From: an uncultured Bacteroidales bacterium
GTDB lineage: Bacteria > Bacteroidota > Bacteroidia > Bacteroidales > UBA932
DNA length: 64,000 nucleotides
Assembly: GCA_944323445.1 (NCBI GenBank)
Contig: CALUSM010000005.1
Coordinates: forward strand, 1 to 64,000
Direction of reading: 5' to 3'
A program made the translations under genes and the position numbers. The notes under the pieces were generated by a model. That model made no database searches, was not told the DNA's origin, and saw only the letters and a list, made by a program, of their open reading frames with translations. Positions 1-64,000 of the stretch are shown here, in pieces; the stretch's first letter is position 1; every line of letters starts with the position of its first letter.

Positions 1-2
1 TA

Positions 3-563
3 GCTAAGATACAAATTTTATATTACATTGGCAATCAATTTGTTATAAAGTTTTATTCTTTTTACGACAGCCCCTATTATATGCTTACTGTCAGTGCCAC
101 GGATGACGACTTACAGGAAACACTGGAGGAAACGAAGAATGTCTCCGGTGTGTATCCGGGGGAGGCATTTAAGCCGTCATTTACGCTACAGCCGGCGAAG
201 AAGGTCTCTGTCAATATCAAGGATAACAAAACGGCTATACTGACCTTCAAAATCAATGAGCGGGACCCTCTTCCTGGCGGTGTAAGGGTATCGGTATCAG
301 CGGAAGATGACGCTGAGGATATCCTGGATGTTGATGACGAGGAATTTACTCTTGAGAACAATCAGATAGAAATTCCTCTCAGGTTCCGTTATCCATATGA
401 GGAACTTAAAAACATGCTTCCCGAAAAATCAACAGTGACGTTTGAGATTGAGCTTGTGGATGCGGACCGAGCGGATGCCATTATCAGACTTACATCGGAT
501 GATTTTAAGTTGGAATTGATTAACAAGCCTGAAAAAACACTGACTATCACTATTAAACGATAA
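3..563 (+). CDS. Beta-rich hypothetical protein, probably 5'-partial
   Basis: I do not recognise a family. The reading frame is open from the left edge of the window (base 3), so this is probably the C-terminal part of a longer gene; the first ATG in frame is at 81 and would give 160 residues with no signal peptide. The visible part alternates hydrophobic and charged residues in the way of Ig-like or Calx-beta-like beta-sandwich domains, with acidic stretches around SAEDDAEDILDVDDEE. It ends 5 bp before the next gene, a lipoprotein, and so looks like the first visible member of the tubulin-like/papain operon. Its job is unknown; an envelope or adaptor role would be inference only. Confidence 0.6.
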   Translation, partial: AKIQILYYIGNQFVIKFYSFYDSPYYMLTVSATDDDLQETLEETKNVSGVYPGEAFKPSFTLQPAKKVSVNIKDNKTAILTFKINERDPLPGGVRVSVSAEDDAEDILDVDDEEFTLENNQIEIPLRFRYPYEELKNMLPEKSTVTFEIELVDADRADAIIRLTSDDFKLELINKPEKTLTITIKR

Positions 564-568
564 TCATC

Positions 569-1447
569 ATGAAAAGATATGTACTTGCCTTTTTTGCCGT
601 AATGCTGGCCGTTGCCTTGCTCTCTTCGTGTGGGAGGCAGGATGAGAACTCGCTTTTCTGGGGACAGACCCGTCAATATTCCGATTTCCTTTTCAGAAAA
701 TATGAACCAGTTCGGATGGAGCAGACCCTTGTCTTTGAATTCAACGAGGATGCTCTCAGACAATGGGACAATGTGCTGACTTTTGAGTTGATAGACATCA
801 ATACCAAGCGAAAGATAGAAGATGTCATCCTTTATAAGAACGGTGAGATGTGTGAAGACAATCTTTTGAATATTACAGCGGCAGACAGAGAGGTAGTTGT
901 CGGAATCGAGTTCGGACTTTCGGTGCCTGAAGGCCGTTACATGCTGGCTCTTCAGCCTAAAAGTCTCAATGGGCTTGACAGAATTGATGCGGTAGAACTG
1001 GAACACGGCATCGTCATAGAGAAAGAGGATGTAATGAATCCGCTTGCAAAAGGCTCGATGTTAGTATTGACTGTCATTGTCATCGTTCTATTGGCATGGA
1101 TTGTCATAGTTCACTTGTTCGTTAATCCCAGTACCTGCTTCAACAAGGTTTACTTTGATTATGGCTCGGGAGCAGGCAGGCCGATACGGATGGGATCTGC
1201 ATACAAGCTGGTCTGCACCAATAAGTCAAAGAAAACATCTTTTCTCAAAAGACTTTTTGTAGGTGATGTCAGGTATGAGGTGAACGAATTCTGGGATAAG
1301 GATTTTGTCATTACGAACGGCATAAGACACCGGCAGATTCGCTTTGAGGGCAAGGCGTACTATGGAATTGCTCCGGATAGCGTCATGAAGGGGGATAGTG
1401 TTATAGTGACAAACTCCCGTGACGAGAAAGTACAGATACAACTATAA
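569..1447 (+). CDS. Membrane lipoprotein of the tubulin-like operon
   Basis: This 292-residue protein starts with a lipoprotein signal (hydrophobic stretch then LLSSCGRQ, Cys about 21). An extracytoplasmic beta-rich domain follows at about 22-165. A strong transmembrane helix at about 170-192 (rich in I, V and L) leads into a C-terminal domain of about 100 residues. A lipid anchor plus an internal helix is unusual: if the N terminus is exported, the C-terminal domain should lie in the cytoplasm, where it could meet the tubulin-like protein encoded 18 bp downstream. No known domain was recognised. Spacing (5 bp upstream, 18 bp downstream) supports one operon. A role in linking the cytoplasmic filament-type protein to the envelope is inference. 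Confidence 0.75.
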   Translation: MKRYVLAFFAVMLAVALLSSCGRQDENSLFWGQTRQYSDFLFRKYEPVRMEQTLVFEFNEDALRQWDNVLTFELIDINTKRKIEDVILYKNGEMCEDNLLNITAADREVVVGIEFGLSVPEGRYMLALQPKSLNGLDRIDAVELEHGIVIEKEDVMNPLAKGSMLVLTVIVIVLLAWIVIVHLFVNPSTCFNKVYFDYGSGAGRPIRMGSAYKLVCTNKSKKTSFLKRLFVGDVRYEVNEFWDKDFVITNGIRHRQIRFEGKAYYGIAPDSVMKGDSVIVTNSRDEKVQIQL

Positions 1448-1465
1448 ATTAAAAATCATTATATT

Positions 1466-4396
1466 ATGGCAATCAGACCTTCAATTTACATCGGTTTAGG
1501 CGGTACAGGGCTTACAGCTGTATCATACGCGAAAAAATTATATGAGCAAGCCTATAAGGGAGTAGATAACATTCCCGGACAAATTGCTTTTGCAGCGGTG
1601 GACTTTGATTTGGCGGCCCCGGAAGATTCGAATCTTGCAACAGATATGCATGATGACTTTCTGTCTTTTTCAAATGTGGCGGCCGCCAGTCCGAAAACTC
1701 TGTATGACGTCAGGAGTGAGAAGGGAGATTTTGCATGGATGTTCCCTTCCAATACCCGTTATCTCGGCAATCGTATCAGCGACGGTGCCAGTCAGGTCCG
1801 TACTTATGGACGTTTTCTTACAGAGATGATTCAGGACAATATTATCCGCCGTATCTCAGACTGCATAACACAGGTTAGGAACATACAAGCGACGTTGGAT
1901 GCCTCTGAAGTAGTTAATCAACCGATAGACATTCATATCGCAATGTCCTTGGCAGGAGGTACAGGGGCTGGTTCGTTCCTCAATGTCGCTCAGCTTATAC
2001 GGGAGAAGTATCAGAACCAAGTTCATATCATAGGTTATGGAATACTTCACAGTGTTTTCCGTGCGATGGACCCTTCTGGTAACAAGACTCCCCGTGTTGT
2101 CGCGAATGCATATTCTGCAATCATGGATTTGGACTATCTTATGGGTGCGTCAAGTGAGAATCCTATTAAGGTTTCTTTGAATGGTCGCAGCAGAGAGCTG
2201 CGTCAGCCGATTTATGATGAGTTTTATGTGGTTGACAATGAGACAGAGAACGGTAAGAAAGTAGACCACATCAGTAAACTTTGTGAGGTGGTGGGCCTAA
2301 GCATGTATGTTTCAGGAGGAGAGATGGGCAACAAAGTCCGCTCAGGAGCAAGTAACACTGGATGGCAGCAGGGCTCGTATAACATAACTCCAAAGCTCGG
2401 ATGGGTTCAGGGTCTAGGGGCCTGTCAAGTTGTTTATAAGGGACAGGAACTTGCGGAAGTCTATTCACTTAAGGCCGCACTGCATCTCATAACAAATTTG
2501 CAGAACATATCTTTGGATGTAGACAAAGCGGCAATAGACTGGGCTCTTGAGAACAAGATTCGTGAGGATCTGAACTTTGACCAGTTGATAGACAGTGTTT
2601 ATGATCCTAAAAAAGTCAACATAAGTCCGGCACCGCTTGATACCGAAGATTCTATTTCTGATATAAAACAGGCTGTCGAGCGGTATGTGAAAAGTCGGCC
2701 GCAGTTCCCGGACAACAAGGTCATAGACACGCGTATGGAAAACCTTAGAAAATCATTGCAGGATAAGGTGGAAACTCTGGTACATGCGGAAAACGGCATA
2801 GCGAATACGAATGGATTCCTGTCTACTCTGGTGACAAATCTCTCGATCTATCGAACAGAAATGGATACTGAACGGTCTTTGTATGAGAAGAATGCCCAGG
2901 ACAAGCAGTCTGCTCTTAAAAAGGAGTATAAGGATTACGAAGAGTATTCAAAGAAGATATTTAAGTCAAAGAAGAAAAAGGCCATTTTGCTTGAAGACGG
3001 TATCGGAAAGATTGCCAGGGATATTCTGATTGACAATCTGGAAGCGGAGCGTCGTAAAGTCGCAGCGGAGATATATACAAATCTGTTGACTGAGGCTGGC
3101 TCGCTGCAAGGTTGCATAGAGAATCTGGACAATAAGCTTTCGGCATTGAAAAAACAGTATAAGGACGAACTGACATCAAAGCAGAATGACAGTGCCGCTG
3201 TCCATGTCTTTGAATATGATTTGTCAGCACAGGAGAGACAGACTATGGAATTCTTGCCGGATGAGGCATTCTATGATGGATTTTTCAGTTCTTTGGGCAA
3301 ATCAATTATGAATGTCGATGTCAATAAGGAACTGCATGGGAAGATACATGACTATTGTCTGTCATTACCGCAGGCAAAGGCGTATTGTGACAAACTTATC
3401 ATAGATGTTGTTGAAGGGCTCTCAGCGGAAGAATACGCGGCTTTCAAAAAGATTGTTTCAGAAAAGTCAAGCCGGCTTCTTCGTCTTGATGACCGGGGAC
3501 AACTCAGTGAGACACGCGTTATGTTGCCGACCGCAATGATGGTTCAGAACTATCTGATATCAATCTACAAGAATGACAGTAATCAGAAGACAAGACTTGA
3601 AAGTGACAGGACTCTGTTGCCGGATATTAAGAAGGAGTTCATTTTCTCTGAGTTTGATTCAATGAAGCAGAAGATTATTTTCTATCGTTCAGACATGGCT
3701 GTTATCCCATATTGTATAGGTGCTTTTGATGAGAATACTGTAGATCGAGAATACAGTGTTCTTGTCCGTGATGCTATGACGACAGGAACTACAAGCTTCA
3801 ACCCTCACTTTGACAAGCAGATTTTTGATACTATGCGTTCAATAGATTTTAAACTGAAGCCGGAGATGCAGAACGAGGTTGATTTCTATTGGGTATGCGG
3901 GAATTTCTTTGGATGGACAGATGTTGTTGAGACTCAATACATCATGGAAAAAGACAGTAATAAGAAACCAATAAAGATTGAAAGTAAGGAAGAGGTGCCG
4001 CACACCAAATACATACGTTGCTATAAGGGAAAGTATCAGGTGTGGAATGAGGACGGCACCGCGATGACTTTAGATGGCAAATGGACTGCCCTTGGCAATA
4101 CTGCTCAAAGGGAGAAAGCATTCAATTATTTCAAGACAATCGTTTTCCCCGAACTTAGAAATACGTTGCATGACAAGATACTGAAGGATATCCGCTCAAA
4201 AGGTAAGGAGGTGTATAAGATGATGATACAGAATATTATTGATGACGGTATGGCGGATTATATAGACAAAGTAGCCTGTACGGATAAGAATTCATTGACA
4301 TATTTTTCAAAGCAGAACGGTGAGACGGAGCGTTTTGTCAAAGAGTGGGAATTCATACAGAAGGATTTTATCAATTCAATTGAGAATTTTAAATAA
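1466..4396 (+). CDS. Tubulin/FtsZ-like GTPase (Tubulin_2-type), large
   Basis: A 976-residue protein with the two hallmark glycine loops of the tubulin/FtsZ superfamily: an N-terminal nucleotide-binding loop GLGGTG (10-15) and the tubulin signature GGTGAGS (164-170). It is far longer than FtsZ (about 350-400) and lacks the usual division-gene context, so it belongs to the non-division tubulin-like families. A charged, Lys/Glu-rich predicted coiled coil occupies roughly 466-590, and the C-terminal 380 residues are unassigned. It has no signal peptide or membrane helix, so it should be cytoplasmic. It sits between a membrane lipoprotein and a membrane-anchored papain-like protease in a tight operon (18 bp and 6 bp spacing), suggesting a membrane-associated polymer or sensor that works with the protease. 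GTPase activity and polymerisation are inferred from the motifs only. Confidence 0.85.
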   Translation: MAIRPSIYIGLGGTGLTAVSYAKKLYEQAYKGVDNIPGQIAFAAVDFDLAAPEDSNLATDMHDDFLSFSNVAAASPKTLYDVRSEKGDFAWMFPSNTRYLGNRISDGASQVRTYGRFLTEMIQDNIIRRISDCITQVRNIQATLDASEVVNQPIDIHIAMSLAGGTGAGSFLNVAQLIREKYQNQVHIIGYGILHSVFRAMDPSGNKTPRVVANAYSAIMDLDYLMGASSENPIKVSLNGRSRELRQPIYDEFYVVDNETENGKKVDHISKLCEVVGLSMYVSGGEMGNKVRSGASNTGWQQGSYNITPKLGWVQGLGACQVVYKGQELAEVYSLKAALHLITNLQNISLDVDKAAIDWALENKIREDLNFDQLIDSVYDPKKVNISPAPLDTEDSISDIKQAVERYVKSRPQFPDNKVIDTRMENLRKSLQDKVETLVHAENGIANTNGFLSTLVTNLSIYRTEMDTERSLYEKNAQDKQSALKKEYKDYEEYSKKIFKSKKKKAILLEDGIGKIARDILIDNLEAERRKVAAEIYTNLLTEAGSLQGCIENLDNKLSALKKQYKDELTSKQNDSAAVHVFEYDLSAQERQTMEFLPDEAFYDGFFSSLGKSIMNVDVNKELHGKIHDYCLSLPQAKAYCDKLIIDVVEGLSAEEYAAFKKIVSEKSSRLLRLDDRGQLSETRVMLPTAMMVQNYLISIYKNDSNQKTRLESDRTLLPDIKKEFIFSEFDSMKQKIIFYRSDMAVIPYCIGAFDENTVDREYSVLVRDAMTTGTTSFNPHFDKQIFDTMRSIDFKLKPEMQNEVDFYWVCGNFFGWTDVVETQYIMEKDSNKKPIKIESKEEVPHTKYIRCYKGKYQVWNEDGTAMTLDGKWTALGNTAQREKAFNYFKTIVFPELRNTLHDKILKDIRSKGKEVYKMMIQNIIDDGMADYIDKVACTDKNSLTYFSKQNGETERFVKEWEFIQKDFINSIENFK

Positions 4397-4402
4397 TTGG
4401 AG

Positions 4403-7400
4403 ATGGAACATTTTGCGCATATATTTATCGGTAAAGAATTTGCGGAAATAGTTTCAAATATCGGCAGAAAAGTTTATAAGTACGGAGGGGAGGAACTCCT
4501 CTCCTCCGTTAATCTGTTTGTGGTAGATGACGGACGTGTCAGGCAGTTGCTTTATCCGGATGGGGCTGTCGATATAAAGGACATGATTCAGCATGGTCCA
4601 TTGCAGTTGGAATGGAGAGAGTTGGGACGGCTTACTGATAACCCGGAGGATGACAAAGATTTATTCCTGAATGGCATATTCAATCAGATTCTCCGTGTTG
4701 GCAGTGTGGGCGCAAATGCGTCCTTATATACGATGATTTATTTTCCGCTTTATAAGAGCGAGGCACTGGAGTCTGCGGAGTATTTATATAGGATAATAAA
4801 ACTTGCAGGGCGTCCGGTAGATCTGGATTTTATGGGTTTTTGTGATGATATGGCATCTATAATAGAACCTGATTATGTTATTACCAGCCCGTCAAAGAAC
4901 CAGGTGGAGAAATATAAGGCATTCAGGGATGCTGAGTCTATTGGGTACAGTACTCATTTCATCGTGATGCAGAATGCCTCCCAGAACGGTATTTCCTTAG
5001 GATTGAACGCTGATTCTTTCGCAACGATATTGTCTCATTTTTCAATACTATGTGCCGGATATTACCATGAAATGTTCCCAAATACTGTGGAATATATGGA
5101 TGTTGTGGCATTCGGTTTCTCTACTTTATGTCTGGATAAGTATCTGTATGCTGAATATTTGTTGAGTAAATCCATGCTGAATGCTATGGATGCTGCTCAT
5201 GTGAACGACAGAGAAGTTGATGTCAATAATGCATATGTTGTGGTGAACAACATGCTTAAAGACAAGGCGACACTGCTTTCCACATTGTTTCAGCAGTTGG
5301 ACGGGCATCGCAATAGTGAGGCAGGCAATGAGTATCCGGATATACAGAAAAAGTTTACCGATGAGGTGCAGGAAATCGTTGACCGTTGCAAAGATACGCT
5401 CAAGAAGCAGAGCGCAATCACAATGCAGGCAGCGATTCTCGCAGTGTGCCTGGCCAAAACAGACTGCGAGCTTTTTTCAGAGACAATATTTACACAGGAT
5501 ATCGTTACTGTAGATAAGTTGTTTGATGAACCTATAGAGTATTATATAAATAATGACCATGCTCATTATTATAAGCTGGGCGGTGAAAATCCTGTTAATC
5601 CGATTCAGAAACTTAAGGAACTTGACGCACGTCTGATTAATTCCGAGACAACAATCCGCAATCTTAAAAATGATTTGGAGACATTGAACAAACAGATTGG
5701 AGATTCTGAAAAAGTAAAGGAATTTTATGTGGAAGACGGTTATATACACTTTCGGAATCAGAAATTCCGTCTTCTTCCGTCTGTTGAGCAGGAACCTTTG
5801 ACTGAAACATATACTCCGCATGAAGTTAAGGTAAGGAGCCTTGACATGAGGAGCAAGTTCACGTCTGTAAAGAATCAAGGTCAGCAGGGTTCATGTCTAT
5901 CATTTGCCCTGACATCTATATTTGAATATGTGATGCGCCTGAATGCGGCTCATGAGTTTGATTTAAGTGAGGCGTTTCTTTACTACAATGCCCGCGATCT
6001 TGATGGGGACGGTGGTGTGAATAATGACTCTGGCTCACGTTTCAAACCTTCAATAGATTCTCTTATAAAATATGGAATCGCATTGGAACGGGTATGGCCT
6101 TATAATGACCAGATTTATAGCAAGAAGCCAAGTGATGAGGCATATGCGGATGCTGCTGGGAGGAAGTTGGTCTCCGCGATGAATGTCAATTCGAAGGTAT
6201 GTGATATTAAATCAGCATTAGTTGACAATTGCCCTGTAGCCGCATCTTTTACTTTGACAAAGTCTTTTTTTGAGTATGGCAGAGCCGGTGGCTATATTCC
6301 TATGCCTGGTGATGAAGAAATAGCATCGGTGATAAAGCAGAACTCAGAAGGGAACCCCCACAGCTGTCATGCAATGGTCATTGTCGGATTCAGTGATGAT
6401 CTTCAGATGTTTATAGTCAGGAATTCTTGGGGATCAGACTGGGGAGATAATGGATATTGCTATATTCCCTACAGCTATGTAGAGCATGAGGGTTTACTGA
6501 ATTATGCCTGCATCCTTACGGAAATAGAGAAACTGGTGACTTGTCCTGATAATATGGAGGTTACACCTCTTACGGTAAACAGCAGTGACTTGCATATTCA
6601 GTATGCAGTCAAGAAAAACGAATTGTATATTGAAGAGCATACTGCGGAGCAACTACGTAATGACAAGAAGGAGTTGAGAATCTATTTTGAGTCTCTGAAG
6701 CAGATGTATTGTAATCCCAATCAGCGGGATTGTTTCATAGACGCTAATAAGGCCCTGCTGTCAGCAGAACAGGAGTCTTTGAAGGAGAAAATAAGTACAA
6801 AAGAGGCAGTGTGTGATGCGAATGATGAGAAGATGAATAAGTACAAAAAGGATTTGTTTTTCCGTTCTGCATCATTCTTGACAGGAACAATCCTGCTGGC
6901 CGTTATGTATAAGCAATTTGTGGATTTCCTTCATGTATCCGGCGCAGATCCGGATTTTCAATTTACTTTTAAGCCTTTTCTGGTGTGGATTATAATTTAT
7001 GCTGTTTTGGCAATTGTCAGTTGGCTCTTACGGAAGAAATCCTTTGTGAAATCTTTCTGGATGTCTCTTTGGGGAGTCGTTGGAGTATTGATGGCAAAAG
7101 CAATAAGCCGTTTGGTAAGTTATTTTGTAGGCAGCGGTACGTTGGTTTCGTACTTTGGGCCGACAGATTTCTTCCATAAGATTGACGGAGGTCAGTATTT
7201 ATGGCTTCTGGCTGTTCTTGCTGTAGCTATAATAATCGCTTACAGAAAGGGGCATATAGTCTGGCGTGATTGGCGGGACGAGCGTGATCGTATCAATGCT
7301 GAGATTGACAAGCTTCATAATGAGATTAATGTCAAAGAGAAGGAAAAGCGCTTCTTGAAACTGAAGACTTTTTCAGCGTGGACGTTGATTACCAAACTTC

Positions 7401-8020
7401 AGGGGCTGCATACTGGATTTTATTCAAATTATGCCAACTTGATATCTTTGATTAACAATTTTAGAGTGTGGTATAAGGAATTGAAAACAAAAGAAGATAT
7501 CTCTTTGTATACCGTATTTCCGGAGAATTCGTTATTGTCAGCAGAATTGCTGGATGAATTCTTTGATAAGAGTTTGAAAAATGATCCCGATTTATGTGTC
7601 GATTTATGCGCTAATATAAGCCAATACAATATAACGTCGGAATCACTTTCAAAATATAAAGAGACCTTAATGCGGCAGGTTATAGATAATCTTCTGTCCC
7701 GTAAAGAAATCAGAGAGTTTGATATTTCCAATCATATAGCGGACAATGCTTTTGCTGATATTGCTATGGAGGTTAATCGTAAGTTGGTAACTGCTCTTGA
7801 CGAACAGTCTGGAATATTTCTGAATGTAAACAGCCAGCAGAGGGGAGTGATAGTGCCGTCAACAGCAGTATTCGCGCCATCCTTGGGAAAGTACCGTGAT
7901 TCTATCCGTAAGAAATTGGGCAAATACTCAGAACCGTATTACGAGTCCGCAGGCAAGTACTGTCTGACATTTCTCAAGACAGCGACAGTCTGGTTTCAGG
8001 AGTGTGTGAATTTTAAATAA
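4403..8020 (+). CDS. Membrane-anchored papain-like (C1) cysteine protease
   Basis: The protein is 1205 residues from the ATG at 4403, 6 bp after the upstream stop; a TTG at 4397 is a weaker alternative. The N-terminal 400 residues are unassigned and a short coiled coil precedes the protease. The papain fold is clear: oxyanion Gln492 and catalytic Cys498 in NQGQQGSCLSFA, His656 in NPHSCHAM and Asn674 in VRNSWGSDWG. After a charged helical linker come about four transmembrane helices at roughly 823-952, then a coiled coil and a 230-residue C-terminal domain. There is no signal peptide, so the protease domain is probably cytoplasmic and tethered to the membrane. Close linkage to the tubulin-like gene suggests that its substrate or activator is that protein or the lipoprotein; this is inference. 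A papain domain fused to a polytopic anchor is unusual. Confidence 0.85.
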   Translation: MEHFAHIFIGKEFAEIVSNIGRKVYKYGGEELLSSVNLFVVDDGRVRQLLYPDGAVDIKDMIQHGPLQLEWRELGRLTDNPEDDKDLFLNGIFNQILRVGSVGANASLYTMIYFPLYKSEALESAEYLYRIIKLAGRPVDLDFMGFCDDMASIIEPDYVITSPSKNQVEKYKAFRDAESIGYSTHFIVMQNASQNGISLGLNADSFATILSHFSILCAGYYHEMFPNTVEYMDVVAFGFSTLCLDKYLYAEYLLSKSMLNAMDAAHVNDREVDVNNAYVVVNNMLKDKATLLSTLFQQLDGHRNSEAGNEYPDIQKKFTDEVQEIVDRCKDTLKKQSAITMQAAILAVCLAKTDCELFSETIFTQDIVTVDKLFDEPIEYYINNDHAHYYKLGGENPVNPIQKLKELDARLINSETTIRNLKNDLETLNKQIGDSEKVKEFYVEDGYIHFRNQKFRLLPSVEQEPLTETYTPHEVKVRSLDMRSKFTSVKNQGQQGSCLSFALTSIFEYVMRLNAAHEFDLSEAFLYYNARDLDGDGGVNNDSGSRFKPSIDSLIKYGIALERVWPYNDQIYSKKPSDEAYADAAGRKLVSAMNVNSKVCDIKSALVDNCPVAASFTLTKSFFEYGRAGGYIPMPGDEEIASVIKQNSEGNPHSCHAMVIVGFSDDLQMFIVRNSWGSDWGDNGYCYIPYSYVEHEGLLNYACILTEIEKLVTCPDNMEVTPLTVNSSDLHIQYAVKKNELYIEEHTAEQLRNDKKELRIYFESLKQMYCNPNQRDCFIDANKALLSAEQESLKEKISTKEAVCDANDEKMNKYKKDLFFRSASFLTGTILLAVMYKQFVDFLHVSGADPDFQFTFKPFLVWIIIYAVLAIVSWLLRKKSFVKSFWMSLWGVVGVLMAKAISRLVSYFVGSGTLVSYFGPTDFFHKIDGGQYLWLLAVLAVAIIIAYRKGHIVWRDWRDERDRINAEIDKLHNEINVKEKEKRFLKLKTFSAWTLITKLQGLHTGFYSNYANLISLINNFRVWYKELKTKEDISLYTVFPENSLLSAELLDEFFDKSLKNDPDLCVDLCANISQYNITSESLSKYKETLMRQVIDNLLSRKEIREFDISNHIADNAFADIAMEVNRKLVTALDEQSGIFLNVNSQQRGVIVPSTAVFAPSLGKYRDSIRKKLGKYSEPYYESAGKYCLTFLKTATVWFQECVNFK

Positions 8021-8124
8021 CCTAGATTACTTTGCGTTAGTATGTGTATTTACACAAGTGTCTGTGAAGAAGTAGTAGAGTGAGAGAAGATGAGCAAAGC
8101 AGACTGAGTCAATGGCGAACAGTT

Positions 8125-9561
8125 TTATTTAGGGTCTGCGGCGAACAGGTCGTCCAGTACGATTTCGTTCTGTATCATGCCGGACCATGCGTTCGGTTTG
8201 AGACCGTAAGTGGTGACCATGGTGAGATGCAGGGCCTTTCGGGTTTTCGTGGCCGCTCTGAACAGCTCCCTGCGTTCCTGCATCTGGTCGAGATATTTTT
8301 TCGTTATCTCAAACGGGCCTGAGGAGAATTTCATCTCGCATAGATTGACCGTTTGGTCACGGCGGTCGATGATCAGGTTTATCTGACCTCCTTTGTGACC
8401 GTCTGCAGGAGCGGTATACCATGAAGATACGGAACTCTGGATGCCGGATATTCCGAGTCCGGCTTTTATCTGGGGGATGTGGTGAAGACAAAGCTGCTCG
8501 AAGGAATATCCGCTCCACGTTCTGCGCTCGGGAGAATCTATCATGTTGGACCACAGATGTCCGTCTGCAGCAGTTGTGTTGCGGACGAACCGCAGGTAGA
8601 ACAATGTGTATAGGTCTGACAACTGGTAGATGGCATCCCTTTCCTTTTTCCCGAAAGCGTAATATTTGCGTATGAAATCACATTGGCAGAGATTTTCCAG
8701 TACCTGGGAGAAGTTGCCTCCTTCCGGCAGTTTAAGGGACGACATCATCTCTGAGCGCGTCATGCCTCTGGCTTTTCTGCTCAGCAGTTCCACTGTACTG
8801 CGGTATATGGCCGAGTCGTTGAATAAAGAGCGGAACAGAAAAGAGTACTCGTCCCTCAGCATGGCGTTTTCGGAGAAGAACAGCCGGTCAGTATTCTGTG
8901 CCGGACTGAGCCCTTTCTCGAGCATCTGTAAATAAAAAGGTGTGCCTCCAAGCGTCATATAGGTCTCGGCTATCTGATAGCGGTTCCATACTATTCCCTT
9001 TGTTTTCAGGAACTCTTCCGTCTCAGCAAGATTGAAAGGAGCCAGTTTCATCCTGTAGGTGACACGGTTGTGCAGCCCGCCCTTGGCCCCTATGATATGT
9101 GACAGCATCCAGGTTGTCGCGGATCCACAGATAATCAGCTTCAGCCCCGGCTGGTCCGCACCCCAGCTGTTCCAGAACAGATCGAATGCTTTCAGAAAGC
9201 CGGACCGGGGAGTGTCAAGCCATGGCAGCTCGTCGATGAATACTACGGTACGGTTCTTTTTAAGAGACTTTATATGGTGTTTGAGCTGGTCGAATGCGTC
9301 AAGCCACCCGGGAGCCATGGGATAGGGTATGCCGGAGTACTCCTGCAGCTGTTTGTTGAAGAATGTAAGCTGTTCCTGTTTGGTTCCCTCATAGATGCCG
9401 GTTACGTAGAAATCTATTTTATCCCTGAAAAAATTCTTAACAAGAAATGTCTTGCCTATCCTTCTCCTTCCGTATACGGCTATAAGTTCTGCTTTGTCAG
9501 ATTCGTAGCAGTTTTTAAGTGCTGTACATTCCTTAGTCCTTCCGATGATTTTAGTTGTCAT
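8125..9561 (-). CDS. AAA ATPase with DUF234-type C terminus
   Basis: A 478-residue member of the archaeal-type ATPase/DUF234 group common in Bacteroidota. The N-terminal P-loop ATPase has Walker A GRRRIGKT (31-38) and a Walker B-like VVFIDELPWLD near 106-116. The C-terminal part carries a PD-(D/E)xK-like pattern (INLIIDRR, then EMKF), typical of DUF234 proteins and of uncertain activity. The cellular role of the family is not established; defence or genome maintenance has been suggested. The gene stands alone, convergent with the protease operon and divergent from rplC. Its minus-strand promoter box lies at 9584-9591, 20 bp from the ATG, and a cluster of repeated sites just upstream may be its operator. 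Confidence 0.85.
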   Translation of the reverse strand: MTTKIIGRTKECTALKNCYESDKAELIAVYGRRRIGKTFLVKNFFRDKIDFYVTGIYEGTKQEQLTFFNKQLQEYSGIPYPMAPGWLDAFDQLKHHIKSLKKNRTVVFIDELPWLDTPRSGFLKAFDLFWNSWGADQPGLKLIICGSATTWMLSHIIGAKGGLHNRVTYRMKLAPFNLAETEEFLKTKGIVWNRYQIAETYMTLGGTPFYLQMLEKGLSPAQNTDRLFFSENAMLRDEYSFLFRSLFNDSAIYRSTVELLSRKARGMTRSEMMSSLKLPEGGNFSQVLENLCQCDFIRKYYAFGKKERDAIYQLSDLYTLFYLRFVRNTTAADGHLWSNMIDSPERRTWSGYSFEQLCLHHIPQIKAGLGISGIQSSVSSWYTAPADGHKGGQINLIIDRRDQTVNLCEMKFSSGPFEITKKYLDQMQERRELFRAATKTRKALHLTMVTTYGLKPNAWSGMIQNEIVLDDLFAADPK

Positions 9562-9583
9562 GGTGAATCATTTTATTTATCCG

Positions 9584-9591
9584 CAAATATA
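9584..9591 (-). promoter_or_regulatory. Promoter -7 box of the DUF234 ATPase gene
   Basis: On the minus strand this reads TATATTTG, a match to the Bacteroidota -7 consensus TAnnTTTG, about 20 bp before the ATPase ATG. No clear -33 element was identified. Confidence 0.6.
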
Positions 9592-9599
9592 TAAAAAAT

Positions 9600-9671
9600 T
9601 GAGTTAAGGATGAGTAAAAGCAAATAAAGATTATCCTTAACTCATATTTTTCACCACTTAAGGATGAGTAA
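9600..9671. promoter_or_regulatory. Triplicated operator-like repeat between ATPase and rplC
   Basis: A perfect 12-bp inverted repeat, tgagttaaggat (9600-9611) and atccttaactca (9633-9644), is separated by 21 bp. The 14-mer ttaaggatgagtaa occurs twice as a direct repeat, at 9604-9617 and 9658-9671. Three copies of a taaggat core therefore lie between the ATPase promoter and the rplC -33 element (9694). This is what a regulator-binding array looks like; the regulator is unknown and autoregulation by the ATPase is speculation. Confidence 0.55.
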
Positions 9672-9693
9672 TCAGAAAAATTCACGAAAATCC

Positions 9694-9723
9694 TTGTAGA
9701 TTAAAATATTAGTGGTATATTTG
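9694..9723 (+). promoter_or_regulatory. Promoter of the rplC ribosomal operon
   Basis: TTG at 9694-9696 and TATATTTG at 9716-9723 are 19 bp apart, matching the Bacteroidota sigma-70-type promoter. The transcript would start near 9730 with a leader of about 55 nt before the rplC ATG at 9786. A dedicated promoter here is notable because rplC normally follows rpsJ within the S10 operon. Confidence 0.7.
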
Positions 9724-9785
9724 CAGCCCGCGAAAAGTGCGCGGAGACTATTAGTTCATTGATTAACAACAAATTAATTAAACCA

Positions 9786-10409
9786 ATGCCTGGATTAATT
9801 GGAAAAAAAATCGGAATGACTTCCGTTTTCGATGCTGATGGGAAGAATATCCCATGCACCGTTATTGAGGCTGGTCCCTGTGTTGTCACGCAGATTCGTA
9901 CAGTAGAGAAAGATGGTTATGCCGCTGTACAACTTGCCTATGACGAGATGAAAGAAAAACACACCAGCAAGGCTCTCAAAGGCCACTTCGACAAGGCAGG
10001 AACCACACCCAAGCGCAAACTGGTGGAGTTCAAGGCGGACTTCCCCAAGGAGCTCAAGCTTGGAGACACAGTAACCGTTTCAGACCTGAGTGAGGGTGTG
10101 GAATGGGTAGACGTTACCGGTATCTCTAAAGGTAAGGGATTCCAGGGCGTCGTTAAGCGTCACGGATTCGGCGGCGTGGGCGGTGCTACCCACGGTCAGG
10201 CCGACAGACTCCGTCACCCTGGTTCTATGGGTGCATCCTCTTGGCCTTCAAGAGTATTCAAGGGTATGAGAATGGCAGGCCGCATGGGCGGTGACCGCGT
10301 AAAGGTTCTCAACCTCAAAGTTATCAAGGTTATCCCTGAGAACAATCTGGTTCTCGTGAAGGGTTCTATTCCCGGAGCGAAGGGTTCATACGTAATCGTG
10401 GAGGACTAA
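9786..10409 (+). CDS. rplC: 50S ribosomal protein L3
   Basis: A 207-residue L3 with the family's typical features: N-terminal [15 protein letters not shown] and the conserved central loop containing [15 protein letters not shown] and THGQ, which reaches towards the peptidyl transferase centre. L3 is an early 23S rRNA-binding assembly protein. I chose the ATG at 9786 because Bacteroidota L3 proteins begin MPGLIGKK; the ATG at 9759 would add nine non-conserved residues. It is the first gene of a seven-gene ribosomal operon, 4 bp ahead of rplD. The usual upstream neighbour rpsJ is missing; the preceding gene is a divergent ATPase. Confidence 0.97.
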
Positions 10410-10413
10410 CGTT

Positions 10414-11040
10414 ATGGAATTGTCAGTTTACAAAATCGACGGAACCGAATCGGGAAAGAAAGTAACCCTGGATTCGACTATCTTCGGCATCGAGCCGAAC
10501 GACCACGCGATCTATCTCGACGTTAAGCAGTACCTGGCCAACCAGCGTCAGGGAACTCACAAGACCAAGGACCGTTCCGAGGTCAGCTACAGCACCAAGA
10601 AAATGGGCCGTCAGAAAGGCGGCGGCGGAGCCCGTCACGGCAGCATCAAGTCCAACATCTACGTTGGCGGTGGCCGTGCCTTCGGTCCCAAGCCTCACAG
10701 CTACGGCTTCAAGCTCAACAAGAAGCTGAAACAGCTGGCCCGTTACTCGGCTCTGTCCTACAAGGCTCAGGAGAACGCCATCATCATGGTCGAGCCCTTC
10801 AGCATGGACGCTCCCAAGACCAAGGAGTTCATCCAGATCCTGGACAACATCAAAGCCAATGGAAGAAGGACCCTGTTCGTACTTCCTGAAAACAGTGAGA
10901 ATATTTACAAGTCTTCACGCAACCTTCAGAATGTCAATGTAATCTCCGTAGACGAGATCAACACTTACAACATCATGAACTCCTATCAGCTCGTGATGGT
11001 GGACGGTGTTCAGGACATCATTGCAGCAAGACGCAAATAA
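10414..11040 (+). CDS. rplD: 50S ribosomal protein L4
   Basis: A 208-residue L4, normal length. It shows the Gly/Arg/Lys-rich extended loop ([15 protein letters not shown], about 62-76) that lines the peptide exit tunnel, followed by the conserved [13 protein letters not shown] segment. In many bacteria L4 also represses its own S10 operon; whether that applies here, with the leader region altered, cannot be judged from sequence. It lies between rplC (4 bp) and rplW (12 bp) in the same orientation. Confidence 0.97.
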
Positions 11041-11052
11041 ACCATAGGAGAC

Positions 11053-11343
11053 ATGGGAATTATCATTAAGCCTATCGTAACAGAGAAGATGACGGTTCAG
11101 GGCGATAAATTGAACCGTTACGGTTTCATCGTAGACCGCACAGCCAACAAGATCGAGATCAGAAAGGCTGTTGAAGAGCACTACGGAGTGACAGTGAAGG
11201 ACGTAAACACTGTCAACTACCATGGCAAACGCAAGAGCCGCTACACCAAGGCGGGATTACTCAGAGGCCGTGCCAACCACTATAAGAAAGCTTATGTGAC
11301 ACTGGCAGGCGAGGATAAGATCGATTTCTATAGCAACATTTAA
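11053..11343 (+). CDS. rplW: 50S ribosomal protein L23
   Basis: A 96-residue L23 with the characteristic opening [11 protein letters not shown] and the loop [20 protein letters not shown]23 sits at the tunnel exit and is the docking site for trigger factor and SRP. Length and position, between rplD and rplB (4 bp to the next start), are standard. Confidence 0.96.
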
Positions 11344-11347
11344 TCCT

Positions 11348-12172
11348 ATGGCAATACGTAAATTCAAACCGACCACACCCGGTCAGAGAAATAAAGCGAT
11401 AAGCGCATTTGACGAGATTACCTGCACGACTCCCGAGAAGTCCCTTCTCGAGCCCATCAGGAAGTCCGGCGGCCGCAACAACACCGGCAAGATGACCATG
11501 CGCTACATCGGTGGCGGACACAAGAGAATGTACCGTATCATCGACTTCCGTCGTGACAAGGACAACTGCCCCGCAACCGTCAAGACCATTGAGTACGATC
11601 CCAACCGCAGTGCACGCATTGCGCTGGTAGTGTATGCCGACGGCGAGAAGAGATACATCATCGCTCCCGCAGGTATCCGCGTAGGCCAGACCATCATGTC
11701 AGGTCCCGGCGTGGCTCCCGAGCTCGGCAACGCTCTCCCTCTCTCAGAGATTCCTCTGGGAACTGTCATCCACAACATCGAGCTCCGTCCCGGTCAGGGT
11801 GCCGCTATGGCCCGCAGCGCCGGAACATACGCTCAGCTCACCGCACGTGAGGGCAAGCACGCCATCCTCCGCCTCCCTTCGGGCGAGACCAGAATGGTGC
11901 TCGTAACCTGCCGTGCCACCGTGGGTACAGTATCCAATTCCGACCACAACCTCGAATCGTCCGGTAAGGCAGGACGCAGCCGCTGGCTCGGCCGCAGACC
12001 CCGCAACCGCGGCGTTGTGATGAACCCTGTCGATCACCCTATGGGTGGTGGTGAAGGACGCGCCTCCGGAGGACATCCCCGCTCGCGCAAGGGTATTCCT
12101 GCAAAGGGTTACAAGACACGTAATCCGAAGAATACTTCGAACAAGTTTATCATCGAAAGACGTAAGAAATAA
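11348..12172 (+). CDS. rplB: 50S ribosomal protein L2
   Basis: A 274-residue L2, typical length, required for subunit association and peptidyl transferase activity. Seen are the N-terminal KPTTPGQRN segment, the RNA-binding core with GGGHKRMYR, and the conserved C-terminal [13 protein letters not shown] containing the functionally important His. It is the fourth gene of the operon, 21 bp before rpsS, and codon use matches its neighbours. Confidence 0.97.
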
Positions 12173-12193
12173 CCGGAATAAAATCAGAGAATT

Positions 12194-12460
12194 ATGAGTA
12201 GATCACTTAGAAAAGGTCCCTACATCCAGGAAAGTCTCGAGAAGAAGGTTCTGGCCATGAACGAGGGTACCAAGAAGAAAGAAGTCATCAAGACCTGGTC
12301 CCGCGCCAGCATGATCTCTCCTGACTTTGTCGGCCATACCATCGCTGTACACAACGGAAACAAGTTTATTCCGGTATACGTTACCGAGAACATGGTGGGA
12401 CACAAGCTCGGAGAGTTTGCGCCGACCCGTACATTCAAAGGACATTCGGGCAACCGTTAA
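12194..12460 (+). CDS. rpsS: 30S ribosomal protein S19
   Basis: An 88-residue S19 with the canonical start [10 protein letters not shown] and the conserved end [15 protein letters not shown]. It forms a head-domain complex with S13 in the small subunit. Start and length agree with the family, and its order between rplB and rplV is the normal S10-operon order. Confidence 0.97.
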
Positions 12461-12478
12461 TAATTAAAAAGAATCACA

Positions 12479-12925
12479 ATGGGATCTCGTAAGAAAGAAA
12501 TGGCCGACAGGCTGAAAGAAATAAAGAAGACAACAGCGATCGCCAAGCTGAACGATGTTCCTACATCGCCCCGCAAGATGCGTCTGGTCGCTGACATGAT
12601 CAGAGGCGTTGAGGTCAACCATGCTCTTGATATCCTCAAGTACACCAAGAGAGAGGCCTCCATCCGCCTTGAGAAGCTCCTCAGAAGCGCCATCGCCAAC
12701 TGGGAAGCCAAGAACGAAGGTGCCCGTAAGGAACTCGAGGACGGCAACGTCATCGTGCAGACCATCATGGTCGGACAGGGCACTACCCTCAAGCGTATCC
12801 GCACCGCCCCTCAGGGCCGCGCCGGACGTATCCGCAAGCGCTCCAACCACGTGACCATCATCGTCGGAGTGAAACCCGCCAAAGCAGAAGTAAACAACGA
12901 ACCCGCTAATCAGGAGGAAAAATAA
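12479..12925 (+). CDS. rplV: 50S ribosomal protein L22
   Basis: A 148-residue L22 with the conserved core [17 protein letters not shown] and the C-terminal beta-hairpin segment [15 protein letters not shown] that reaches into the exit tunnel. The C-terminal tail is short and charged. The stop codon directly abuts the rpsC start (TAA then ATG), which implies translational coupling. Confidence 0.97.
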
Positions 12926-13693
12926 ATGGGACAGAAAATCAACCCTATCAGCAACAGAATAGGAATCATCCGCGGCTGGGACTCCAATTGGTACGGCGGG
13001 GATGACTATGCAGCAAAGCTGCTCGAAGACTCCAAGATACGTGAGTACCTCAATGCCCGTATCTCCAAAGTCAACCTCTCCAAGATCGTCATCGAGAGGA
13101 CACTCAAGCTCATCACAGTGACTATCCACACAGCCCGTCCCGGCGCCATCATCGGCAAGGGCGGCCAGGAGGTTGACAAGCTGAAGGAAGAGCTCCGCAA
13201 GATTACCAACAAAGAGGTACAGATCAATATCTTCGAGGTAAAGAGACCCGAGCTCGACGCCAACATCGTGGCCAACAACATCGCCCGTCAGGTCGAGGGC
13301 CGTGTATCTTACCGCCGTGCCATCAAGATGGCAGTGGCCAGCACCATGCGTATGGGCGCCGAGGGTATCAAGATCCTCATCAGCGGCCGCCTCGGTGGCG
13401 CTGAGATGGCCCGCAAGGAGCTCTACAAGGAGGGCCGTACACCTCTGCACACCTTCCGTGCCGATATCGACTACGCACTCGCCGAGGCCCACACCAAGGT
13501 TGGCGTTCTGGGTATCAAGGTATGGATCTGCAACGGTGAGGTCTATGGCAAGCGCGACCTCTCGCCCAACGTAGGCACATTCGCAAAGCCCACCGGTGGC
13601 TCAGGTGAGCGCCGTGACGACCGCCGCGGACGCGGAGGCCGCCGCCGTGACCGCCGTCCCCGCGGAGGCAACCGCGACAACACAGCAGAGTAA
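12926..13693 (+). CDS. rpsC: 30S ribosomal protein S3
   Basis: A 255-residue S3 with the opening [22 protein letters not shown], here in the Bacteroidota form, a KH domain containing the GxxG-type motif [14 protein letters not shown] (about 70-83) and the C-terminal domain with [14 protein letters not shown]. The last 30 residues are an Arg/Gly-rich tail. S3 lines the mRNA entry channel. Normally rplP follows at once, but here a strong terminator stands 31 bp after the stop and no further ribosomal gene is present. Confidence 0.97.
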
Positions 13694-13724
13694 TTCGTTC
13701 CAAATACTCACTTGTTTGTTTGAC

Positions 13725-13762
13725 CGACCGCTCCGGACTGATGCCCGGGGCGGTTGTTTTTT
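13725..13762 (+). terminator. Intrinsic terminator after rpsC
   Basis: The stem is accgctccgg (13727-13736) with ccggggcggt (13745-13754), ten base pairs including one G-U, extendable by two more pairs. It has an 8-nt loop and is followed by tgtttttt. This is a strong rho-independent terminator and shows that the ribosomal transcript ends after rpsC. Confidence 0.85.
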
Positions 13763-13788
13763 GCCATCGTCCTGCGCATGTGTCTTCG

Positions 13789-13892
13789 CTTCAGTGCCTC
13801 CGCTCCAGTACTTCCGTTCCAGAACATCTACATCTGCGCTCATCTTCAGCACTCCACTCCAGTGCATCATCTTCAGTGCCCCACTCCAATCC
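13789..13892. repeat. CT-rich degenerate 22-bp repeats
   Basis: Three 22-bp units beginning cttcag and containing ctccagt-like cores lie at 13789-13810, 13844-13865 and 13871-13892, in strongly pyrimidine-biased DNA. Reading frames here are low-complexity Ser/Pro/Thr-rich and look non-coding. The function is unknown. Confidence 0.5.
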
Positions 13893-13940
13893 CTTCACTC
13901 CAGCGCTTCTGCTCGAATGCCTCTTGTCTCCACGCGCCTC

Positions 13941-14458
13941 ACAGTCTGTAAGCGCATTTTCTTTATATCTACGTGTAATTCATTTATTTACGCAAATCAG
14001 CGCCATACAGACTCATACGAACTTTCCTCCAGAAACCACTCTACAGCGGTTATAACCTCCTTTGAGCCCCAGTTGAACCCAGGGTATGTCTGAGTCTGTT
14101 ATTCCACATTTTTCGTTATCTTCCGGATTTTCTTGTGCTTGCGTCCTTTTCGCCTTTTACAGACTGCCCTGATACACGGTAAGTCTGTAAAGCAGTTATT
14201 TACATAACTCGCTAAGTGTAAACGCAATGTGTCTGTTATTGAAATACAGACTGACAAGGTCAAAAACACCATATCCTCTCCACAGCTATTGCGGCGTATC
14301 TATTTTCGATCTGTCATACATTTTAACCAAGTAGTCTGTAGCATGGTTGTGCTACTTATCTTGCTTATTCCCAGAAAGATGGCCAAATTTTAAAATTACA
14401 GACACTTAAGAAGGACGTACCCGCATGGGCACAATCCCCAGACTGGGCATGCCCATGC
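13941..14458. repeat. REP-like repeat field upstream of the RAYT transposase
   Basis: The heptamer AGTCTGT or its complement ACAGACT occurs at 13943, 14007, 14093, 14159, 14182, 14246 and 14333. Hairpins include gtagca/tgctac (14338-14355) and gcatgggca/tgcccatgc (14423-14458), the latter enclosing the palindrome cccagactggg at 14437-14447. Seven copies of one heptamer in about 400 bp is far above chance. The stretch has no credible gene. Such repeats are the expected substrates of the adjacent transposase family. Confidence 0.7.
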
Positions 14459-14580
14459 TAAGCCGGACCGCCCAAAAATTTTTCAAATGACCTGCCCTGA
14501 CCTTCAGTCGATTGCGCTCGACCACGCAAACTTTTTTACCGAACTGGCAGCCGGTATTTCTCAAAACCGAATCATTTGCC

Positions 14581-14588
14581 TACCTTTG
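14581..14588 (+). promoter_or_regulatory. Promoter -7 box of the RAYT gene
   Basis: TACCTTTG matches TAnnTTTG, with a weak TTTC about 20 bp upstream. A start near 14595 excludes an ATG at 14487 and supports translation from 14628. Confidence 0.5.
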
Positions 14589-14627
14589 CTAACACTAAAC
14601 ACAAAAGTAAGATTAGAGGGGCAGATC

Positions 14628-15638
14628 ATGAAAAACACCTGCGTATATCATCTGTGCGTGTCCTGCAAGAAGGGTCTGATGTTCAGAAGCCGCCAGGACT
14701 ACATCCGTTTCATCAACAACATGGCACTGCTGGCGTATAAATACCACATACGCATACTTGCCTTCGCCGTGATGTCCAACCACTACCACATCGGAATCAT
14801 GACCGATGACTACGAGAAGTTCTTCAGAAGTCTGAAGGTCAGTTATTCGAACTACTACTTCCACAAGTACGGAGTCAGTCTGCCGCGTACAACATGTTTC
14901 GTTCAGGAAGCCATCGGCAACCTGCACATTGTCACGCTGATAGCCTACATCCTGCGCAATCCTGTACATCACGGAATCGTGGGACACCCGTTTGCCTACC
15001 CGTATTCATCTGCCGGATGTTATTTTTCTTATAGCGGTTCCCTGTACAGCATCGGGCATGCGCCTGTAATCAAGCGTGTTACGACTACCGCTCCGAATGA
15101 GTACAAAAGCAACAGCGACCGCGAGGGAATGATCGACCCGATGACCTTCGTGGATTTCCGGATGACCGAGACTCTCTTTACATCTTCCGGCAGGCTGATG
15201 TACTTTCTGTCAAGATACTCAGGACCAAAATGGGAACAGGAGCAAAGCAAGGAGGACAGTTCGGTCAAGCCCATAACCCTTCAGAGCGTCGAGCGCCAGG
15301 GTACCGACATCGAGGCCTGCATGGAGAATGAGAAAGGCCACTCCAGCCTGTTGATTCCCGATCAACTGCTGTGCGAATGGCTTGACGGAAAAGCAGTTCC
15401 GCACTACGGCCTCACAAGTTTCGCACAGCTGGACTGGGAGCAGAGAACAGAGATAGCCAAGGCCCTTCGCTCGCGATGGAAAGTATCGGAAGAGCAGGCG
15501 GAAAGATGTCTGTACTTCCGGGCAAAGACCACTGCAGGACCCTCTGGCACCGACGGTAACCCTGCGCACAATGAAGAACGTGCTGGACAGACACCCAACT
15601 CCGATATCCGGGCCCGAAAACTTCAGGCGGCCCGCTAA
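14628..15638 (+). CDS. REP-associated Y1/IS200-like transposase (RAYT)
   Basis: A 336-residue protein of the Y1_Tnp superfamily. The HUH metal-binding pair His52/His54 lies in VMSNHYHIG, and Tyr107 in AYILRNPVHHG fits the catalytic tyrosine position of RAYT proteins. RAYTs nick and join single-stranded REP sequences and are usually single-copy, domesticated genes. The C-terminal 190 residues beyond the transposase domain are unassigned and hydrophilic. The start at 14628 was chosen because homologous sequence begins there and the promoter box is at 14581. REP-like ACAGACT repeats and palindromes flank the gene on both sides of the RAYT-kinase unit, the context expected of the family. Activity is inferred. 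Confidence 0.85.
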   Translation: MKNTCVYHLCVSCKKGLMFRSRQDYIRFINNMALLAYKYHIRILAFAVMSNHYHIGIMTDDYEKFFRSLKVSYSNYYFHKYGVSLPRTTCFVQEAIGNLHIVTLIAYILRNPVHHGIVGHPFAYPYSSAGCYFSYSGSLYSIGHAPVIKRVTTTAPNEYKSNSDREGMIDPMTFVDFRMTETLFTSSGRLMYFLSRYSGPKWEQEQSKEDSSVKPITLQSVERQGTDIEACMENEKGHSSLLIPDQLLCEWLDGKAVPHYGLTSFAQLDWEQRTEIAKALRSRWKVSEEQAERCLYFRAKTTAGPSGTDGNPAHNEERAGQTPNSDIRARKLQAAR

Positions 15639-15693
15639 ATGGACGGATGTTTTCAGTATATTCGCAGTAAAATCAGATTCGGCCAGTCAAGTC

Positions 15694-16686
15694 ATGAAAA
15701 TAGAATACATCGTCGGCATCGGTGAAATCCTCTGGGACATGCTTCCGGAAGGGCGCAGGCTCGGCGGAGCCCCGGCAAACTTCGCATATCACGTATCGCA
15801 ATTCGGTCTCAATTCGGTGGCAGTCAGCGCTGTCGGACGCGACGAGGCTGGGGACGCGGTAGTCCGGGAACTGAGCGCCCGCGCGGCCCAAGAAGGCAAT
15901 ACGCTCAAGCAACCGGCATCTGTGAACGCATCCTGGGACGCTCCCAGGGACGCACCTTGCGAAAGCACTTCCCCCGGATTCAGGACAATGCTCTCCCGCG
16001 TATCCTTCCCCACCGGCACCGTCGACATCCGGCTCGACCCCTCCGGAGTGCCGCAGTACGACATCCGCATGCCAGCCGCCTGGGACAATATCCCATTCAC
16101 CACTGAGCTGCAGCAGCTTGCATCCCGGACCCGTGCCGTCTGTTTCGGTACCCTCGCCCGCCGCTCCCCCGTCTCCCGCCGTGCCATCTCCGACTTCGTG
16201 AACGCCGTCCCCCGTGGGGAAGGGCAGTGGCGCATCCTTGACATCAACCTCCGGCAGCATTTCTATTCCCGCGACATCATTTTAGAAGCATTGGGAGAAT
16301 GCAACATTTTAAAGATCAATGACGAAGAACTGGCCGTCCTATCCGGGATGCTCTCCCTCCCAGGAGCAACGGCCCAGGAAAAATGCCTCCAGCTCCTCCG
16401 GCAATTCAGCCTGAGGTTCCTGATTCTTACCTGTGGAGTGCAGGGCAGCTACGTATTCTCTTCATTGTCCGGGACGCCATCTTTCCTCGAGACTCCGCAG
16501 GTGAAAGTCGCTGATACCGTGGGCGCAGGAGACTCATTTACAGCTGCTTTCACCGCAGCCCTGATCCACGGACGCTCCCCGCTCGAAGCCCATCGGCTCG
16601 CTGTCGACGTCTCCGCTTACGTCTGCACCTGCAACGGGGCCATGCCCGTCTTGCCCGACACCCTCCGCGGGAACTGGGGCCAGTGA
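15694..16686 (+). CDS. PfkB-family sugar kinase, probably fructokinase
   Basis: A 330-residue PfkB/ribokinase-family carbohydrate kinase. The N-terminal signature GIGEILWDMLPEGRRLGGAP is typical of bacterial fructokinases, and the C-terminal anion-hole and catalytic-base motif DTVGAGDSF is complete (GAGD 277-280, Asp280 as base). It would phosphorylate fructose or a related sugar with ATP in the cytoplasm. The start at 15694 is preferred to an upstream frame extension because the family begins with this conserved region. It follows the RAYT gene by 55 bp in the same direction but no functional link is apparent. Two short insertions relative to typical fructokinases (near residues 65-85) are visible. 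Substrate specificity is not certain. Confidence 0.85.
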   Translation: MKIEYIVGIGEILWDMLPEGRRLGGAPANFAYHVSQFGLNSVAVSAVGRDEAGDAVVRELSARAAQEGNTLKQPASVNASWDAPRDAPCESTSPGFRTMLSRVSFPTGTVDIRLDPSGVPQYDIRMPAAWDNIPFTTELQQLASRTRAVCFGTLARRSPVSRRAISDFVNAVPRGEGQWRILDINLRQHFYSRDIILEALGECNILKINDEELAVLSGMLSLPGATAQEKCLQLLRQFSLRFLILTCGVQGSYVFSSLSGTPSFLETPQVKVADTVGAGDSFTAAFTAALIHGRSPLEAHRLAVDVSAYVCTCNGAMPVLPDTLRGNWGQ

Positions 16687-16764
16687 CGATGCTTTCTCCA
16701 TCGGACTGGCTTCTGCTGCCCGCAATTCACGATCTTCTTTTTCCCCCTCCCCCCTCTCCCAGTG

Positions 16765-17085
16765 TCTGTAATTTGCATTCCGGCATAAGCCGCTGTGGTT
16801 CTGAAAGTTGTTCGATATTTCTCAAAACAGACTGGAGGGGACTCTGGGGCATCTGTCTCCCGTTATCAGCCACAGAGGATGCTGTAGTGCGTATTCGGAA
16901 CTTTTCGGGTATTTAATCCTTTGTGAGTCTGTTTTTGTCTATTTGATATAAAATGCTAAAGGTTAGTGCTTTATGGCGATTGTTAGCGCTACAGACTGGG
17001 AAGTATTGCTCCCAGTCTGTAGTAGGAAGAGAGGGCGTAAATGCTGTAGAATCAGGTGGATAATGGCAGATCCGGGATAACAGAC
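16765..17085. repeat. REP-like repeat field downstream of the sugar kinase
   Basis: The intergenic DNA 16687-17120 holds no gene but several TCTGT/ACAGA elements: ACAGACT at 16827, AGTCTGT at 16926, both arms of the palindrome at 16989-17022, and related gtgtctgt and acagacac near 16766 and 17083. The same motif occurs upstream of the transposase, so the RAYT-kinase unit is flanked on both sides. Confidence 0.65.
16989..17022. repeat. Perfect REP-like palindrome
   Basis: ctacagactggga and tcccagtctgtag form perfect 13-bp arms around an 8-nt loop. It contains the same core as the dispersed heptamers and the palindrome at 14437-14447, so it is the best candidate for the recognition unit of the RAYT transposase. 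Confidence 0.75.
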
Positions 17086-17120
17086 ACGGAGGGTGTGGGG
17101 AGGAATGGGTGCTGTGGATG

Positions 17121-17167
17121 GGAAAGGAAAGGCCGGGCGCGGAGGAGGTGTCCCGCTGCGCCCGGCC
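17121..17167 (-). terminator. Terminator of the efflux operon
   Basis: Perfect 10-bp arms ggccgggcgc (17131-17140) and gcgcccggcc (17158-17167) lie just downstream of the ABC ATPase stop. On the minus strand they are followed by tttcctttcc, a weak T-rich tail. Confidence 0.6.
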
Positions 17168-17195
17168 GGGTCGGTTATGAGATCAGACTTGAGAT

Positions 17196-17876
17196 TTAGA
17201 GTTCGTTCTTGACGTCGGTGACGATGTTACCGTCGAAGAGGTTGATGACGCGCTGGGCGTAGCTGGAGTCCTTGATGGAGTGGGTTACCATGAGGATGGT
17301 GGTGCCTTCGCGGTTGAGCTCGGTGAGGAGTTCCATTACTTCTTTGCCGTTCTTGGAGTCGAGGTTACCGGTGGGCTCGTCGGCGAGGATGAGCTTGGGG
17401 TTGGCGATGACGGCGCGGGCGATGGCTACCCTCTGCTGCTGACCTCCGGAGAGCTGCTGGGGGAAGTGGGAGGCGCGGTGGGCGATGTTCATGCGCTTGA
17501 GGATGTCGTTGACCATCTGCTTGCGCTGGGATGCCTTGATCTTCATGTAGATGAGGGGCAGCTCCACGTTCTCGAAGACGTTCAGTTCGTCGATGAGGTT
17601 GAAGCTCTGGAATACGAAGCCGATGTTGCCTTTGCGGTACTGGGTGCGCTCTTTCTCTTTCAGCGAGCCTACTTCCTTGCCGAGGAGCTCGTACTTGCCC
17701 GAGGTGGGGTTGTCGAGGAGGCCGAGGATGTTGAGGAGGGTGGACTTGCCGCAGCCGGAGGGGCCCATGACGGCTACGAATTCGCCCTGCTTGATGTCGA
17801 AGGAGACGTTGTTGAGGGCTACGGTTTCAATCTCTTCGGTGCGGAACACCTTGCTTAAGTTCTCTACGTGTATCAT
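17196..17876 (-). CDS. ABC transporter ATPase, MacB/LolD type
   Basis: A 226-residue nucleotide-binding subunit, typical length for LolD/MacB-type ATPases. Walker A GPSGCGKST (38-46), Q-loop Gln90, signature LSGGQ (142-146), Walker B ending ADE (165-167) and switch His in MVTHS are all intact. It is the last gene of the six-gene operon and energises the three FtsX-type permeases encoded just upstream. It works at the cytoplasmic face; such systems drive envelope export through mechanotransmission rather than transmembrane passage. A GC-rich terminator follows. Confidence 0.93.
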   Translation of the reverse strand: MIHVENLSKVFRTEEIETVALNNVSFDIKQGEFVAVMGPSGCGKSTLLNILGLLDNPTSGKYELLGKEVGSLKEKERTQYRKGNIGFVFQSFNLIDELNVFENVELPLIYMKIKASQRKQMVNDILKRMNIAHRASHFPQQLSGGQQQRVAIARAVIANPKLILADEPTGNLDSKNGKEVMELLTELNREGTTILMVTHSIKDSSYAQRVINLFDGNIVTDVKNEL

Positions 17877-17921
17877 AACGGTTTATAATTTAATTGGTTT
17901 ATCGTTTATGTCCTTAAAGGT

Positions 17922-20285
17922 TTATTCGTTTGCTATGGACTCAACAGGGTTGCGCAGTGCGGCGCGGCGGCTCTGCAGGGTGACTGTCACTATGGTGATC
18001 AGGCCGATGATGAGCAGTGCGGCGAGGAATATCCATACCGGCACGGGGCTCTGGTAGGGGAATGTGGCTACCCAGGAGCGGATGATGACTATGGCGACGG
18101 GTACGGCCACTACGAAGCATACGAGGGTGATGATGAGGTAGTAGCGGTTGAGCATCGCGAGGATTTCGCTCACCGATGCGCCGTGTACCCTGCGTATGGC
18201 TATCTCCTTGCGGCGGAACTGGGTCTCGAAGTAGACGAGGCCGAGGATACCGATGACGGATATCAGCAGGGAAATGAGTGCGGCTGTGGTGATCAGGCGG
18301 TTGAGGTTATCCTCTTTCTGGTAGAGCCGGCCGATGGACTCGTCCATGAAGCTCAGTCCCATGGCGGAGGTGTCGAATGTGGGGTCCAGCTCAGCGCATT
18401 TCTCCCGGATGAACTTGAATGTCTCCTGGACGTTGCCGGGCAGGACTTTGGCGTAGCCGACGGTCAGGGGCCACCATGGTTCGGAACCGAAGTTGTAGAG
18501 TACGATGGGGGCCACGCTGTACTGCAGGGGCTGGAAGTTGAAGTCCTTGACTATGCCGACTATCTCGGCGGGCATGTCGTCACCCTGATGCCCGGGGAAT
18601 TTCAGACCGAGACGGAGGAAGGGGTATTTGGCCATGAAGGCCTGGTTGACAATGAAGGTGCCGTTGGGGTTCAGGTTGTCCGACTCGGAGAAGTCGCGGC
18701 CTTCTGCTATTTCCATTCCGAAGAACGAGATGAAGTTGGGGTCTACGGGGAGGCAGTCCATCTGCACTCTCTGACCCTGATACGTGCGTCCCCAGCCCAT
18801 CTTGCCCTGGGATACTACCCGGTTGCCGGCAAATGTGACATCGGTGATGTTGGGATTCTCCAGGAGCATCTGCCTGAGGGTCTCGCGGCTGTTCCCGATC
18901 TTGTCGCTTACGAAGAACTCCACTGTCTGCTCCCGGTCGAAGCCCATGTCGTAGCTCTTCATGTACTTGATCTGCACTGTGATGAACAGCGAGCAGAGTA
19001 TCAGGATGAAGGATATGACGTACTGGAAGCCCACGAGGACCGAGCGCATCTTGCGGCCCTTGGCCGAGAGGGAGAAGGAGCCTTTGAGGACCATGGCCGG
19101 ATTGAAGGATGTGCTGTAGCGGGCGGGGAAGATACCGGCGATGAATGCGGTGACTACAGCCACGCCTAAGCCTATAAGGATAATCGGGAGGTTATCCGCT
19201 ACCCGGAGCGAGCCGGATATGTTGGAGGCGATGGAGGAGGTGGCCGCAAGGGACATCATGCCCACGCTCAGGGCAAAGGCCAGCAGCACCAGTCCGAGGG
19301 CCCGCCAGAGCTGTGCCCATATCTGCTGTCCGCGGGTCGAGCCGATGACTCTGCGGGTGTTGATGCTCTTGATACTGAAGGGCACGGAGGCCATGGCGAA
19401 GTTGACGAAGTTGATAATCGCTATCAGCAGCACCAGTATCGAGACGGTGAGCAGGGTCATGGTGGTGGAGCGGTTGCCCTTGGCCATGTTGTCTCCTTCC
19501 ACGTCGCGGGCGTAGTAGGCGTCATGCAGGTGGCTCAGACGGAAGTCAACCTGATCCTTAAATTCCGAATCCTCACCGAACATCACGGCCCCGAGCGAGT
19601 CCAGCAGCGGCTCTACGCCCTCGAAGGTCCTCATCTTCATGTAGCAGGGGTAGTTCCATTCCGAATAGTTGGTCATGGAGTAATCACCTAAATTGAGCAG
19701 CAGGTCGTTGTCCATGCTGGAGTTGTCCGGGAAGTCCTTGTACACTGCTACGATGCGCCAGGAACTACCGTCTCCGCTCTTGGTGTCGAACTGGATGTCC
19801 TTGCCCACGGGAGACTGGCTGCCGAAGACCTTGGCCGCCGCTTTCTGGGAGATGACCGCTGTGCCGGGAGCCCGGTAACCGGAGGTGTCGCCCTCGATGA
19901 ACTCGAACGGGAATACCCGAAGCAGGTCGAAGTCGGTCTGGGTGTACCGCAGCATGATGCCCGGTGTCTCGGTATTGGCCTCCTTGAACGGACTGCGGTT
20001 GCCGTTCTTGTAGTACCAGTAGCAGGATACGGCCTCCGCCTGGGGGAAGAATGTCTTCAGATGTTCTATGATAGGTCTGGACAGCTGTACTCCGTAAACG
20101 CCCGGCGAAGTAGGGTCGGAGTACTCCAGCCTTACTATCTTGTCCGTGTCCGGATAGTTCAGGTCGTACCTGGTGTCATACACCACTTGCACCGTCAGTA
20201 TCAGGAAGACCGAGAAAGCCAGGGTCAGTCCTATGATGTTGAGGACGGTGGAGAAGGTTTTGTGTCTGTTGAATCTGAGTCTCAT
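17922..20285 (-). CDS. FtsX/MacB-type ABC permease (third of three)
   Basis: A 787-residue permease with the double-FtsX layout usual in Bacteroidota: an N-terminal helix (about 11-33), a large periplasmic MacB-PCD domain, three helices near 280-400, a second periplasmic domain and a C-terminal helix group containing EIAIRRVHGAS, the cytoplasmic coupling motif. It is more divergent in its N terminus than the two upstream permeases, beginning MRLRFNRHKTF. It lies 45 bp before the ATPase gene and 36 bp after the second permease. Three tandem permeases with one ATPase imply alternative pairings or hetero-oligomers. Confidence 0.9.
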   Translation of the reverse strand: MRLRFNRHKTFSTVLNIIGLTLAFSVFLILTVQVVYDTRYDLNYPDTDKIVRLEYSDPTSPGVYGVQLSRPIIEHLKTFFPQAEAVSCYWYYKNGNRSPFKEANTETPGIMLRYTQTDFDLLRVFPFEFIEGDTSGYRAPGTAVISQKAAAKVFGSQSPVGKDIQFDTKSGDGSSWRIVAVYKDFPDNSSMDNDLLLNLGDYSMTNYSEWNYPCYMKMRTFEGVEPLLDSLGAVMFGEDSEFKDQVDFRLSHLHDAYYARDVEGDNMAKGNRSTTMTLLTVSILVLLIAIINFVNFAMASVPFSIKSINTRRVIGSTRGQQIWAQLWRALGLVLLAFALSVGMMSLAATSSIASNISGSLRVADNLPIILIGLGVAVVTAFIAGIFPARYSTSFNPAMVLKGSFSLSAKGRKMRSVLVGFQYVISFILILCSLFITVQIKYMKSYDMGFDREQTVEFFVSDKIGNSRETLRQMLLENPNITDVTFAGNRVVSQGKMGWGRTYQGQRVQMDCLPVDPNFISFFGMEIAEGRDFSESDNLNPNGTFIVNQAFMAKYPFLRLGLKFPGHQGDDMPAEIVGIVKDFNFQPLQYSVAPIVLYNFGSEPWWPLTVGYAKVLPGNVQETFKFIREKCAELDPTFDTSAMGLSFMDESIGRLYQKEDNLNRLITTAALISLLISVIGILGLVYFETQFRRKEIAIRRVHGASVSEILAMLNRYYLIITLVCFVVAVPVAIVIIRSWVATFPYQSPVPVWIFLAALLIIGLITIVTVTLQSRRAALRNPVESIANE

Positions 20286-20321
20286 ATTTTAAATGTGCAA
20301 TTTAAATTTCGAAAATCAATA

Positions 20322-22682
20322 TCATTCGGCCCTCAGGGAGTCAGCCGGGTTGCTTCTGGCTATATCGTAACAGCGGGCGATGACTACGGCGGCAAGTACT
20401 GCCAGCAGTGCTATGGCTACGGCTATGAACAGCCATACAGGAGCCGTCGCCTTCACTTCGAATGACTGCAGCAACAGGTCAAATACGAAGTATGATCCCA
20501 CGCATCCCACTATCACTGCTATGACTGCCAGCCGTCCGATATCGCGGATAAAGATACCTATAATCTGTCCTGATTGTGCTCCGTTGATCTTGCGCAGGGC
20601 CACTTCCTTGCGTCTGCGTCCGGTCTCGTCAGCGGTATATCCTATCAGACCGAACAGGGCTATCAGCACCGTCACCACACCTGCCGCGAGAATAGATTCG
20701 CGTATGGTCCTGGCGGGCTGGTAGGCATCGTAGATGGCCGATGTGTATGTCATGAGCTCGTAACGGTCAGGTTCCACGCTGTCCAGCGCGCTCTGTATGC
20801 CGGACAGTACCTCCGGAGTCATGGAGGAGACCTTGATTATCAGATATTCGCAAGGATTCTCAGTGTAGAACAGAATGTTGGGCCGGGTGTCCTCGTATAC
20901 TACCGTACCGACGCGGACATCCTCGAACACGCCTACAATGGTGAATACATCATCGCCGCTCTGGCTGTGCTCCGACATCAGTATCTGCTTGCCGATGACT
21001 CCGTCAGTCCATCCGCGCAGTTCGCTGAGACGCTTGGCAAAGTTCTCGTCCACCATTACTTCCTTGGGTGTGGAGAAGTTGCGGCCCTCGATGATGTCGA
21101 TGCCGAAGAGCTTGCTCCAGTTGGCGTTGGCCGAGTAGAGGTCGCCGACATTGAAAAGCTCCTCGCTCTCTCCGGGCATGTACACATTGTTTCCGCTGCA
21201 GCCGAACAGCATGGTCTCGTCCGCCGTGCCGGCAATCTCGACTCCGGGAACGCTGCTCACGCTCTGCAGCAGGGCGTTGCGGGTAGAATACGGAACACCT
21301 GACATGGGGCAACCTACCAGACGCTCGTAGTCAAATCCGGGATCGTCATTGACCCACCGGTTGTACTGCATGGCAATCAGGCTGAGCAGTGATATGAGCA
21401 ATGATGCGAGCACTATCTGGAGGAAAAGCAGGGTGCGCTTCCATATCTTCTTGTTGTCAACATAGTTGCGGAATGCCACTGCGATGGGGATGCTCTGGAA
21501 GGCCCGTCCGGGAATCCAGGCGGCAATGAGCAGTACGACGGCAACGGTAAGAGTCAGCACCCACAGGCTCTGGGGGGAGAACAATGCTCCGAGGGAGGTG
21601 GTCAGTACGTACTCTATCGGGTTGCGGAGGGCAAGGATAAGCAGTACTGCCAATACGAGGGATACAGCAAGGTTGATGAGAGTCTCCTTGAAGACAATGC
21701 CCATGATGCTGCCGTTTCCGGCTCCGTAGCAGCGGCGCACGGCCAGTCCCTTGGCCCTGCCGAGCAGGGAGGAGATGACAATCATGATGTAGTTCAATAC
21801 CGATGCGAGAATCAGGGCGGCGGCCACCACTCCGAGGATGAGGTTGGTCCTCTTGGTGCCGGGAGACGAGGAGTGCTCGGCGGTAAGCGGGGACAGGGTA
21901 TAATGGATGTCTATGCCGGCCGCTTCTAAGTCTTCGAGGGGCAGGTATTTGTTCTCCACTGCCGTAAGGGCATCCTCCAGGGAGGCGGGATCTGTGCCCG
22001 GATAGAGCTTCACGCGGCTGATGTAGCGGTCATTGCCCACCCAGTTCATGGTGGAGCGGAAGTCGGATCCCATCATGCGCATCATCTCGTCCATCGCATC
22101 GAGGGATACTCCGATGTCGAAGCGGAAAGAGGAGTTCTCGGGGATGTCCTCGAAGACACCGCCGACCTCTATCGGGATGGTCCGGTATTCTTCCAGGAAA
22201 ATAAGCTGTCCGACGGCCTTTTCCACACCTCCCAGCATCTCTGCCAAAGAGCGTGAGATCATCGCCCGGTTCCAGTTGGAAAGCACGTTCACGGGATCTC
22301 CGCTGATTATGGGACGGGGGAATACCTTGAAGTGGTTGGTGTCAATCAGTACCACCTGGTTGCTGACTGTCAGCTTGCGGTTTTCCTGAGTATAGACATT
22401 GCTCGCTTCGTAAGTCAGGGGGGTGGCGCGGGTTCCGTACATGATCTGAGGGATCTCCTGTCCGAAGTAGTATGCCACGGCTCCCGGAGTCTGGGAGTAG
22501 TGTTTAATTCCGTCCTCGTTGGTCTTTGTGTACTCCGAGGTGATGCAGTAGATGTCCTGCCAGTCGGGATAGAACTTGTCATAGCTGCTCTCGAAGGAGA
22601 TCTTGGCTATGAGCACCAGTCCGACTGCGAGTCCCACCGCGAGGGAGAGGACCTTGAAGATGCCTATGTTGAGTTTTTTCAT
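20322..22682 (-). CDS. FtsX/MacB-type ABC permease (second of three)
   Basis: A 786-residue permease closely related to the next one upstream. It has an N-terminal helix, a periplasmic domain at about 40-280, helices at about 285-400, a second periplasmic domain and C-terminal helices preceded by ADETGRRRKEVALRKINGAQ, the conserved coupling segment. The first 38 codons are almost identical in DNA to those of the upstream permease, although the rest has diverged, which suggests gene conversion. It probably forms part of a tripartite efflux complex with the HlyD-type and outer membrane proteins of the operon. Confidence 0.9.
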   Translation of the reverse strand: MKKLNIGIFKVLSLAVGLAVGLVLIAKISFESSYDKFYPDWQDIYCITSEYTKTNEDGIKHYSQTPGAVAYYFGQEIPQIMYGTRATPLTYEASNVYTQENRKLTVSNQVVLIDTNHFKVFPRPIISGDPVNVLSNWNRAMISRSLAEMLGGVEKAVGQLIFLEEYRTIPIEVGGVFEDIPENSSFRFDIGVSLDAMDEMMRMMGSDFRSTMNWVGNDRYISRVKLYPGTDPASLEDALTAVENKYLPLEDLEAAGIDIHYTLSPLTAEHSSSPGTKRTNLILGVVAAALILASVLNYIMIVISSLLGRAKGLAVRRCYGAGNGSIMGIVFKETLINLAVSLVLAVLLILALRNPIEYVLTTSLGALFSPQSLWVLTLTVAVVLLIAAWIPGRAFQSIPIAVAFRNYVDNKKIWKRTLLFLQIVLASLLISLLSLIAMQYNRWVNDDPGFDYERLVGCPMSGVPYSTRNALLQSVSSVPGVEIAGTADETMLFGCSGNNVYMPGESEELFNVGDLYSANANWSKLFGIDIIEGRNFSTPKEVMVDENFAKRLSELRGWTDGVIGKQILMSEHSQSGDDVFTIVGVFEDVRVGTVVYEDTRPNILFYTENPCEYLIIKVSSMTPEVLSGIQSALDSVEPDRYELMTYTSAIYDAYQPARTIRESILAAGVVTVLIALFGLIGYTADETGRRRKEVALRKINGAQSGQIIGIFIRDIGRLAVIAVIVGCVGSYFVFDLLLQSFEVKATAPVWLFIAVAIALLAVLAAVVIARCYDIARSNPADSLRAE

Positions 22683-22712
22683 CTGTATGGTTTTTTAATT
22701 CAAATATAATCT

Positions 22713-25097
22713 TTATTCAGTTCTGAGTGAATCCGCAGGATTGGTCCTTGCGATGGCCAGGCATCTGGCTGCGACTACTGCCGCCAGTACGGCCAGCAGG
22801 CCGGCGGCGGTGACGAAGAAGAGCCACAGCGGCGGCTGTACCTTGAGCTCGAACGACTTGAGCAGCATGTCGAATATGAACCACGACAGGACGCAGCCGA
22901 TGATTACTGCCGCCACTGAGAATCTGCCGATGCCGCTGATGAAGATACCGATGATCTCCGCGGGTCGGGCACCGTTGATTTTCCTGAGAGCCACTTCCTT
23001 GCGGCGGCGTCCCGTCTCGTCTGCGGTGTATCCCACCAGACCTAACAGGGCTATCACGGCTGTCACCAGGCCTGCGGCGAGAACCGATTCGCGGACGGTG
23101 CGGACAGGGGTGTATATGTCATTGACCACAGAGGCGTAGGTCAGCAGCTCGAACCGTTCCGGATCCACTGAGTCGAGGGCGGCCTGGATGGCTCCGGTCA
23201 CCTCCGGATTGAGGTCCGATACGCGGATGACCAGGAATGTCATGGGTGCATCGGTGTAGAAGAGGGTTACGGGCCGGTTGTCCTCGTAGATGGCCGGGCT
23301 GATGCTTATATGGTCGAATACGCCTACGATGGTATAGGGATTGTCGGAACTGCCGTCATGATCGCTCACCACAATGCTCTTGCCTATCACTCCGTCTTTC
23401 CACCCCCTTACTTCGCATATCTGTTCGGCGAAACGCGGGTCAACCATTACTTCCATGGGAGAGGCCGCCTTGCGTCCCTCGATGATGTCGATGCCGAAGA
23501 GTTCGCTCCAGTTGCCGTTGGCCTCATAGAGGTCGGCGATGTGGAGTGAAGGCTCGGTCTCACCGGGGATGTACACGTTGTTGCCGCTGGAGCCTCCGAG
23601 TATCAGAGGATCCTCCACTGTCCCCACTTCCTCGACTCCGGGAACACTCTCTACAGCCTGCATAAGCGCGTAGCGGGTATCACGCGGCACTCCGCTGAGG
23701 TAGCATCCCACGAGCTGTTCATAGTCGTATCCCGGATCGGCGTTTATCCAGCGGGTGTACTGCAGGGCCACGAGGCTCAGCAGGGTAATCAGCAGCGAGG
23801 CGAGAGCCATCTGCAGGAAGAGCAGCACCTGTTTCCACAGCTTCTTGTGGTCGGCGTAATTGCGGAAGGCCACGGCGATGGGTATGCCCTGGAATGCCTT
23901 CCCGGGAATCCATGCGGCTACAATGAGGACGGCAGCCACAGTCAGCACGAGTACCCACAGGCTCCTGGGTGAGAACAAGGCTCCGAGGGAAGTGGTCAGG
24001 ACCGATTCTATCGTTCCCCTGAAGGCGAGAATGAGCAGGAAGGCCAGCACGAGGGAGACAGCCAGGTTGAAGAGGGTCTCCTTGAACACCAGTGCCATGA
24101 TATTGCCGTTTCCGGCTCCGTAGCAGCGTCGTACCGCGATGCCTCTTGCTCTGGCCACGAGGGATGATATGACGATCATGATGTAGTTCATCGTTGCCGC
24201 GAGGATCAGGGCGAAGGCGACAATGCCGAGTATCAGGTTGGTCCTGCGCGTCCCTGCCGAGGCGGCATGCTCGGATGCCAGAGGCTTGAGGACGATGTCC
24301 ACGCTGTAGCCCTGACTCTCGAAGTCCTTTTCAGGAATGTATTTTTCCCGGATATTGTTTATCGCGCTCTGGAGGGAGGCGGGGTCTGTGCCAGGATAGA
24401 GCTGTACACGGCTCATGTACATGCTGTTGCTGGACCAGTTCATGGTGGAGGGGGTGTCGGCATGCTCCGGATTGTCGCCGGTGATGCCCCATTGGCGGTA
24501 TATGTGGTCGATTCCCGAGATGGAGATGGCTACGTCGAAGCGCAGGGATGCATTCTCGGGGATGTCCTCGAATACCCCGCCAATCTGGAGGCCGAGTCCC
24601 GGATACTCCTCGATGAAGAAGATCTGCCCCATGGCCTGGTCTATGCCTCCGAACTTCTCGGCCATGGACCGGGATATCAGGGCTCCGTTCCATTCGCCGA
24701 GGATTACTGAAGGGTCCGCACCGGCGAGGACAGGACGGGGAAATACCCTGAAATAGTTGGAGTCTACGGCGATGATGCCGTTTTCGGCGGTCAGTTTCTG
24801 GCGGTTTTCAGTGTATATGTCACCCATCGATGATGTGTAGGATGCCTTGGTACCATACATCACCTGGGGAATCTCCTGTTGGAGATAGTAGGAGACGGCG
24901 CCGGGCGTAAGGTTGTCGAGGCTCCGGTTGCCATCGGTATAGCTGTATTCGTACTGCACGCAGTAGATGTCGTCGTAGGCGGGATAGAACTTGTCATAGC
25001 TGCTCTCGAAGGAAATCTTGGCTATGAGCACCAGTCCGACTGCGAGTCCCACCGCGAGGGAGAGGACCTTGAAGATGCCTATGTTGAGTTTTTTCAT
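22713..25097 (-). CDS. FtsX/MacB-type ABC permease (first of three)
   Basis: A 794-residue double-FtsX permease, paralogous to the gene that follows. Helix and domain layout are as in that gene, with the same coupling segment ADETGRRRKEVALRKINGAR near residue 690. It starts 24 bp after the membrane fusion protein gene. The substrate cannot be inferred; in this family candidates include antimicrobial peptides, lipids and lipoproteins. Confidence 0.9.
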   Translation of the reverse strand: MKKLNIGIFKVLSLAVGLAVGLVLIAKISFESSYDKFYPAYDDIYCVQYEYSYTDGNRSLDNLTPGAVSYYLQQEIPQVMYGTKASYTSSMGDIYTENRQKLTAENGIIAVDSNYFRVFPRPVLAGADPSVILGEWNGALISRSMAEKFGGIDQAMGQIFFIEEYPGLGLQIGGVFEDIPENASLRFDVAISISGIDHIYRQWGITGDNPEHADTPSTMNWSSNSMYMSRVQLYPGTDPASLQSAINNIREKYIPEKDFESQGYSVDIVLKPLASEHAASAGTRRTNLILGIVAFALILAATMNYIMIVISSLVARARGIAVRRCYGAGNGNIMALVFKETLFNLAVSLVLAFLLILAFRGTIESVLTTSLGALFSPRSLWVLVLTVAAVLIVAAWIPGKAFQGIPIAVAFRNYADHKKLWKQVLLFLQMALASLLITLLSLVALQYTRWINADPGYDYEQLVGCYLSGVPRDTRYALMQAVESVPGVEEVGTVEDPLILGGSSGNNVYIPGETEPSLHIADLYEANGNWSELFGIDIIEGRKAASPMEVMVDPRFAEQICEVRGWKDGVIGKSIVVSDHDGSSDNPYTIVGVFDHISISPAIYEDNRPVTLFYTDAPMTFLVIRVSDLNPEVTGAIQAALDSVDPERFELLTYASVVNDIYTPVRTVRESVLAAGLVTAVIALLGLVGYTADETGRRRKEVALRKINGARPAEIIGIFISGIGRFSVAAVIIGCVLSWFIFDMLLKSFELKVQPPLWLFFVTAAGLLAVLAAVVAARCLAIARTNPADSLRTE

Positions 25098-25121
25098 AAC
25101 CGATGGTCTGAGGGTGGATGT

Positions 25122-26390
25122 TTATTTCTTGTTCTGAAGGATGAGCACGTCGTTCTTGCCGTAGTTCTCGTAGTTGGAGATGATGACCTTCTCGCCCGGT
25201 TTCAGGCCCTCGAGTACCTCATAGTACTGGGGGTTCTGGCGGCCGATGCGGATGTCGCGGCGGTAGGCCTTGGTGCCGTCCTCGGAGAGCACGTAGATCC
25301 AGGTGCCTCCCGTGGACTGGTAGAATACTCCGCGGGGGATGTAGACCGACTGGGTAGGCTGTCCGAGCTGGAGGTTGAGATAGTAGGTCTGGCCGATGCG
25401 GATGTTGTCAGGACGCTCGCCGGTGAAGTAGAAGTCGGCCTTGAACTGGCCGTCGGTCACTTCCGGATAGACTTTCTCCACTACGGTGCCGAAGGTGGAG
25501 CCCTGACGCTCGAAGGTGGCGCTGAGGCCGGACTGTACGCGGTCGATGTAGTGCTCGTCTATCTTGGCCTCTATCTTGTAGTCTGACAAGTCGTTGACCT
25601 GGCCTATCTTGGTGCCTTCGGGGATGGACTGGCCGAGGATTACGTCAAGCGAGCCGAGCTGTCCGTCGATGGGGGACTTGACGTTGAGGTTCTCTACCCT
25701 CTCACGTACCAGCTGGATGCTCCGGCGCATGCTCTCGAGGCTTTCCTCAAGGTTGTTCATCTGTACGGAACGGTATATGGAGTCCTGCTTCTGGCGGGCG
25801 ATGATGAGCTCCAGGCTCTTGACGGCCAGTTCATAGTCCTCCTTGGCCTGAAGGTATTCCTCATGGGCTACCAGCTGCTCCTCGTCCAGACGGCGGTACT
25901 GCTCGTATTTGCGCCTCTTGCGCTCTGTGTCGATGGCATATTCCAGACGCTGTTTTTCCAGATCCAGCTTTTCCTGCTCCATGGTTACGGTGGTGTTCCT
26001 CAGGAAGTTCTCCTGCTCGGCAAGGTCTGCCTCGCTCTGGAGTATCTGCAGGCTGAGGGTGTTGTTGGAGAGACGCACCAGCACATCGCCCTTGCGGACC
26101 ATCGAGCCGGCCTCTATCAGTTTTTCCTGTACGACTCCGCTCTCCAGCAGGGATACCTGCACGACGGTGATGGGCTGTACCTGACCGGAGACCCTTACGT
26201 AGTCGTCGAACTCTCCGAGGCGGACATCGCCGATGGTGACGGTGTTGGCGTCCACCTTGAGGGTGGAGGACTTGTCCCTGAGCAGGAGCCAGAGGACGAA
26301 TATTACGAATACTCCTGCGAGGAAGTACGGGATGTTCTTCTTGCGGAATACGGCGCGGATGCCTTTTTTCTGTTCAATTACTCTATCCAT
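25122..26390 (-). CDS. HlyD/MacA-type membrane fusion protein
   Basis: A 422-residue periplasmic adaptor. A short cytoplasmic tail precedes one transmembrane helix (about 21-37). Then come a barrel-sandwich half containing KGDVLVRLSNN, a long coiled-coil hairpin (about 115-230) rich in Leu/Glu/Arg, the second barrel-sandwich half NVKSPIDGQLGSL, and beta-barrel and membrane-proximal domains. It bridges the MacB-type permeases to the TolC-like protein encoded 33 bp upstream. Gene order and lengths agree with tripartite ABC efflux systems. Confidence 0.92.
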   Translation of the reverse strand: MDRVIEQKKGIRAVFRKKNIPYFLAGVFVIFVLWLLLRDKSSTLKVDANTVTIGDVRLGEFDDYVRVSGQVQPITVVQVSLLESGVVQEKLIEAGSMVRKGDVLVRLSNNTLSLQILQSEADLAEQENFLRNTTVTMEQEKLDLEKQRLEYAIDTERKRRKYEQYRRLDEEQLVAHEEYLQAKEDYELAVKSLELIIARQKQDSIYRSVQMNNLEESLESMRRSIQLVRERVENLNVKSPIDGQLGSLDVILGQSIPEGTKIGQVNDLSDYKIEAKIDEHYIDRVQSGLSATFERQGSTFGTVVEKVYPEVTDGQFKADFYFTGERPDNIRIGQTYYLNLQLGQPTQSVYIPRGVFYQSTGGTWIYVLSEDGTKAYRRDIRIGRQNPQYYEVLEGLKPGEKVIISNYENYGKNDVLILQNKK

Positions 26391-26423
26391 GGTCTTATGT
26401 TTTTTGTCGTATTGGGATTAAGT

Positions 26424-27902
26424 TTATTCCTGGTCCAAATAAGTTATGCCCTTGTAGTACATCACCACCCTTTCTTTCAGGAGGTACTGCAGGCCCTGAT
26501 TGAGCCTTTCGGCGCGGGCTTCGAGGAGGCTGTTGGAACTGGTCTGCAGCTCGATGACGGTCATCAGGCCCTCTTCGTACTTGCGGGAGTTGGCCTCGTG
26601 GGAGAGCACTAAGGCGTTGACCTTCTTGTCGGCCGATACGAACTGCTTGGCGGCTCCCCTCATGTCCTGGACGGCGCGGCGTATCTCGCCCTCGACCTGC
26701 TGGAACTTGATGTCGCGGTTGGCCTCGGCTGTGGCTAAGGCGTTGCGCTTGCGGGCTATCTGGTTGTACTTGTAGAGTCCGTTGAAGATGGGGATGCTGA
26801 TGCCGATGCCCACGTACTGTCCCTGCTTCTCGCCCATCTGAGCCCAGAAGGGGTCGTTGACGGTGTAGGAGCGGTCGTAGACGTAGCCGGTGCTGTAGCC
26901 GCCCTGGGCGTAGATGTGGGGCACTAAGCTCCATTTGGCGGTCTTCAGGTCGAACTCGGCGCTGCGGACCTTGAGCTCCTCGGCCCTGAAGGCGGGCAGG
27001 TAGCCCCGGGCAGCGGCGGCGATGCTGTCGGCGTCGCTCTCATGGGAGAATGCGCTGAAAAGCACGGAGGGCTCGACCTCGGCCAGCGTCAGCTCATCGT
27101 CGAAGGGGTAGTACATCGCGGTCTTGAGGGTCAGGATGCCCTGCTCGAGGGTATTCTCCTGCTGGGTGAGGTTGAAGTCCTTGGCGGCCACGTCCGACTC
27201 TATCTGCAGGACGTCGGCGTAGCTCTTCAGACCCAACTCCGACTGGACACGGGCCTGCTCCAGAGTCGTGCGGCTCTCCTCGAGCTGCTCCCGGGCCAGT
27301 TCCACCATGCCGCGGTAGTACAGCACGTTGTAGTAGGCCTGGATGACCTGGAGGCAGATATCGTCCTTCTTGATCTGCTCCTCCTCGACTCCGAGCAGGA
27401 CGGCGGTCTTGGCTATGCGGAAGTTGTTGACTGCCGAGAAGCCGTTGAAGAGGTCCAGGTCGGCCGAGAGGCTGTAGGAGTTGCTGAATGTGGTCGTGTT
27501 GGTGTAGACGTTGGTCTCGGGGTCGATACCGCGGCCGAAACTGAACGAACCGGATGACCCTGCCGATATCGTGGGGAGGAATCCGAAAGCGGCTTCCCTG
27601 CGGTCTATGCGGCGGTCATCGTTGGTCGCCTGCTGCAGGCGCATCTCGGGCGAATGGGCCACGGCGTACTGCATGCAGTCGTGGAGAGTCCAGACCTCGG
27701 GCTGCTCCTGGGAGCGGGCTGCAGCATATTCGAGGACGCGCCTTTCGAGGGCGGTGTCCCGGAGCACCTCTATATCGTATGCCTGGGCGTGGGGCTGGGG
27801 GAACGGGACCCCGCTCCGGCGGTACTGCGCTGCTGCCTCCTGCGGCAGGACGAGAGTACCTGCGAGGAGGAGGACGGCGGCTGCTGAGAGTATATTTTTC
27901 AT
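26424..27902 (-). CDS. TolC-family outer membrane efflux protein
   Basis: A 492-residue OEP-family protein. I start it at the ATG at 27902, which gives the clean signal peptide MKNILSAAAVLLLAGTLVLP ending AAAQ. The ATG at 27932 lies upstream of the transcription start predicted from the sigma-54-type promoter. The two repeated OEP halves contain long periplasmic helices rich in Ala/Glu/Arg, and the sequence includes TLHDCMQYAVAHSPEMRLQ, typical of the N-terminal OEP region. It is the first gene of the efflux operon and supplies the outer membrane channel for the MFP and permeases. The regulator pair is encoded divergently. Confidence 0.9.
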   Translation of the reverse strand: MKNILSAAAVLLLAGTLVLPQEAAAQYRRSGVPFPQPHAQAYDIEVLRDTALERRVLEYAAARSQEQPEVWTLHDCMQYAVAHSPEMRLQQATNDDRRIDRREAAFGFLPTISAGSSGSFSFGRGIDPETNVYTNTTTFSNSYSLSADLDLFNGFSAVNNFRIAKTAVLLGVEEEQIKKDDICLQVIQAYYNVLYYRGMVELAREQLEESRTTLEQARVQSELGLKSYADVLQIESDVAAKDFNLTQQENTLEQGILTLKTAMYYPFDDELTLAEVEPSVLFSAFSHESDADSIAAAARGYLPAFRAEELKVRSAEFDLKTAKWSLVPHIYAQGGYSTGYVYDRSYTVNDPFWAQMGEKQGQYVGIGISIPIFNGLYKYNQIARKRNALATAEANRDIKFQQVEGEIRRAVQDMRGAAKQFVSADKKVNALVLSHEANSRKYEEGLMTVIELQTSSNSLLEARAERLNQGLQYLLKERVVMYYKGITYLDQE

Positions 27903-27940
27903 ACGCGGTTGTATTTTGATTTCCTTTGCCATTTCCTTTC

Positions 27941-27957
27941 TTCCATAATCGTGCCAA
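27941..27957 (-). promoter_or_regulatory. Sigma-54-type promoter of the efflux operon
   Basis: On the minus strand the sequence reads TTGGCACG-atta-TGGAA. The -24 part matches the sigma-54 consensus exactly and the spacing to the -12 part is correct, but the -12 part is imperfect (TGG in place of TTGC). Transcription would start near 27930, fitting the ATG at 27902. The divergent gene is a sigma-54-dependent activator, which strengthens the call. Confidence 0.65.
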
Positions 27958-28001
27958 ACTTTATAACTTATTGAGCAATAGGTATTTATGTAATTCTGAA
28001 G

Positions 28002-28042
28002 AGTGCCTAATTGTTAAGAAATTTTACAAAAAGTGTCTAATT
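28002..28042. promoter_or_regulatory. Candidate activator-binding direct repeats
   Basis: agtgcctaatt (28002-28012) and agtgtctaatt (28032-28042) differ at one base and are exactly 30 bp apart, close to three helical turns. They lie about 70-110 bp upstream of the sigma-54 start, a typical enhancer position, and overlap the upstream side of the regulator's own promoter. Confidence 0.5.
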
Positions 28043-28043
28043 T

Positions 28044-28075
28044 TTTGAAAATTGTAAAATATTTTTATACTTTTG
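28044..28075 (+). promoter_or_regulatory. Promoter of the NtrC-type regulator gene
   Basis: TTTG at 28044-28047 and TACTTTTG at 28068-28075 are 20 bp apart, a full match to the Bacteroidota promoter. The box covers a possible TTG start at 28073, so translation must begin later, at 28088 or 28094. Confidence 0.75.
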
Positions 28076-28087
28076 AAGCGTAAATAC

Positions 28088-29509
28088 ATGAATATGAGTA
28101 AGAAAACCACCCCTGACGGCCGCATCCTCGTAGTCGATGACAACAAGGCCATACTCTCCGCCCTGAGGCTGCTGCTGCCCGCATATTTTTCCGAAGTTAC
28201 CCTTCTTTCCTCTCCCAACGACCTGATGCACAGCATGGAGGTCAAGCGCCCGGAGGTCGTCCTGCTGGACATGAACTTCACCGCCAAGGTGACTACGGGC
28301 AACGAGGGCCTTTTCTGGCTCGGGGAGATACTGAAGGCCTACCCCGATGTGCCGGTGGTGCTCTTCACCGCCTATTCGGACGTGGCCCTGGCCGTGGACG
28401 CCATCAAGCGCGGGGCATTTGACTTCATCATCAAGCCCTTCGACAATGCCAAGCTGGTCACCACCCTCCAGGCGGCCCTCCGCCTCTCCCGCAGCCGGCA
28501 GGAGGTCAAGCAGCTGCGCGAGATCAAGAACGAGATACGCAGCGAGGGCGACATGTTCTGGGGCGAGTCCCCCAAGATGAAGGAGCTGCGCAAGATAGTG
28601 CAGAAGGTGGCCAGGACAGACGCCAGCATCCTCATCACCGGCGAGAACGGCACGGGCAAGGACATGCTGGCCGGGGAGATACACCGCCTCTCGAAGCGCT
28701 CCGGCAGCTCGATGGTCAGCGTGGACGTAGGTTCCCTCCCCGAGAGCCTTTTCGAGAGCGAGCTCTTCGGACACGTGCGCGGGGCCTTCACCGACGCCAA
28801 GGCCGACCGGGCAGGCAAGTTCGAGGTGGCCTCGGGCGGCACCCTCTTCCTCGACGAGATAGGCAACATCCCCCTGCACCTGCAGACCAAGCTGCTCACC
28901 GCCATCCAGACCAAGAGCGTCACCCGTGTGGGCAGCAACGTCCCCGTCCCCGTGGATATCCGCCTGATCTGCGCCACGAACCGGGACATCTCCCGGATGG
29001 TCGCCGACGGTCAGTTCCGCGAGGACCTGTTTTTCAGGATCAATACCATACACCTCACCCTTCCGCCCCTGCGCGAGCGGATGGAGGACATCGTCCCGTT
29101 GGCGGAGCTCTTCATGCGCAAGTACGCGGTCAAATACGGCAAGGACATCCGGGGCATCCGGGACGAGGCCCGCGAGGAGCTGATGCAGAGGCCCTGGCAG
29201 GGCAATATCCGGGAGCTGCAGCATGTGGTCGAGAAGGCCGTGATCCTCTCCGAGAAGGGCATGCTGGAGGTGGGAGACTTCTTCCCCGAGCAACAGGACC
29301 GCAGGGGACCCGGCCGCCGCTCCAAGACCGCCGCACAGGTGCTCAAGGAGTCGGTCCGCAAGGGCAATGTGGTCACCCTCGACGACATGGAGAAGGAACT
29401 CATCCGGGTGGCAATGCGCCAGCACGACGGCAACCTGACGGTAGTCGCCCAGCAGCTCGGCATCACCCGCCAGACCCTTTACAACAAACTCAAGAAATAC
29501 GGGATGTAG
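28088..29509 (+). CDS. Sigma-54-dependent response regulator, NtrC family
   Basis: A 473-residue three-domain regulator. The receiver domain has acidic pocket Asp17/Asp18 and phosphoacceptor Asp61 in VVLLDMN. The AAA+ domain has Walker A GENGTGK (185-191), the sigma-54 contact loop GAFTDA (232-237) and Walker B LFLDE (Asp256-Glu257). The Fis-type helix-turn-helix is at the extreme C terminus (LGITRQTLYNKLKKY). It would be phosphorylated by the histidine kinase that follows directly and activate sigma-54 promoters, most obviously the efflux operon promoter next door. The DNA is much more GC-rich than the flanking genes. Confidence 0.95.
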   Translation: MNMSKKTTPDGRILVVDDNKAILSALRLLLPAYFSEVTLLSSPNDLMHSMEVKRPEVVLLDMNFTAKVTTGNEGLFWLGEILKAYPDVPVVLFTAYSDVALAVDAIKRGAFDFIIKPFDNAKLVTTLQAALRLSRSRQEVKQLREIKNEIRSEGDMFWGESPKMKELRKIVQKVARTDASILITGENGTGKDMLAGEIHRLSKRSGSSMVSVDVGSLPESLFESELFGHVRGAFTDAKADRAGKFEVASGGTLFLDEIGNIPLHLQTKLLTAIQTKSVTRVGSNVPVPVDIRLICATNRDISRMVADGQFREDLFFRINTIHLTLPPLRERMEDIVPLAELFMRKYAVKYGKDIRGIRDEAREELMQRPWQGNIRELQHVVEKAVILSEKGMLEVGDFFPEQQDRRGPGRRSKTAAQVLKESVRKGNVVTLDDMEKELIRVAMRQHDGNLTVVAQQLGITRQTLYNKLKKYGM

Positions 29510-30850
29510 ATGGGATTCCGCTCGCTCATACTCTCGGTCATCTGCCTGATGCTCGCTGTCGGTGCCCTCGTCTGGTGCCTGCTGTCAGGGTGGTACTGGC
29601 CTGCGGGCGGGGCCGGGGCAGTGACGGCCCTGCTGGTCTACCGCGTCCTGTCGATATACGGCAGCAATGTCCGCAAGCTCAACTACCTGCTGAGCGCCTT
29701 CGAGAACGGAGACCTGTCCTTCCATTTTGCCGAGAACTCCACATTTCTCCAGGACCGGGTCTTCAACATCCTTCTCAACAGGGTGAGGGACTTCGTCTCC
29801 GAGCAGCAGCGGCTCAGGGACCAGAACGAGGTCTTCCACCGAGCCGTGGAGAATCTTTCGCGGACCGGCCTGCTGGGAGTGGGACCGGCCGGGGAGGTGC
29901 GCTGCTGCAACCGGGCGCTGACCTCTGTCCTCGGCTTGGGAGTCATCCGGCACATCTCCGACTTAGACCGGCTGATGCCCGGACTGACGGCGCGTATCGA
30001 GGCTCTGGAGGAGGGCGGGACGTTGGAAGTGCCGATAGGTTCCGAGATGCGGATATACAACTTCGAGATAGGGAAGTACACCGTCATGGACGGAAACACC
30101 CCCGTGCGGCTCTACGTCTTCGAGGAGAAGGCCGGGAGCCGCACCGAGGCCGAGCGGTCCGAGAGCGCCCAGTGGCAGAAGATGACCAGGATTATCTCCC
30201 ACGAGGTGCTCAATACCATCACGCCCATAGTCTCGCTCAGCGATACCCTGCACGACATGACCGACGACCGCAACCTCCGGGAGGGCATACAGGTCATCGG
30301 CGAGTCGGCCCGCGGCCTGCTGGGCTTCGTCAACGGCTACCGCGCCCTCTCCCGCGTGCCGGTGCCGCAGATTCATCCCTTCAAGTTCCGGCCGATGCTG
30401 GACTATGTGCTCTCGCCGCTGCTGCCCGGGGTGGAGGAGCTCGGAGGGCGGGTCGATATTGCTCTGGAGGATGAGGACATGGTCCTCTTCGCCGACGAGC
30501 AGCTGATGCGGCAGGTGGTCGCCAACATCCTGAAGAATGCGCTCAATGCCCTGCGCGACCGGTTCGGGGAGAAGGCCGCTCCTGCTGCCGCTCCCCTCGA
30601 CGACGTGCCCCTCATCCGTATCACCGCATTCGTCAACGCCTCCGATAACACCGAGATCCACATCTCCAACAACGGCGACCCCATCCCCGATGAGAACGCC
30701 GACCACATCTTCGACCCCTTCTTCACCACCCGCGCCGAAGGCACCGGCGTCGGCCTCGCCCTCTCCCGCCAGATCATGCGTGCCCACGCCGGCTCAATCC
30801 GCCTCGACCGCACCGACCCCGCCCTCACCACATTTGTCCTCACCCTCTAG
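29510..30850 (+). CDS. Membrane histidine kinase, NtrB-like
   Basis: A 446-residue sensor kinase whose ATG directly follows the regulator's stop codon, implying coupled translation. Two N-terminal transmembrane helices (about 5-45) with almost no periplasmic loop are followed by a HAMP-like or linker segment, a PAS-like region (about 110-210), the H-box RIISHEVLNTITPI with phosphorylated His231, and a HATPase domain with the N box (NILKNALNAL), the FFTTR and the GTGVGLALS boxes. The lack of an external domain suggests that it senses a membrane or cytoplasmic signal. It is the cognate kinase for the preceding NtrC-type regulator. Confidence 0.93.
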   Translation: MGFRSLILSVICLMLAVGALVWCLLSGWYWPAGGAGAVTALLVYRVLSIYGSNVRKLNYLLSAFENGDLSFHFAENSTFLQDRVFNILLNRVRDFVSEQQRLRDQNEVFHRAVENLSRTGLLGVGPAGEVRCCNRALTSVLGLGVIRHISDLDRLMPGLTARIEALEEGGTLEVPIGSEMRIYNFEIGKYTVMDGNTPVRLYVFEEKAGSRTEAERSESAQWQKMTRIISHEVLNTITPIVSLSDTLHDMTDDRNLREGIQVIGESARGLLGFVNGYRALSRVPVPQIHPFKFRPMLDYVLSPLLPGVEELGGRVDIALEDEDMVLFADEQLMRQVVANILKNALNALRDRFGEKAAPAAAPLDDVPLIRITAFVNASDNTEIHISNNGDPIPDENADHIFDPFFTTRAEGTGVGLALSRQIMRAHAGSIRLDRTDPALTTFVLTL

Positions 30851-30898
30851 CCCCTCCTGTTTTTGGAAAACGCAGTATTTTGCCATCGAAATTCATGG

Positions 30899-30935
30899 GA
30901 AAACGCACCTTTTTTCGATTGAACGACTATCTTTG
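30899..30935 (+). promoter_or_regulatory. Promoter of the DUF4143 ATPase gene, shared motif
   Basis: The -7 box TATCTTTG is at 30928-30935. It is preceded by gaaaacgcacctttt from 30899, a segment that recurs almost exactly before the nitroreductase gene at 43465. A partial extra copy (ggaaaacgca) lies about 35 bp further upstream. Confidence 0.6.
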
Positions 30936-30956
30936 TGCTTCAGAAATACGTAGATT

Positions 30957-32297
30957 ATGCTTTATAGAAAAATTGCCAGGCGGATAGAGGAGTATCTTTC
31001 CTCCGATTCAAAACAGTTGCTGCTCATTGACGGGGCGCGTCAGACAGGCAAGTCCTATATCGTGCGTTGGGTCGGGCAGCGTATGTTTCCCAACTATATA
31101 GAGATCAATATGGAGGAGGACCGGCTCGGAGACCGCGTCTTCGCTCAGGCAAGGACGGTCAGCGATTTTTATCTGGCATTGAGCATTGTGGCCGGAGACA
31201 GGATGAAGGATAAGAGATCGACTCTTGTGTTTATCGACGAGATTCAGGCGTATGACCATCTGCTGACTTTGGTGAAGTTCCTTATGGCTGACGGGCGTTT
31301 CACTTACATCGCCAGCGGCTCTCAGTTAGGCGTCGCCTTGAAGAAAACGCAGTCGGTCCCGCTTGGAAGTATAAGGATGGAGCGTATGTACCCTATGGAT
31401 TTTGAGGAGTTTATGTTGGCAAATGGTGTTGGAGGTGAATTAATCGGAGCCATGCGTGAGAGGTTCCGTAAACAGGAGGCTATGCCTGAGGCTCTGCATA
31501 ATAAGTTGATGGATCTGTTTAGAAAATACCTGCTGGTTGGCGGGCTGCCGGCGGCGGTAGACAGTTTTGTTAAAAATTCCAATATTGTAGAATTCAGATG
31601 TATACAGAAAGATGTACATGATCTCTATGCTGTTGATGCCTCGAAATACGAGGAAGAAAATGGTAGAAAGCTGAAAGTCCGCAGGATATTCGAAATGATA
31701 CCTTCGAATCTGGCAAATAAGAAAAAGCGGGTGATAATTAAAGATATTGAGAATAAAAGCTGGAAGAGGTCAGAGAACTATCAGGACGAGTTCGAGTATC
31801 TGATATCTGCCGGAGTCGCTTTAGAGGTGAGGGCCGTCAGCACTCCATCCTATCCACTTGCGGCCAACAGCGGAAAGAACCTTCTCAAGCTGTACCTGAA
31901 TGATGTGGGCCTGCTGTCCGGAATGTACTTTAAAAACAACATCCGGGCCATCATGTCCGACGAAGGGAGCATCAACCTCGGTTCGGTATACGAGACAGTT
32001 GTCGCCCAGGAACTGAGAGCGCACGGTCATGAGCTGTTCTACTATGACAACAAGAAGAACGGCGAGGTGGATTTTCTGATCGACGATGCGGACAATCTGT
32101 CGAATATCCCAATAGAGGTCAAGTCCGGAAAGGACTACACTGTCCACAGCGCCCTGAATAAATTCTTGTCAGTAAAGGACTACAACATCAAGCGTGCCTA
32201 CGTGCTGTCCAACAGCCGCGAGGTGTCTGTGGTGAATGGAACAATTTATATCCCGGTTTACTACGTAATGTTTTTGACTTTAGAAACTTTTTGCTAA
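30957..32297 (+). CDS. AAA ATPase with DUF4143 domain
   Basis: A 446-residue AAA_14/DUF4143 protein, full length for the family. Walker A is GARQTGKS (26-33), Walker B is LVFIDEIQ (about 94-101), followed by sensor YIASGSQLG. The C-terminal DUF4143 part contains GSVYETVVAQELRAHG and the nuclease-like pattern GEVDFLI then PIEVKSG. These ATPases are widespread in Bacteroidota with no agreed role. The gene is monocistronic, with a promoter of its own, and is more AT-rich than the kinase gene before it. A promoter for the next transcript overlaps its 3' end. Confidence 0.88.
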   Translation: MLYRKIARRIEEYLSSDSKQLLLIDGARQTGKSYIVRWVGQRMFPNYIEINMEEDRLGDRVFAQARTVSDFYLALSIVAGDRMKDKRSTLVFIDEIQAYDHLLTLVKFLMADGRFTYIASGSQLGVALKKTQSVPLGSIRMERMYPMDFEEFMLANGVGGELIGAMRERFRKQEAMPEALHNKLMDLFRKYLLVGGLPAAVDSFVKNSNIVEFRCIQKDVHDLYAVDASKYEEENGRKLKVRRIFEMIPSNLANKKKRVIIKDIENKSWKRSENYQDEFEYLISAGVALEVRAVSTPSYPLAANSGKNLLKLYLNDVGLLSGMYFKNNIRAIMSDEGSINLGSVYETVVAQELRAHGHELFYYDNKKNGEVDFLIDDADNLSNIPIEVKSGKDYTVHSALNKFLSVKDYNIKRAYVLSNSREVSVVNGTIYIPVYYVMFLTLETFC

Positions 32298-32302
32298 ATT
32301 TG
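32273..32302 (+). promoter_or_regulatory. Promoter of the WD40-caspase operon
   Basis: TTTG at 32273-32276 and TAAATTTG at 32295-32302 are 18 bp apart. It lies at the end of the DUF4143 ATPase gene. Transcription from here would give a leader of about 265 nt (32309-32573) that contains no gene except an eight-codon reading frame at its end. Confidence 0.5.
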
Positions 32303-32352
32303 CGCGGATGCCGATGGCAGAGAGCCGTCAGCAACACAGACAGATTGATGAA

Positions 32353-32405
32353 AGTGTCAGGCTTGTAGTCCTTGAGCGAGAATGTGGTAGTTTTCAGTAA
32401 ACAAG
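32353..32405 (+). repeat. Left copy of the inverted repeat bracketing the caspase operon
   Basis: This 53-bp segment runs from agtgtc to gtaaacaag. Its last 32 bp match the complement of 39732-39763 at 31 of 32 positions, and similarity continues outward to the shared agtgtc. It lies in the non-coding leader upstream of the WD40 gene. Confidence 0.7.
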
Positions 32406-32553
32406 GATGTGGCGCGGCACTTGTCGTCCATATCTTACGTACCACCGGGACACAGGCGCCGCTGTGCTGTGAAAAACTTCTATAATCCTCTCTTATAGGG
32501 CGGGACTGTCCGCTCCACACTTTCTTTGTATTATGCCATAGGGAGGAGCAGCT

Positions 32554-32580
32554 ATGGGTAAAATTTGGTTTTTATGTTAA
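32554..32580 (+). CDS. Possible 8-codon leader ORF with strong Shine-Dalgarno
   Basis: An ATG at 32554 is preceded by the strong ribosome-binding site agggaggag, rare in this phylum. It encodes MGKIWFLC and stops at a TAA that overlaps the ATG of the WD40 gene (atgttaa). This could couple or attenuate translation of the following gene. It may also be chance. Confidence 0.3.
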   Translation: MGKIWFLC

Positions 32581-34649
32581 GATTACTGGTATGTGCTTTG
32601 GCATGTGTATTTTTAATGCAGCCCGCAATTGCCGCACAACCGCAGACAGAGAGTCCTGACAGTGCGTATGTGTTCCCTCAGAAAGTAACGCCTGAAGGTT
32701 TCGATACCTGGGAGTTCTCAGTTTACTATTTCAATGCCGGTAAGATATACAATCTAATGGGAGTGTCTGTCAATCATATTAATGGGCAGATACACTCAAT
32801 AGCATTGGATCCTACTGGAGTACATTATGCCGTGCTGTACGGAAAAGATGGACGAGAAAAGGTAGGAGTGTTCGGTATGTATGATGCATATATGCCTGGA
32901 ACTCAAGTAGACGTCTCCAATATGACGCCAAGAGCCATATGCTGGTCGGCTGATGGGAAAAGACTTTTTGTTGCCATAGATGACAATACAGTCAGAGTCT
33001 TTGATGCCCCGTCATACAAAGAAATCCGGAATATCTCTTTGGATTTCGCAGCAGAAGTGATTGCTGTTGACAGTAGAAACAGATATATGGCTCTGGTGTC
33101 GGAAAACAGAATGACGGTTATAGATCTGTATGACTATGGAATAAGGACTGGACTTGGGTTTGAAGCAGATATTAATTCAATCAAGTTTTCAGAGGACGGT
33201 TCCTTGCTGGGTGTGGTCTTGTCGGGAGGGAAAATGCTGGTATATGACACTCAGTCTTTTACTGTCATTCATGAAGCGGATGCTTTGGGCCTGGGGCTTG
33301 ACTGTTCGATACATCCTGACGGGAAATATATTGCGGCTGTGTCCGGTCCAGGCCGTATCGTGATAGTCAATACTCTTAATCCTGATGACCGGCAGTATAT
33401 AGACACAAAGCAGGAAGGTATTACAGGTGTTGATTTCGTCCGGGAGAAAGACGGCCGGATATATCTTTTGTATAATACTTCGTCATCGATGGTGTATGAT
33501 CCTGTTTCGAATCTTGCACCATTCTATACACGTCTTTTGCAGGATGAACTGGATGCCAGGATGGATGAGTGGATGCAGCAGATGCCGGGTGAGTCCTTGG
33601 AGGATTACCGCCTCAGGGTCAACGATGAGACAAAGGCCGAGCAGATGAAACTCTTTGAGCAGGAGATAGCTACCAGGATGGCGGACAATATGCTGGAAGC
33701 TTCAACCATCACGTTGGACAATTTCAATACTCAAAGCAATATGCTGGAGGTTAGCTTTGACAATATGCCGCCGATTTATCTTGATGTTCCTGCAGAGGAC
33801 GTCAATGATTTTATGGATCCCGGTCAGCTGGAGTTTCATAATACGCTGTACGGATTGAATGACCGTGATGAATTTGAGGTAATCTATACAGAGGTCTATA
33901 ACACGATGTCCGGCAAAACCTATATTTTTGACAACAAGGACAGGCAGCCGCTTGAATATCTGGCGTCAGAAGAAGGTTTTGTCCCTCTGGAGCTGGTTCA
34001 GATGTCCAATATGGAGGAAATGAAACTTAAGGAAATAAAAGACAATATAGTCAACAGTTCTCTAGATCAGAAAATCATCTCGAATCATACCCGGATAGCG
34101 GTAAGTACCAGAGTGCTTTCAGGAACAGATGAAAACGGAGAAAAAATAGTGAATTATGAGATAGGTTTCTCCTATAATGTCGAGAAAGAATTTTCTGGAC
34201 GGGAGGATTTTGCTCCGGGCAAGTACAGGACAGACAATTCGGGAGCTGCAAAGTCCCTCGCAAGGATTATTCAGGCCGCGTTTACCAATGAGTTCGCACA
34301 GTATATGACTCCTGGTCGCAGACTGGTGGTGACAATCACAGGCATGGCGGACCGGCTGCAAATCAAAAACAGAATAGAGTATGACGGTATTTACGGTGAG
34401 TTTGAGAATGTTACAGTATATGGTGATGAAGGGCCTTTCCAGCTTACTGTCACGTCCCGGACCGGTATTCAGGAAAATGAGCAGCTTGCTTTTGTGAGGG
34501 CTGCCGGTATCAAGGATTATCTTACGCAGAATATTTTTCAGCTCGGTAATATGGATGTTGAGTACAAGTACAATATTGTCTTGTCTGAAGGTGTGGGTGG
34601 AGAGTTTCGCAGAATATCGGTCAACTTCCTTTTTATTGATGTCTTTTAG
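32574..34649 (+). CDS. Exported WD40-propeller protein with OmpA-like C terminus
   Basis: The 691-residue protein starts at the ATG at 32574, which gives a clean signal peptide (MLRLLVCALACVFLMQ, cleavage after AIAA). Residues about 60-310 form WD40-like blades with repeats such as CWSADGKRLFVAIDDNTVRVFD and related units. Residues about 315-463 are an unnamed domain shared with the two caspase proteins downstream. The C-terminal 130 residues resemble an OmpA-like domain (VVTITGMA, then NEQLAFVRAAGIKDYL and RRISVNF). The protein should act in the periplasm, perhaps bound to peptidoglycan. It is the first gene of a four-gene operon (10 bp before the TPR-caspase). A scaffold or sensor for the caspases is the natural inference. 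Confidence 0.8.
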   Translation: MLRLLVCALACVFLMQPAIAAQPQTESPDSAYVFPQKVTPEGFDTWEFSVYYFNAGKIYNLMGVSVNHINGQIHSIALDPTGVHYAVLYGKDGREKVGVFGMYDAYMPGTQVDVSNMTPRAICWSADGKRLFVAIDDNTVRVFDAPSYKEIRNISLDFAAEVIAVDSRNRYMALVSENRMTVIDLYDYGIRTGLGFEADINSIKFSEDGSLLGVVLSGGKMLVYDTQSFTVIHEADALGLGLDCSIHPDGKYIAAVSGPGRIVIVNTLNPDDRQYIDTKQEGITGVDFVREKDGRIYLLYNTSSSMVYDPVSNLAPFYTRLLQDELDARMDEWMQQMPGESLEDYRLRVNDETKAEQMKLFEQEIATRMADNMLEASTITLDNFNTQSNMLEVSFDNMPPIYLDVPAEDVNDFMDPGQLEFHNTLYGLNDRDEFEVIYTEVYNTMSGKTYIFDNKDRQPLEYLASEEGFVPLELVQMSNMEEMKLKEIKDNIVNSSLDQKIISNHTRIAVSTRVLSGTDENGEKIVNYEIGFSYNVEKEFSGREDFAPGKYRTDNSGAAKSLARIIQAAFTNEFAQYMTPGRRLVVTITGMADRLQIKNRIEYDGIYGEFENVTVYGDEGPFQLTVTSRTGIQENEQLAFVRAAGIKDYLTQNIFQLGNMDVEYKYNIVLSEGVGGEFRRISVNFLFIDVF

Positions 34650-34659
34650 GACTTGAGCT

Positions 34660-37176
34660 ATGAGAAGATTCTTGATATCAGTATTTCTTCTGCTGTGTTT
34701 TGCGGTTTGTGCGTCATCTCAGTCCCTGGAAAGGGCTGAATCGGAATATTCCACTTTTCTGAAGCTGCATCAGGCTGGAGGAGACGAGTCTGTGATGTAC
34801 CAGACACTGTATAGTGCTTATAGGGACTATACAGCCATGCTGAAAGCCGCACAGCGTGGCTCTCAGAGTTATGTGTCGGCCCGTCAAAGGCTTTATGAGT
34901 TGAGACCATATCTTCAGGAGGGTGCTGTATGGTATTCGCAGAAAGGCTCCCAGCACAATGCGCTGATATTGGCGCAGGCGTTTGTAGATATTCCTATGAT
35001 GGAGGAATTTGCGGGAATGACTTTCGCCAGGGACGATTATTATTCAACTATGGTGTATTTTGCAGCGTCAGGGACTTACAATGAGAAAGACTATGCGCGG
35101 GCTATCCCTTATCTGCGTGAGTACCTGACGACTGGAGATTCCCGAAACCGTAAGAATGTATACATGTTTCTGTCCAGGGCCTGCAGTAATGTCCGGGACT
35201 ACCGTCAGGCAGTTGAAGTTATGGAGGAGGCGGCCGGTCTCTGGCCTTCTGATTTCAATGTCCTGTCCATGACTATCAATGCATGTATTGACGCTGGAGA
35301 CAATGAAAGACTTCAGAGATATGTCTCAAGAGCGCTTGGAATGAAGCCGGAAGATCCTACATTGTTGAATATTCAGGGCAAATTGTATGAGGAGACCAGA
35401 GATTTCCGGGGTGCGGTGACTGTATATGAGAAGCTCCAGAGGCTGATGCCGCGCAGTCTGGATGTTGCGGAACATCTGGCGATGAATACCTATAATCTGG
35501 CTGTTCTCCATTATAATCAAGGAGACAGGACAAGAGCGTCAGAATATTTCCGTAAGTCCATACCTGTCATGGAGGGTATAGTGGCGGCAAATCCCGGTTC
35601 GGTAATGTTTCTGCAGGCATTGGCGACTGCTTATAACTGCACGGGGAACAGAAATTCTCTTCAGCAGACTAACCGGAAAATCATTGCTGCCGGAGGAATG
35701 GAGGTGACGGGAAACGATATTCCTTCATTGATGGCGTACAATGAAGGTGCGGTGCAGGGAAACAGCAGCTACAGCATCAATGCTGGAGGCGGCGCGGAAA
35801 CTTATGCCCGGAACGAAACCCCGTCATACTCTTCTTATGCAAGAAAGTACGTTGAGGACCGTATCGGCAAGTGGCAGGAAAAGGATCCGTATGAGACAGT
35901 GGATGAATATAAGGTAAGAGTTACGGAGCAGACCCGTCAGGTCAAGGTACAGGAGCTGATGAAAGCTGCAGAGGACAACTATATCAGTATCTATGCTCAG
36001 GAGCTCGGGCCTTCGGATGTGTCGTTACGTCCTTATGATGCGGAAAATGAGGTGTTTATGGTGGAGACCACTTATGGAGAGATTATCATCCCGGTTCCCA
36101 GGGCCAACAATGAGGCCCGTATGTTCGAGAGCAACTGGAATGGAATGCAGCTGCGCAATCCTGAGTACTACATCAAGGATGACCGATTGGCTCTCTCTTC
36201 CCTGACGTTTGTAAGTCCGACCGGTCAGATTTATAAATACGATGACCAGAATGCCTTGAATTATACACAGACCGTAGTGGACATGCAGTTTTCTGATATT
36301 GATTACAGCCATCTGGCATCCAGTACATCCTCACATGAAAGGGCTTCTCCGCGTATAAACCGGCAGAATGTGAGCGTGGGTGTTTCGGATGTAGATATCA
36401 ATATTCCTGAGAACACGGCAACCAATGAGAATACTTTTGCTGTTGTTATAGCCAATGAGAACTATCAGATGGTCTCACCTGTTCCGATGGCTCTCAATGA
36501 CGGCAGCACTTTCGCAAAGTACTGTAATCTGACCCTTGGACTGCCGGAGAGCAATGTCCGTTACTATGAGGATGCCACATACGGTGTGTTCATGCGTGCT
36601 ATGAAAGATATCAAGCAGATAGCAGATGTGTACAATGGAGACATCAACGTCTTGTTTTACTATGCGGGACATGGAATCCCGGACGAGGAGACCAGGGACG
36701 CATTCCTGCTGCCGGTTGATTCAGATGGACTGGAGACGGCGGTGTGCTATCCTCTAAGCAAGCTGTATGCTGAGTTGGGTGGATTGCATGCCAGGAATGT
36801 AGTGGTGTTTCTGGATGCATGCTTCAGCGGAGCGCAGCGTGACGGAGGCATGGTGACCGGGGCCAGCGGAATGAGAGGCGTGGTAGTCCGTCCGAAACAG
36901 GATGCGCCTCAGGGCAATATGATTATATTTTCAGCAGCCTCAGGTGAAGAGACTGCCCTGCCCTATTCGGATAAAGGACACGGTCTGTTTACATACTACC
37001 TGCTCAAGAAGCTGCAGGAGACAGCAGGGAATGTTACTCTTGCTGAACTTACGGATTATGTGATAGAGAAAGTGGGACAGCAGTCTGTGGTTATCAACAG
37101 AAAGGCTCAGACCCCCACGGTCAATGCCGCAGCTTCTTTGGCTGATTCATGGAAAACATTGAAACTTAGAAAATAA
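34660..37176 (+). CDS. Exported TPR-caspase-like (C14) protease
   Basis: An 838-residue protein with a signal peptide (MRRFLISVFLLLCFAVCASS). TPR-like helical repeats fill about 130-330 (for example KDYARAIPYLREYL). The shared domain occupies about 392-547 (KWQEKDPYETVDEYKVRV to the DDRLALSSL segment), and the C-terminal caspase-fold peptidase about 585-830. The catalytic dyad is His671 in YYAGHGIPDE and Cys721 in FLDACFSGA. Caspase-like proteases in bacteria are often linked to cell death or envelope processing; here the signal peptide places it outside the cytoplasm, which is unusual. It sits between the WD40 protein gene and a beta-barrel-like protein gene. Substrate unknown. Confidence 0.88.
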   Translation: MRRFLISVFLLLCFAVCASSQSLERAESEYSTFLKLHQAGGDESVMYQTLYSAYRDYTAMLKAAQRGSQSYVSARQRLYELRPYLQEGAVWYSQKGSQHNALILAQAFVDIPMMEEFAGMTFARDDYYSTMVYFAASGTYNEKDYARAIPYLREYLTTGDSRNRKNVYMFLSRACSNVRDYRQAVEVMEEAAGLWPSDFNVLSMTINACIDAGDNERLQRYVSRALGMKPEDPTLLNIQGKLYEETRDFRGAVTVYEKLQRLMPRSLDVAEHLAMNTYNLAVLHYNQGDRTRASEYFRKSIPVMEGIVAANPGSVMFLQALATAYNCTGNRNSLQQTNRKIIAAGGMEVTGNDIPSLMAYNEGAVQGNSSYSINAGGGAETYARNETPSYSSYARKYVEDRIGKWQEKDPYETVDEYKVRVTEQTRQVKVQELMKAAEDNYISIYAQELGPSDVSLRPYDAENEVFMVETTYGEIIIPVPRANNEARMFESNWNGMQLRNPEYYIKDDRLALSSLTFVSPTGQIYKYDDQNALNYTQTVVDMQFSDIDYSHLASSTSSHERASPRINRQNVSVGVSDVDINIPENTATNENTFAVVIANENYQMVSPVPMALNDGSTFAKYCNLTLGLPESNVRYYEDATYGVFMRAMKDIKQIADVYNGDINVLFYYAGHGIPDEETRDAFLLPVDSDGLETAVCYPLSKLYAELGGLHARNVVVFLDACFSGAQRDGGMVTGASGMRGVVVRPKQDAPQGNMIIFSAASGEETALPYSDKGHGLFTYYLLKKLQETAGNVTLAELTDYVIEKVGQQSVVINRKAQTPTVNAAASLADSWKTLKLRK

Positions 37177-37192
37177 ATTTTATACAATAATA

Positions 37193-38083
37193 ATGATGAA
37201 ACGAATCATTTTAATTTGTGTTCTGGCTGTATCGGCATTGTTTGCCTTACATGCGCAGGATGTGGTCAAAGGTAAGGTCGTGGACAAGCACGGCAATCCT
37301 GTTCCCGGAGTGAAGATAGAGACCAATGACGGCAAGGAATTCACATTGTCCGGTCTTGACGGTACATTCTCCCTTAGCCCGGGTATCACTTACGGTGATG
37401 CCTATGCCAGGTACGGAGGTTTCAAATCCGTATCTTCCAGAATATATCAGGATATGACAATCGTCATGCGTCCGGAGACATGGTGGAACCGTGAACCCTA
37501 TAAGAAAGACTGGTTCATCTTGCTGGAGTCTGCTTTCCGTTTCTCTCCAGGCACATCCAACACACCTTCTCTCGGATTGATGTTTGGTCAGGTCAAGCGT
37601 TGGGGGTGGTACGTAAAGGGTACTGTGTGGCTGAAAGGAAAATCTGACCTCGAGGCATCACAGTATGTGGATTTCAATGATGAGAAGGTTCCTATACATC
37701 AATGGTTGACAACGGGGAAAGTCAGACGCAGCACATCTGCTTTGACTGCCGGTGCCGTAGCGCGTCTGGGCTGTGCCCTGCATTTGTATTTCGGCGCAGG
37801 TATGGCATTGCTTCAAGATCAGTATCAGTTGGTGGATAACAGATGGATAGCATTGTCTCCATCCGATTATGCGGTTTTCGGTGACGTTGCTCCCAAGGAG
37901 GAGCTGACAGCAGACAGAAGCAGTACTTTTGATTTAGTATGGGACATAGGTCTTATGCTTAATATGGATATTCTTACTCTCAGCGTAGGTGCTTCGTGGC
38001 TGTTTGCTACGGGTATTGCAGGACAGTCCGGCCCCAAAGACTCTGCATGCATGCTGAATATAGGTATAGGTGTTAACTTTTAA
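37193..38083 (+). CDS. Outer-membrane-barrel-like protein with CarboxypepD_reg-like domain
   Basis: A 296-residue exported protein: signal peptide (to about LHAQ, residue 22), a CarboxypepD_reg-like beta domain beginning VVKGKVVDKHGNPVPGVKIE (about 24-95), then about 190 residues of amphipathic beta strands with aromatic girdle residues (WGWYVKGTVWLKG, ending LNIGIGVNF). A final Phe is typical of outer membrane barrels. It is the third gene of the WD40-caspase operon (16 bp after the caspase gene, 12 bp before the lipoprotein). It may anchor the complex at the outer membrane, which is inference. Confidence 0.7.
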   Translation: MMKRIILICVLAVSALFALHAQDVVKGKVVDKHGNPVPGVKIETNDGKEFTLSGLDGTFSLSPGITYGDAYARYGGFKSVSSRIYQDMTIVMRPETWWNREPYKKDWFILLESAFRFSPGTSNTPSLGLMFGQVKRWGWYVKGTVWLKGKSDLEASQYVDFNDEKVPIHQWLTTGKVRRSTSALTAGAVARLGCALHLYFGAGMALLQDQYQLVDNRWIALSPSDYAVFGDVAPKEELTADRSSTFDLVWDIGLMLNMDILTLSVGASWLFATGIAGQSGPKDSACMLNIGIGVNF

Positions 38084-38095
38084 ATCCAAACAATC

Positions 38096-39208
38096 ATGAG
38101 AATACGAATATTTACGGCGTTTGCGTTCATAGCATCTCTTGCAATGATGTACAGCTGCTCCAGTGGGGGAGAATATTTTCTGCCGGAGGACAAGCAAGCT
38201 GCGGTAGTCACTCTTGATGCAGCAGATATAAGTGTTAGTTCAGCAATTCTTTATGGTGTATACAGGATGGCGGGACCGAGTGCTGCGGACAGATATTTTG
38301 AATTTTCATCCTCGCCTGATTTTCCTGAGGAAACGACAGAACAGTATTCTGCCCGCCACTCATCTCCCGATAGCAGGTATCCTGAATATGATACGGAGGA
38401 TGGAAATTGGAAATTTCAGAAGTATGGGGTATATGACTTGGAACCCAGTACCACCTATTATTACCGTTTAATCATTGCAGACGGAACAGTTGAGCTTATA
38501 GGCGGGACGAAGCAGTTCACAACTGCAGACAGGGAAACCTCCAGGCTTGAGTTTTATGGGGAGACAACGGGCACTGACAAATACAGATTTCAGATAGATG
38601 CTTATGGAGGTGATGTGATAGGATTTGATTTCCGGATTATAAATTGGGACAGCAGTTATGGGGTACCGGTGATAGCAGTAGAGTGGAGTGTTGATTGGAT
38701 ATCCAATCCTGGATATGTATTTTTTGATACAGATGAAGAGCATGGAATAGTATCCGGCCAATTGCAGTTGGGTATAATCCCGAATGAATCCGGTATTGAG
38801 CGTGACTGTATTGTACGCCTTACTTTACTTGATCAGGATGTGGAAATCCATCTTGTCCAAGAAGCATTAGAGCCTCATCTGATTTTCCCTGAAGGTTACG
38901 AATACCAGATTGAAGCATCCGGGGGCGAGTATTATTCATTTATCCCGTTCAGGATTGAAAATTACGGCTATGAATGCTATATGAATAATGGTGATCCGGG
39001 ACTGCGATTTGAAAGCGACAGCAGCTGGCTCTCCGAAGTGACGTATGGATACCTGGAGTATAATACATATAATTGTACCGGATATATAAATTTTGTAGCA
39101 GAACCCAATACTGCTGCATTGGAACGTGAGTGTTATGTTACGGTTCGTTTTCGGGATGACTATCATTACATTAATATTGTGCAGTCAGCAGGAGAACCTG
39201 GGACTTGA
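38096..39208 (+). CDS. BACON/FN3-type lipoprotein, C-terminally truncated
   Basis: A 370-residue lipoprotein (lipobox MMYSCSS, Cys about 20). An FN3-like domain (about 35-150, ending TTYYYRLIIADGT) is followed by two BACON-like repeats that end with the motifs IHLVQEA and INIVQSA, typical of surface proteins in Bacteroidales. The frame ends at a TGA, but homologous coding sequence for a Fib_succ_major-type domain continues downstream in another frame, so the original protein was longer. Truncation may leave a partly functional protein. It is the last gene of the WD40-caspase operon and probably faces the cell exterior. Confidence 0.7.
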   Translation: MRIRIFTAFAFIASLAMMYSCSSGGEYFLPEDKQAAVVTLDAADISVSSAILYGVYRMAGPSAADRYFEFSSSPDFPEETTEQYSARHSSPDSRYPEYDTEDGNWKFQKYGVYDLEPSTTYYYRLIIADGTVELIGGTKQFTTADRETSRLEFYGETTGTDKYRFQIDAYGGDVIGFDFRIINWDSSYGVPVIAVEWSVDWISNPGYVFFDTDEEHGIVSGQLQLGIIPNESGIERDCIVRLTLLDQDVEIHLVQEALEPHLIFPEGYEYQIEASGGEYYSFIPFRIENYGYECYMNNGDPGLRFESDSSWLSEVTYGYLEYNTYNCTGYINFVAEPNTAALERECYVTVRFRDDYHYINIVQSAGEPGT

Positions 39209-39618
39209 CAGGCCAGTTAAATGGATATGAGTGAGTAGACCTTGGACTCAGTGTCCGTTGGGCGATTTGTAATGTAGGTGCAGCAGAGCCGTCAGATTAC
39301 TGTGGTTATTATGCATGGGGTGAAACAGAAACAGAATATCTGCCGGAGAACAGTGTTGCTTGGTAACAGAATATGGGTGATATCTCAGGGGATTCCCGAT
39401 ACGATGCTGCTGCAGCCAGTTGGGGCGATGGATGGCGTTTGCCTTCAAGTGATGAGTTAAAAGAATTGGCCGATGAGTGTACATGGGTATGGATGACAGA
39501 AAATGGTCATGGCGGTTTTAAAGTGACAGGTCCTAATGGTGTAAGTATTTTTCTGCCAGCTAGCAGATATAAGTTATTTGATTTCGGATTAAGTATAAGA
39601 CCTGTCGCAGATAAATAA
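39209..39618 (+). pseudogene. Decayed Fib_succ_major-type domain
   Basis: Shifted relative to the lipoprotein before it, the frame reads LTGQLNGYE-stop-VDLGLSVRWAICNVGA, then YYAWGETETEY, a second stop, and SWGDGWRLPSSDELKELA through SIRPVADK. This is the order of the Fibrobacter succinogenes major domain common in Bacteroidales, but with a frameshift, a TGA and a TAA, and a deletion of the tract that usually precedes RSVRPV. It is the broken C-terminal part of the preceding lipoprotein. The piece from 39373 could still be read as an 81-residue frame. Confidence 0.7.
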
Positions 39619-39642
39619 AAAGGTGTGGAACCGGCAATGTCT

Positions 39643-39786
39643 GAGCGAAGGTTGTGGTAAAACCCGTAAACAAACACACACGCAGTTCCACACCCGTAAT
39701 TGTCGAAACGAATGCAGAGTGTGCGTGTGTGCTTGTTTACTGAAAATTACCACATTCTCGCTCCAAGTATTACCGCACCGGACACT
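39643..39786. repeat. Right repeat: long imperfect palindrome, inverted copy of 32353-32405
   Basis: Two related arms face each other here: 39643-39681 (gagcga, tgtggta, gtaaacaa) and 39725-39763 (ttgtttac, taccaca, tcgctc). The second arm, extended to 39786, is the inverted copy of 32353-32405. A separate perfect 10-bp inverted repeat ggtgtggaac/gttccacacc lies at 39622-39631 and 39685-39694, and a hairpin ggacac/gtgtcc begins at 39779. The whole 39619-39842 stretch holds no gene. Confidence 0.7.
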
Positions 39787-39842
39787 CGTTGTGTCCTACT
39801 CTATAATGCAAACATAGTGAAAAATTACTAAAAACGTAAAAT

Positions 39843-40882
39843 ATGCATTGGAATATACTTAAAATAGGTGCCGTTCAGTTTTTCCTGGTGGTGTCCTCCT
39901 TGCTTGCGGCGGCTGCTTCGTCGGTGAAGCTTCCCGAGTGGGCGGTGAACTTGAAGGACGGCGAGTATCTCGGGGTGTCCTTTCCCGGTGGCGGGCAGCG
40001 GCAGGCGGAGGTGATGGCGCTGATGGCTATGTGCAAGGTGGAGTATGTTCATAGCGGATTTAGAATAGTTGTTAACAGACAGATTAGCTATGATGTCAAG
40101 AATGTGGAACTCCTTTCTAGCGGAGAGACAGTCGTAATACTGACTGATGGAGAGAGTGTTTCCCGTAGAGTCAGAATGGTAAAAGAATTTTATAGGATGT
40201 ATTGTGGTGATGATCCTTCCAATTTTACTGCCAAAGGTGAATTGATCATGACTGTCGACGAAGAGTGTGAGTTGCATATGAGCACTTACAAGATAGATGG
40301 TAATTATAATTTGGCATGTAGGTGGACTGACTACAGAGAAATGGATTCTGGAGTGTGGATACATGATGATGAGAAAGGGACAGTTAATCAGAATCTATGC
40401 TTATTAACGAAGTGGAGCAGGCAGGTCTGCTGCCTCTTGCCTCTATTTCGTTCCAGAAAGACAAGCAGGTCTTTTCGTTCATGGCACCAGTTTATTCCGC
40501 ATGGAGGGACAGGATAGTGAGAAGAGCCTTGAACGATCTGACGCCTGGAGAAGTCGATGAGGCAAAGTATATCGATAGTCTGACTACTGCCTTGAGGCAG
40601 TATTATATCCGGTCAGTGTCTGCGGGTATCCAGGACAAGAACAGGCAGTCAATCCTTTATTATAACTCGGAAAAAGAAATGTTCTTGATACGGGACGCAC
40701 ACTTCGGATATGTCTTTGTTCCGGTCTTGGAGGAAGACCATGGAGTATTTGAGAAGCAGTTTGATTCCATGAAGCGAGAGTACGAATACGATATAGCCGA
40801 TGACAGGCTGGCCCTTGTCAGTGTTGCATATACCACGACAGATGGACAGACCTATCGAAGCTCGGATGTCTCGGGCAGTTAA
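39843..40882 (+). pseudogene. Frameshifted, truncated paralogue of the second caspase gene
   Basis: Two overlapping frames, 39843-40517 and 40397-40882, together match the first 400 residues of the intact caspase protein encoded at 41376. The first gives the signal peptide and the LPEWAVNL...GEYLGVS and GGGQRQAEVMALM region. The second continues with the part equivalent to MLVSKAMERG and the shared domain, ending near the DDRLALVSV segment. A one-base indel near 40390 causes the shift, and the caspase domain is missing altogether. The first 150 bp are GC-rich and closely match the intact gene, the next 350 bp are AT-rich, which hints at recombination. If read at all it would make a catalytically dead fragment. 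Confidence 0.8.
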
Positions 40883-41059
40883 TCCTTAATACGAAAATTA
40901 TGTTTTGCAGCGGCTATAAATGTCAGTCTGTTTTCTCGTTTTGAACGTAAGCTGATGTTTTATAAATGATTATCCGTAAAGATACCCCTGAATCCTTCAC
41001 GTTGCTTTTTAGTTGAGTTGTATGCGTTTGAATATAAGTGTTTTTATAAGGGTTGGACC

Positions 41060-41240
41060 GGATGAATGGCGGTTGAGCGGCAGCCATAAGGATCTGCACT
41101 GACAATGCAGCAGACCGAAAGTCTCTAAACCGACTAGTTGAGAAGACGCCTCAGTTACGGGGCGGAGTGAGCTACTGCAAGGGCCTTAGGCGGATGAGGC
41201 CAGCCACGAAGCGGTCAGAGAGTCCGGCCGGCGCTAATCA
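41060..41240 (+). ncRNA. Candidate structured RNA upstream of the second caspase gene
   Basis: A GC-rich block inside a 490-bp gene-free stretch (40883-41375) contains five successive local hairpins: atggc/gccat (41066-41087), ctgca/tgcag (41094-41110), agac/gtct (41112-41124), cgcctc/ggggcg (41147-41164) and ggcct/aggcc (41182-41201). A promoter-like TATCTTTG follows at 41246. No known RNA family was recognised and the strand is uncertain. Confidence 0.3.
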
Positions 41241-41348
41241 GGGTGTATCTTTGCGGGTGACTTTACTACAGACTCAGACTGAAAGAGGATGGACATAAAG
41301 TAATCAAAGATTGTGGGCCGGTCTGCTCGACTATTCAGATTAAACAGC

Positions 41349-41356
41349 TATATTTG
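41349..41356 (+). promoter_or_regulatory. Promoter -7 box of the second caspase gene
   Basis: TATATTTG lies 19 bp before the ATG at 41376 and is preceded by gattaaac, as at the nitroreductase promoter. It makes an upstream ATG at 41313 untenable. Confidence 0.6.
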
Positions 41357-41375
41357 CGATATCTATCTAAACACA

Positions 41376-43442
41376 ATGATTATGCTTTACAGACACTGTT
41401 TGTTGTTTATATTTTTCAGCCTAGCCGCCGTGCTGTCCTATGCTGAGCCGGTGAGGGTGCCTGACTGGGCGGTGAATTTGGGCGAGGGAGAGTATCTTGG
41501 AGTGTCCCTGCCGGGCGGCGGCCAGCGGCAGGCAGAGGTGATGGCGCTGATGGGAATGTGCCAGCAGCGGATGCTGTTCTGCGGCAGCAGTGCTGTATTT
41601 GAGGATTCGGTAAGTTACGATGTGAGAAAGGTCGGGCTTCTGACCAGCGGAGAGACAGTCGTGCTGATATCGTCCGGCAATTCGAGGACTGATTATGTGA
41701 GGGTGACCATCAGTCATCCGTTCTATACTTTCCCGACGTATGAGACATCCCGGTTCGAGGCGGATATACAGGTGGAAGGGGAGTGCGGAATGCTGGTGCT
41801 GGCTTCCTATTCCTCCAAGTCGGGAAACAACCTCGGAGTCATGTGGCAGGATGTGCCTTCTGGCGGAAGGATGATGTGGAAGCGTCTGAGTGACGGAGAA
41901 CTGGGCTATGTCGGTTATTCTGCGGAAGATGAGTACGGCCCTTATGCTGCCGTGCCGGCTGATTTGTCCGGCGGCTATGATTTTTCCCTGGAGATGGATA
42001 CGGACGGTCTGTATCTGTCTGAGTGCATGCTGGTGTCCAAGGCGATGGAGCGCGGATTGTTCGTACTGTCCTCTGTCTCGTTCGCAGACGGCAGGCTGAC
42101 GTTGTATTCCAGGATTCCTCCGTTCAGTGTATGGGCTAAGGACGCGGTCGAGAGGAAAGTCGGAGCATGGCAGAAAAAGGGTAAATATGAGAAGAGTGCA
42201 GATTATGTGAAGAGGGTCAACAATGATACCAGGCAGCAGCTTGTGGATTCGCTGGTGGCTGAGGGCAGGACCTGGTACCTGAGAGGGGCGTATTACGGAA
42301 TGGAGACAGAGCAGTCCATCGTGAACTATGATGCTGACAATGAAGTGTTCCTGATCCGTGATTCGAGGTTCGGGGATCTGCTTCTGGGGATTCCGATAGA
42401 TGCGGCTCCGGAATTTGAAGATCAGTTCGGCCTGATAGAGAAAATCGGGGAATATGATATTGTGGGAGATACCATTGCTCTTGTCGGAATGACTTACCGG
42501 ATGGATGACGGGACGATGTATTATTTCAGCGATACCGAGGCCCTGAGGTATGCTGAAGTCACGGTTGACTACAATTTTGACCCTATAGAGATTTCCGCAG
42601 AGCCGGTCGGCCCGGTGGAGGACCGTCAGCTGATAACGGAGGGCAGTCTTTCTGTAGGCAAGTCCGATGTGGATACGGATATTCCGGTTACCGGCCGCAA
42701 GTCCGGGAATACATTTGCCGTCATTATCGCGAACGAGAATTATGATACTGAGTCCCTTGTGAACTATGCCCTCAACGATGGCAATACGTTCCGGCAATAC
42801 TGCATAAAGACGCTGGGTATTCCTGAGACCAACATCAGCCTCGTTCAGGATGCTACTCTCAACAATATCCGGGCGCAGGTGGACATGCTGGCCAATATCG
42901 GGAATGCTTACGGCGGAGAAGCCAGGCTGATATTCTATTATGCAGGTCACGGTATTCCGGACGAGTCTTCAAAGGACGCTTATCTGCTGCCAGTTGACGG
43001 ATACGGCAACAATACGGCGACAGGATACAGGCTCAGTGAGCTCTATTCGCAGCTTTCTGCGATTCCCGCCTCTTCGGTACTGGTCTTCATGGACGCCTGT
43101 TTCTCAGGCGCTGACCGGGATGACCGGATGTTGTCGGATGCCAGGGGTATAGCGTTGAAAGTCAAGTCAGAGGTGCCTCAGGGCAGGATGGTGGTCTTTT
43201 CGGCGGCGCAGGGTGATCAGACAGCTCTCGGGTACGATGAGAAAGGTCACGGGATGTTTACCTATTACCTGTTGAAAAAACTTCAGGAGTCCCGTGGAGA
43301 AGTGACATTGGGCGAACTGGGAGACTACGTGACCGATGCGGTCCGCAAACTGTCCTCCACTCCGGCGTACAACAAGCCTCAGGTACCTGAGATTTCCGCA
43401 GGAGAGAGTCTTGGAGAGGTATGGCGGGACATAGAGCTGTAA
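41376..43442 (+). CDS. Exported caspase-like (C14) protease with LPP20-like N terminus
   Basis: A 688-residue protein. The start at 41376 (or 41382) gives a signal peptide MLYRHCLLFIFFSLAAVLSYA. Residues about 28-110 contain PDWAVNL, GEYLGVS and QRQAEVMALMGMC, a pattern like the LPP20/surface-antigen domain. The shared domain with the WD40 and TPR-caspase proteins lies at about 247-398, and the caspase fold at about 440-680 with His525 in YYAGHGIPDE and Cys575 in FMDACFSGA. It is a close paralogue of the TPR-caspase in its C-terminal half but replaces the TPRs. A broken copy lies immediately upstream. It should act in the periplasm or on the surface. Confidence 0.87.
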   Translation: MIMLYRHCLLFIFFSLAAVLSYAEPVRVPDWAVNLGEGEYLGVSLPGGGQRQAEVMALMGMCQQRMLFCGSSAVFEDSVSYDVRKVGLLTSGETVVLISSGNSRTDYVRVTISHPFYTFPTYETSRFEADIQVEGECGMLVLASYSSKSGNNLGVMWQDVPSGGRMMWKRLSDGELGYVGYSAEDEYGPYAAVPADLSGGYDFSLEMDTDGLYLSECMLVSKAMERGLFVLSSVSFADGRLTLYSRIPPFSVWAKDAVERKVGAWQKKGKYEKSADYVKRVNNDTRQQLVDSLVAEGRTWYLRGAYYGMETEQSIVNYDADNEVFLIRDSRFGDLLLGIPIDAAPEFEDQFGLIEKIGEYDIVGDTIALVGMTYRMDDGTMYYFSDTEALRYAEVTVDYNFDPIEISAEPVGPVEDRQLITEGSLSVGKSDVDTDIPVTGRKSGNTFAVIIANENYDTESLVNYALNDGNTFRQYCIKTLGIPETNISLVQDATLNNIRAQVDMLANIGNAYGGEARLIFYYAGHGIPDESSKDAYLLPVDGYGNNTATGYRLSELYSQLSAIPASSVLVFMDACFSGADRDDRMLSDARGIALKVKSEVPQGRMVVFSAAQGDQTALGYDEKGHGMFTYYLLKKLQESRGEVTLGELGDYVTDAVRKLSSTPAYNKPQVPEISAGESLGEVWRDIEL

Positions 43443-43464
43443 TGCCAGGGCTGCTTTTTTCAGA

Positions 43465-43500
43465 GAAAACGCACCTTTTCGGATTAAACGTATATATTTG
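43465..43500 (+). promoter_or_regulatory. Promoter of the nitroreductase gene, shared motif
   Basis: gaaaacgcacctttt starts at 43465, followed by cggattaaacg and the box TATATTTG at 43493-43500. It is nearly the same promoter as at 30899-30935. Confidence 0.65.
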
Positions 43501-43521
43501 CAGCGGAAAATTTAACGTGAT

Positions 43522-44052
43522 ATGAAAAAGAATGAAGTACTTGAGTGCCTGAAAACCAGGCGGAGCATCAGGGCTTTCGACTCTGAGAAGGTGCCCTCGA
43601 AGGAGATTGTGACCAGGGTGGCCGAGGCGGGGACATACGCGCCGACCGGTATGGGCAAGCAGTCGCCGGTGATAGTGGCGGTGATGGACCGCGCTGTGAG
43701 AGACCGGCTCTCGAAGATGAATGCAAATGTGCTGGGATCGGCCTCCGACCCGTTCTACGGAGCACCGGTGGTGCTGGTGGTCCTGGCAGACCGCAGCCGT
43801 CCGACCTACATGTACGACGGCTCACTGGTGATGGGCAATCTGCTCAATGCCGCCCACGCTCTCGGCTTGGGAAGCTGCTGGATTCACCGCGCCAGGGAGG
43901 TGTTTGCTTCCTCCGAGGGTCAGGAGCTTCTGAAGCAGTGGGGCATCGAGGGAGACTACGAGGGCATAGGCCATTGCGTCCTCGGCTATCCTGTGGACAG
44001 CAAGGAGCCTGTGGCGGCACCGCGCAAGGCCGACTACGTCCGCTTCGTCTGA
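43522..44052 (+). CDS. Nitroreductase family protein
   Basis: A 176-residue FMN-dependent nitroreductase-fold protein. The family's N-terminal RRSIRAFDSEKVP is present, with its FMN phosphate-binding arginines, then APTGMGKQSP and the C-terminal region GLGSCWIHRA. It is slightly short but within range for the Bacteroidota subfamily. It would reduce nitro compounds, quinones or flavins with NAD(P)H in the cytoplasm; the physiological substrate is unknown. It has its own promoter and lies 12 bp before a methyltransferase gene, so the two are probably cotranscribed. Confidence 0.9.
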   Translation: MKKNEVLECLKTRRSIRAFDSEKVPSKEIVTRVAEAGTYAPTGMGKQSPVIVAVMDRAVRDRLSKMNANVLGSASDPFYGAPVVLVVLADRSRPTYMYDGSLVMGNLLNAAHALGLGSCWIHRAREVFASSEGQELLKQWGIEGDYEGIGHCVLGYPVDSKEPVAAPRKADYVRFV

Positions 44053-44064
44053 TTTATAGAAATC

Positions 44065-44832
44065 ATGGCCCGGGACAGAAAACAGTATTTCGACCAGCTG
44101 GCCGCTACGAGCCGAAAGTACTACATTCCCTATCTGTCTGAATACATGAGGATAGGCGAGGGAATAAATGTGCTGGAGATCGGCTGCGGGGAGGGAGGCA
44201 ACCTGCTGCCTTTCGCCGAGGCCGGCTGCTCCGTGCTAGGAGTGGATCTGTCCGGGGATAAAATAAGGGCCGCAGAGCAGTTTTTCGCCGGGGCAGGGGT
44301 GCAGGGGCGCTTTCTGGCCTCGGATATTTTTGCGGTTAAGGAACTGGAGGGGCAGTTTGACCTGATTCTCTGCCACGACGTCATCGAGCATATCGGGGAT
44401 AAGGAGGAGTTCATGCGCCGCGTGCGGGCGTATCTGAAACCCGGCACCGGACTTGCCTTCATCGCCTTCCCTGCCTGGCAGATGCCTTTCGGAGGCCACC
44501 AGCAGATGTGCACCAACCGCCGGCTGGCTCGCCTTCCGTATTTTCACCTGCTGCCCGCCGGGATATACCGCCGGATATTGGAGCGGGGCGGAGAGAGTCC
44601 CGCCGCCGTTGCCGAGTTTTTGGAAATCAAACGTACAGCCACTCCGATTGAGCTCTTCGAGCGCCTGCTGCGCCGCTCCGGCCTGCAGAAGATTGACCGC
44701 CGCCTCTGGCTGATCAACCCGCATTACGAGGCTAAGTTCGGTCTCAGACCCCGCCGCCTCCCACGTCTGATGGGCGGCATCCCTTGGCTGCGCAATTTCT
44801 ACACTACTTCCTGTTTCTATCTGTTGAAGTAG
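44065..44832 (+). CDS. SAM-dependent methyltransferase, class I
   Basis: A 255-residue Rossmann-fold methyltransferase. Motif I VLEIGCGEGG (36-45) binds SAM, the acidic end of strand 2 is GVDLSG, and the post-I segment is FDLILCHDVIEHI, as in UbiG/Methyltransf_11 proteins. The C-terminal 110 residues, with HQQMCTNRRLARLPYFHLLP, are specific to this subfamily and may hold substrate determinants. The substrate cannot be told from sequence; glycan or lipid targets are possible. It follows the nitroreductase closely. Confidence 0.85.
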   Translation: MARDRKQYFDQLAATSRKYYIPYLSEYMRIGEGINVLEIGCGEGGNLLPFAEAGCSVLGVDLSGDKIRAAEQFFAGAGVQGRFLASDIFAVKELEGQFDLILCHDVIEHIGDKEEFMRRVRAYLKPGTGLAFIAFPAWQMPFGGHQQMCTNRRLARLPYFHLLPAGIYRRILERGGESPAAVAEFLEIKRTATPIELFERLLRRSGLQKIDRRLWLINPHYEAKFGLRPRRLPRLMGGIPWLRNFYTTSCFYLLK

Positions 44833-44834
44833 GC

Positions 44835-44842
44835 TATATTTG
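44835..44842 (+). promoter_or_regulatory. Promoter -7 box of the H/C-dyad lipoprotein gene
   Basis: TATATTTG 21 bp before the ATG at 44864, just after the methyltransferase stop codon. Confidence 0.5.
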
Positions 44843-44863
44843 TGAAAATTTTGCATTGATGCT

Positions 44864-46450
44864 ATGAAAAGAGTATTTTTTCCTTTGGGGGCGGCTCTGT
44901 GCGCCCTGCTTGCTGTGGCTGTGAGCCGTTGTACTTCTGATGTTGAACCTGATTCTTACGCGGTGCTGGCGCCGGCGGCTTTTGCAGAGGATGCCGAGGC
45001 CTGGGAGGGAGTGGTGTCTTCCCTGCAGCAGCGTCATGATGCTGTGGTGCTGCGCTTTGAGGAGAGTCCGATGGAGTTGGAGGCTCAGCTGAAGGAAGTG
45101 GCTCCCAGGTATGTGGCGGTGGTGGACGTGCCGGAGAATATCGGACGGGACTATGTCATTGCCCTCAATCAGATGAGCCGCAGGATGGATGAGGATCCGT
45201 ACGCGGATTTCCTCTGGGGAATAATCACCGGTTATGATGCTGCGGGGGCGCAGAGGATGGTGGATGATGCGCAGGAGCCGATGGTTCTCCGTACGGGAGT
45301 GGCCAGCATCAAGGAACTGGAGGCCGCCAAGTGGTTTGACGCCTACGCTTTCGTGGATGACCATCAGGTCGGGATGCGCGGTGAGAAGAAGGTTGGGGAG
45401 AGCTCGCTGACATACAGTGAGATAGAGTACAGAACCGATATGACCGGTGCCAATGAGCGGATACGCAGGTTCGTGGAGAAGCGTTTCGGAAAGGATGTGC
45501 CGGATGTGCTGCGGCAGTTCCTGGAGTACTACGAGGGCTATGAGCCGGACCTGGTGGTTACGGCCTCGCACGCTACTGAGGACAATCTGGAGATGCCCGG
45601 CTCCGTGGGCAACCTCCGCTGTCGCGACGGCCGCCTGTATGTGGACTACCCCGGCGAGCAGCGCTTCGTGGAGGACCGCGACAGCCGGATGGTGTATCTT
45701 CCCATCGGCAACTGCCTGATAGGCAATATGAACAATACCCGCAACAGTATGGCCGCGGCCTGGATGAACAGCCAGAAGGCCGCGACTTTCGTGGGCTACG
45801 TGGTGACCACCTGGTATGGCCGTAACGGCTGGGGAGGTCTGAAATATCTGATTACCAATCCAGGACGCTATTCCGTCCCCGAGGCGTTCTACATGAACCA
45901 GCAGGATATGATGGCGCAGATGCAGGAGTGGAGCGACTCACTGACAGTGCTGCCCTTTGACTACGACACCAATTATTTCAAGACTCTGACCCCGGTGCTG
46001 GAGCGTCTGGCCGAAGACCGCGGACTCACTGAGGACGAGGCGTTTTTCTGGCTCGGTTTCTGGCATGACCGCGATGTGCTGGCCTACTACGGCGATCCTA
46101 AGTGGAATGTGCGGATGCAGGAGGTGCAGGGCGAGAGCGATTTTACCGTGACCTCGGAGTTTGAGCGTCTGAGCCGGGACGAGGCTGCCGCCACCGGAGC
46201 TTCCCGCCGCTGCGTGATTACCGTGGAGACCTCCCCTGATTTCAGCCTCCGCCGGATGCAGGGCGACGGCTTCAAGGAGGAGCATGTCCTCGACCTGCCG
46301 TTCAGCTATTTCTTCCCTCAGCGTCTGAGCAACCCCGTCCTGCCCGAAGGCGAGACCCGCCATATTGTTCTGGACGAGAACTTCCTGCTGCTCTACGACC
46401 CTGCCTTCGAACCGGGACAGACCTACACCTTCGAGGTGCTCTGCGACTGA
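44864..46450 (+). CDS. Exported hypothetical protein, possible clan-CD-like peptidase
   Basis: A 528-residue protein with an N-terminal lipoprotein-like signal (hydrophobic stretch then SRCTSD, Cys about 23). No domain was recognised with certainty. A conserved-looking block at about 232-310 has VVTASHATEDN with His236 and YLPIGNCLIGNM with Cys284, followed by VVTTWYGRNGWGG. This His-then-Cys order, about 48 residues apart, is what clan CD peptidases (caspases, gingipains) show (50 residues apart in both caspase genes upstream). A peptidase role is therefore possible but unproven. It is a single gene with a promoter of its own, GC-rich in contrast to the caspase operon. Confidence 0.6.
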   Translation: MKRVFFPLGAALCALLAVAVSRCTSDVEPDSYAVLAPAAFAEDAEAWEGVVSSLQQRHDAVVLRFEESPMELEAQLKEVAPRYVAVVDVPENIGRDYVIALNQMSRRMDEDPYADFLWGIITGYDAAGAQRMVDDAQEPMVLRTGVASIKELEAAKWFDAYAFVDDHQVGMRGEKKVGESSLTYSEIEYRTDMTGANERIRRFVEKRFGKDVPDVLRQFLEYYEGYEPDLVVTASHATEDNLEMPGSVGNLRCRDGRLYVDYPGEQRFVEDRDSRMVYLPIGNCLIGNMNNTRNSMAAAWMNSQKAATFVGYVVTTWYGRNGWGGLKYLITNPGRYSVPEAFYMNQQDMMAQMQEWSDSLTVLPFDYDTNYFKTLTPVLERLAEDRGLTEDEAFFWLGFWHDRDVLAYYGDPKWNVRMQEVQGESDFTVTSEFERLSRDEAAATGASRRCVITVETSPDFSLRRMQGDGFKEEHVLDLPFSYFFPQRLSNPVLPEGETRHIVLDENFLLLYDPAFEPGQTYTFEVLCD

Positions 46451-46474
46451 GACTGTAAGACTCGTGGAAAAATA

Positions 46475-46508
46475 TTTGAGAAAGGGATTAGTATTTTTAT
46501 TATCTTCG
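46475..46508 (+). promoter_or_regulatory. Promoter of the surface lipoprotein genes
   Basis: TTTG at 46475-46478 and TATCTTCG at 46501-46508, 22 bp apart, one base off the -7 consensus. It precedes a group of three lipoprotein genes. Confidence 0.45.
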
Positions 46509-46554
46509 CGGCCAAATTTGAATAACGAAAGCAACAAAACGACAAAGCAAAATT

Positions 46555-47535
46555 ATGATGAAAACCTTTATTAACATTTTCGCAATGTTGTCGGCTGCTG
46601 CCGTCCTGGCTGTCTCTTGTCAGGAAAAAGGCCCTGAAGCGCCGGCAATGGATTCTAAAATCACGGTCGAACCGACTCTCGAGGCAATCGCTGACGGGGG
46701 AACTTATTCTGTAGCATATCAGATTGATTCTCCTTGCGAAGGCGGTGAGGTTGAGGCGGTAGCTGACGTATGGGTCAATAATTTTTCATATGAGGCCTTG
46801 ACCGACAGCACCGGAGTCATTACTTTCAATGTAGACAGCAACACCGGAACCGAGGACAGGGAAACCAAAGTCACTGTCATTTACTCCAATGCAGTAGAAC
46901 CGGCATTCTTTACAGTAAGCCAGTCCAATCCTTACAAAGTTTTCGCTTCTGAGCTTGAGAACTCTTCCTGGAAGGCTGCGTACTGCCGCTTCGACAGAGA
47001 GAAAACCATGTTCAACGAGGTTAATCCTGAAACTCAGTCCGAACTTTGGAATATTGTCATAACGGCCGGAGAGTATGCTGACCAGTATGCCAATGACTGG
47101 AACATGGCCAACCCGGACAACCTGATTTCTTCCGAAGATGCGCTTTCTTTCGAATTTACGGAGTCTCCTGAGCTTACAACATTCTATACTGTCAGGATAT
47201 CCGACGGCATGATAGAGATAGCTGACGGCATGACTACTCCTGCCGGAGGCGCTGATGTTCTCAGGGTGTTCGGCAAGTATGAATACGATGAGAATACCGG
47301 TATCATGCAGATACATGATGTGTCCAACTCACTGTATGAGCGTGACGTTACCTATGAAATCAAACGTAACGGCGATCATATAGATTTCAGGAATACCTAC
47401 ATGTGGTGGCCGGATTATCTTGCCTACTATTTCGGAGAAAGTGACCGTTTCGGTTTGGTACTCCCCAATTACGACGGTTCCAGATGCTTCATTCCGTTCG
47501 GCTATCTGTTATATGAGCTTGTACCTATGGAATAA
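46555..47535 (+). CDS. BACON-type surface lipoprotein
   Basis: A 326-residue lipoprotein (lipobox LAVSCQEK, Cys about 22). An N-terminal BACON-like beta domain (about 32-125) ends with FTVSQSNP, the usual BACON terminus. The C-terminal 200 residues are beta-rich and unassigned, with many aromatic residues (MWWPDYLAYYFG). In Bacteroidales such proteins sit on the outer surface and often bind glycans or mucin. It is the first of three lipoprotein genes in a row (33 bp and 9 bp apart). ATG at 46555 or 46558. Confidence 0.75.
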   Translation: MMKTFINIFAMLSAAAVLAVSCQEKGPEAPAMDSKITVEPTLEAIADGGTYSVAYQIDSPCEGGEVEAVADVWVNNFSYEALTDSTGVITFNVDSNTGTEDRETKVTVIYSNAVEPAFFTVSQSNPYKVFASELENSSWKAAYCRFDREKTMFNEVNPETQSELWNIVITAGEYADQYANDWNMANPDNLISSEDALSFEFTESPELTTFYTVRISDGMIEIADGMTTPAGGADVLRVFGKYEYDENTGIMQIHDVSNSLYERDVTYEIKRNGDHIDFRNTYMWWPDYLAYYFGESDRFGLVLPNYDGSRCFIPFGYLLYELVPME

Positions 47536-47568
47536 AAAGAAATTAACTTAATAAAAGATTATTTAGCG

Positions 47569-49518
47569 ATGAAAATACTGCGTTATTTTACTGTCTCCCT
47601 GGCATTGGTAATGCTTCTTGTCACATCATGCACCAAGGAGGAAATAGAGGTGGCTCCGGAAGTGTCGCTGGAGCCGGTTGCATCTGAGATGACATCGGTT
47701 ACATTCAGAATAACATCTGAGAATGCTGTCGATGCTGCATATATAAGATTGAAAGACCTGACACAGGTTCCTTCTGCCATAGCTATCCTGGCCGGAGGCG
47801 AAAAAGTATCCGTACCCGGGCAGGATGTCGTACTTTCCGGTCTTACGCCCGGCGAGACTTATTATATGGCGGCTGCAGCTGTGTCCGAGGGTGAGGTTTA
47901 TTCCGAGGTAAAGACTCTGGAAATGAGCACTTCCGGCGAGAACTGCACATTCGGGCTGACTATATCCAGCACCACTCAGGAGTCCATACTGTACTCGGTA
48001 GTTCCCTCCAACGAAACGACCAGGTTCTATGTTTCGGCCCTCGAAGCATCCGAGTACGCGGAAGCAGGTGACGGGGAGCTGGTGGCTGCTGTTGCCGAGC
48101 AGGTCAATGCCCTGGCTTCTGAGGCAGGTGTATCGCTGCAGGACTATCTTTCCGGAGTTCTTATGTCCGGAGAGCAGACTAACAACATTATCTCCGGTCT
48201 TACTCCTGACACAGAATATGTTGTCTTCGTTTTCGGTATGTCTGCCGAGGATGCTTCCGCCACAACTGAGGTCGTAAGGGAGACGGCAAGGACTTATCCC
48301 GAGGCGCCCGAGCTGACTTTCACTCTCACAGCTACTGACATAACGACTACAACCGCGCATGTCACCGTGACACCATCCGATATGAATGCCACATACGTAT
48401 GGCTTTGCCAGCCGGCCTCGAACTATCCCGGAATCACTCCTGACAATCCCGATGCTCTTGCTGAGGCATATGTGGCCAGTGTCGGTCAACTGCTGGATGC
48501 CGGAATGGGCCTTTATACCGGATCATACGACATCGCTGATTTTGATGTCATGTCGGATACAGAATACTATCTCTTTGCTTTCGGATACACTTCTGGAGTA
48601 GGCATCACAAGCTCATGCGAGCTGCTTACCTTCAAGACCGAGAGGGGTATCATGCCTGAGGATTTTGAGGCTGATATCATTGTGGACGCCACTACATCCA
48701 AGGTTATTTCTTTCAGAGTGGTCCCCAAGGAAAACTATGAGAGCATCTACTATGGCTGCGCTGTGATACCTTCGTCAGAGTATACTGAGCAGGCGGCGAT
48801 AGATGCTGTGGAGGGTTCTATTATCGAGTACTACAACATGCAGGTCGAGTTCAATCCCAGCTACTCGATGGCCGATGCAGTCTCTTCGGTATGCAGCCGC
48901 GGTGAGGACTGGTTCGAGCCTCACGGCCTGATACCCGAGACCGAGTATGTACTGGCGGCAGTCTCCGTATCCAATGAGGGCAAGGCTGCCAAGGTAGTGA
49001 CGACTACAGCTGAAACAACTCCCGACATTGTCTCCAATGCTACATTCACCAATACCCTCATCGGCATATATGACGGTAACGAGGCTCTTGAGGCCGGACT
49101 GTTCCCCGAGAGTACGAAACTTAAGGACAAGGGTGTTGCCGTATTTGAGTTTGAGCGCTCGGAAGAGGCTGTGGAGTGCTACTATTTTCTCGCAAACGGT
49201 GACTACTCCAACCCCGAGGAGGAGTTCAAGACAGACGATGACCTCCTGAGCTGGATTACCACCAACCCTTATTTCTTCAAGGTAGAGGAAGGCACTTCCC
49301 ATGCATTCATTGAAGTGGATTTCTATGATGCATACTCATATCTCGGATATTATTACACTCTCCTCAGCGTGGCAAAGGACGCCAACGGCACATGGGGTCC
49401 TATCTCCAGGACTCTCTTCCTTCCCAAGTATGCCGAGAGAGGCGATATCCAGGATCTCGTGGATCTGATCAACGCGATTGAATCTCAGTCAACCCAGAAC
49501 ATACTTCTTGTAAGGTAG
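47569..49518 (+). CDS. Surface lipoprotein with FN3-like repeats
   Basis: A 649-residue lipoprotein (lipobox LLVTSCTK). It contains at least four FN3-like repeats marked by GLTPGETYYMAAAAV, GLTPDTEYVVFVFG, DTEYYLFAFGYTS and IPETEYVLAAVSV at intervals of about 110-125 residues, and a further C-terminal domain. It is Thr/Glu/Ser-rich and acidic, as is usual for extracellular proteins. It is probably cotranscribed with its neighbours. No catalytic motif was seen; adhesion or glycan binding is a guess from the family. Confidence 0.8.
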   Translation: MKILRYFTVSLALVMLLVTSCTKEEIEVAPEVSLEPVASEMTSVTFRITSENAVDAAYIRLKDLTQVPSAIAILAGGEKVSVPGQDVVLSGLTPGETYYMAAAAVSEGEVYSEVKTLEMSTSGENCTFGLTISSTTQESILYSVVPSNETTRFYVSALEASEYAEAGDGELVAAVAEQVNALASEAGVSLQDYLSGVLMSGEQTNNIISGLTPDTEYVVFVFGMSAEDASATTEVVRETARTYPEAPELTFTLTATDITTTTAHVTVTPSDMNATYVWLCQPASNYPGITPDNPDALAEAYVASVGQLLDAGMGLYTGSYDIADFDVMSDTEYYLFAFGYTSGVGITSSCELLTFKTERGIMPEDFEADIIVDATTSKVISFRVVPKENYESIYYGCAVIPSSEYTEQAAIDAVEGSIIEYYNMQVEFNPSYSMADAVSSVCSRGEDWFEPHGLIPETEYVLAAVSVSNEGKAAKVVTTTAETTPDIVSNATFTNTLIGIYDGNEALEAGLFPESTKLKDKGVAVFEFERSEEAVECYYFLANGDYSNPEEEFKTDDDLLSWITTNPYFFKVEEGTSHAFIEVDFYDAYSYLGYYYTLLSVAKDANGTWGPISRTLFLPKYAERGDIQDLVDLINAIESQSTQNILLVR

Positions 49519-49527
49519 CAGAGTGCA

Positions 49528-51115
49528 ATGAAAAAGCTTTTTATATTCTCATGCATTCTTGCATCTGCGGCTATATTCAGCGGATGCGGTGAAAAAGAGG
49601 TATCAGTGCCCGATATTGCACTTACCATGTCTTTCTCCGATGCTGGTTTTGTGTCCGGAGACGGTGAGTTCCTGTCAAATTTCTCCGACGGAGACAGGAT
49701 CGGCCTGTTCGCCGTTGAGAACGGAGCTGTTGTTGAGGAGGTCAACAATCTCTGTGTCACAGCATCTCAAAATGGTGAATCTCTGGTGTGGACAGTATCG
49801 GATGCATCCATGCTGTTCCCTCCGGAAGCTGTGTACTATGCTTATTATCCGTATCAAGACGGACTCTCTGCGTCTGTAAATCCTGCCGCTGTGTCTGCCG
49901 CTGAGTTCTTTGACGGACTTGTATCGTCGTGGTCTCTGCCTGCCGACCAGAGCGGAAGCGCTCTCAGGTCAGCCGACCTGATGACCGGTTCTGCATCGGT
50001 GTCATCGGGCGTGCTCGACATAGCCATGCAGCATTCGATGGCCCTGACGGCAATGGAGTTCCCCGGGAAGGTATACAGGTTTACCAATACCGACTATCAG
50101 ATTCCTGATTACTCTCTGTCAGCAGATGTCGTTTTCGATGATTTTGTACCGTACAGCCAGGATTCCAAGTATTACTATCTGGTAAAACCCGGTACCTACA
50201 GCCTGTCGGGAAGTCTTGGCGGAGAGGCCTGGTCTTATGAGGGTGACGCTGCTGCCGGTAGTTTCATCGACCACAGCGAGGGTGAGCTCGAAGTCATAGA
50301 GCACCAGCTTCAGGTAGGTGATTTCTATCTGGCGGACGGCTCCCTGCTTTCCAAGGATGCTCCTGCTTCCGAGGTGAGTGCGGCGCACGTGCTGGGTGTG
50401 GTATGTCAGTACAACCCGGACAGAATCGGAGAAGGTGAGAAAGAAGCTCTCGGCGGTGTTGCCCATGCTCTCGTGCTGGCCTCAAGGGTCGCAGGAGGAG
50501 AGGGGGGGTATATGCAGTACCGCTTCTATACGGATTATGCTATTCAGGATACTGATTTTGACAGATGCTATGTCAGGGACGAGGAGGGCGAGATAGGCTT
50601 TCCCAGAGTGCCGCAGGAAACCAATCTGGCAGAGCTCTGCAGGCTTGCGGATGCAAATATTGACGGTTACAAGGCTACCCATCTCATTTACACTGAGCGG
50701 GCTGAGGATATGGCGCTCGGAAACTATCCCGGGTTCCAGGCGGTGCAGAATTTCGCCGGTGAGGTAGGCGGTCCTGTCGAGGGAGTCTCCACCGGCTGGT
50801 TCATGCCTGCAGGCGGACAGTATCTGGATGCCGTACGCAATCTGTGCAACCTCAAGCTGGATGCCGGCAGTGTTTCTGAGTCCGGCGGATTTGAGGGTAC
50901 TATGACATGGTTTGACCAGGGCTCCGTAGCTCAGTCCATGAACAGCAATTTCGAGAAGATAGCTGCAAATCAGAAATCACTGTATTTTGATGCCCAGAAC
51001 GGTACGATGGTCTCCACCGAGGCTTCTCCGGACTGCCACCGTTACATTGATTTCGCTGATTACGGGTGGGTAGACTACCTCTGCTACTGGAAGTACACTA
51101 CGACATTCGTCAGAC

Positions 51116-51132
<17 letters not shown>
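49528..51132 (+). CDS. Fimbrillin-family-like lipoprotein
   Basis: A 534-residue lipoprotein (lipobox IFSGCGEK, Cys about 20). The N-terminal 250 residues have the pattern of fimbrillin/Mfa-type proteins: FSDGDRIGLFAV, LFPPEAVYYAYYPYQ and a predicted immunoglobulin-like fold. The C-terminal half contains HVLGVV and GVSTGWFMPAGGQY, similar to domains appended to fimbrillin-like proteins that display DUF1566-type or C-type-lectin-like folds. It may be a minor or tip pilin or a surface adhesin. Its 3' end overlaps the convergent PepSY gene by 17 bp. Confidence 0.72.
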
Positions 51133-53412
<2,280 letters not shown>

Positions 53413-53430
53413 TTATAATTTAAATTAATA

Positions 53431-55851
53431 TTAATGTCTGCTTCCGAAAAATACGCGTACCTTGGCGTAGAAGGCGCGTCCGGCCTTCTGGAGGCTGAAA
53501 TTGTCGTACAGCTTTTCGTTTGTGAAGTTGCGGCATTCCAGGGATATGTTGTATCTTCCGTTCTGGAGGGAGTAGCTGATGCTCAGGTTGTGTGAGAGCT
53601 GGTCGGGCACGACGCTCTTGGAGGCGGGGTCTCCGAAATGCTCCCAGTACAGAGGGAATGCGTGCTGATAGTATCCGTCGTATGCGACGGTCAGAGTGTT
53701 GCCGTCGGCCAGCAGGTCATGCCAGGTGAATGTGGCGTCGAAGCTGGCGAACATATACGGCTGGTTGGGCATGCGCTGTCCGTATGTCTCGCTTTCCTGC
53801 AGGGTGTTTCCGGCTACATACCGCTCGTGGTCCCGGACATTGATGTTGCTGAAGGTGCCTCCGATGCTCAGCCAGCGGGACCAGCCGTAGCGGGCGGAGA
53901 TGTTGTACCCCTGTGTCCTCACCCTTCCGTGATTCTCGTAGAAGCCGTAGCTCATGCCGCTGACTGTGCTCAGGCCGCGCTGGATGTAGTCCTTGGTGTC
54001 GCGGAATATCAGGGTGCCCTCCGCATTGACGTAGTGCTCGCCGAAGTGGCGGCTGTAGCCCAGGTTGAGGTTCACATTGTTGCTGTTCTCGGGTTTCAGG
54101 TCAGTCTTGCCGGCTTCCAGGTCCTCGTCGCCGAACAGCTCGTCGGTGGTGGGAAGGCGGTAGGCCTTCTCGTATGAGAGCTTGACCTGCAGGCCCTTGA
54201 TGATGAACCATGTGCCGGCCGCTCCGTAGCCGAATGCGTTGGTGGTGCGGCTCATCTCCACGTAGTTGCCCACTCCGTCGCTGCTCTGGGAGACGGGACC
54301 ACGGTTGTACTGGTTGTAGTATTTGCCGAATGCGGTGACGCTCCATTTCTTAGACGGCATCAGCCTGTACGACAGGCCGGTTATGTTCTTTCTGGTCACT
54401 TTGGGAATGCTGAAGTCGGACAGCTGCTGGCTGCCGTCCACCTTGGAGCGGGTGGTGCGGCGGAATGTGCTGGAGACGTGATTCAGTGTGAAGGTGTGGG
54501 CTTTTTTCAGCCGGTATTCGGCGGTGAAGGTTGCGTTGAAATTGGTGTTCAGGGATTGGTTGTCCTGATAGGACTGCTCGCCCCGGCTCCCGGTGTATTT
54601 GCGGTCTCCTAACCAGTTGTACTTGAAGGATGAGGTGTCGATGTTCATGGTGGTGTTGTGGTTGTAGTTGGCGTTCAGCATGACATCGAGCCCCTCGGTG
54701 AGCAGGTTCCGTTTGCTGTACTCCAGGGAGGGAACGAGGGAGTGCCCCTTGCGGTGTTTCTGGCCGAATACGATGTATTGGTAGACTCCGGTCTGTATCT
54801 CCTTGTAGAAGTGCGAGTAGTTGAGGCCGAGCATCAGCCGGTCCGCCCAGGACTTTCCGGTCACTCCGAATTTTCCGATTACGGCCTCGTTGTGGAACCG
54901 GTCGTTGAAGCGGCGGACGTGGTATATCTTGCTGCGGTCGGTGTTCTCCGATATGCCGTCGTCTCCGAACTCAGTGATGTAGTTGTCTATCCAGTAGTTG
55001 TTGTCCGAGTAGTTCTGAAAGGCGTTTATCTCGTAGGTGAGTCCGTTCCGGAGGGTGTGGCTGAAATTGACGTACGACTTGTGTGTGTTGAACGAGCCGT
55101 AGCTGTAGGATGCGTCCAGGCTCCAGCCGTGCCGCCGTTTTTTGGTCACGATGTTGATTACGCCTCCTAAGGCATCGGAGCCGAACCCTACAGGTACTAC
55201 TCCCTTGTAGACTTCTATGCGCTCGGCGAAGTTCACTGGCAGGTTGTTGATGTCCAGCGCTGTTCCGGCTCCCTCCTGCGGCACTCCGTCGATGAACACC
55301 TTGACGTGCTTCCCGGAGAAGCCGTCGAGTGTCAGCTGTGCGTCCGAGCCAACGCCTCCGGATTCCCGGAGCTTAAGGCCCGGAAGCTGGGACAGCGTCT
55401 CGCCGAGGCTCCTGCTGCTGTTGTGCATCTCCTTGACACTCAGGTCTACGGCGTTGAATGCCGACTGCCGGACGTGGCTCTTCCTTTCGGACATGACCAC
55501 TACTTCGTCCAGCTGGTTCCTGGCCGGTTTCAGGGCTATGGTCCTGAGGGTGGTGTCCCGCCCGCTCAGGGTTATTGCCATTTCGTATGTCTTGTATCCT
55601 ATTGCGGCTACTGCGAGAGTATATGTCCCCTTAGGCGCTTCCAGCCGGAAAGTACCCTTCTCGTCCGTGATGCACCCGTACGTCGTCTCTTTAAGATAGA
55701 TGTCGGCAAAATCTATTGCGCTCCGGTCTTCGGCGGAGATGATTTTGCCGGATATGCCGGTCATTTCCTGCGCCGAGGCTGAGATGTGCTGCATGAGTAT
55801 GCAGGTCCCTATGAGAGCGCAGCGTCTTATTGTAAGATAGATGTTTCTCAT
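53431..55851 (-). CDS. TonB-dependent outer membrane receptor
   Basis: An 806-residue receptor starting at the ATG at 55851, which gives the signal peptide MRNIYLTIRRCALIGTCILM ending SASA. Then come a CarboxypepD_reg-like domain (about 30-110), a TonB-box-like DEVVVMSE, the plug domain (about 115-225, including KVFIDGVPQEGAGTALDINN) and a 22-strand-type barrel ending KVRVFFGSRH. With the DUF4374 and PepSY genes that follow it forms an operon typical of ferric siderophore or haem uptake. The substrate is not determinable. The promoter box ends 7 bp before the ATG, so the mRNA may be nearly leaderless. I saw no obvious Fur site. Confidence 0.9.
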   Translation of the reverse strand: MRNIYLTIRRCALIGTCILMQHISASAQEMTGISGKIISAEDRSAIDFADIYLKETTYGCITDEKGTFRLEAPKGTYTLAVAAIGYKTYEMAITLSGRDTTLRTIALKPARNQLDEVVVMSERKSHVRQSAFNAVDLSVKEMHNSSRSLGETLSQLPGLKLRESGGVGSDAQLTLDGFSGKHVKVFIDGVPQEGAGTALDINNLPVNFAERIEVYKGVVPVGFGSDALGGVINIVTKKRRHGWSLDASYSYGSFNTHKSYVNFSHTLRNGLTYEINAFQNYSDNNYWIDNYITEFGDDGISENTDRSKIYHVRRFNDRFHNEAVIGKFGVTGKSWADRLMLGLNYSHFYKEIQTGVYQYIVFGQKHRKGHSLVPSLEYSKRNLLTEGLDVMLNANYNHNTTMNIDTSSFKYNWLGDRKYTGSRGEQSYQDNQSLNTNFNATFTAEYRLKKAHTFTLNHVSSTFRRTTRSKVDGSQQLSDFSIPKVTRKNITGLSYRLMPSKKWSVTAFGKYYNQYNRGPVSQSSDGVGNYVEMSRTTNAFGYGAAGTWFIIKGLQVKLSYEKAYRLPTTDELFGDEDLEAGKTDLKPENSNNVNLNLGYSRHFGEHYVNAEGTLIFRDTKDYIQRGLSTVSGMSYGFYENHGRVRTQGYNISARYGWSRWLSIGGTFSNINVRDHERYVAGNTLQESETYGQRMPNQPYMFASFDATFTWHDLLADGNTLTVAYDGYYQHAFPLYWEHFGDPASKSVVPDQLSHNLSISYSLQNGRYNISLECRNFTNEKLYDNFSLQKAGRAFYAKVRVFFGSRH

Positions 55852-55858
55852 TGCGCTG

Positions 55859-55889
55859 CAAAAGTAGGGCAATGCCTTTTGCCGCGCAA
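55859..55889 (-). promoter_or_regulatory. Promoter of the TonB receptor operon
   Basis: On the minus strand, TTG (55889-55887) is 20 bp from TACTTTTG (55866-55859). Both elements match the consensus, and the ATG follows after only 7 bp. Confidence 0.7.
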
Positions 55890-55973
55890 TCGCTAAAAAT
55901 AGAGATTTTTTCGCCGGATTTTCCGCTGTTTATCCCTATTTGTTGGTAAAAAGCGGTGATAGGCAAAAAATAT

Positions 55974-55981
55974 TACATTTG
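55974..55981 (+). promoter_or_regulatory. Promoter -7 box of the bile acid symporter family gene
   Basis: TACATTTG ends 4 bp before the ATG at 55986, again suggesting a nearly leaderless transcript. No clear -33 element was seen. Confidence 0.5.
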
Positions 55982-55985
55982 CGCC

Positions 55986-56858
55986 ATGAATACCGTTTGG
56001 ATAGTAATGCCGATTCTTATCGTGCTGATGTTCCTGCTCGGAACAGACCTGAAAGTAAAGTCGTTCGTAGATGTGGCCCGCAATCCCAAGGCCGTGGTGG
56101 CCGGGATGGTCGGACAGATAATCGTGCTTCCGCTGCTGGCCTTCGGCGTGGGCTGGGCCCTGGGGCTGAGTCCGGTCTATTTCATGGGGCTGGTGCTCAT
56201 AGCCTGCTGTCCCGGCGGCAGTTCCTCCAATGTATTCTCCATGCTGGCCAAGGGGGATGTCGCCCTGTCCGTGACGCTGACTGCGATGAGCAGCGTGATA
56301 ACCCTTTTCACCCTGCCTCTGATAATGGACCTGGCCTCCGTCTTCGTCTCGCAGCAGTCCGGGGTGGAGGTCCATCTGCCCGTGGGCAAACTGCTGTTGC
56401 AGAATCTGGTGCTGCTCTTCGTGCCCATACTTGCCGGGGCGGCCTTTCGCCATTTCAGCCCGGTGGCGGCCGAGAAGGTGCATAAGGTGCTGAGCAAGGC
56501 GGCGTTTCCGGCCCTGATGTTCCTCGCGCTGGTATTTTTCCTGCAGTATACAAAGGAGATAGTGGACAATTTCACAGTGCTGGGGCTTGCGACAGCCGCC
56601 CTGATTCTCTTAGCCATGATGTGCAGCTCCCTCCTGTCCCGCCTCTGGAAGTTCACGCCTGCCGTCCGCCGCACCATAGTCATAGAGGTCGGGATGCAGA
56701 ATGCCGCCCAGGCGATAGCCATAGCATTTTCCCCCTTCATCTTCAACAGCGGCGAGATGGCCATACCCGCCATCATCTATGCCCTGCTGATGAATGTCGT
56801 GCTGCTGATATACGTCGCGGTGGTCCGCCGGCGTCAGTATGCCGTTTCTGTAAAATAA
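55986..56858 (+). CDS. Bile acid:sodium symporter (BASS) family transporter
   Basis: A 290-residue integral membrane protein with about nine to ten hydrophobic helices. The family hallmarks are present: CCPGGSSSNVFSMLAKGDV in the first discontinuous helix region, MSSVITLFTLPL after it, and GMQNAAQAIAIAFSPF in the second crossing region. BASS proteins import anionic organic compounds (bile acids, pantoate, 2-keto acids) with sodium. The substrate here is unknown. The start at 55986 was chosen because of the promoter box at 55974 and family alignment. It is divergent from the TonB receptor operon. Confidence 0.88.
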   Translation: MNTVWIVMPILIVLMFLLGTDLKVKSFVDVARNPKAVVAGMVGQIIVLPLLAFGVGWALGLSPVYFMGLVLIACCPGGSSSNVFSMLAKGDVALSVTLTAMSSVITLFTLPLIMDLASVFVSQQSGVEVHLPVGKLLLQNLVLLFVPILAGAAFRHFSPVAAEKVHKVLSKAAFPALMFLALVFFLQYTKEIVDNFTVLGLATAALILLAMMCSSLLSRLWKFTPAVRRTIVIEVGMQNAAQAIAIAFSPFIFNSGEMAIPAIIYALLMNVVLLIYVAVVRRRQYAVSVK

Positions 56859-56893
56859 TTCCCCGGATGTCGGCTCAGTTCCGAATTGTATAC

Positions 56894-56901
56894 TAACTTT
56901 G
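56894..56901 (+). promoter_or_regulatory. Promoter -7 box of the AlbA_2-type gene
   Basis: TAACTTTG matches TAnnTTTG, 35 bp before the ATG at 56937. Confidence 0.5.
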
Positions 56902-56936
56902 GGAAAGTTTAAACGGAACTAAAAAGCAAGGACGAC

Positions 56937-58391
56937 ATGGCAATTACAGCAGAAAAGATACAGTCCCTGTTGGCTGATTTGGAGAATGACTGTGTGGAAC
57001 GCACTATTTCTACCACTGATACAGAAAAATTTGCGAAGGCGATATGCGCTTTTGCAAATGACCTTCCTGATAACAACTGTCCAGGTTATCTGATTATAGG
57101 AGCATGGGATAACGGAGATGTGTATCCAATACACGTGACGGATGATCTACTAAAAAATGTCAGTGCTATTCGCACAGATGGAAATATTCAGCCCCAGCCG
57201 TCCATGAATGTGCAGAAAGTCTCTTTGCCGGAAGGGGATGTGATTGTAGCAGAAGTATATCCATCTCAATTCCCTCCTGTGAAATATAAGGGACGGGTAT
57301 GGATAAGAGTCGGCCCGAGAAAAGGAATCGCCAATGAGGATGATGAGCGCAGATTGTACGAGAAAAGGGCGGCTCATATCAAGACTTTTGATGCAATGCC
57401 ATGCATGGGGGCTACAGTGGAGGATCTGGATACTGTTCTTTTCAGGCAGCAGTACCTTTCTAAAGCTGTACCGCCGGATGTTTTGCAGGAGGACAAAAGG
57501 GATATTAAGTTGCAGCTTCAGTCTCTGGGCTTTTATGATTTCCGTCATGACTGCCCGACATACGCAGGCATATTGTTTTTTGCTAAGCATGTCGAACGGT
57601 TTTTACCCGGAGCGTATGTCCAGTATGTGAGGTTTGGAGGTAAAGGACGGGCTTGTGAGATAAAGAATGAATACAAATTCTCAGGGAATTTATGTAAAGT
57701 GTTGGCGCAGTTAGACACGTTTGTGGATACCGCCATCACAAACAGACGCCCTGTGCCGGTCAGTGCTTTGAGAGAAAAAATCGTGATGGATTATCCGCAC
57801 TGGGCGACCCGTGAGTTGTTGATGAACGCAGTCTGCCACCGTGCTTACGACAGTAACGGCCCGATACAGTTCTATCAGTATGACGACCGTATAGAAATTA
57901 TGAATCCGGGAGGATTGTATGGTAAAGTCAATTCTGACAATTTCCCTTTGGTGAATGATTACCGTAATCCTGTTGTGGCGGAGGCGATGAAAGTATTGGG
58001 TTTTGTCAATCGTTTCAGCCGTGGTATCCTTAGGGTAGAAGAAGAGTTGAAGGAGAATGGAAATGGGAAACCTGAGTTCAGTCTTAATCTGGGTACTGCT
58101 TTTATGGTTATAGAGCATATATCTTTATCCTCGAATGAAGGTATTCGTGGTAGTGAGGAAAAGAGTGAGGAAAAGAGTGAGGAAAAGAGTGAGGAAAAGC
58201 TTACTGATATGGAATATAAGGTGTTTAATCTTATTAAGGAGAATCCGGCAGTGACTTATGCATATATTACCGACAAAGCGGGTGTAGGAGAAACTTCTGT
58301 GTATAAAATAATAAAAAGTCTCAAAGACAAAGGTTGGATTAAGCGGAATAATGGCCGGAAATGCGGCAACTGGGTGATAATGAAAAAATAA
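56937..58391 (+). CDS. AlbA_2 (Schlafen-like) / HATPase_c_4 transcriptional-regulator-like protein
   Basis: A 484-residue protein of the RecG-related AlbA_2 group. The N-terminal AlbA_2 domain (about 20-140) contains ERTISTTDTEKFAKAICAFAND and VGPRKGIAN. A GHKL-like domain (about 270-385) contains ELLMNAVCHRAYDSNGP and DRIEIMNPGGLYG. A Ser/Glu/Lys linker at about 405-421 is made of four EEKS-type repeats, and the C-terminal winged helix contains TDKAGVGETSVYKIIKSL. Members are often adjacent to mobile or defence genes and are thought to regulate transcription; none is well characterised. It borders the defence and mobile region. Confidence 0.85.
   Translation: MAITAEKIQSLLADLENDCVERTISTTDTEKFAKAICAFANDLPDNNCPGYLIIGAWDNGDVYPIHVTDDLLKNVSAIRTDGNIQPQPSMNVQKVSLPEGDVIVAEVYPSQFPPVKYKGRVWIRVGPRKGIANEDDERRLYEKRAAHIKTFDAMPCMGATVEDLDTVLFRQQYLSKAVPPDVLQEDKRDIKLQLQSLGFYDFRHDCPTYAGILFFAKHVERFLPGAYVQYVRFGGKGRACEIKNEYKFSGNLCKVLAQLDTFVDTAITNRRPVPVSALREKIVMDYPHWATRELLMNAVCHRAYDSNGPIQFYQYDDRIEIMNPGGLYGKVNSDNFPLVNDYRNPVVAEAMKVLGFVNRFSRGILRVEEELKENGNGKPEFSLNLGTAFMVIEHISLSSNEGIRGSEEKSEEKSEEKSEEKLTDMEYKVFNLIKENPAVTYAYITDKAGVGETSVYKIIKSLKDKGWIKRNNGRKCGNWVIMKK
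58152..58199 (+). repeat. Four exact tandem 12-bp repeats inside the AlbA_2-type gene
   Basis: The unit agtgaggaaaag occurs four times without mismatch, encoding an EEKS-type repeat between the ATPase-like domain and the winged helix. The length is a multiple of three, so copy-number change would alter linker length but not frame. Confidence 0.9.
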
Positions 58392-58415
58392 CAGACACAG
58401 AGATTATCAGATAAT

Positions 58416-58880
58416 ATGATAATAGAAGAGACATTGCGGATTGCGCTGGAGGCGCACGAGGGTCAGAAGGACCTTGACGGGAGGCCGGCTGTCCTGCATC
58501 CGGTCGCCGTAGGGCTTATGGGCTGTAATGATGCTGAGACCAAGACGGGTTTCCTGCATGATGTGGTGGAGGATTCGGAGCTGACTCTGGATGAACTGCG
58601 CGGCAGAGGGGTCGATGAGGATGTGCTTGCCGCACTTCAGCTGCTTACGCACGCTAAGACTGAGGACTACTTCGATTATGTGCGGCGAATCGCCGCGTCC
58701 GGCAACACCACGGCCATTCACGTCAAAATGAACGACCTCCGGCACAATCTTGAAAGGGGGCTGCGGACCTATGCGCAGGCTGTGGAGGACGGCGACACGG
58801 AAAAGGCGGAGCGTCTGACCCGCATCAACGACAAGCACCGCAAGGCTCTGCAGATATTCGAGGACTGCGGACTGCTATGA
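58416..58880 (+). CDS. Small HD-domain hydrolase, SpoT-HD/MESH1-like
   Basis: A 154-residue single-domain HD protein. The metal-binding pattern of RelA/SpoT hydrolase domains is visible: His28 in VLHPVAVG, His48-Asp49 in FLHDVVEDSE, and the later Asp in HVKMNDLRHNLERG. The synthetase and regulatory domains of Rel proteins are absent, as in small alarmone hydrolases. It may hydrolyse (p)ppGpp or a related nucleotide in the cytoplasm; other phosphohydrolase roles are possible. It follows the AlbA_2-type gene by 24 bp but is more GC-rich. Confidence 0.75.
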   Translation: MIIEETLRIALEAHEGQKDLDGRPAVLHPVAVGLMGCNDAETKTGFLHDVVEDSELTLDELRGRGVDEDVLAALQLLTHAKTEDYFDYVRRIAASGNTTAIHVKMNDLRHNLERGLRTYAQAVEDGDTEKAERLTRINDKHRKALQIFEDCGLL

Positions 58881-59180
58881 TTTGTATGCTGTAGCATTGA
58901 AAAACCGAGGGGATAGGGCAGAGTGCCTTTCCGGCTCAGACATGAATTCCGAAATCAGCGGAGTACCCTAATACCCGACAGGTACGGTATTCATGTCCTC
59001 TCAACCTTGCCGAAACGGAAAAGTGCAAGCACTTTGATTCGGGCAAGCCTGACAATCTCCGCTCTGATGGAGATTATCACGAATGTGCATTTCGTTCTGT
59101 TTTTCATGATAGAATTAAATGGACCTTTGCTGTAGAACAATTGGCTTCTCGTAATAACTACCTCCCCTCGGTAACAGTTC

Positions 59181-59248
59181 AAAAAAAAGCAGACATCCAT
59201 TTAGGGATAGATGCCTGCCTTAGTTTGCAAAGGTCATTTCTATCATGA
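59181..59248 (-). ncRNA. Candidate small RNA, about 68 nt
   Basis: On the minus strand a complete promoter, TTG (59283-59281) then 19 bp then TAATTTTG (59261-59254), would start transcription near 59248. A terminator follows at once: stem gcaggcatc (59218-59210) with gatgtctgc (59197-59189), one G-U pair, then eight T (59188-59181). No reading frame of note lies between. The result would be a short RNA beside the truncated relaxase. The surrounding 58881-59350 stretch has no credible gene. Confidence 0.45.
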
Positions 59249-59253
59249 CACTG

Positions 59254-59283
59254 CAAAATTAACGAATGATTCTTGAAAAACAA
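59254..59283 (-). promoter_or_regulatory. Promoter of the candidate small RNA
   Basis: TTG-N19-TAATTTTG on the minus strand, pointing towards a terminator hairpin 36-73 bp away. Confidence 0.5.
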
Positions 59284-59350
59284 GAAAAATCAGTCAACGC
59301 CTGTGCATTATTTTACGGAATGTCTCAAAATCCCACTACGTAGGTAGGCC

Positions 59351-60094
59351 ACATATCATTACAGGCTTACGGACGGTATGATGGTCCTGCTTGCCAGAGA
59401 GTATATGGAAAAGATGGGCATAAAGGATACCCAGTACATTATCGCCCGTCATCATGATCAGAAGCATCCGCATATTCATATAGTTTATAATCGGATAGAC
59501 AATAACGGCAGGACTATAAGCGACAGGAACGACCGTGTCAGGAATGTCGCGGTCTGCAAGGAAATGAAAGAGAAGTACGGACTGTATTTCGGGAAAGGCA
59601 AGGACAGAGTGCGTACGTACAGGCTCAAGGGAGAAGACAAGATCCGCTATGAGATATACCATGCTGTCAAGGATGTGCTGGCCAGAACTTGCACCTGGAG
59701 CCAGTTTGTTGACGAGTTGGCCGGACATGGGATTCAGACCATGTTCAAATATAAGGGCAAGAGCGATGTCGTACAAGGACTGTCCTTCTCCAAGGACGGA
59801 CTTACTTTCAAGGCTTCGGAGATAGACCGGAGTTTCAGCTACTCGAAGCTGGATAAGCAGCTTGGTGAGGGCAGTGCTATCGGAAAAGATCAGGACCGAG
59901 ACAATCGTATTGTGGATGTTCCCGGCATTGACAGACAAGACCTGTGGCAGCATGGCCATGATACCAGTGTCGTAGAAGGCATTGCAAGCACAGTCGGCGA
60001 CCTGTTCTCTCCTTTGCCGGAGGACAAAGATGAAGAGAACCGAAATTTCGCATGTCGTAAAAAGAAGAAAAAGAAAAGAGGAATGAGTTTGTAA
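59351..60094 (+). pseudogene. 5'-truncated relaxase (mobilisation nuclease)
   Basis: The frame encodes the middle and C-terminal part of a Bacteroides-type MobA/VirD2-family relaxase: LTDGMMVLLAREYMEKMGIKD, then the metal-binding histidine motif RHHDQKHPHIHIVYNR and DNNGRTISDR. Normal family members carry about 80-100 residues before this, with the catalytic tyrosine and the sequence around GHI; here similarity stops abruptly near 59351, just after a stop codon at 59345. A shorter ORF from ATG 59378 (238 residues) could still be made but would lack the catalytic tyrosine. It marks the broken edge of a mobilisable element. The next gene starts 21 bp later. Confidence 0.75.
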
Positions 60095-60115
60095 TAGATT
60101 AATAAAGAGATAAAT

Positions 60116-60817
60116 ATGAACGAGAAAACGCAAATAATCACCAATGACATCATCCAGAGTCTGGATGCATTGTATAACCTGTGCTCCGATATGAGCGAGC
60201 GTATCGGATCTGCACATAACCAGAATGTTGATACCGGCAGCGAGGATATGGCTCTGCTGTCGGACAACCTGGCCAGACTTCAGGGTGAAGTCTCGGCATT
60301 CAGGAAACAACTTGCCGACAGTTATCAGGACTGGGAGCATATAAAGTCCCAGCTTTTGAAGAGAACGGAAGATACGATGAAAGCATTTGTACAGATAAAG
60401 GTGGAAACCCATAAACTGCTGTCGCTTCAGGAACAATTCCAGCAGGAACTCCGCAGGCTCAAAAACTTGAAGGCAACTTACCGCCACATCTTTATCTGCC
60501 GCGCATCCCGGTCGATGCTGTATCAGGTCGGCGTAGTCGCAGTGATACTTTCTCTTTTGGCCCTCAATGCCTGGCAGTTCAAGCGCAACCGCAGCGTATC
60601 GGACAATGATCTGAAGTACCGCACAATTCTCATGATGGGCGGTGCGCAGACTCAGGATCTCGACACATTGGAAACTATTTTTGAATACGACCGGGACCCC
60701 AAGCGGATCAGGGCTTTGCGCCTGCAAGTCCAGAACTATGAATACCGCGTGAAGCTCCGCGCTCAGAAACTCGAGCAGATGCGACGCCTGGGCGAAGAAA
60801 TAGAAGGGCTGGAGTGA
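60116..60817 (+). CDS. Coiled-coil membrane protein of the mobile element
   Basis: A 233-residue protein with no recognised family. Residues about 10-115 form predicted coiled coil (RLQGEVSAFRKQLADSYQDW, then a Leu/Gln/Glu-rich stretch), one transmembrane helix lies at about 135-155 (VGVVAVILSLLALNAW), and a C-terminal helical domain is rich in Arg/Lys/Glu. It follows the relaxase closely in the same direction, as accessory mobilisation genes do in Bacteroides elements; a role in transfer is inference from context. Confidence 0.65.
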   Translation: MNEKTQIITNDIIQSLDALYNLCSDMSERIGSAHNQNVDTGSEDMALLSDNLARLQGEVSAFRKQLADSYQDWEHIKSQLLKRTEDTMKAFVQIKVETHKLLSLQEQFQQELRRLKNLKATYRHIFICRASRSMLYQVGVVAVILSLLALNAWQFKRNRSVSDNDLKYRTILMMGGAQTQDLDTLETIFEYDRDPKRIRALRLQVQNYEYRVKLRAQKLEQMRRLGEEIEGLE

Positions 60818-60897
60818 AAATACTGTGAAAAACTCCTATGTGGCATTAATTTGCCTTTGTATATTATTAGTTTTGTATTTGATTAAAATAATAGGAT

Positions 60898-62175
60898 ATG
60901 AATAGATTGATACTTATAGGAAATGGCTTTGATAAAGCTCACGGACTCGCAACATCTTATCAGGAGTTCATTGATTGGTATTGGGATACATGGCGTAGTA
61001 AACTTGCAAAAAGTGACAAGAAAATAGAAAGGGATGCTTTATGTTCATTTAAGCTGAAAGCTGATCTTGCTGGGTGGTATTTAGCTTGGGGATATCATTA
61101 TGGTATTAATATAGGGAATCTTAACGGTATAAAATTGAGAGATTTTCTTGAATCAGACAAATTCGGATGTGAATTTAAGCAGTGTTTATTTTTAAAGAAA
61201 ATAAGCCAATCAATAGAGTCAAAAGGATGGGTAGATATTGAAGAAGAATACTATACCATGTTAAAGACTATACGGAGTGCTAAATCTGTCGGAGACTATA
61301 CATATTTTGGCCATCCAGAAAAATTAAATGCTGAGTTATTAGAATTGACTAAATATTTAGTAGATTATTTGAGTGATATTCAAAATAATAGTACATATGA
61401 ACCATCAGATGGTATTGAAAGACTGTTTTATTCACCAATTTTGTCACGCGATATTTCTGTGTCAAGACTGAAAGAATATGATAATCATATTATAAATAAT
61501 TTAAAACTTGATAGGCCTCAAATAGCCAAACTAAATAAACGTTATTATGGCTATGATGTTGAAGATCAGATGCAAGAATTGGAAGAATTCAAACGAAATG
61601 ATTATGATGAAACGACAAGGTATAATAAAATAATTAATAATAGATTTTTATTGGAAAGTCTTTCATTTCCTAATAAAATACTAGTTTTGAATTTTAATTA
61701 TACAAATACAGAGTCATTATATGTAAAGGATAAAGAAGGTGTAGATGTTGTGCATATTCACGGTGACTTAGCGCATCCCGAAAATATTATATTTGGATAT
61801 GGAGATGAATTAGATGATGATTATAAGGATATGCAGAAAACAAATAATAATGAATATCTGAAGAATATAAAATCTATAAGATATTTGGAATCGGAGAGAT
61901 ATCGTGAAGTTCTTAAATTTATTGAGTCATCTCCATATCAGATATACGTATTAGGACATTCTTGTGGCACTTCTGACCGAACTCTCCTCAATACTTTATT
62001 TGAACATCGTAATTGTATTTCGATTAAGCCGTATTTTTATCAGAAAGATGGAAATGATAATTATTTGGATATTATAGAAAATATATCAAGAAATTTTACA
62101 GATATGAAGTTGATGCGCGACCTTGTCGTAAATAAAACATTTTGCAGTCCGCTTCCTCAGGTTAATAAATACTGA
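60898..62175 (+). CDS. AbiH-family phage abortive infection protein
   Basis: A 425-residue AbiH-type protein. The diagnostic N terminus LILIGNGFDKAHGLATSYQ is complete, and the central LVLNFNYTNTESLY and C-terminal YVLGHSCGTSDRTLL segments fit the family. AbiH gives abortive infection against phages in Lactococcus; the biochemical mechanism is not established. The gene is far more AT-rich than its surroundings, and it lies between a broken mobilisation gene region and a restriction-modification pair, a defence island. It has 80 bp of AT-rich upstream DNA with a promoter-like tatttg. Confidence 0.88.
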   Translation: MNRLILIGNGFDKAHGLATSYQEFIDWYWDTWRSKLAKSDKKIERDALCSFKLKADLAGWYLAWGYHYGINIGNLNGIKLRDFLESDKFGCEFKQCLFLKKISQSIESKGWVDIEEEYYTMLKTIRSAKSVGDYTYFGHPEKLNAELLELTKYLVDYLSDIQNNSTYEPSDGIERLFYSPILSRDISVSRLKEYDNHIINNLKLDRPQIAKLNKRYYGYDVEDQMQELEEFKRNDYDETTRYNKIINNRFLLESLSFPNKILVLNFNYTNTESLYVKDKEGVDVVHIHGDLAHPENIIFGYGDELDDDYKDMQKTNNNEYLKNIKSIRYLESERYREVLKFIESSPYQIYVLGHSCGTSDRTLLNTLFEHRNCISIKPYFYQKDGNDNYLDIIENISRNFTDMKLMRDLVVNKTFCSPLPQVNKY

Positions 62176-62187
62176 AGCGCTTTTTCT

Positions 62188-62218
62188 TTTGTTTTCTTGA
62201 GCGTAAGCAATATCTTTG
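62188..62218 (+). promoter_or_regulatory. Promoter of the restriction-modification genes
   Basis: TTTG at 62188-62191 and TATCTTTG at 62211-62218, 19 bp apart, 19 bp before the methylase ATG. Confidence 0.7.
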
Positions 62219-62237
62219 TTGGAAAATTGAGACAAAG

Positions 62238-63143
62238 ATGACGCTTGACGAAAATATTTGTGCAAAGCCTTTTGTAAAATGGGTCGGAGGGAAAACTCAA
62301 TTACTGGGTGAGGTTGAAAAATCTTTGCCCGGTAATTTTGCGTCCATTAATGATGCGGTGTATGTCGAGCCATTTGTCGGAGGGGGTGCTGTCCTTTTCT
62401 GGATATTGCAGAAGTATTCAAATATATCTCAGGCGGTGATTAACGATATCAATCCAGATCTCATCAACGTCTACCGTATTATTAAGGACGCACCGCAAGA
62501 TCTTATATCAGTGTTGAGGCAGTATCAAGATAGTTACATCTGCCTGAATGGCGAGGAAAGGAAATCGTTCTACCTGACAAAGAGAAAGATTTTCAACGAT
62601 AAAGCTGTTTCCAGAGAAGAAATGGCGGCTCTTTTCATATTCCTGAACCGTACTTGTTTTAATGGACTATATAGAGTGAATGCGAAGGGCGAATTCAATG
62701 TCCCTCATGGAAAGTACGCCAATCCGAAAATTTGTGATGAAGCAAACATATTGGCTGTTTCCAGATTGTTACAGAAAGTCATAATATTGTGTGGCGATTT
62801 CTCGGAGACATTGCAATATGCTTCAAATAAGTCATTGTTCTACTTTGACCCTCCCTATAAGCCGTTGACTGAGACATCATCGTTTACCTCGTATGCAAAA
62901 GAAGGATTTAATGATGATGAGCAGAAGCGTTTAGGGGAATTCTGTGTTGAGATATCAAGGAAGCATGCAATGTTTGTTGCCAGCAATTCGGACCCTCAAG
63001 GCGTGAATCCTAAAGAGGACTTTTTTGATAAAGTTTACAGTACATTCAGTATCAGAAAAGTGCAGGCAACGAGAATGATCAACGCTAATCCGAATGGGAG
63101 AGGTAAACTTTCAGAAATAATGATAACTAATATTAGTCTATGA
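62238..63143 (+). CDS. DNA adenine methyltransferase, Dam/D12 class
   Basis: A 301-residue N6-adenine methyltransferase of the D12 class. The SAM-binding motif FVKWVGGKTQLL (about 12-23) and the catalytic motif DPPY (204-207) in LFYFDPPYKPL are intact, with the VEPFVGGGAVLFW segment between. Linked to a DpnII-type endonuclease it almost certainly methylates GATC. It would protect host DNA from the partner enzyme. The stop codon overlaps the endonuclease start by 4 bp (ATGA), so the pair is translated together, methylase first. Confidence 0.93.
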   Translation: MTLDENICAKPFVKWVGGKTQLLGEVEKSLPGNFASINDAVYVEPFVGGGAVLFWILQKYSNISQAVINDINPDLINVYRIIKDAPQDLISVLRQYQDSYICLNGEERKSFYLTKRKIFNDKAVSREEMAALFIFLNRTCFNGLYRVNAKGEFNVPHGKYANPKICDEANILAVSRLLQKVIILCGDFSETLQYASNKSLFYFDPPYKPLTETSSFTSYAKEGFNDDEQKRLGEFCVEISRKHAMFVASNSDPQGVNPKEDFFDKVYSTFSIRKVQATRMINANPNGRGKLSEIMITNISL

Positions 63144-64000
63144 AAAGGGATTTTGATGAATGGCTTGCCGGTTTTCGGGAAACGATAGCTGATTACAAGT
63201 ATTATGTCGACTTCGGGAAAGTTTATAACAATGTAGAGTCGATAAGAATAGAGTTGAATATCCTTAATTCTTTAATAGGAATCAAGGATATTGATACTGA
63301 GTTTGAGAGGATTGTGACAAAATATCCGGAAGTCCTTAAATGTATACCTATATTATTGGCAAAGAGAGAATCCGAGATTAAGGCGATGGATGCTGACGGA
63401 GAATTCTGCTATAATTTCCGGAAGCTTTCCTATCCATTGGAACAGTATAAAGTATTCATGCGCAAGACAGGACTTTTTGATCTGATGGAGAACCACATCA
63501 TTCATAATCTGATTGATTATGTTACCGGGGTTGAGACAGGTCTGGACTCCAACGGGCGTAAGAACAGAGGCGGCCATCTGATGGAGGACCTGGTCGAAAG
63601 CTTCCTTGTCAGAGCTGGCCTGGTGAAAGGAGAGACATACTTCAAGGAGATGTATATCCATGAGATTGAAGATAAGTGGAATGTGGATTTGTCATCAATC
63701 TCAAATAACGGGCAGGCAGAAAAGCGTTTCGACTTTGTTGTCAAAGGTGCGGACAAAATATATGGCGTTGAAACTAATTTTTATTCAAGTCAGGGCTCAA
63801 AATTAAATGAAACGGCCAGAAGCTATAAGACAATAACTCTGGAGACGAAGGGCCTTCCTTATTTTGAGTTTGTATGGTTTACTGACGGTAAAGGATGGAA
63901 CACGGCCAAGCGTAATCTCAAAGAAACATTTGATGTGCTGGAGAATCTATACAATATCAAAGACCTTGAAAGTGGAGTAGTGGAGAGGGTTTTAATTTAG
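63140..64000 (+). CDS. DpnII/MboI-type restriction endonuclease
   Basis: A 286-residue type II endonuclease of the DpnII family, normal length. It shows the family N terminus FVDF-like (YYVDFGKVYNNV, then LNILNSLIG) and the conserved core KRFDFVVKGADKIYGVETN followed by GSKLNETARSYKT, which carries the probable metal-binding Asp and Glu. DpnII and MboI cut before the G of GATC when it is unmethylated. It overlaps the methylase gene by 4 bp and its stop codon is the last three bases of the window, so the gene is complete. Confidence 0.92.
   Translation: MKRDFDEWLAGFRETIADYKYYVDFGKVYNNVESIRIELNILNSLIGIKDIDTEFERIVTKYPEVLKCIPILLAKRESEIKAMDADGEFCYNFRKLSYPLEQYKVFMRKTGLFDLMENHIIHNLIDYVTGVETGLDSNGRKNRGGHLMEDLVESFLVRAGLVKGETYFKEMYIHEIEDKWNVDLSSISNNGQAEKRFDFVVKGADKIYGVETNFYSSQGSKLNETARSYKTITLETKGLPYFEFVWFTDGKGWNTAKRNLKETFDVLENLYNIKDLESGVVERVLI

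Follow-up and report, generated by a model that had tools for sequence, protein, structure and literature searches.

Caspase homologues in bacteria have mostly been discussed as cytoplasmic death or defense proteases. A signal peptide has been noted as probable in many prokaryotic metacaspases, whose accessory domains are most often WD40 and TPR (PMC3501461); the basic-P1 pocket of the orthocaspases (MEROPS C14B) has also been described (PMC6426788). In type IX secretion, PorE (PG1058) is a single lipoprotein with the order TPR-WD40-CRD-OmpA (PMC7192894, PMC5053529), and its peptidoglycan-binding triad is D576, N584, and R591 (PMC7192894).

Here we analyze an operon within a 64,000-nucleotide stretch of DNA (the window) from an uncultured Bacteroidales bacterium. 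Its two core genes encode a WD40 propeller protein and a TPR-caspase, both predicted to be exported. No description of such a paired exported module was found in the open-licence full-text literature, and the novelty lies in the paired module, since predicted export of metacaspases is already known (PMC3501461). The first-pass annotation had proposed an envelope pathway not previously described. This is partly supported: the core pair is predicted to be exported and no account of it was found in that literature, but exported caspases as such have a precedent (PMC3501461).

Operon layout and genomic setting

The operon consists of four genes (32574-39208), for the propeller protein with an OmpA-like end, the TPR-caspase, a CRD/barrel protein, and a lipoprotein, separated by gaps of 10, 16, and 12 bp (Table 1). 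The whole operon is also found in a sister species (locus L041), while contig edges remove its upstream end in L042 and its downstream end in L040. An NtrC-type response regulator and histidine kinase pair lies upstream; sister species G013 keeps it there too, and it is a possible operon regulator.

Table 1. Features of the operon and its surroundings in the window
Feature	Position	Strand	Basis or remark
NtrC-type response regulator	28073-29509	+	Upstream of operon
Histidine kinase	29510-30850	+	Upstream of operon
Conserved noncoding upstream element U (leader/end of operon unit)	32339-32586	+	Conserved in four species
Inverted repeat, left arm, 32 nt	32374-32405	+	Unique in genome
Exported WD40 propeller protein, 691 aa	32574-34649	+	Pfam, AlphaFold2, alignment
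Propeller protein domains			Signal peptide; propeller ~30-315; shared linker ~318-460; OmpA-like ~500-691
Exported TPR-linker-caspase, 838 aa	34660-37176	+	Pfam, alignment, AlphaFold2
TPR-caspase domains			Signal peptide; TPR superhelix 25-345; shared linker 390-530; caspase 585-838
TPR-caspase His671 codon	36670-36672	+	
TPR-caspase Cys721 codon	36820-36822	+	
CarboxypepD_reg-like N-terminal domain, then predicted outer-membrane barrel, 296 aa	37193-38083	+	
Lipoprotein, Ig/BACON-like domains, 370 aa	38096-39208	+	BACON sub-threshold in Pfam
Decayed FISUMP-like C-terminal domain of lipoprotein	39230-39620	+	Other frame, internal stops; compared with L041 and L042
Conserved noncoding downstream element D, long imperfect hairpin	39614-39843	.	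Three-species alignment
Inverted repeat, right arm	39732-39763	-	Same 32-nt repeat
Broken paralogue of second caspase	39843-40882	+	Two frames
Second exported caspase, 688 aa	41376-43442	+	Own N-terminal domain, shared linker, caspase domain

The first-pass annotation had grouped these four genes with the downstream caspase genes as one set predicted to lie outside the cytoplasm. Export is indeed predicted for the core pair, and by a crude rule every protein of that set starts with a signal-peptide-like segment, but the grouping did not survive: the second caspase and its broken paralogue form a lineage apart, and because orthologues of the second caspase elsewhere lie outside this operon, it is not part of the unit. 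The paralogue is broken as annotated, retaining the N-terminal domain and linker and lacking the caspase domain.

Both accessory genes were located as first read, the lipoprotein with a correction. The barrel-like protein is present, and its gene holds the same operon position in relatives; its CRD match is under the Pfam cut-off in the window and above it in one homologue. The lipoprotein is present but not intact, being truncated at the C terminus where its homologues run on into a FISUMP-like domain.

Element D shows 87% mean column identity across three species and an RNA fold z of -4.3. No known RNA family fits the flanks; weak matches to miRNA families, far below gathering scores, were rejected as chance fits to a hairpin. 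Element U is also present without the operon in G006. In this genus the operon lies between conserved noncoding ends that are found empty elsewhere as well, which suggests a cargo cassette. Carriage on a plasmid was rejected, as the linker-OmpA part of the propeller protein had no match in 72,556 plasmid records.

The propeller protein and the TPR-caspase

Confirmed relatives of the propeller protein number 93, across Bacteroidales. The structure prediction advocated in the first-pass annotation (AlphaFold2 with Foldseek) supports both a propeller and a caspase fold: the modeled propeller protein (pLDDT 88, pTM 0.68) has propeller matches in the PDB, and the caspase fold of the TPR-caspase model (pLDDT 83.5, pTM 0.44) is backed by Foldseek matches to MALT1 and caspases. 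The best non-TPR Foldseek matches are MALT1, with a TM of 0.74 by target for the caspase domain against this paracaspase, and MALT1 also provides the best PDB sequence matches of that domain.

Two kinds of evidence support the earlier assignment of an OmpA-like end. D593, N635, and R642 are invariant in 45 homologues and correspond, by residue comparison, to the PorE triad (PMC7192894), and the C-terminal order of strand-helix-strand-helix-strand-strand predicted by AlphaFold2 fits OmpA-like topology at the level of secondary structure. Pfam OmpA matches were obtained for 5 of 19 members, all under the cut-off (best E 0.02), and two attempts at profile-profile comparison with OmpA (hhalign) were negative or very weak. 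The propeller protein is probably tethered to peptidoglycan through this domain.

The intact dyads first read in both caspases were confirmed (His671/Cys721; His525/Cys575 as numbered from the ATG, one lower in a 687-residue count), and the two proteins match Peptidase_C14 at 70 and 74 bits (cut-off, 21.4). D719, two residues before the Cys, and D614 are invariant among TPR-caspases, consistent with the basic-P1 pocket of PMC6426788, and the enzyme is predicted to cleave after Arg or Lys.

Absence of the gene set from other genomes and loss of the signal peptides had been named at the outset as observations that would count against it; neither was observed. In loci fetched by the propeller protein alone, the gene after the propeller gene is a TPR-caspase in 71 of the 73 with room (median gap, 20 bp); L131 and L047 have a propeller gene without an adjacent caspase. 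Signal-peptide-like N termini, judged by a crude rule other than SignalP, are present in 74/76 propeller proteins and 74/75 caspases; among the other flanking open reading frames the figure is 78/184. Co-inheritance is indicated by the correlation between the pairwise tree distances of one protein and those of the other (r of 0.84, versus 0.10 as the best of 200 permutations). The gene order and catalytic residues of the core pair are conserved across Bacteroidales families.

The two proteins also have in common a domain of ~140 residues (hhalign P of 8.8e-17, probability 98.8) that has no Pfam name and stands, in both, between the binding repeats and the functional end. Genes recurring beside the pair encode DUF4384, CRD-barrel, lipoprotein, and Cys-His-Asp proteins, and a CHASE2 membrane protein gene adjoins it in 27 loci (70.3 bits in L116; Pfam cut-off, 26.3), although the window operon has none. 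Two further identities were dropped: a transglutaminase-like assignment for a neighbor in 46 loci, which had the motif (conserved DC, H, DPT) and no Pfam match, and a similarity to LPP20, considered for both the c3 family and the N-terminal part of the second caspase, also without Pfam support.

Candidate functions of the pair

The occurrence of a propeller protein and a caspase as a pair with a shared domain is suggestive of an extracytoplasmic protease-switch pathway. We give somewhat better than even credence to a wall-tethered, extracytoplasmic module of two proteins, a propeller scaffold and an exported TPR protease, linked by the shared domain. The scaffold would be exported and anchored on peptidoglycan by its OmpA-like end, and the protease, whose His-Cys dyad is intact, would be an exported orthocaspase, brought together with the scaffold by the ~140-residue domain. 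The propeller or the TPR part may bind a ligand, a mis-assembled envelope protein, or a partner, and such binding would relieve or concentrate the caspase. In many genomes, the adjacent CHASE2 inner-membrane protein, which has no recognizable cytoplasmic output domain, may act as sensor; signal, scaffold, and protease would then all act outside the cytoplasm. The outcome would be limited regulatory cleavage of envelope proteins, more probably than death of the whole cell. Points against this reading are the sub-threshold OmpA similarity, the lack of a CHASE2 gene in the window operon, the two loci whose propeller gene has no adjacent caspase, and the rarity of the system among sampled genomes; most of the genomes are metagenome assemblies. 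A stronger version is unlikely in our estimate, namely, a periplasmic platform on which the wall-anchored propeller activates a caspase zymogen by a homotypic domain, with CHASE2 sensing and with the pair as mobile-cassette cargo in one genus; if it is true, a whole caspase signaling pathway runs outside the cytoplasm.

The exported caspase could alternatively serve cell death or conflict, being activated by attack on the envelope (phage or antibacterial toxin) and degrading envelope proteins, so that the cell is killed or the invader disarmed. The patchy distribution fits such a role (of 393 Bacteroidales genomes sampled, 9 have the system, two of these by partial matches), as do the match of the caspase domains to a PADLOC caspase model, the position of the operon in this genus between ends that recur without it, and the decay of one accessory gene and one paralogue. 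However, none of the recurrent partners listed above is a killer gene such as a pore-former or nuclease, and a second copy of the pair lies stably beside ATP synthase genes in several species. PADLOC gave no known defense system, and a known anti-phage system was rejected because the match was to the caspase domain alone. We regard this explanation as improbable. Less probable again is a role in nutrition, as an ordinary degradative protease that is secreted and has an adaptor, without a regulated switch. It would suit predicted export, the gut habitat, and barrel and lipoprotein neighbors that may resemble nutrient-uptake surfaces, but no SusC/SusD-like cluster recurs, and it accounts poorly for the CHASE2 neighbor and for strict pairing with a propeller protein bearing wall-binding-like residues and the shared domain. 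Caspase-fold enzymes are, moreover, selective.

That propeller and TPR protein merely scaffold the envelope, the caspase domain being vestigial, is very improbable. Pseudocaspases of related architecture do exist in the genus, where a lone linker-caspase lineage has lost both His and Cys in 11/11 members, but both residues are kept in 84/84 distinct TPR-caspases. That the pair is a type IX secretion accessory, as a split relative of PorE, is scarcely credible, even though the domain kinds agree (propeller with OmpA-like end, then TPR, then CRD protein; PMC7192894). The absence of the PorP family from all 19 genomes of the genus, when it is above cut-off in 16 of 21 others searched, largely refutes membership, and together with the differing domain order it led us to discard that assignment; in addition, the propeller protein has no well-placed lipobox and PorE contains no caspase.

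The conserved pair, predicted to be exported and with intact catalytic residues, offers a defined, testable case of periplasmic caspase-fold signaling in gut Bacteroidales, and it introduces a new domain common to both proteins. Trigger and substrate could be sought in named hosts, among them Bacteroides timonensis, Prevotella sp. 885, Barnesiella sp. WM24, and Odoribacter lunatus DSM 112344.

Comparison with known systems

MALT1, the closest solved structure to the caspase domain by Foldseek, is a eukaryotic cytoplasmic signaling protein with other domains. The Apaf-1/caspase-9 apoptosome, by analogy only, likewise combines a propeller scaffold with a caspase sharing one domain type; the window pair differs in being predicted outside the cytoplasm and in sharing a domain without a Pfam name, and no operon protein has a Pfam match to an NB-ARC/STAND ATPase or CARD. 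LbcA (in the PDB as CtpA binding partner) is among the TPR matches, and LbcA-CtpA of Pseudomonas is analogous in that a TPR adaptor serves a periplasmic protease. CtpA is a PDZ serine protease, a different kind of enzyme, whereas in the present pair a single protein carries both TPR and protease, with a propeller as its partner.

A cyanobacterial caspase-CHASE2 fusion (PMC3501461) also links CHASE2 to a caspase, but its caspase is assigned to the cytoplasm, while here CHASE2 is a separate neighbor and the caspase is predicted to be exported. PorE draws on the same toolkit, with a periplasmic propeller and OmpA-like end, TPR, and CRD; it holds these in one lipoprotein, an arrangement not seen among the operon proteins, which split the domains over separate proteins and add a caspase. 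For the protease itself, the comparison is with the orthocaspases/metacaspases that have WD40 or TPR domains (MEROPS C14B; PMC3501461, PMC6426788), which likewise have a caspase domain with a His-Cys dyad, and whose basic-P1 pocket is predicted for the TPR-caspase too; in some, the N-terminal segment reads as a possible signal peptide. Unlike in these enzymes, propeller and caspase are here separate proteins, paired and predicted to be exported. They share a domain without a name, and a wall-binding-like end is present on the propeller protein.

Pairing, distribution and predicted export

The first-pass annotation described the genes of this cluster accurately, and all those listed were located in the window (table), where both caspase domains well exceeded the Pfam cut-off. 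A scan of 84,980 species genomes with an alignment of the propeller protein yielded 93 confirmed relatives, of which 80 were retained; their records bear the names Bacteroides, Phocaeicola, Prevotella, Barnesiella, Odoribacter, Alistipes, Muribaculaceae, Paludibacteraceae and Candidatus Coprenecus. By its nearest relatives, the genome of the window falls within or close to Coprenecus. A same-strand caspase gene adjoins the propeller gene (median gap, 20 bp) in 71 of the 73 loci that extend 3.2 kb or more downstream; this pairing was not selected for, since the query was the propeller protein. The exceptions are L114, with the caspase two genes upstream, and L131 (Odoribacter sp.), whose propeller-OmpA gene has no caspase. 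Propeller protein and caspase are co-inherited, their pairwise tree distances correlating at r = 0.84 against 0.10 in the best of 200 permutations. Of 393 genomes in an even Bacteroidales sample, only 9 had a match at E 1e-40, partial in two, and the system is therefore widespread but patchy. No caspase adjoins the propeller-OmpA gene of L047 (G002:C22), and in several species of the genus a second pair adjoins ATP synthase genes.

Signal peptides, judged by a crude rule, were recognized in 74/76 propeller proteins, 74/75 caspases and 78/184 other flanking ORFs. Gln follows a possible cleavage site in about two in five; substrates of Bacteroidetes signal peptidase I have a pattern with Gln after the cleavage site (PMC5837995). 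Export of both proteins is a prediction, distinct from localization.

Coordinates of cluster genes and associated features (window positions unless a locus is named)
Feature	Position	Remark
WD40 propeller gene	32574-34649	
TPR-caspase gene	34660-37176	catalytic His671/Cys721
CRD/barrel gene	37193-38083	
Lipoprotein gene	38096-39208	
Broken paralogue	39843-40882	
Second caspase gene	41376-43442	catalytic His525/Cys575 (one lower in 687-residue count)
Inverted repeat, 32 nt	32374-32405; 39732-39763	97% matched
D hairpin	39608-39800, minus strand	
Empty shell, G006:C50	L199 1465-1917	
U copy in G006	L199 1465-1677	matches window 32339-32586
D copy in G006	L199 1687-1917	matches window 39614-39843
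Y1-type transposase gene	14487-15638	Pfam Y1_Tnp barely above cut-off
AAA_14/DUF4143 ATPase gene	30957-32297	between two-component genes and operon; missing there in G013 (L041)
Pseudocaspase gene	G000:C1:60614-61300 (L011 7271-9340)	orthologues at ten other loci
Second WD40-OmpA/TPR-caspase pair	L009 5649-10544; L044-L046, L048, L049	

Domain architecture and catalytic residues

The shared linker, an unnamed domain of ~140 residues, is present in both the propeller protein and the TPR-caspase (hhalign P = 8.8e-17), as well as in the second caspase and the dead caspase lineage; scans of full-length proteins gave no above-threshold Pfam match to it. The TPR-caspase was modeled as a TPR superhelix, linker domain and caspase domain joined by disordered stretches, and its caspase part matched MALT1 and caspases in structure. 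The propeller protein model was good (pLDDT 88). Nothing in its C-terminal ~190 residues exceeded the Pfam threshold, OmpA being the commonest weak match. The type IX protein PorE binds peptidoglycan by Asp576, Asn584 and Arg591 (PMC7192894); D593, N635 and R642 of the propeller protein match this triad in order and motif and are invariant in 45 homologues. The predicted strand/helix order also fits. Profile-profile comparison with genomic OmpA domains was not significant, and the domain is therefore only termed OmpA-like and considered a probable wall binder.

His and Cys were both kept in 84/84 distinct TPR-caspases, whereas both were lost in 11/11 members of the lone linker-caspase lineage conserved in the genus. 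Proteins of this lineage combine N-terminal repeats, the shared linker and a caspase domain in which Gln, Lys, Arg or Leu replaces His and Ser or Thr replaces Cys. The contrast indicates that the paired TPR-caspase is kept under selection as an enzyme, in a family that can also yield pseudoenzymes. Three more caspases are encoded in the window's genome: a TPR-caspase that carries inserted domains and lies immediately 3' of a second WD40-OmpA gene (contig 21), one with N-terminal domains of other kinds (contig 2) and one with both catalytic residues gone (contig 1).

Operon layouts and flanking elements

Clustering of neighbor genes gave two layouts plus mixtures (L089, L092 and L098). One runs CHASE2, c7, WD40-OmpA, TPR-caspase, DUF4384-like, c3 and Cys-His-Asp protein; the other, the window's type, runs WD40-OmpA, TPR-caspase, CRD-barrel and Ig-like lipoprotein. 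CHASE2 and DUF4384 passed Pfam cut-offs in member proteins. One 392-residue CHASE2 protein had no further credible Pfam domain, so no cytoplasmic output domain was recognized; its topology is one that we infer.

Two conserved non-coding elements, U (directly 5' of the propeller gene in four Coprenecus species) and D (3' of the lipoprotein gene, read in three of the four), have in common a 32-nt inverted repeat found in the window's genome only at these two operon-flanking sites. In G006 only 10 bp separate the two elements and the operon is missing, a natural empty shell adjoining a gene that, by motif alone, resembles REP-associated (Y1-type) transposases; G016 has a U copy at this same second site in addition to its operon copy. 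The arrangement is consistent with a mobile cassette that carries the operon as its cargo. Precise deletion of the operon, leaving leader and terminator behind, is possible, as is an invertible segment. D folds into a long hairpin (z = -4.3 for plus-strand RNA), and its minus-strand end is a short stem with a T run. It matched no Rfam family and may represent either a small RNA or the end of an element.

Proposed module and known systems

We favor a wall-tethered periplasmic caspase module, whose assembly into a complex, trigger, substrate and outcome are postulated. Scaffold and protease would be joined via the shared linker, the propeller and TPR parts would bind ligand or substrate, and the caspase is predicted from its pocket residues (PMC6426788) to cleave after Arg or Lys. 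Cell death is a possible outcome, less supported because no killer gene recurs beside the pair. Membership in type IX secretion was rejected, the PorP family being absent from all 19 genomes of the genus. In the openly licensed papers that could be searched, we found no description of the paired module, of the domain that it shares or of the wall-binding-like partner. Exported metacaspases and WD40/TPR-metacaspases were already noted in 2012, as was a CHASE2-caspase fusion in a cyanobacterium (PMC3501461).
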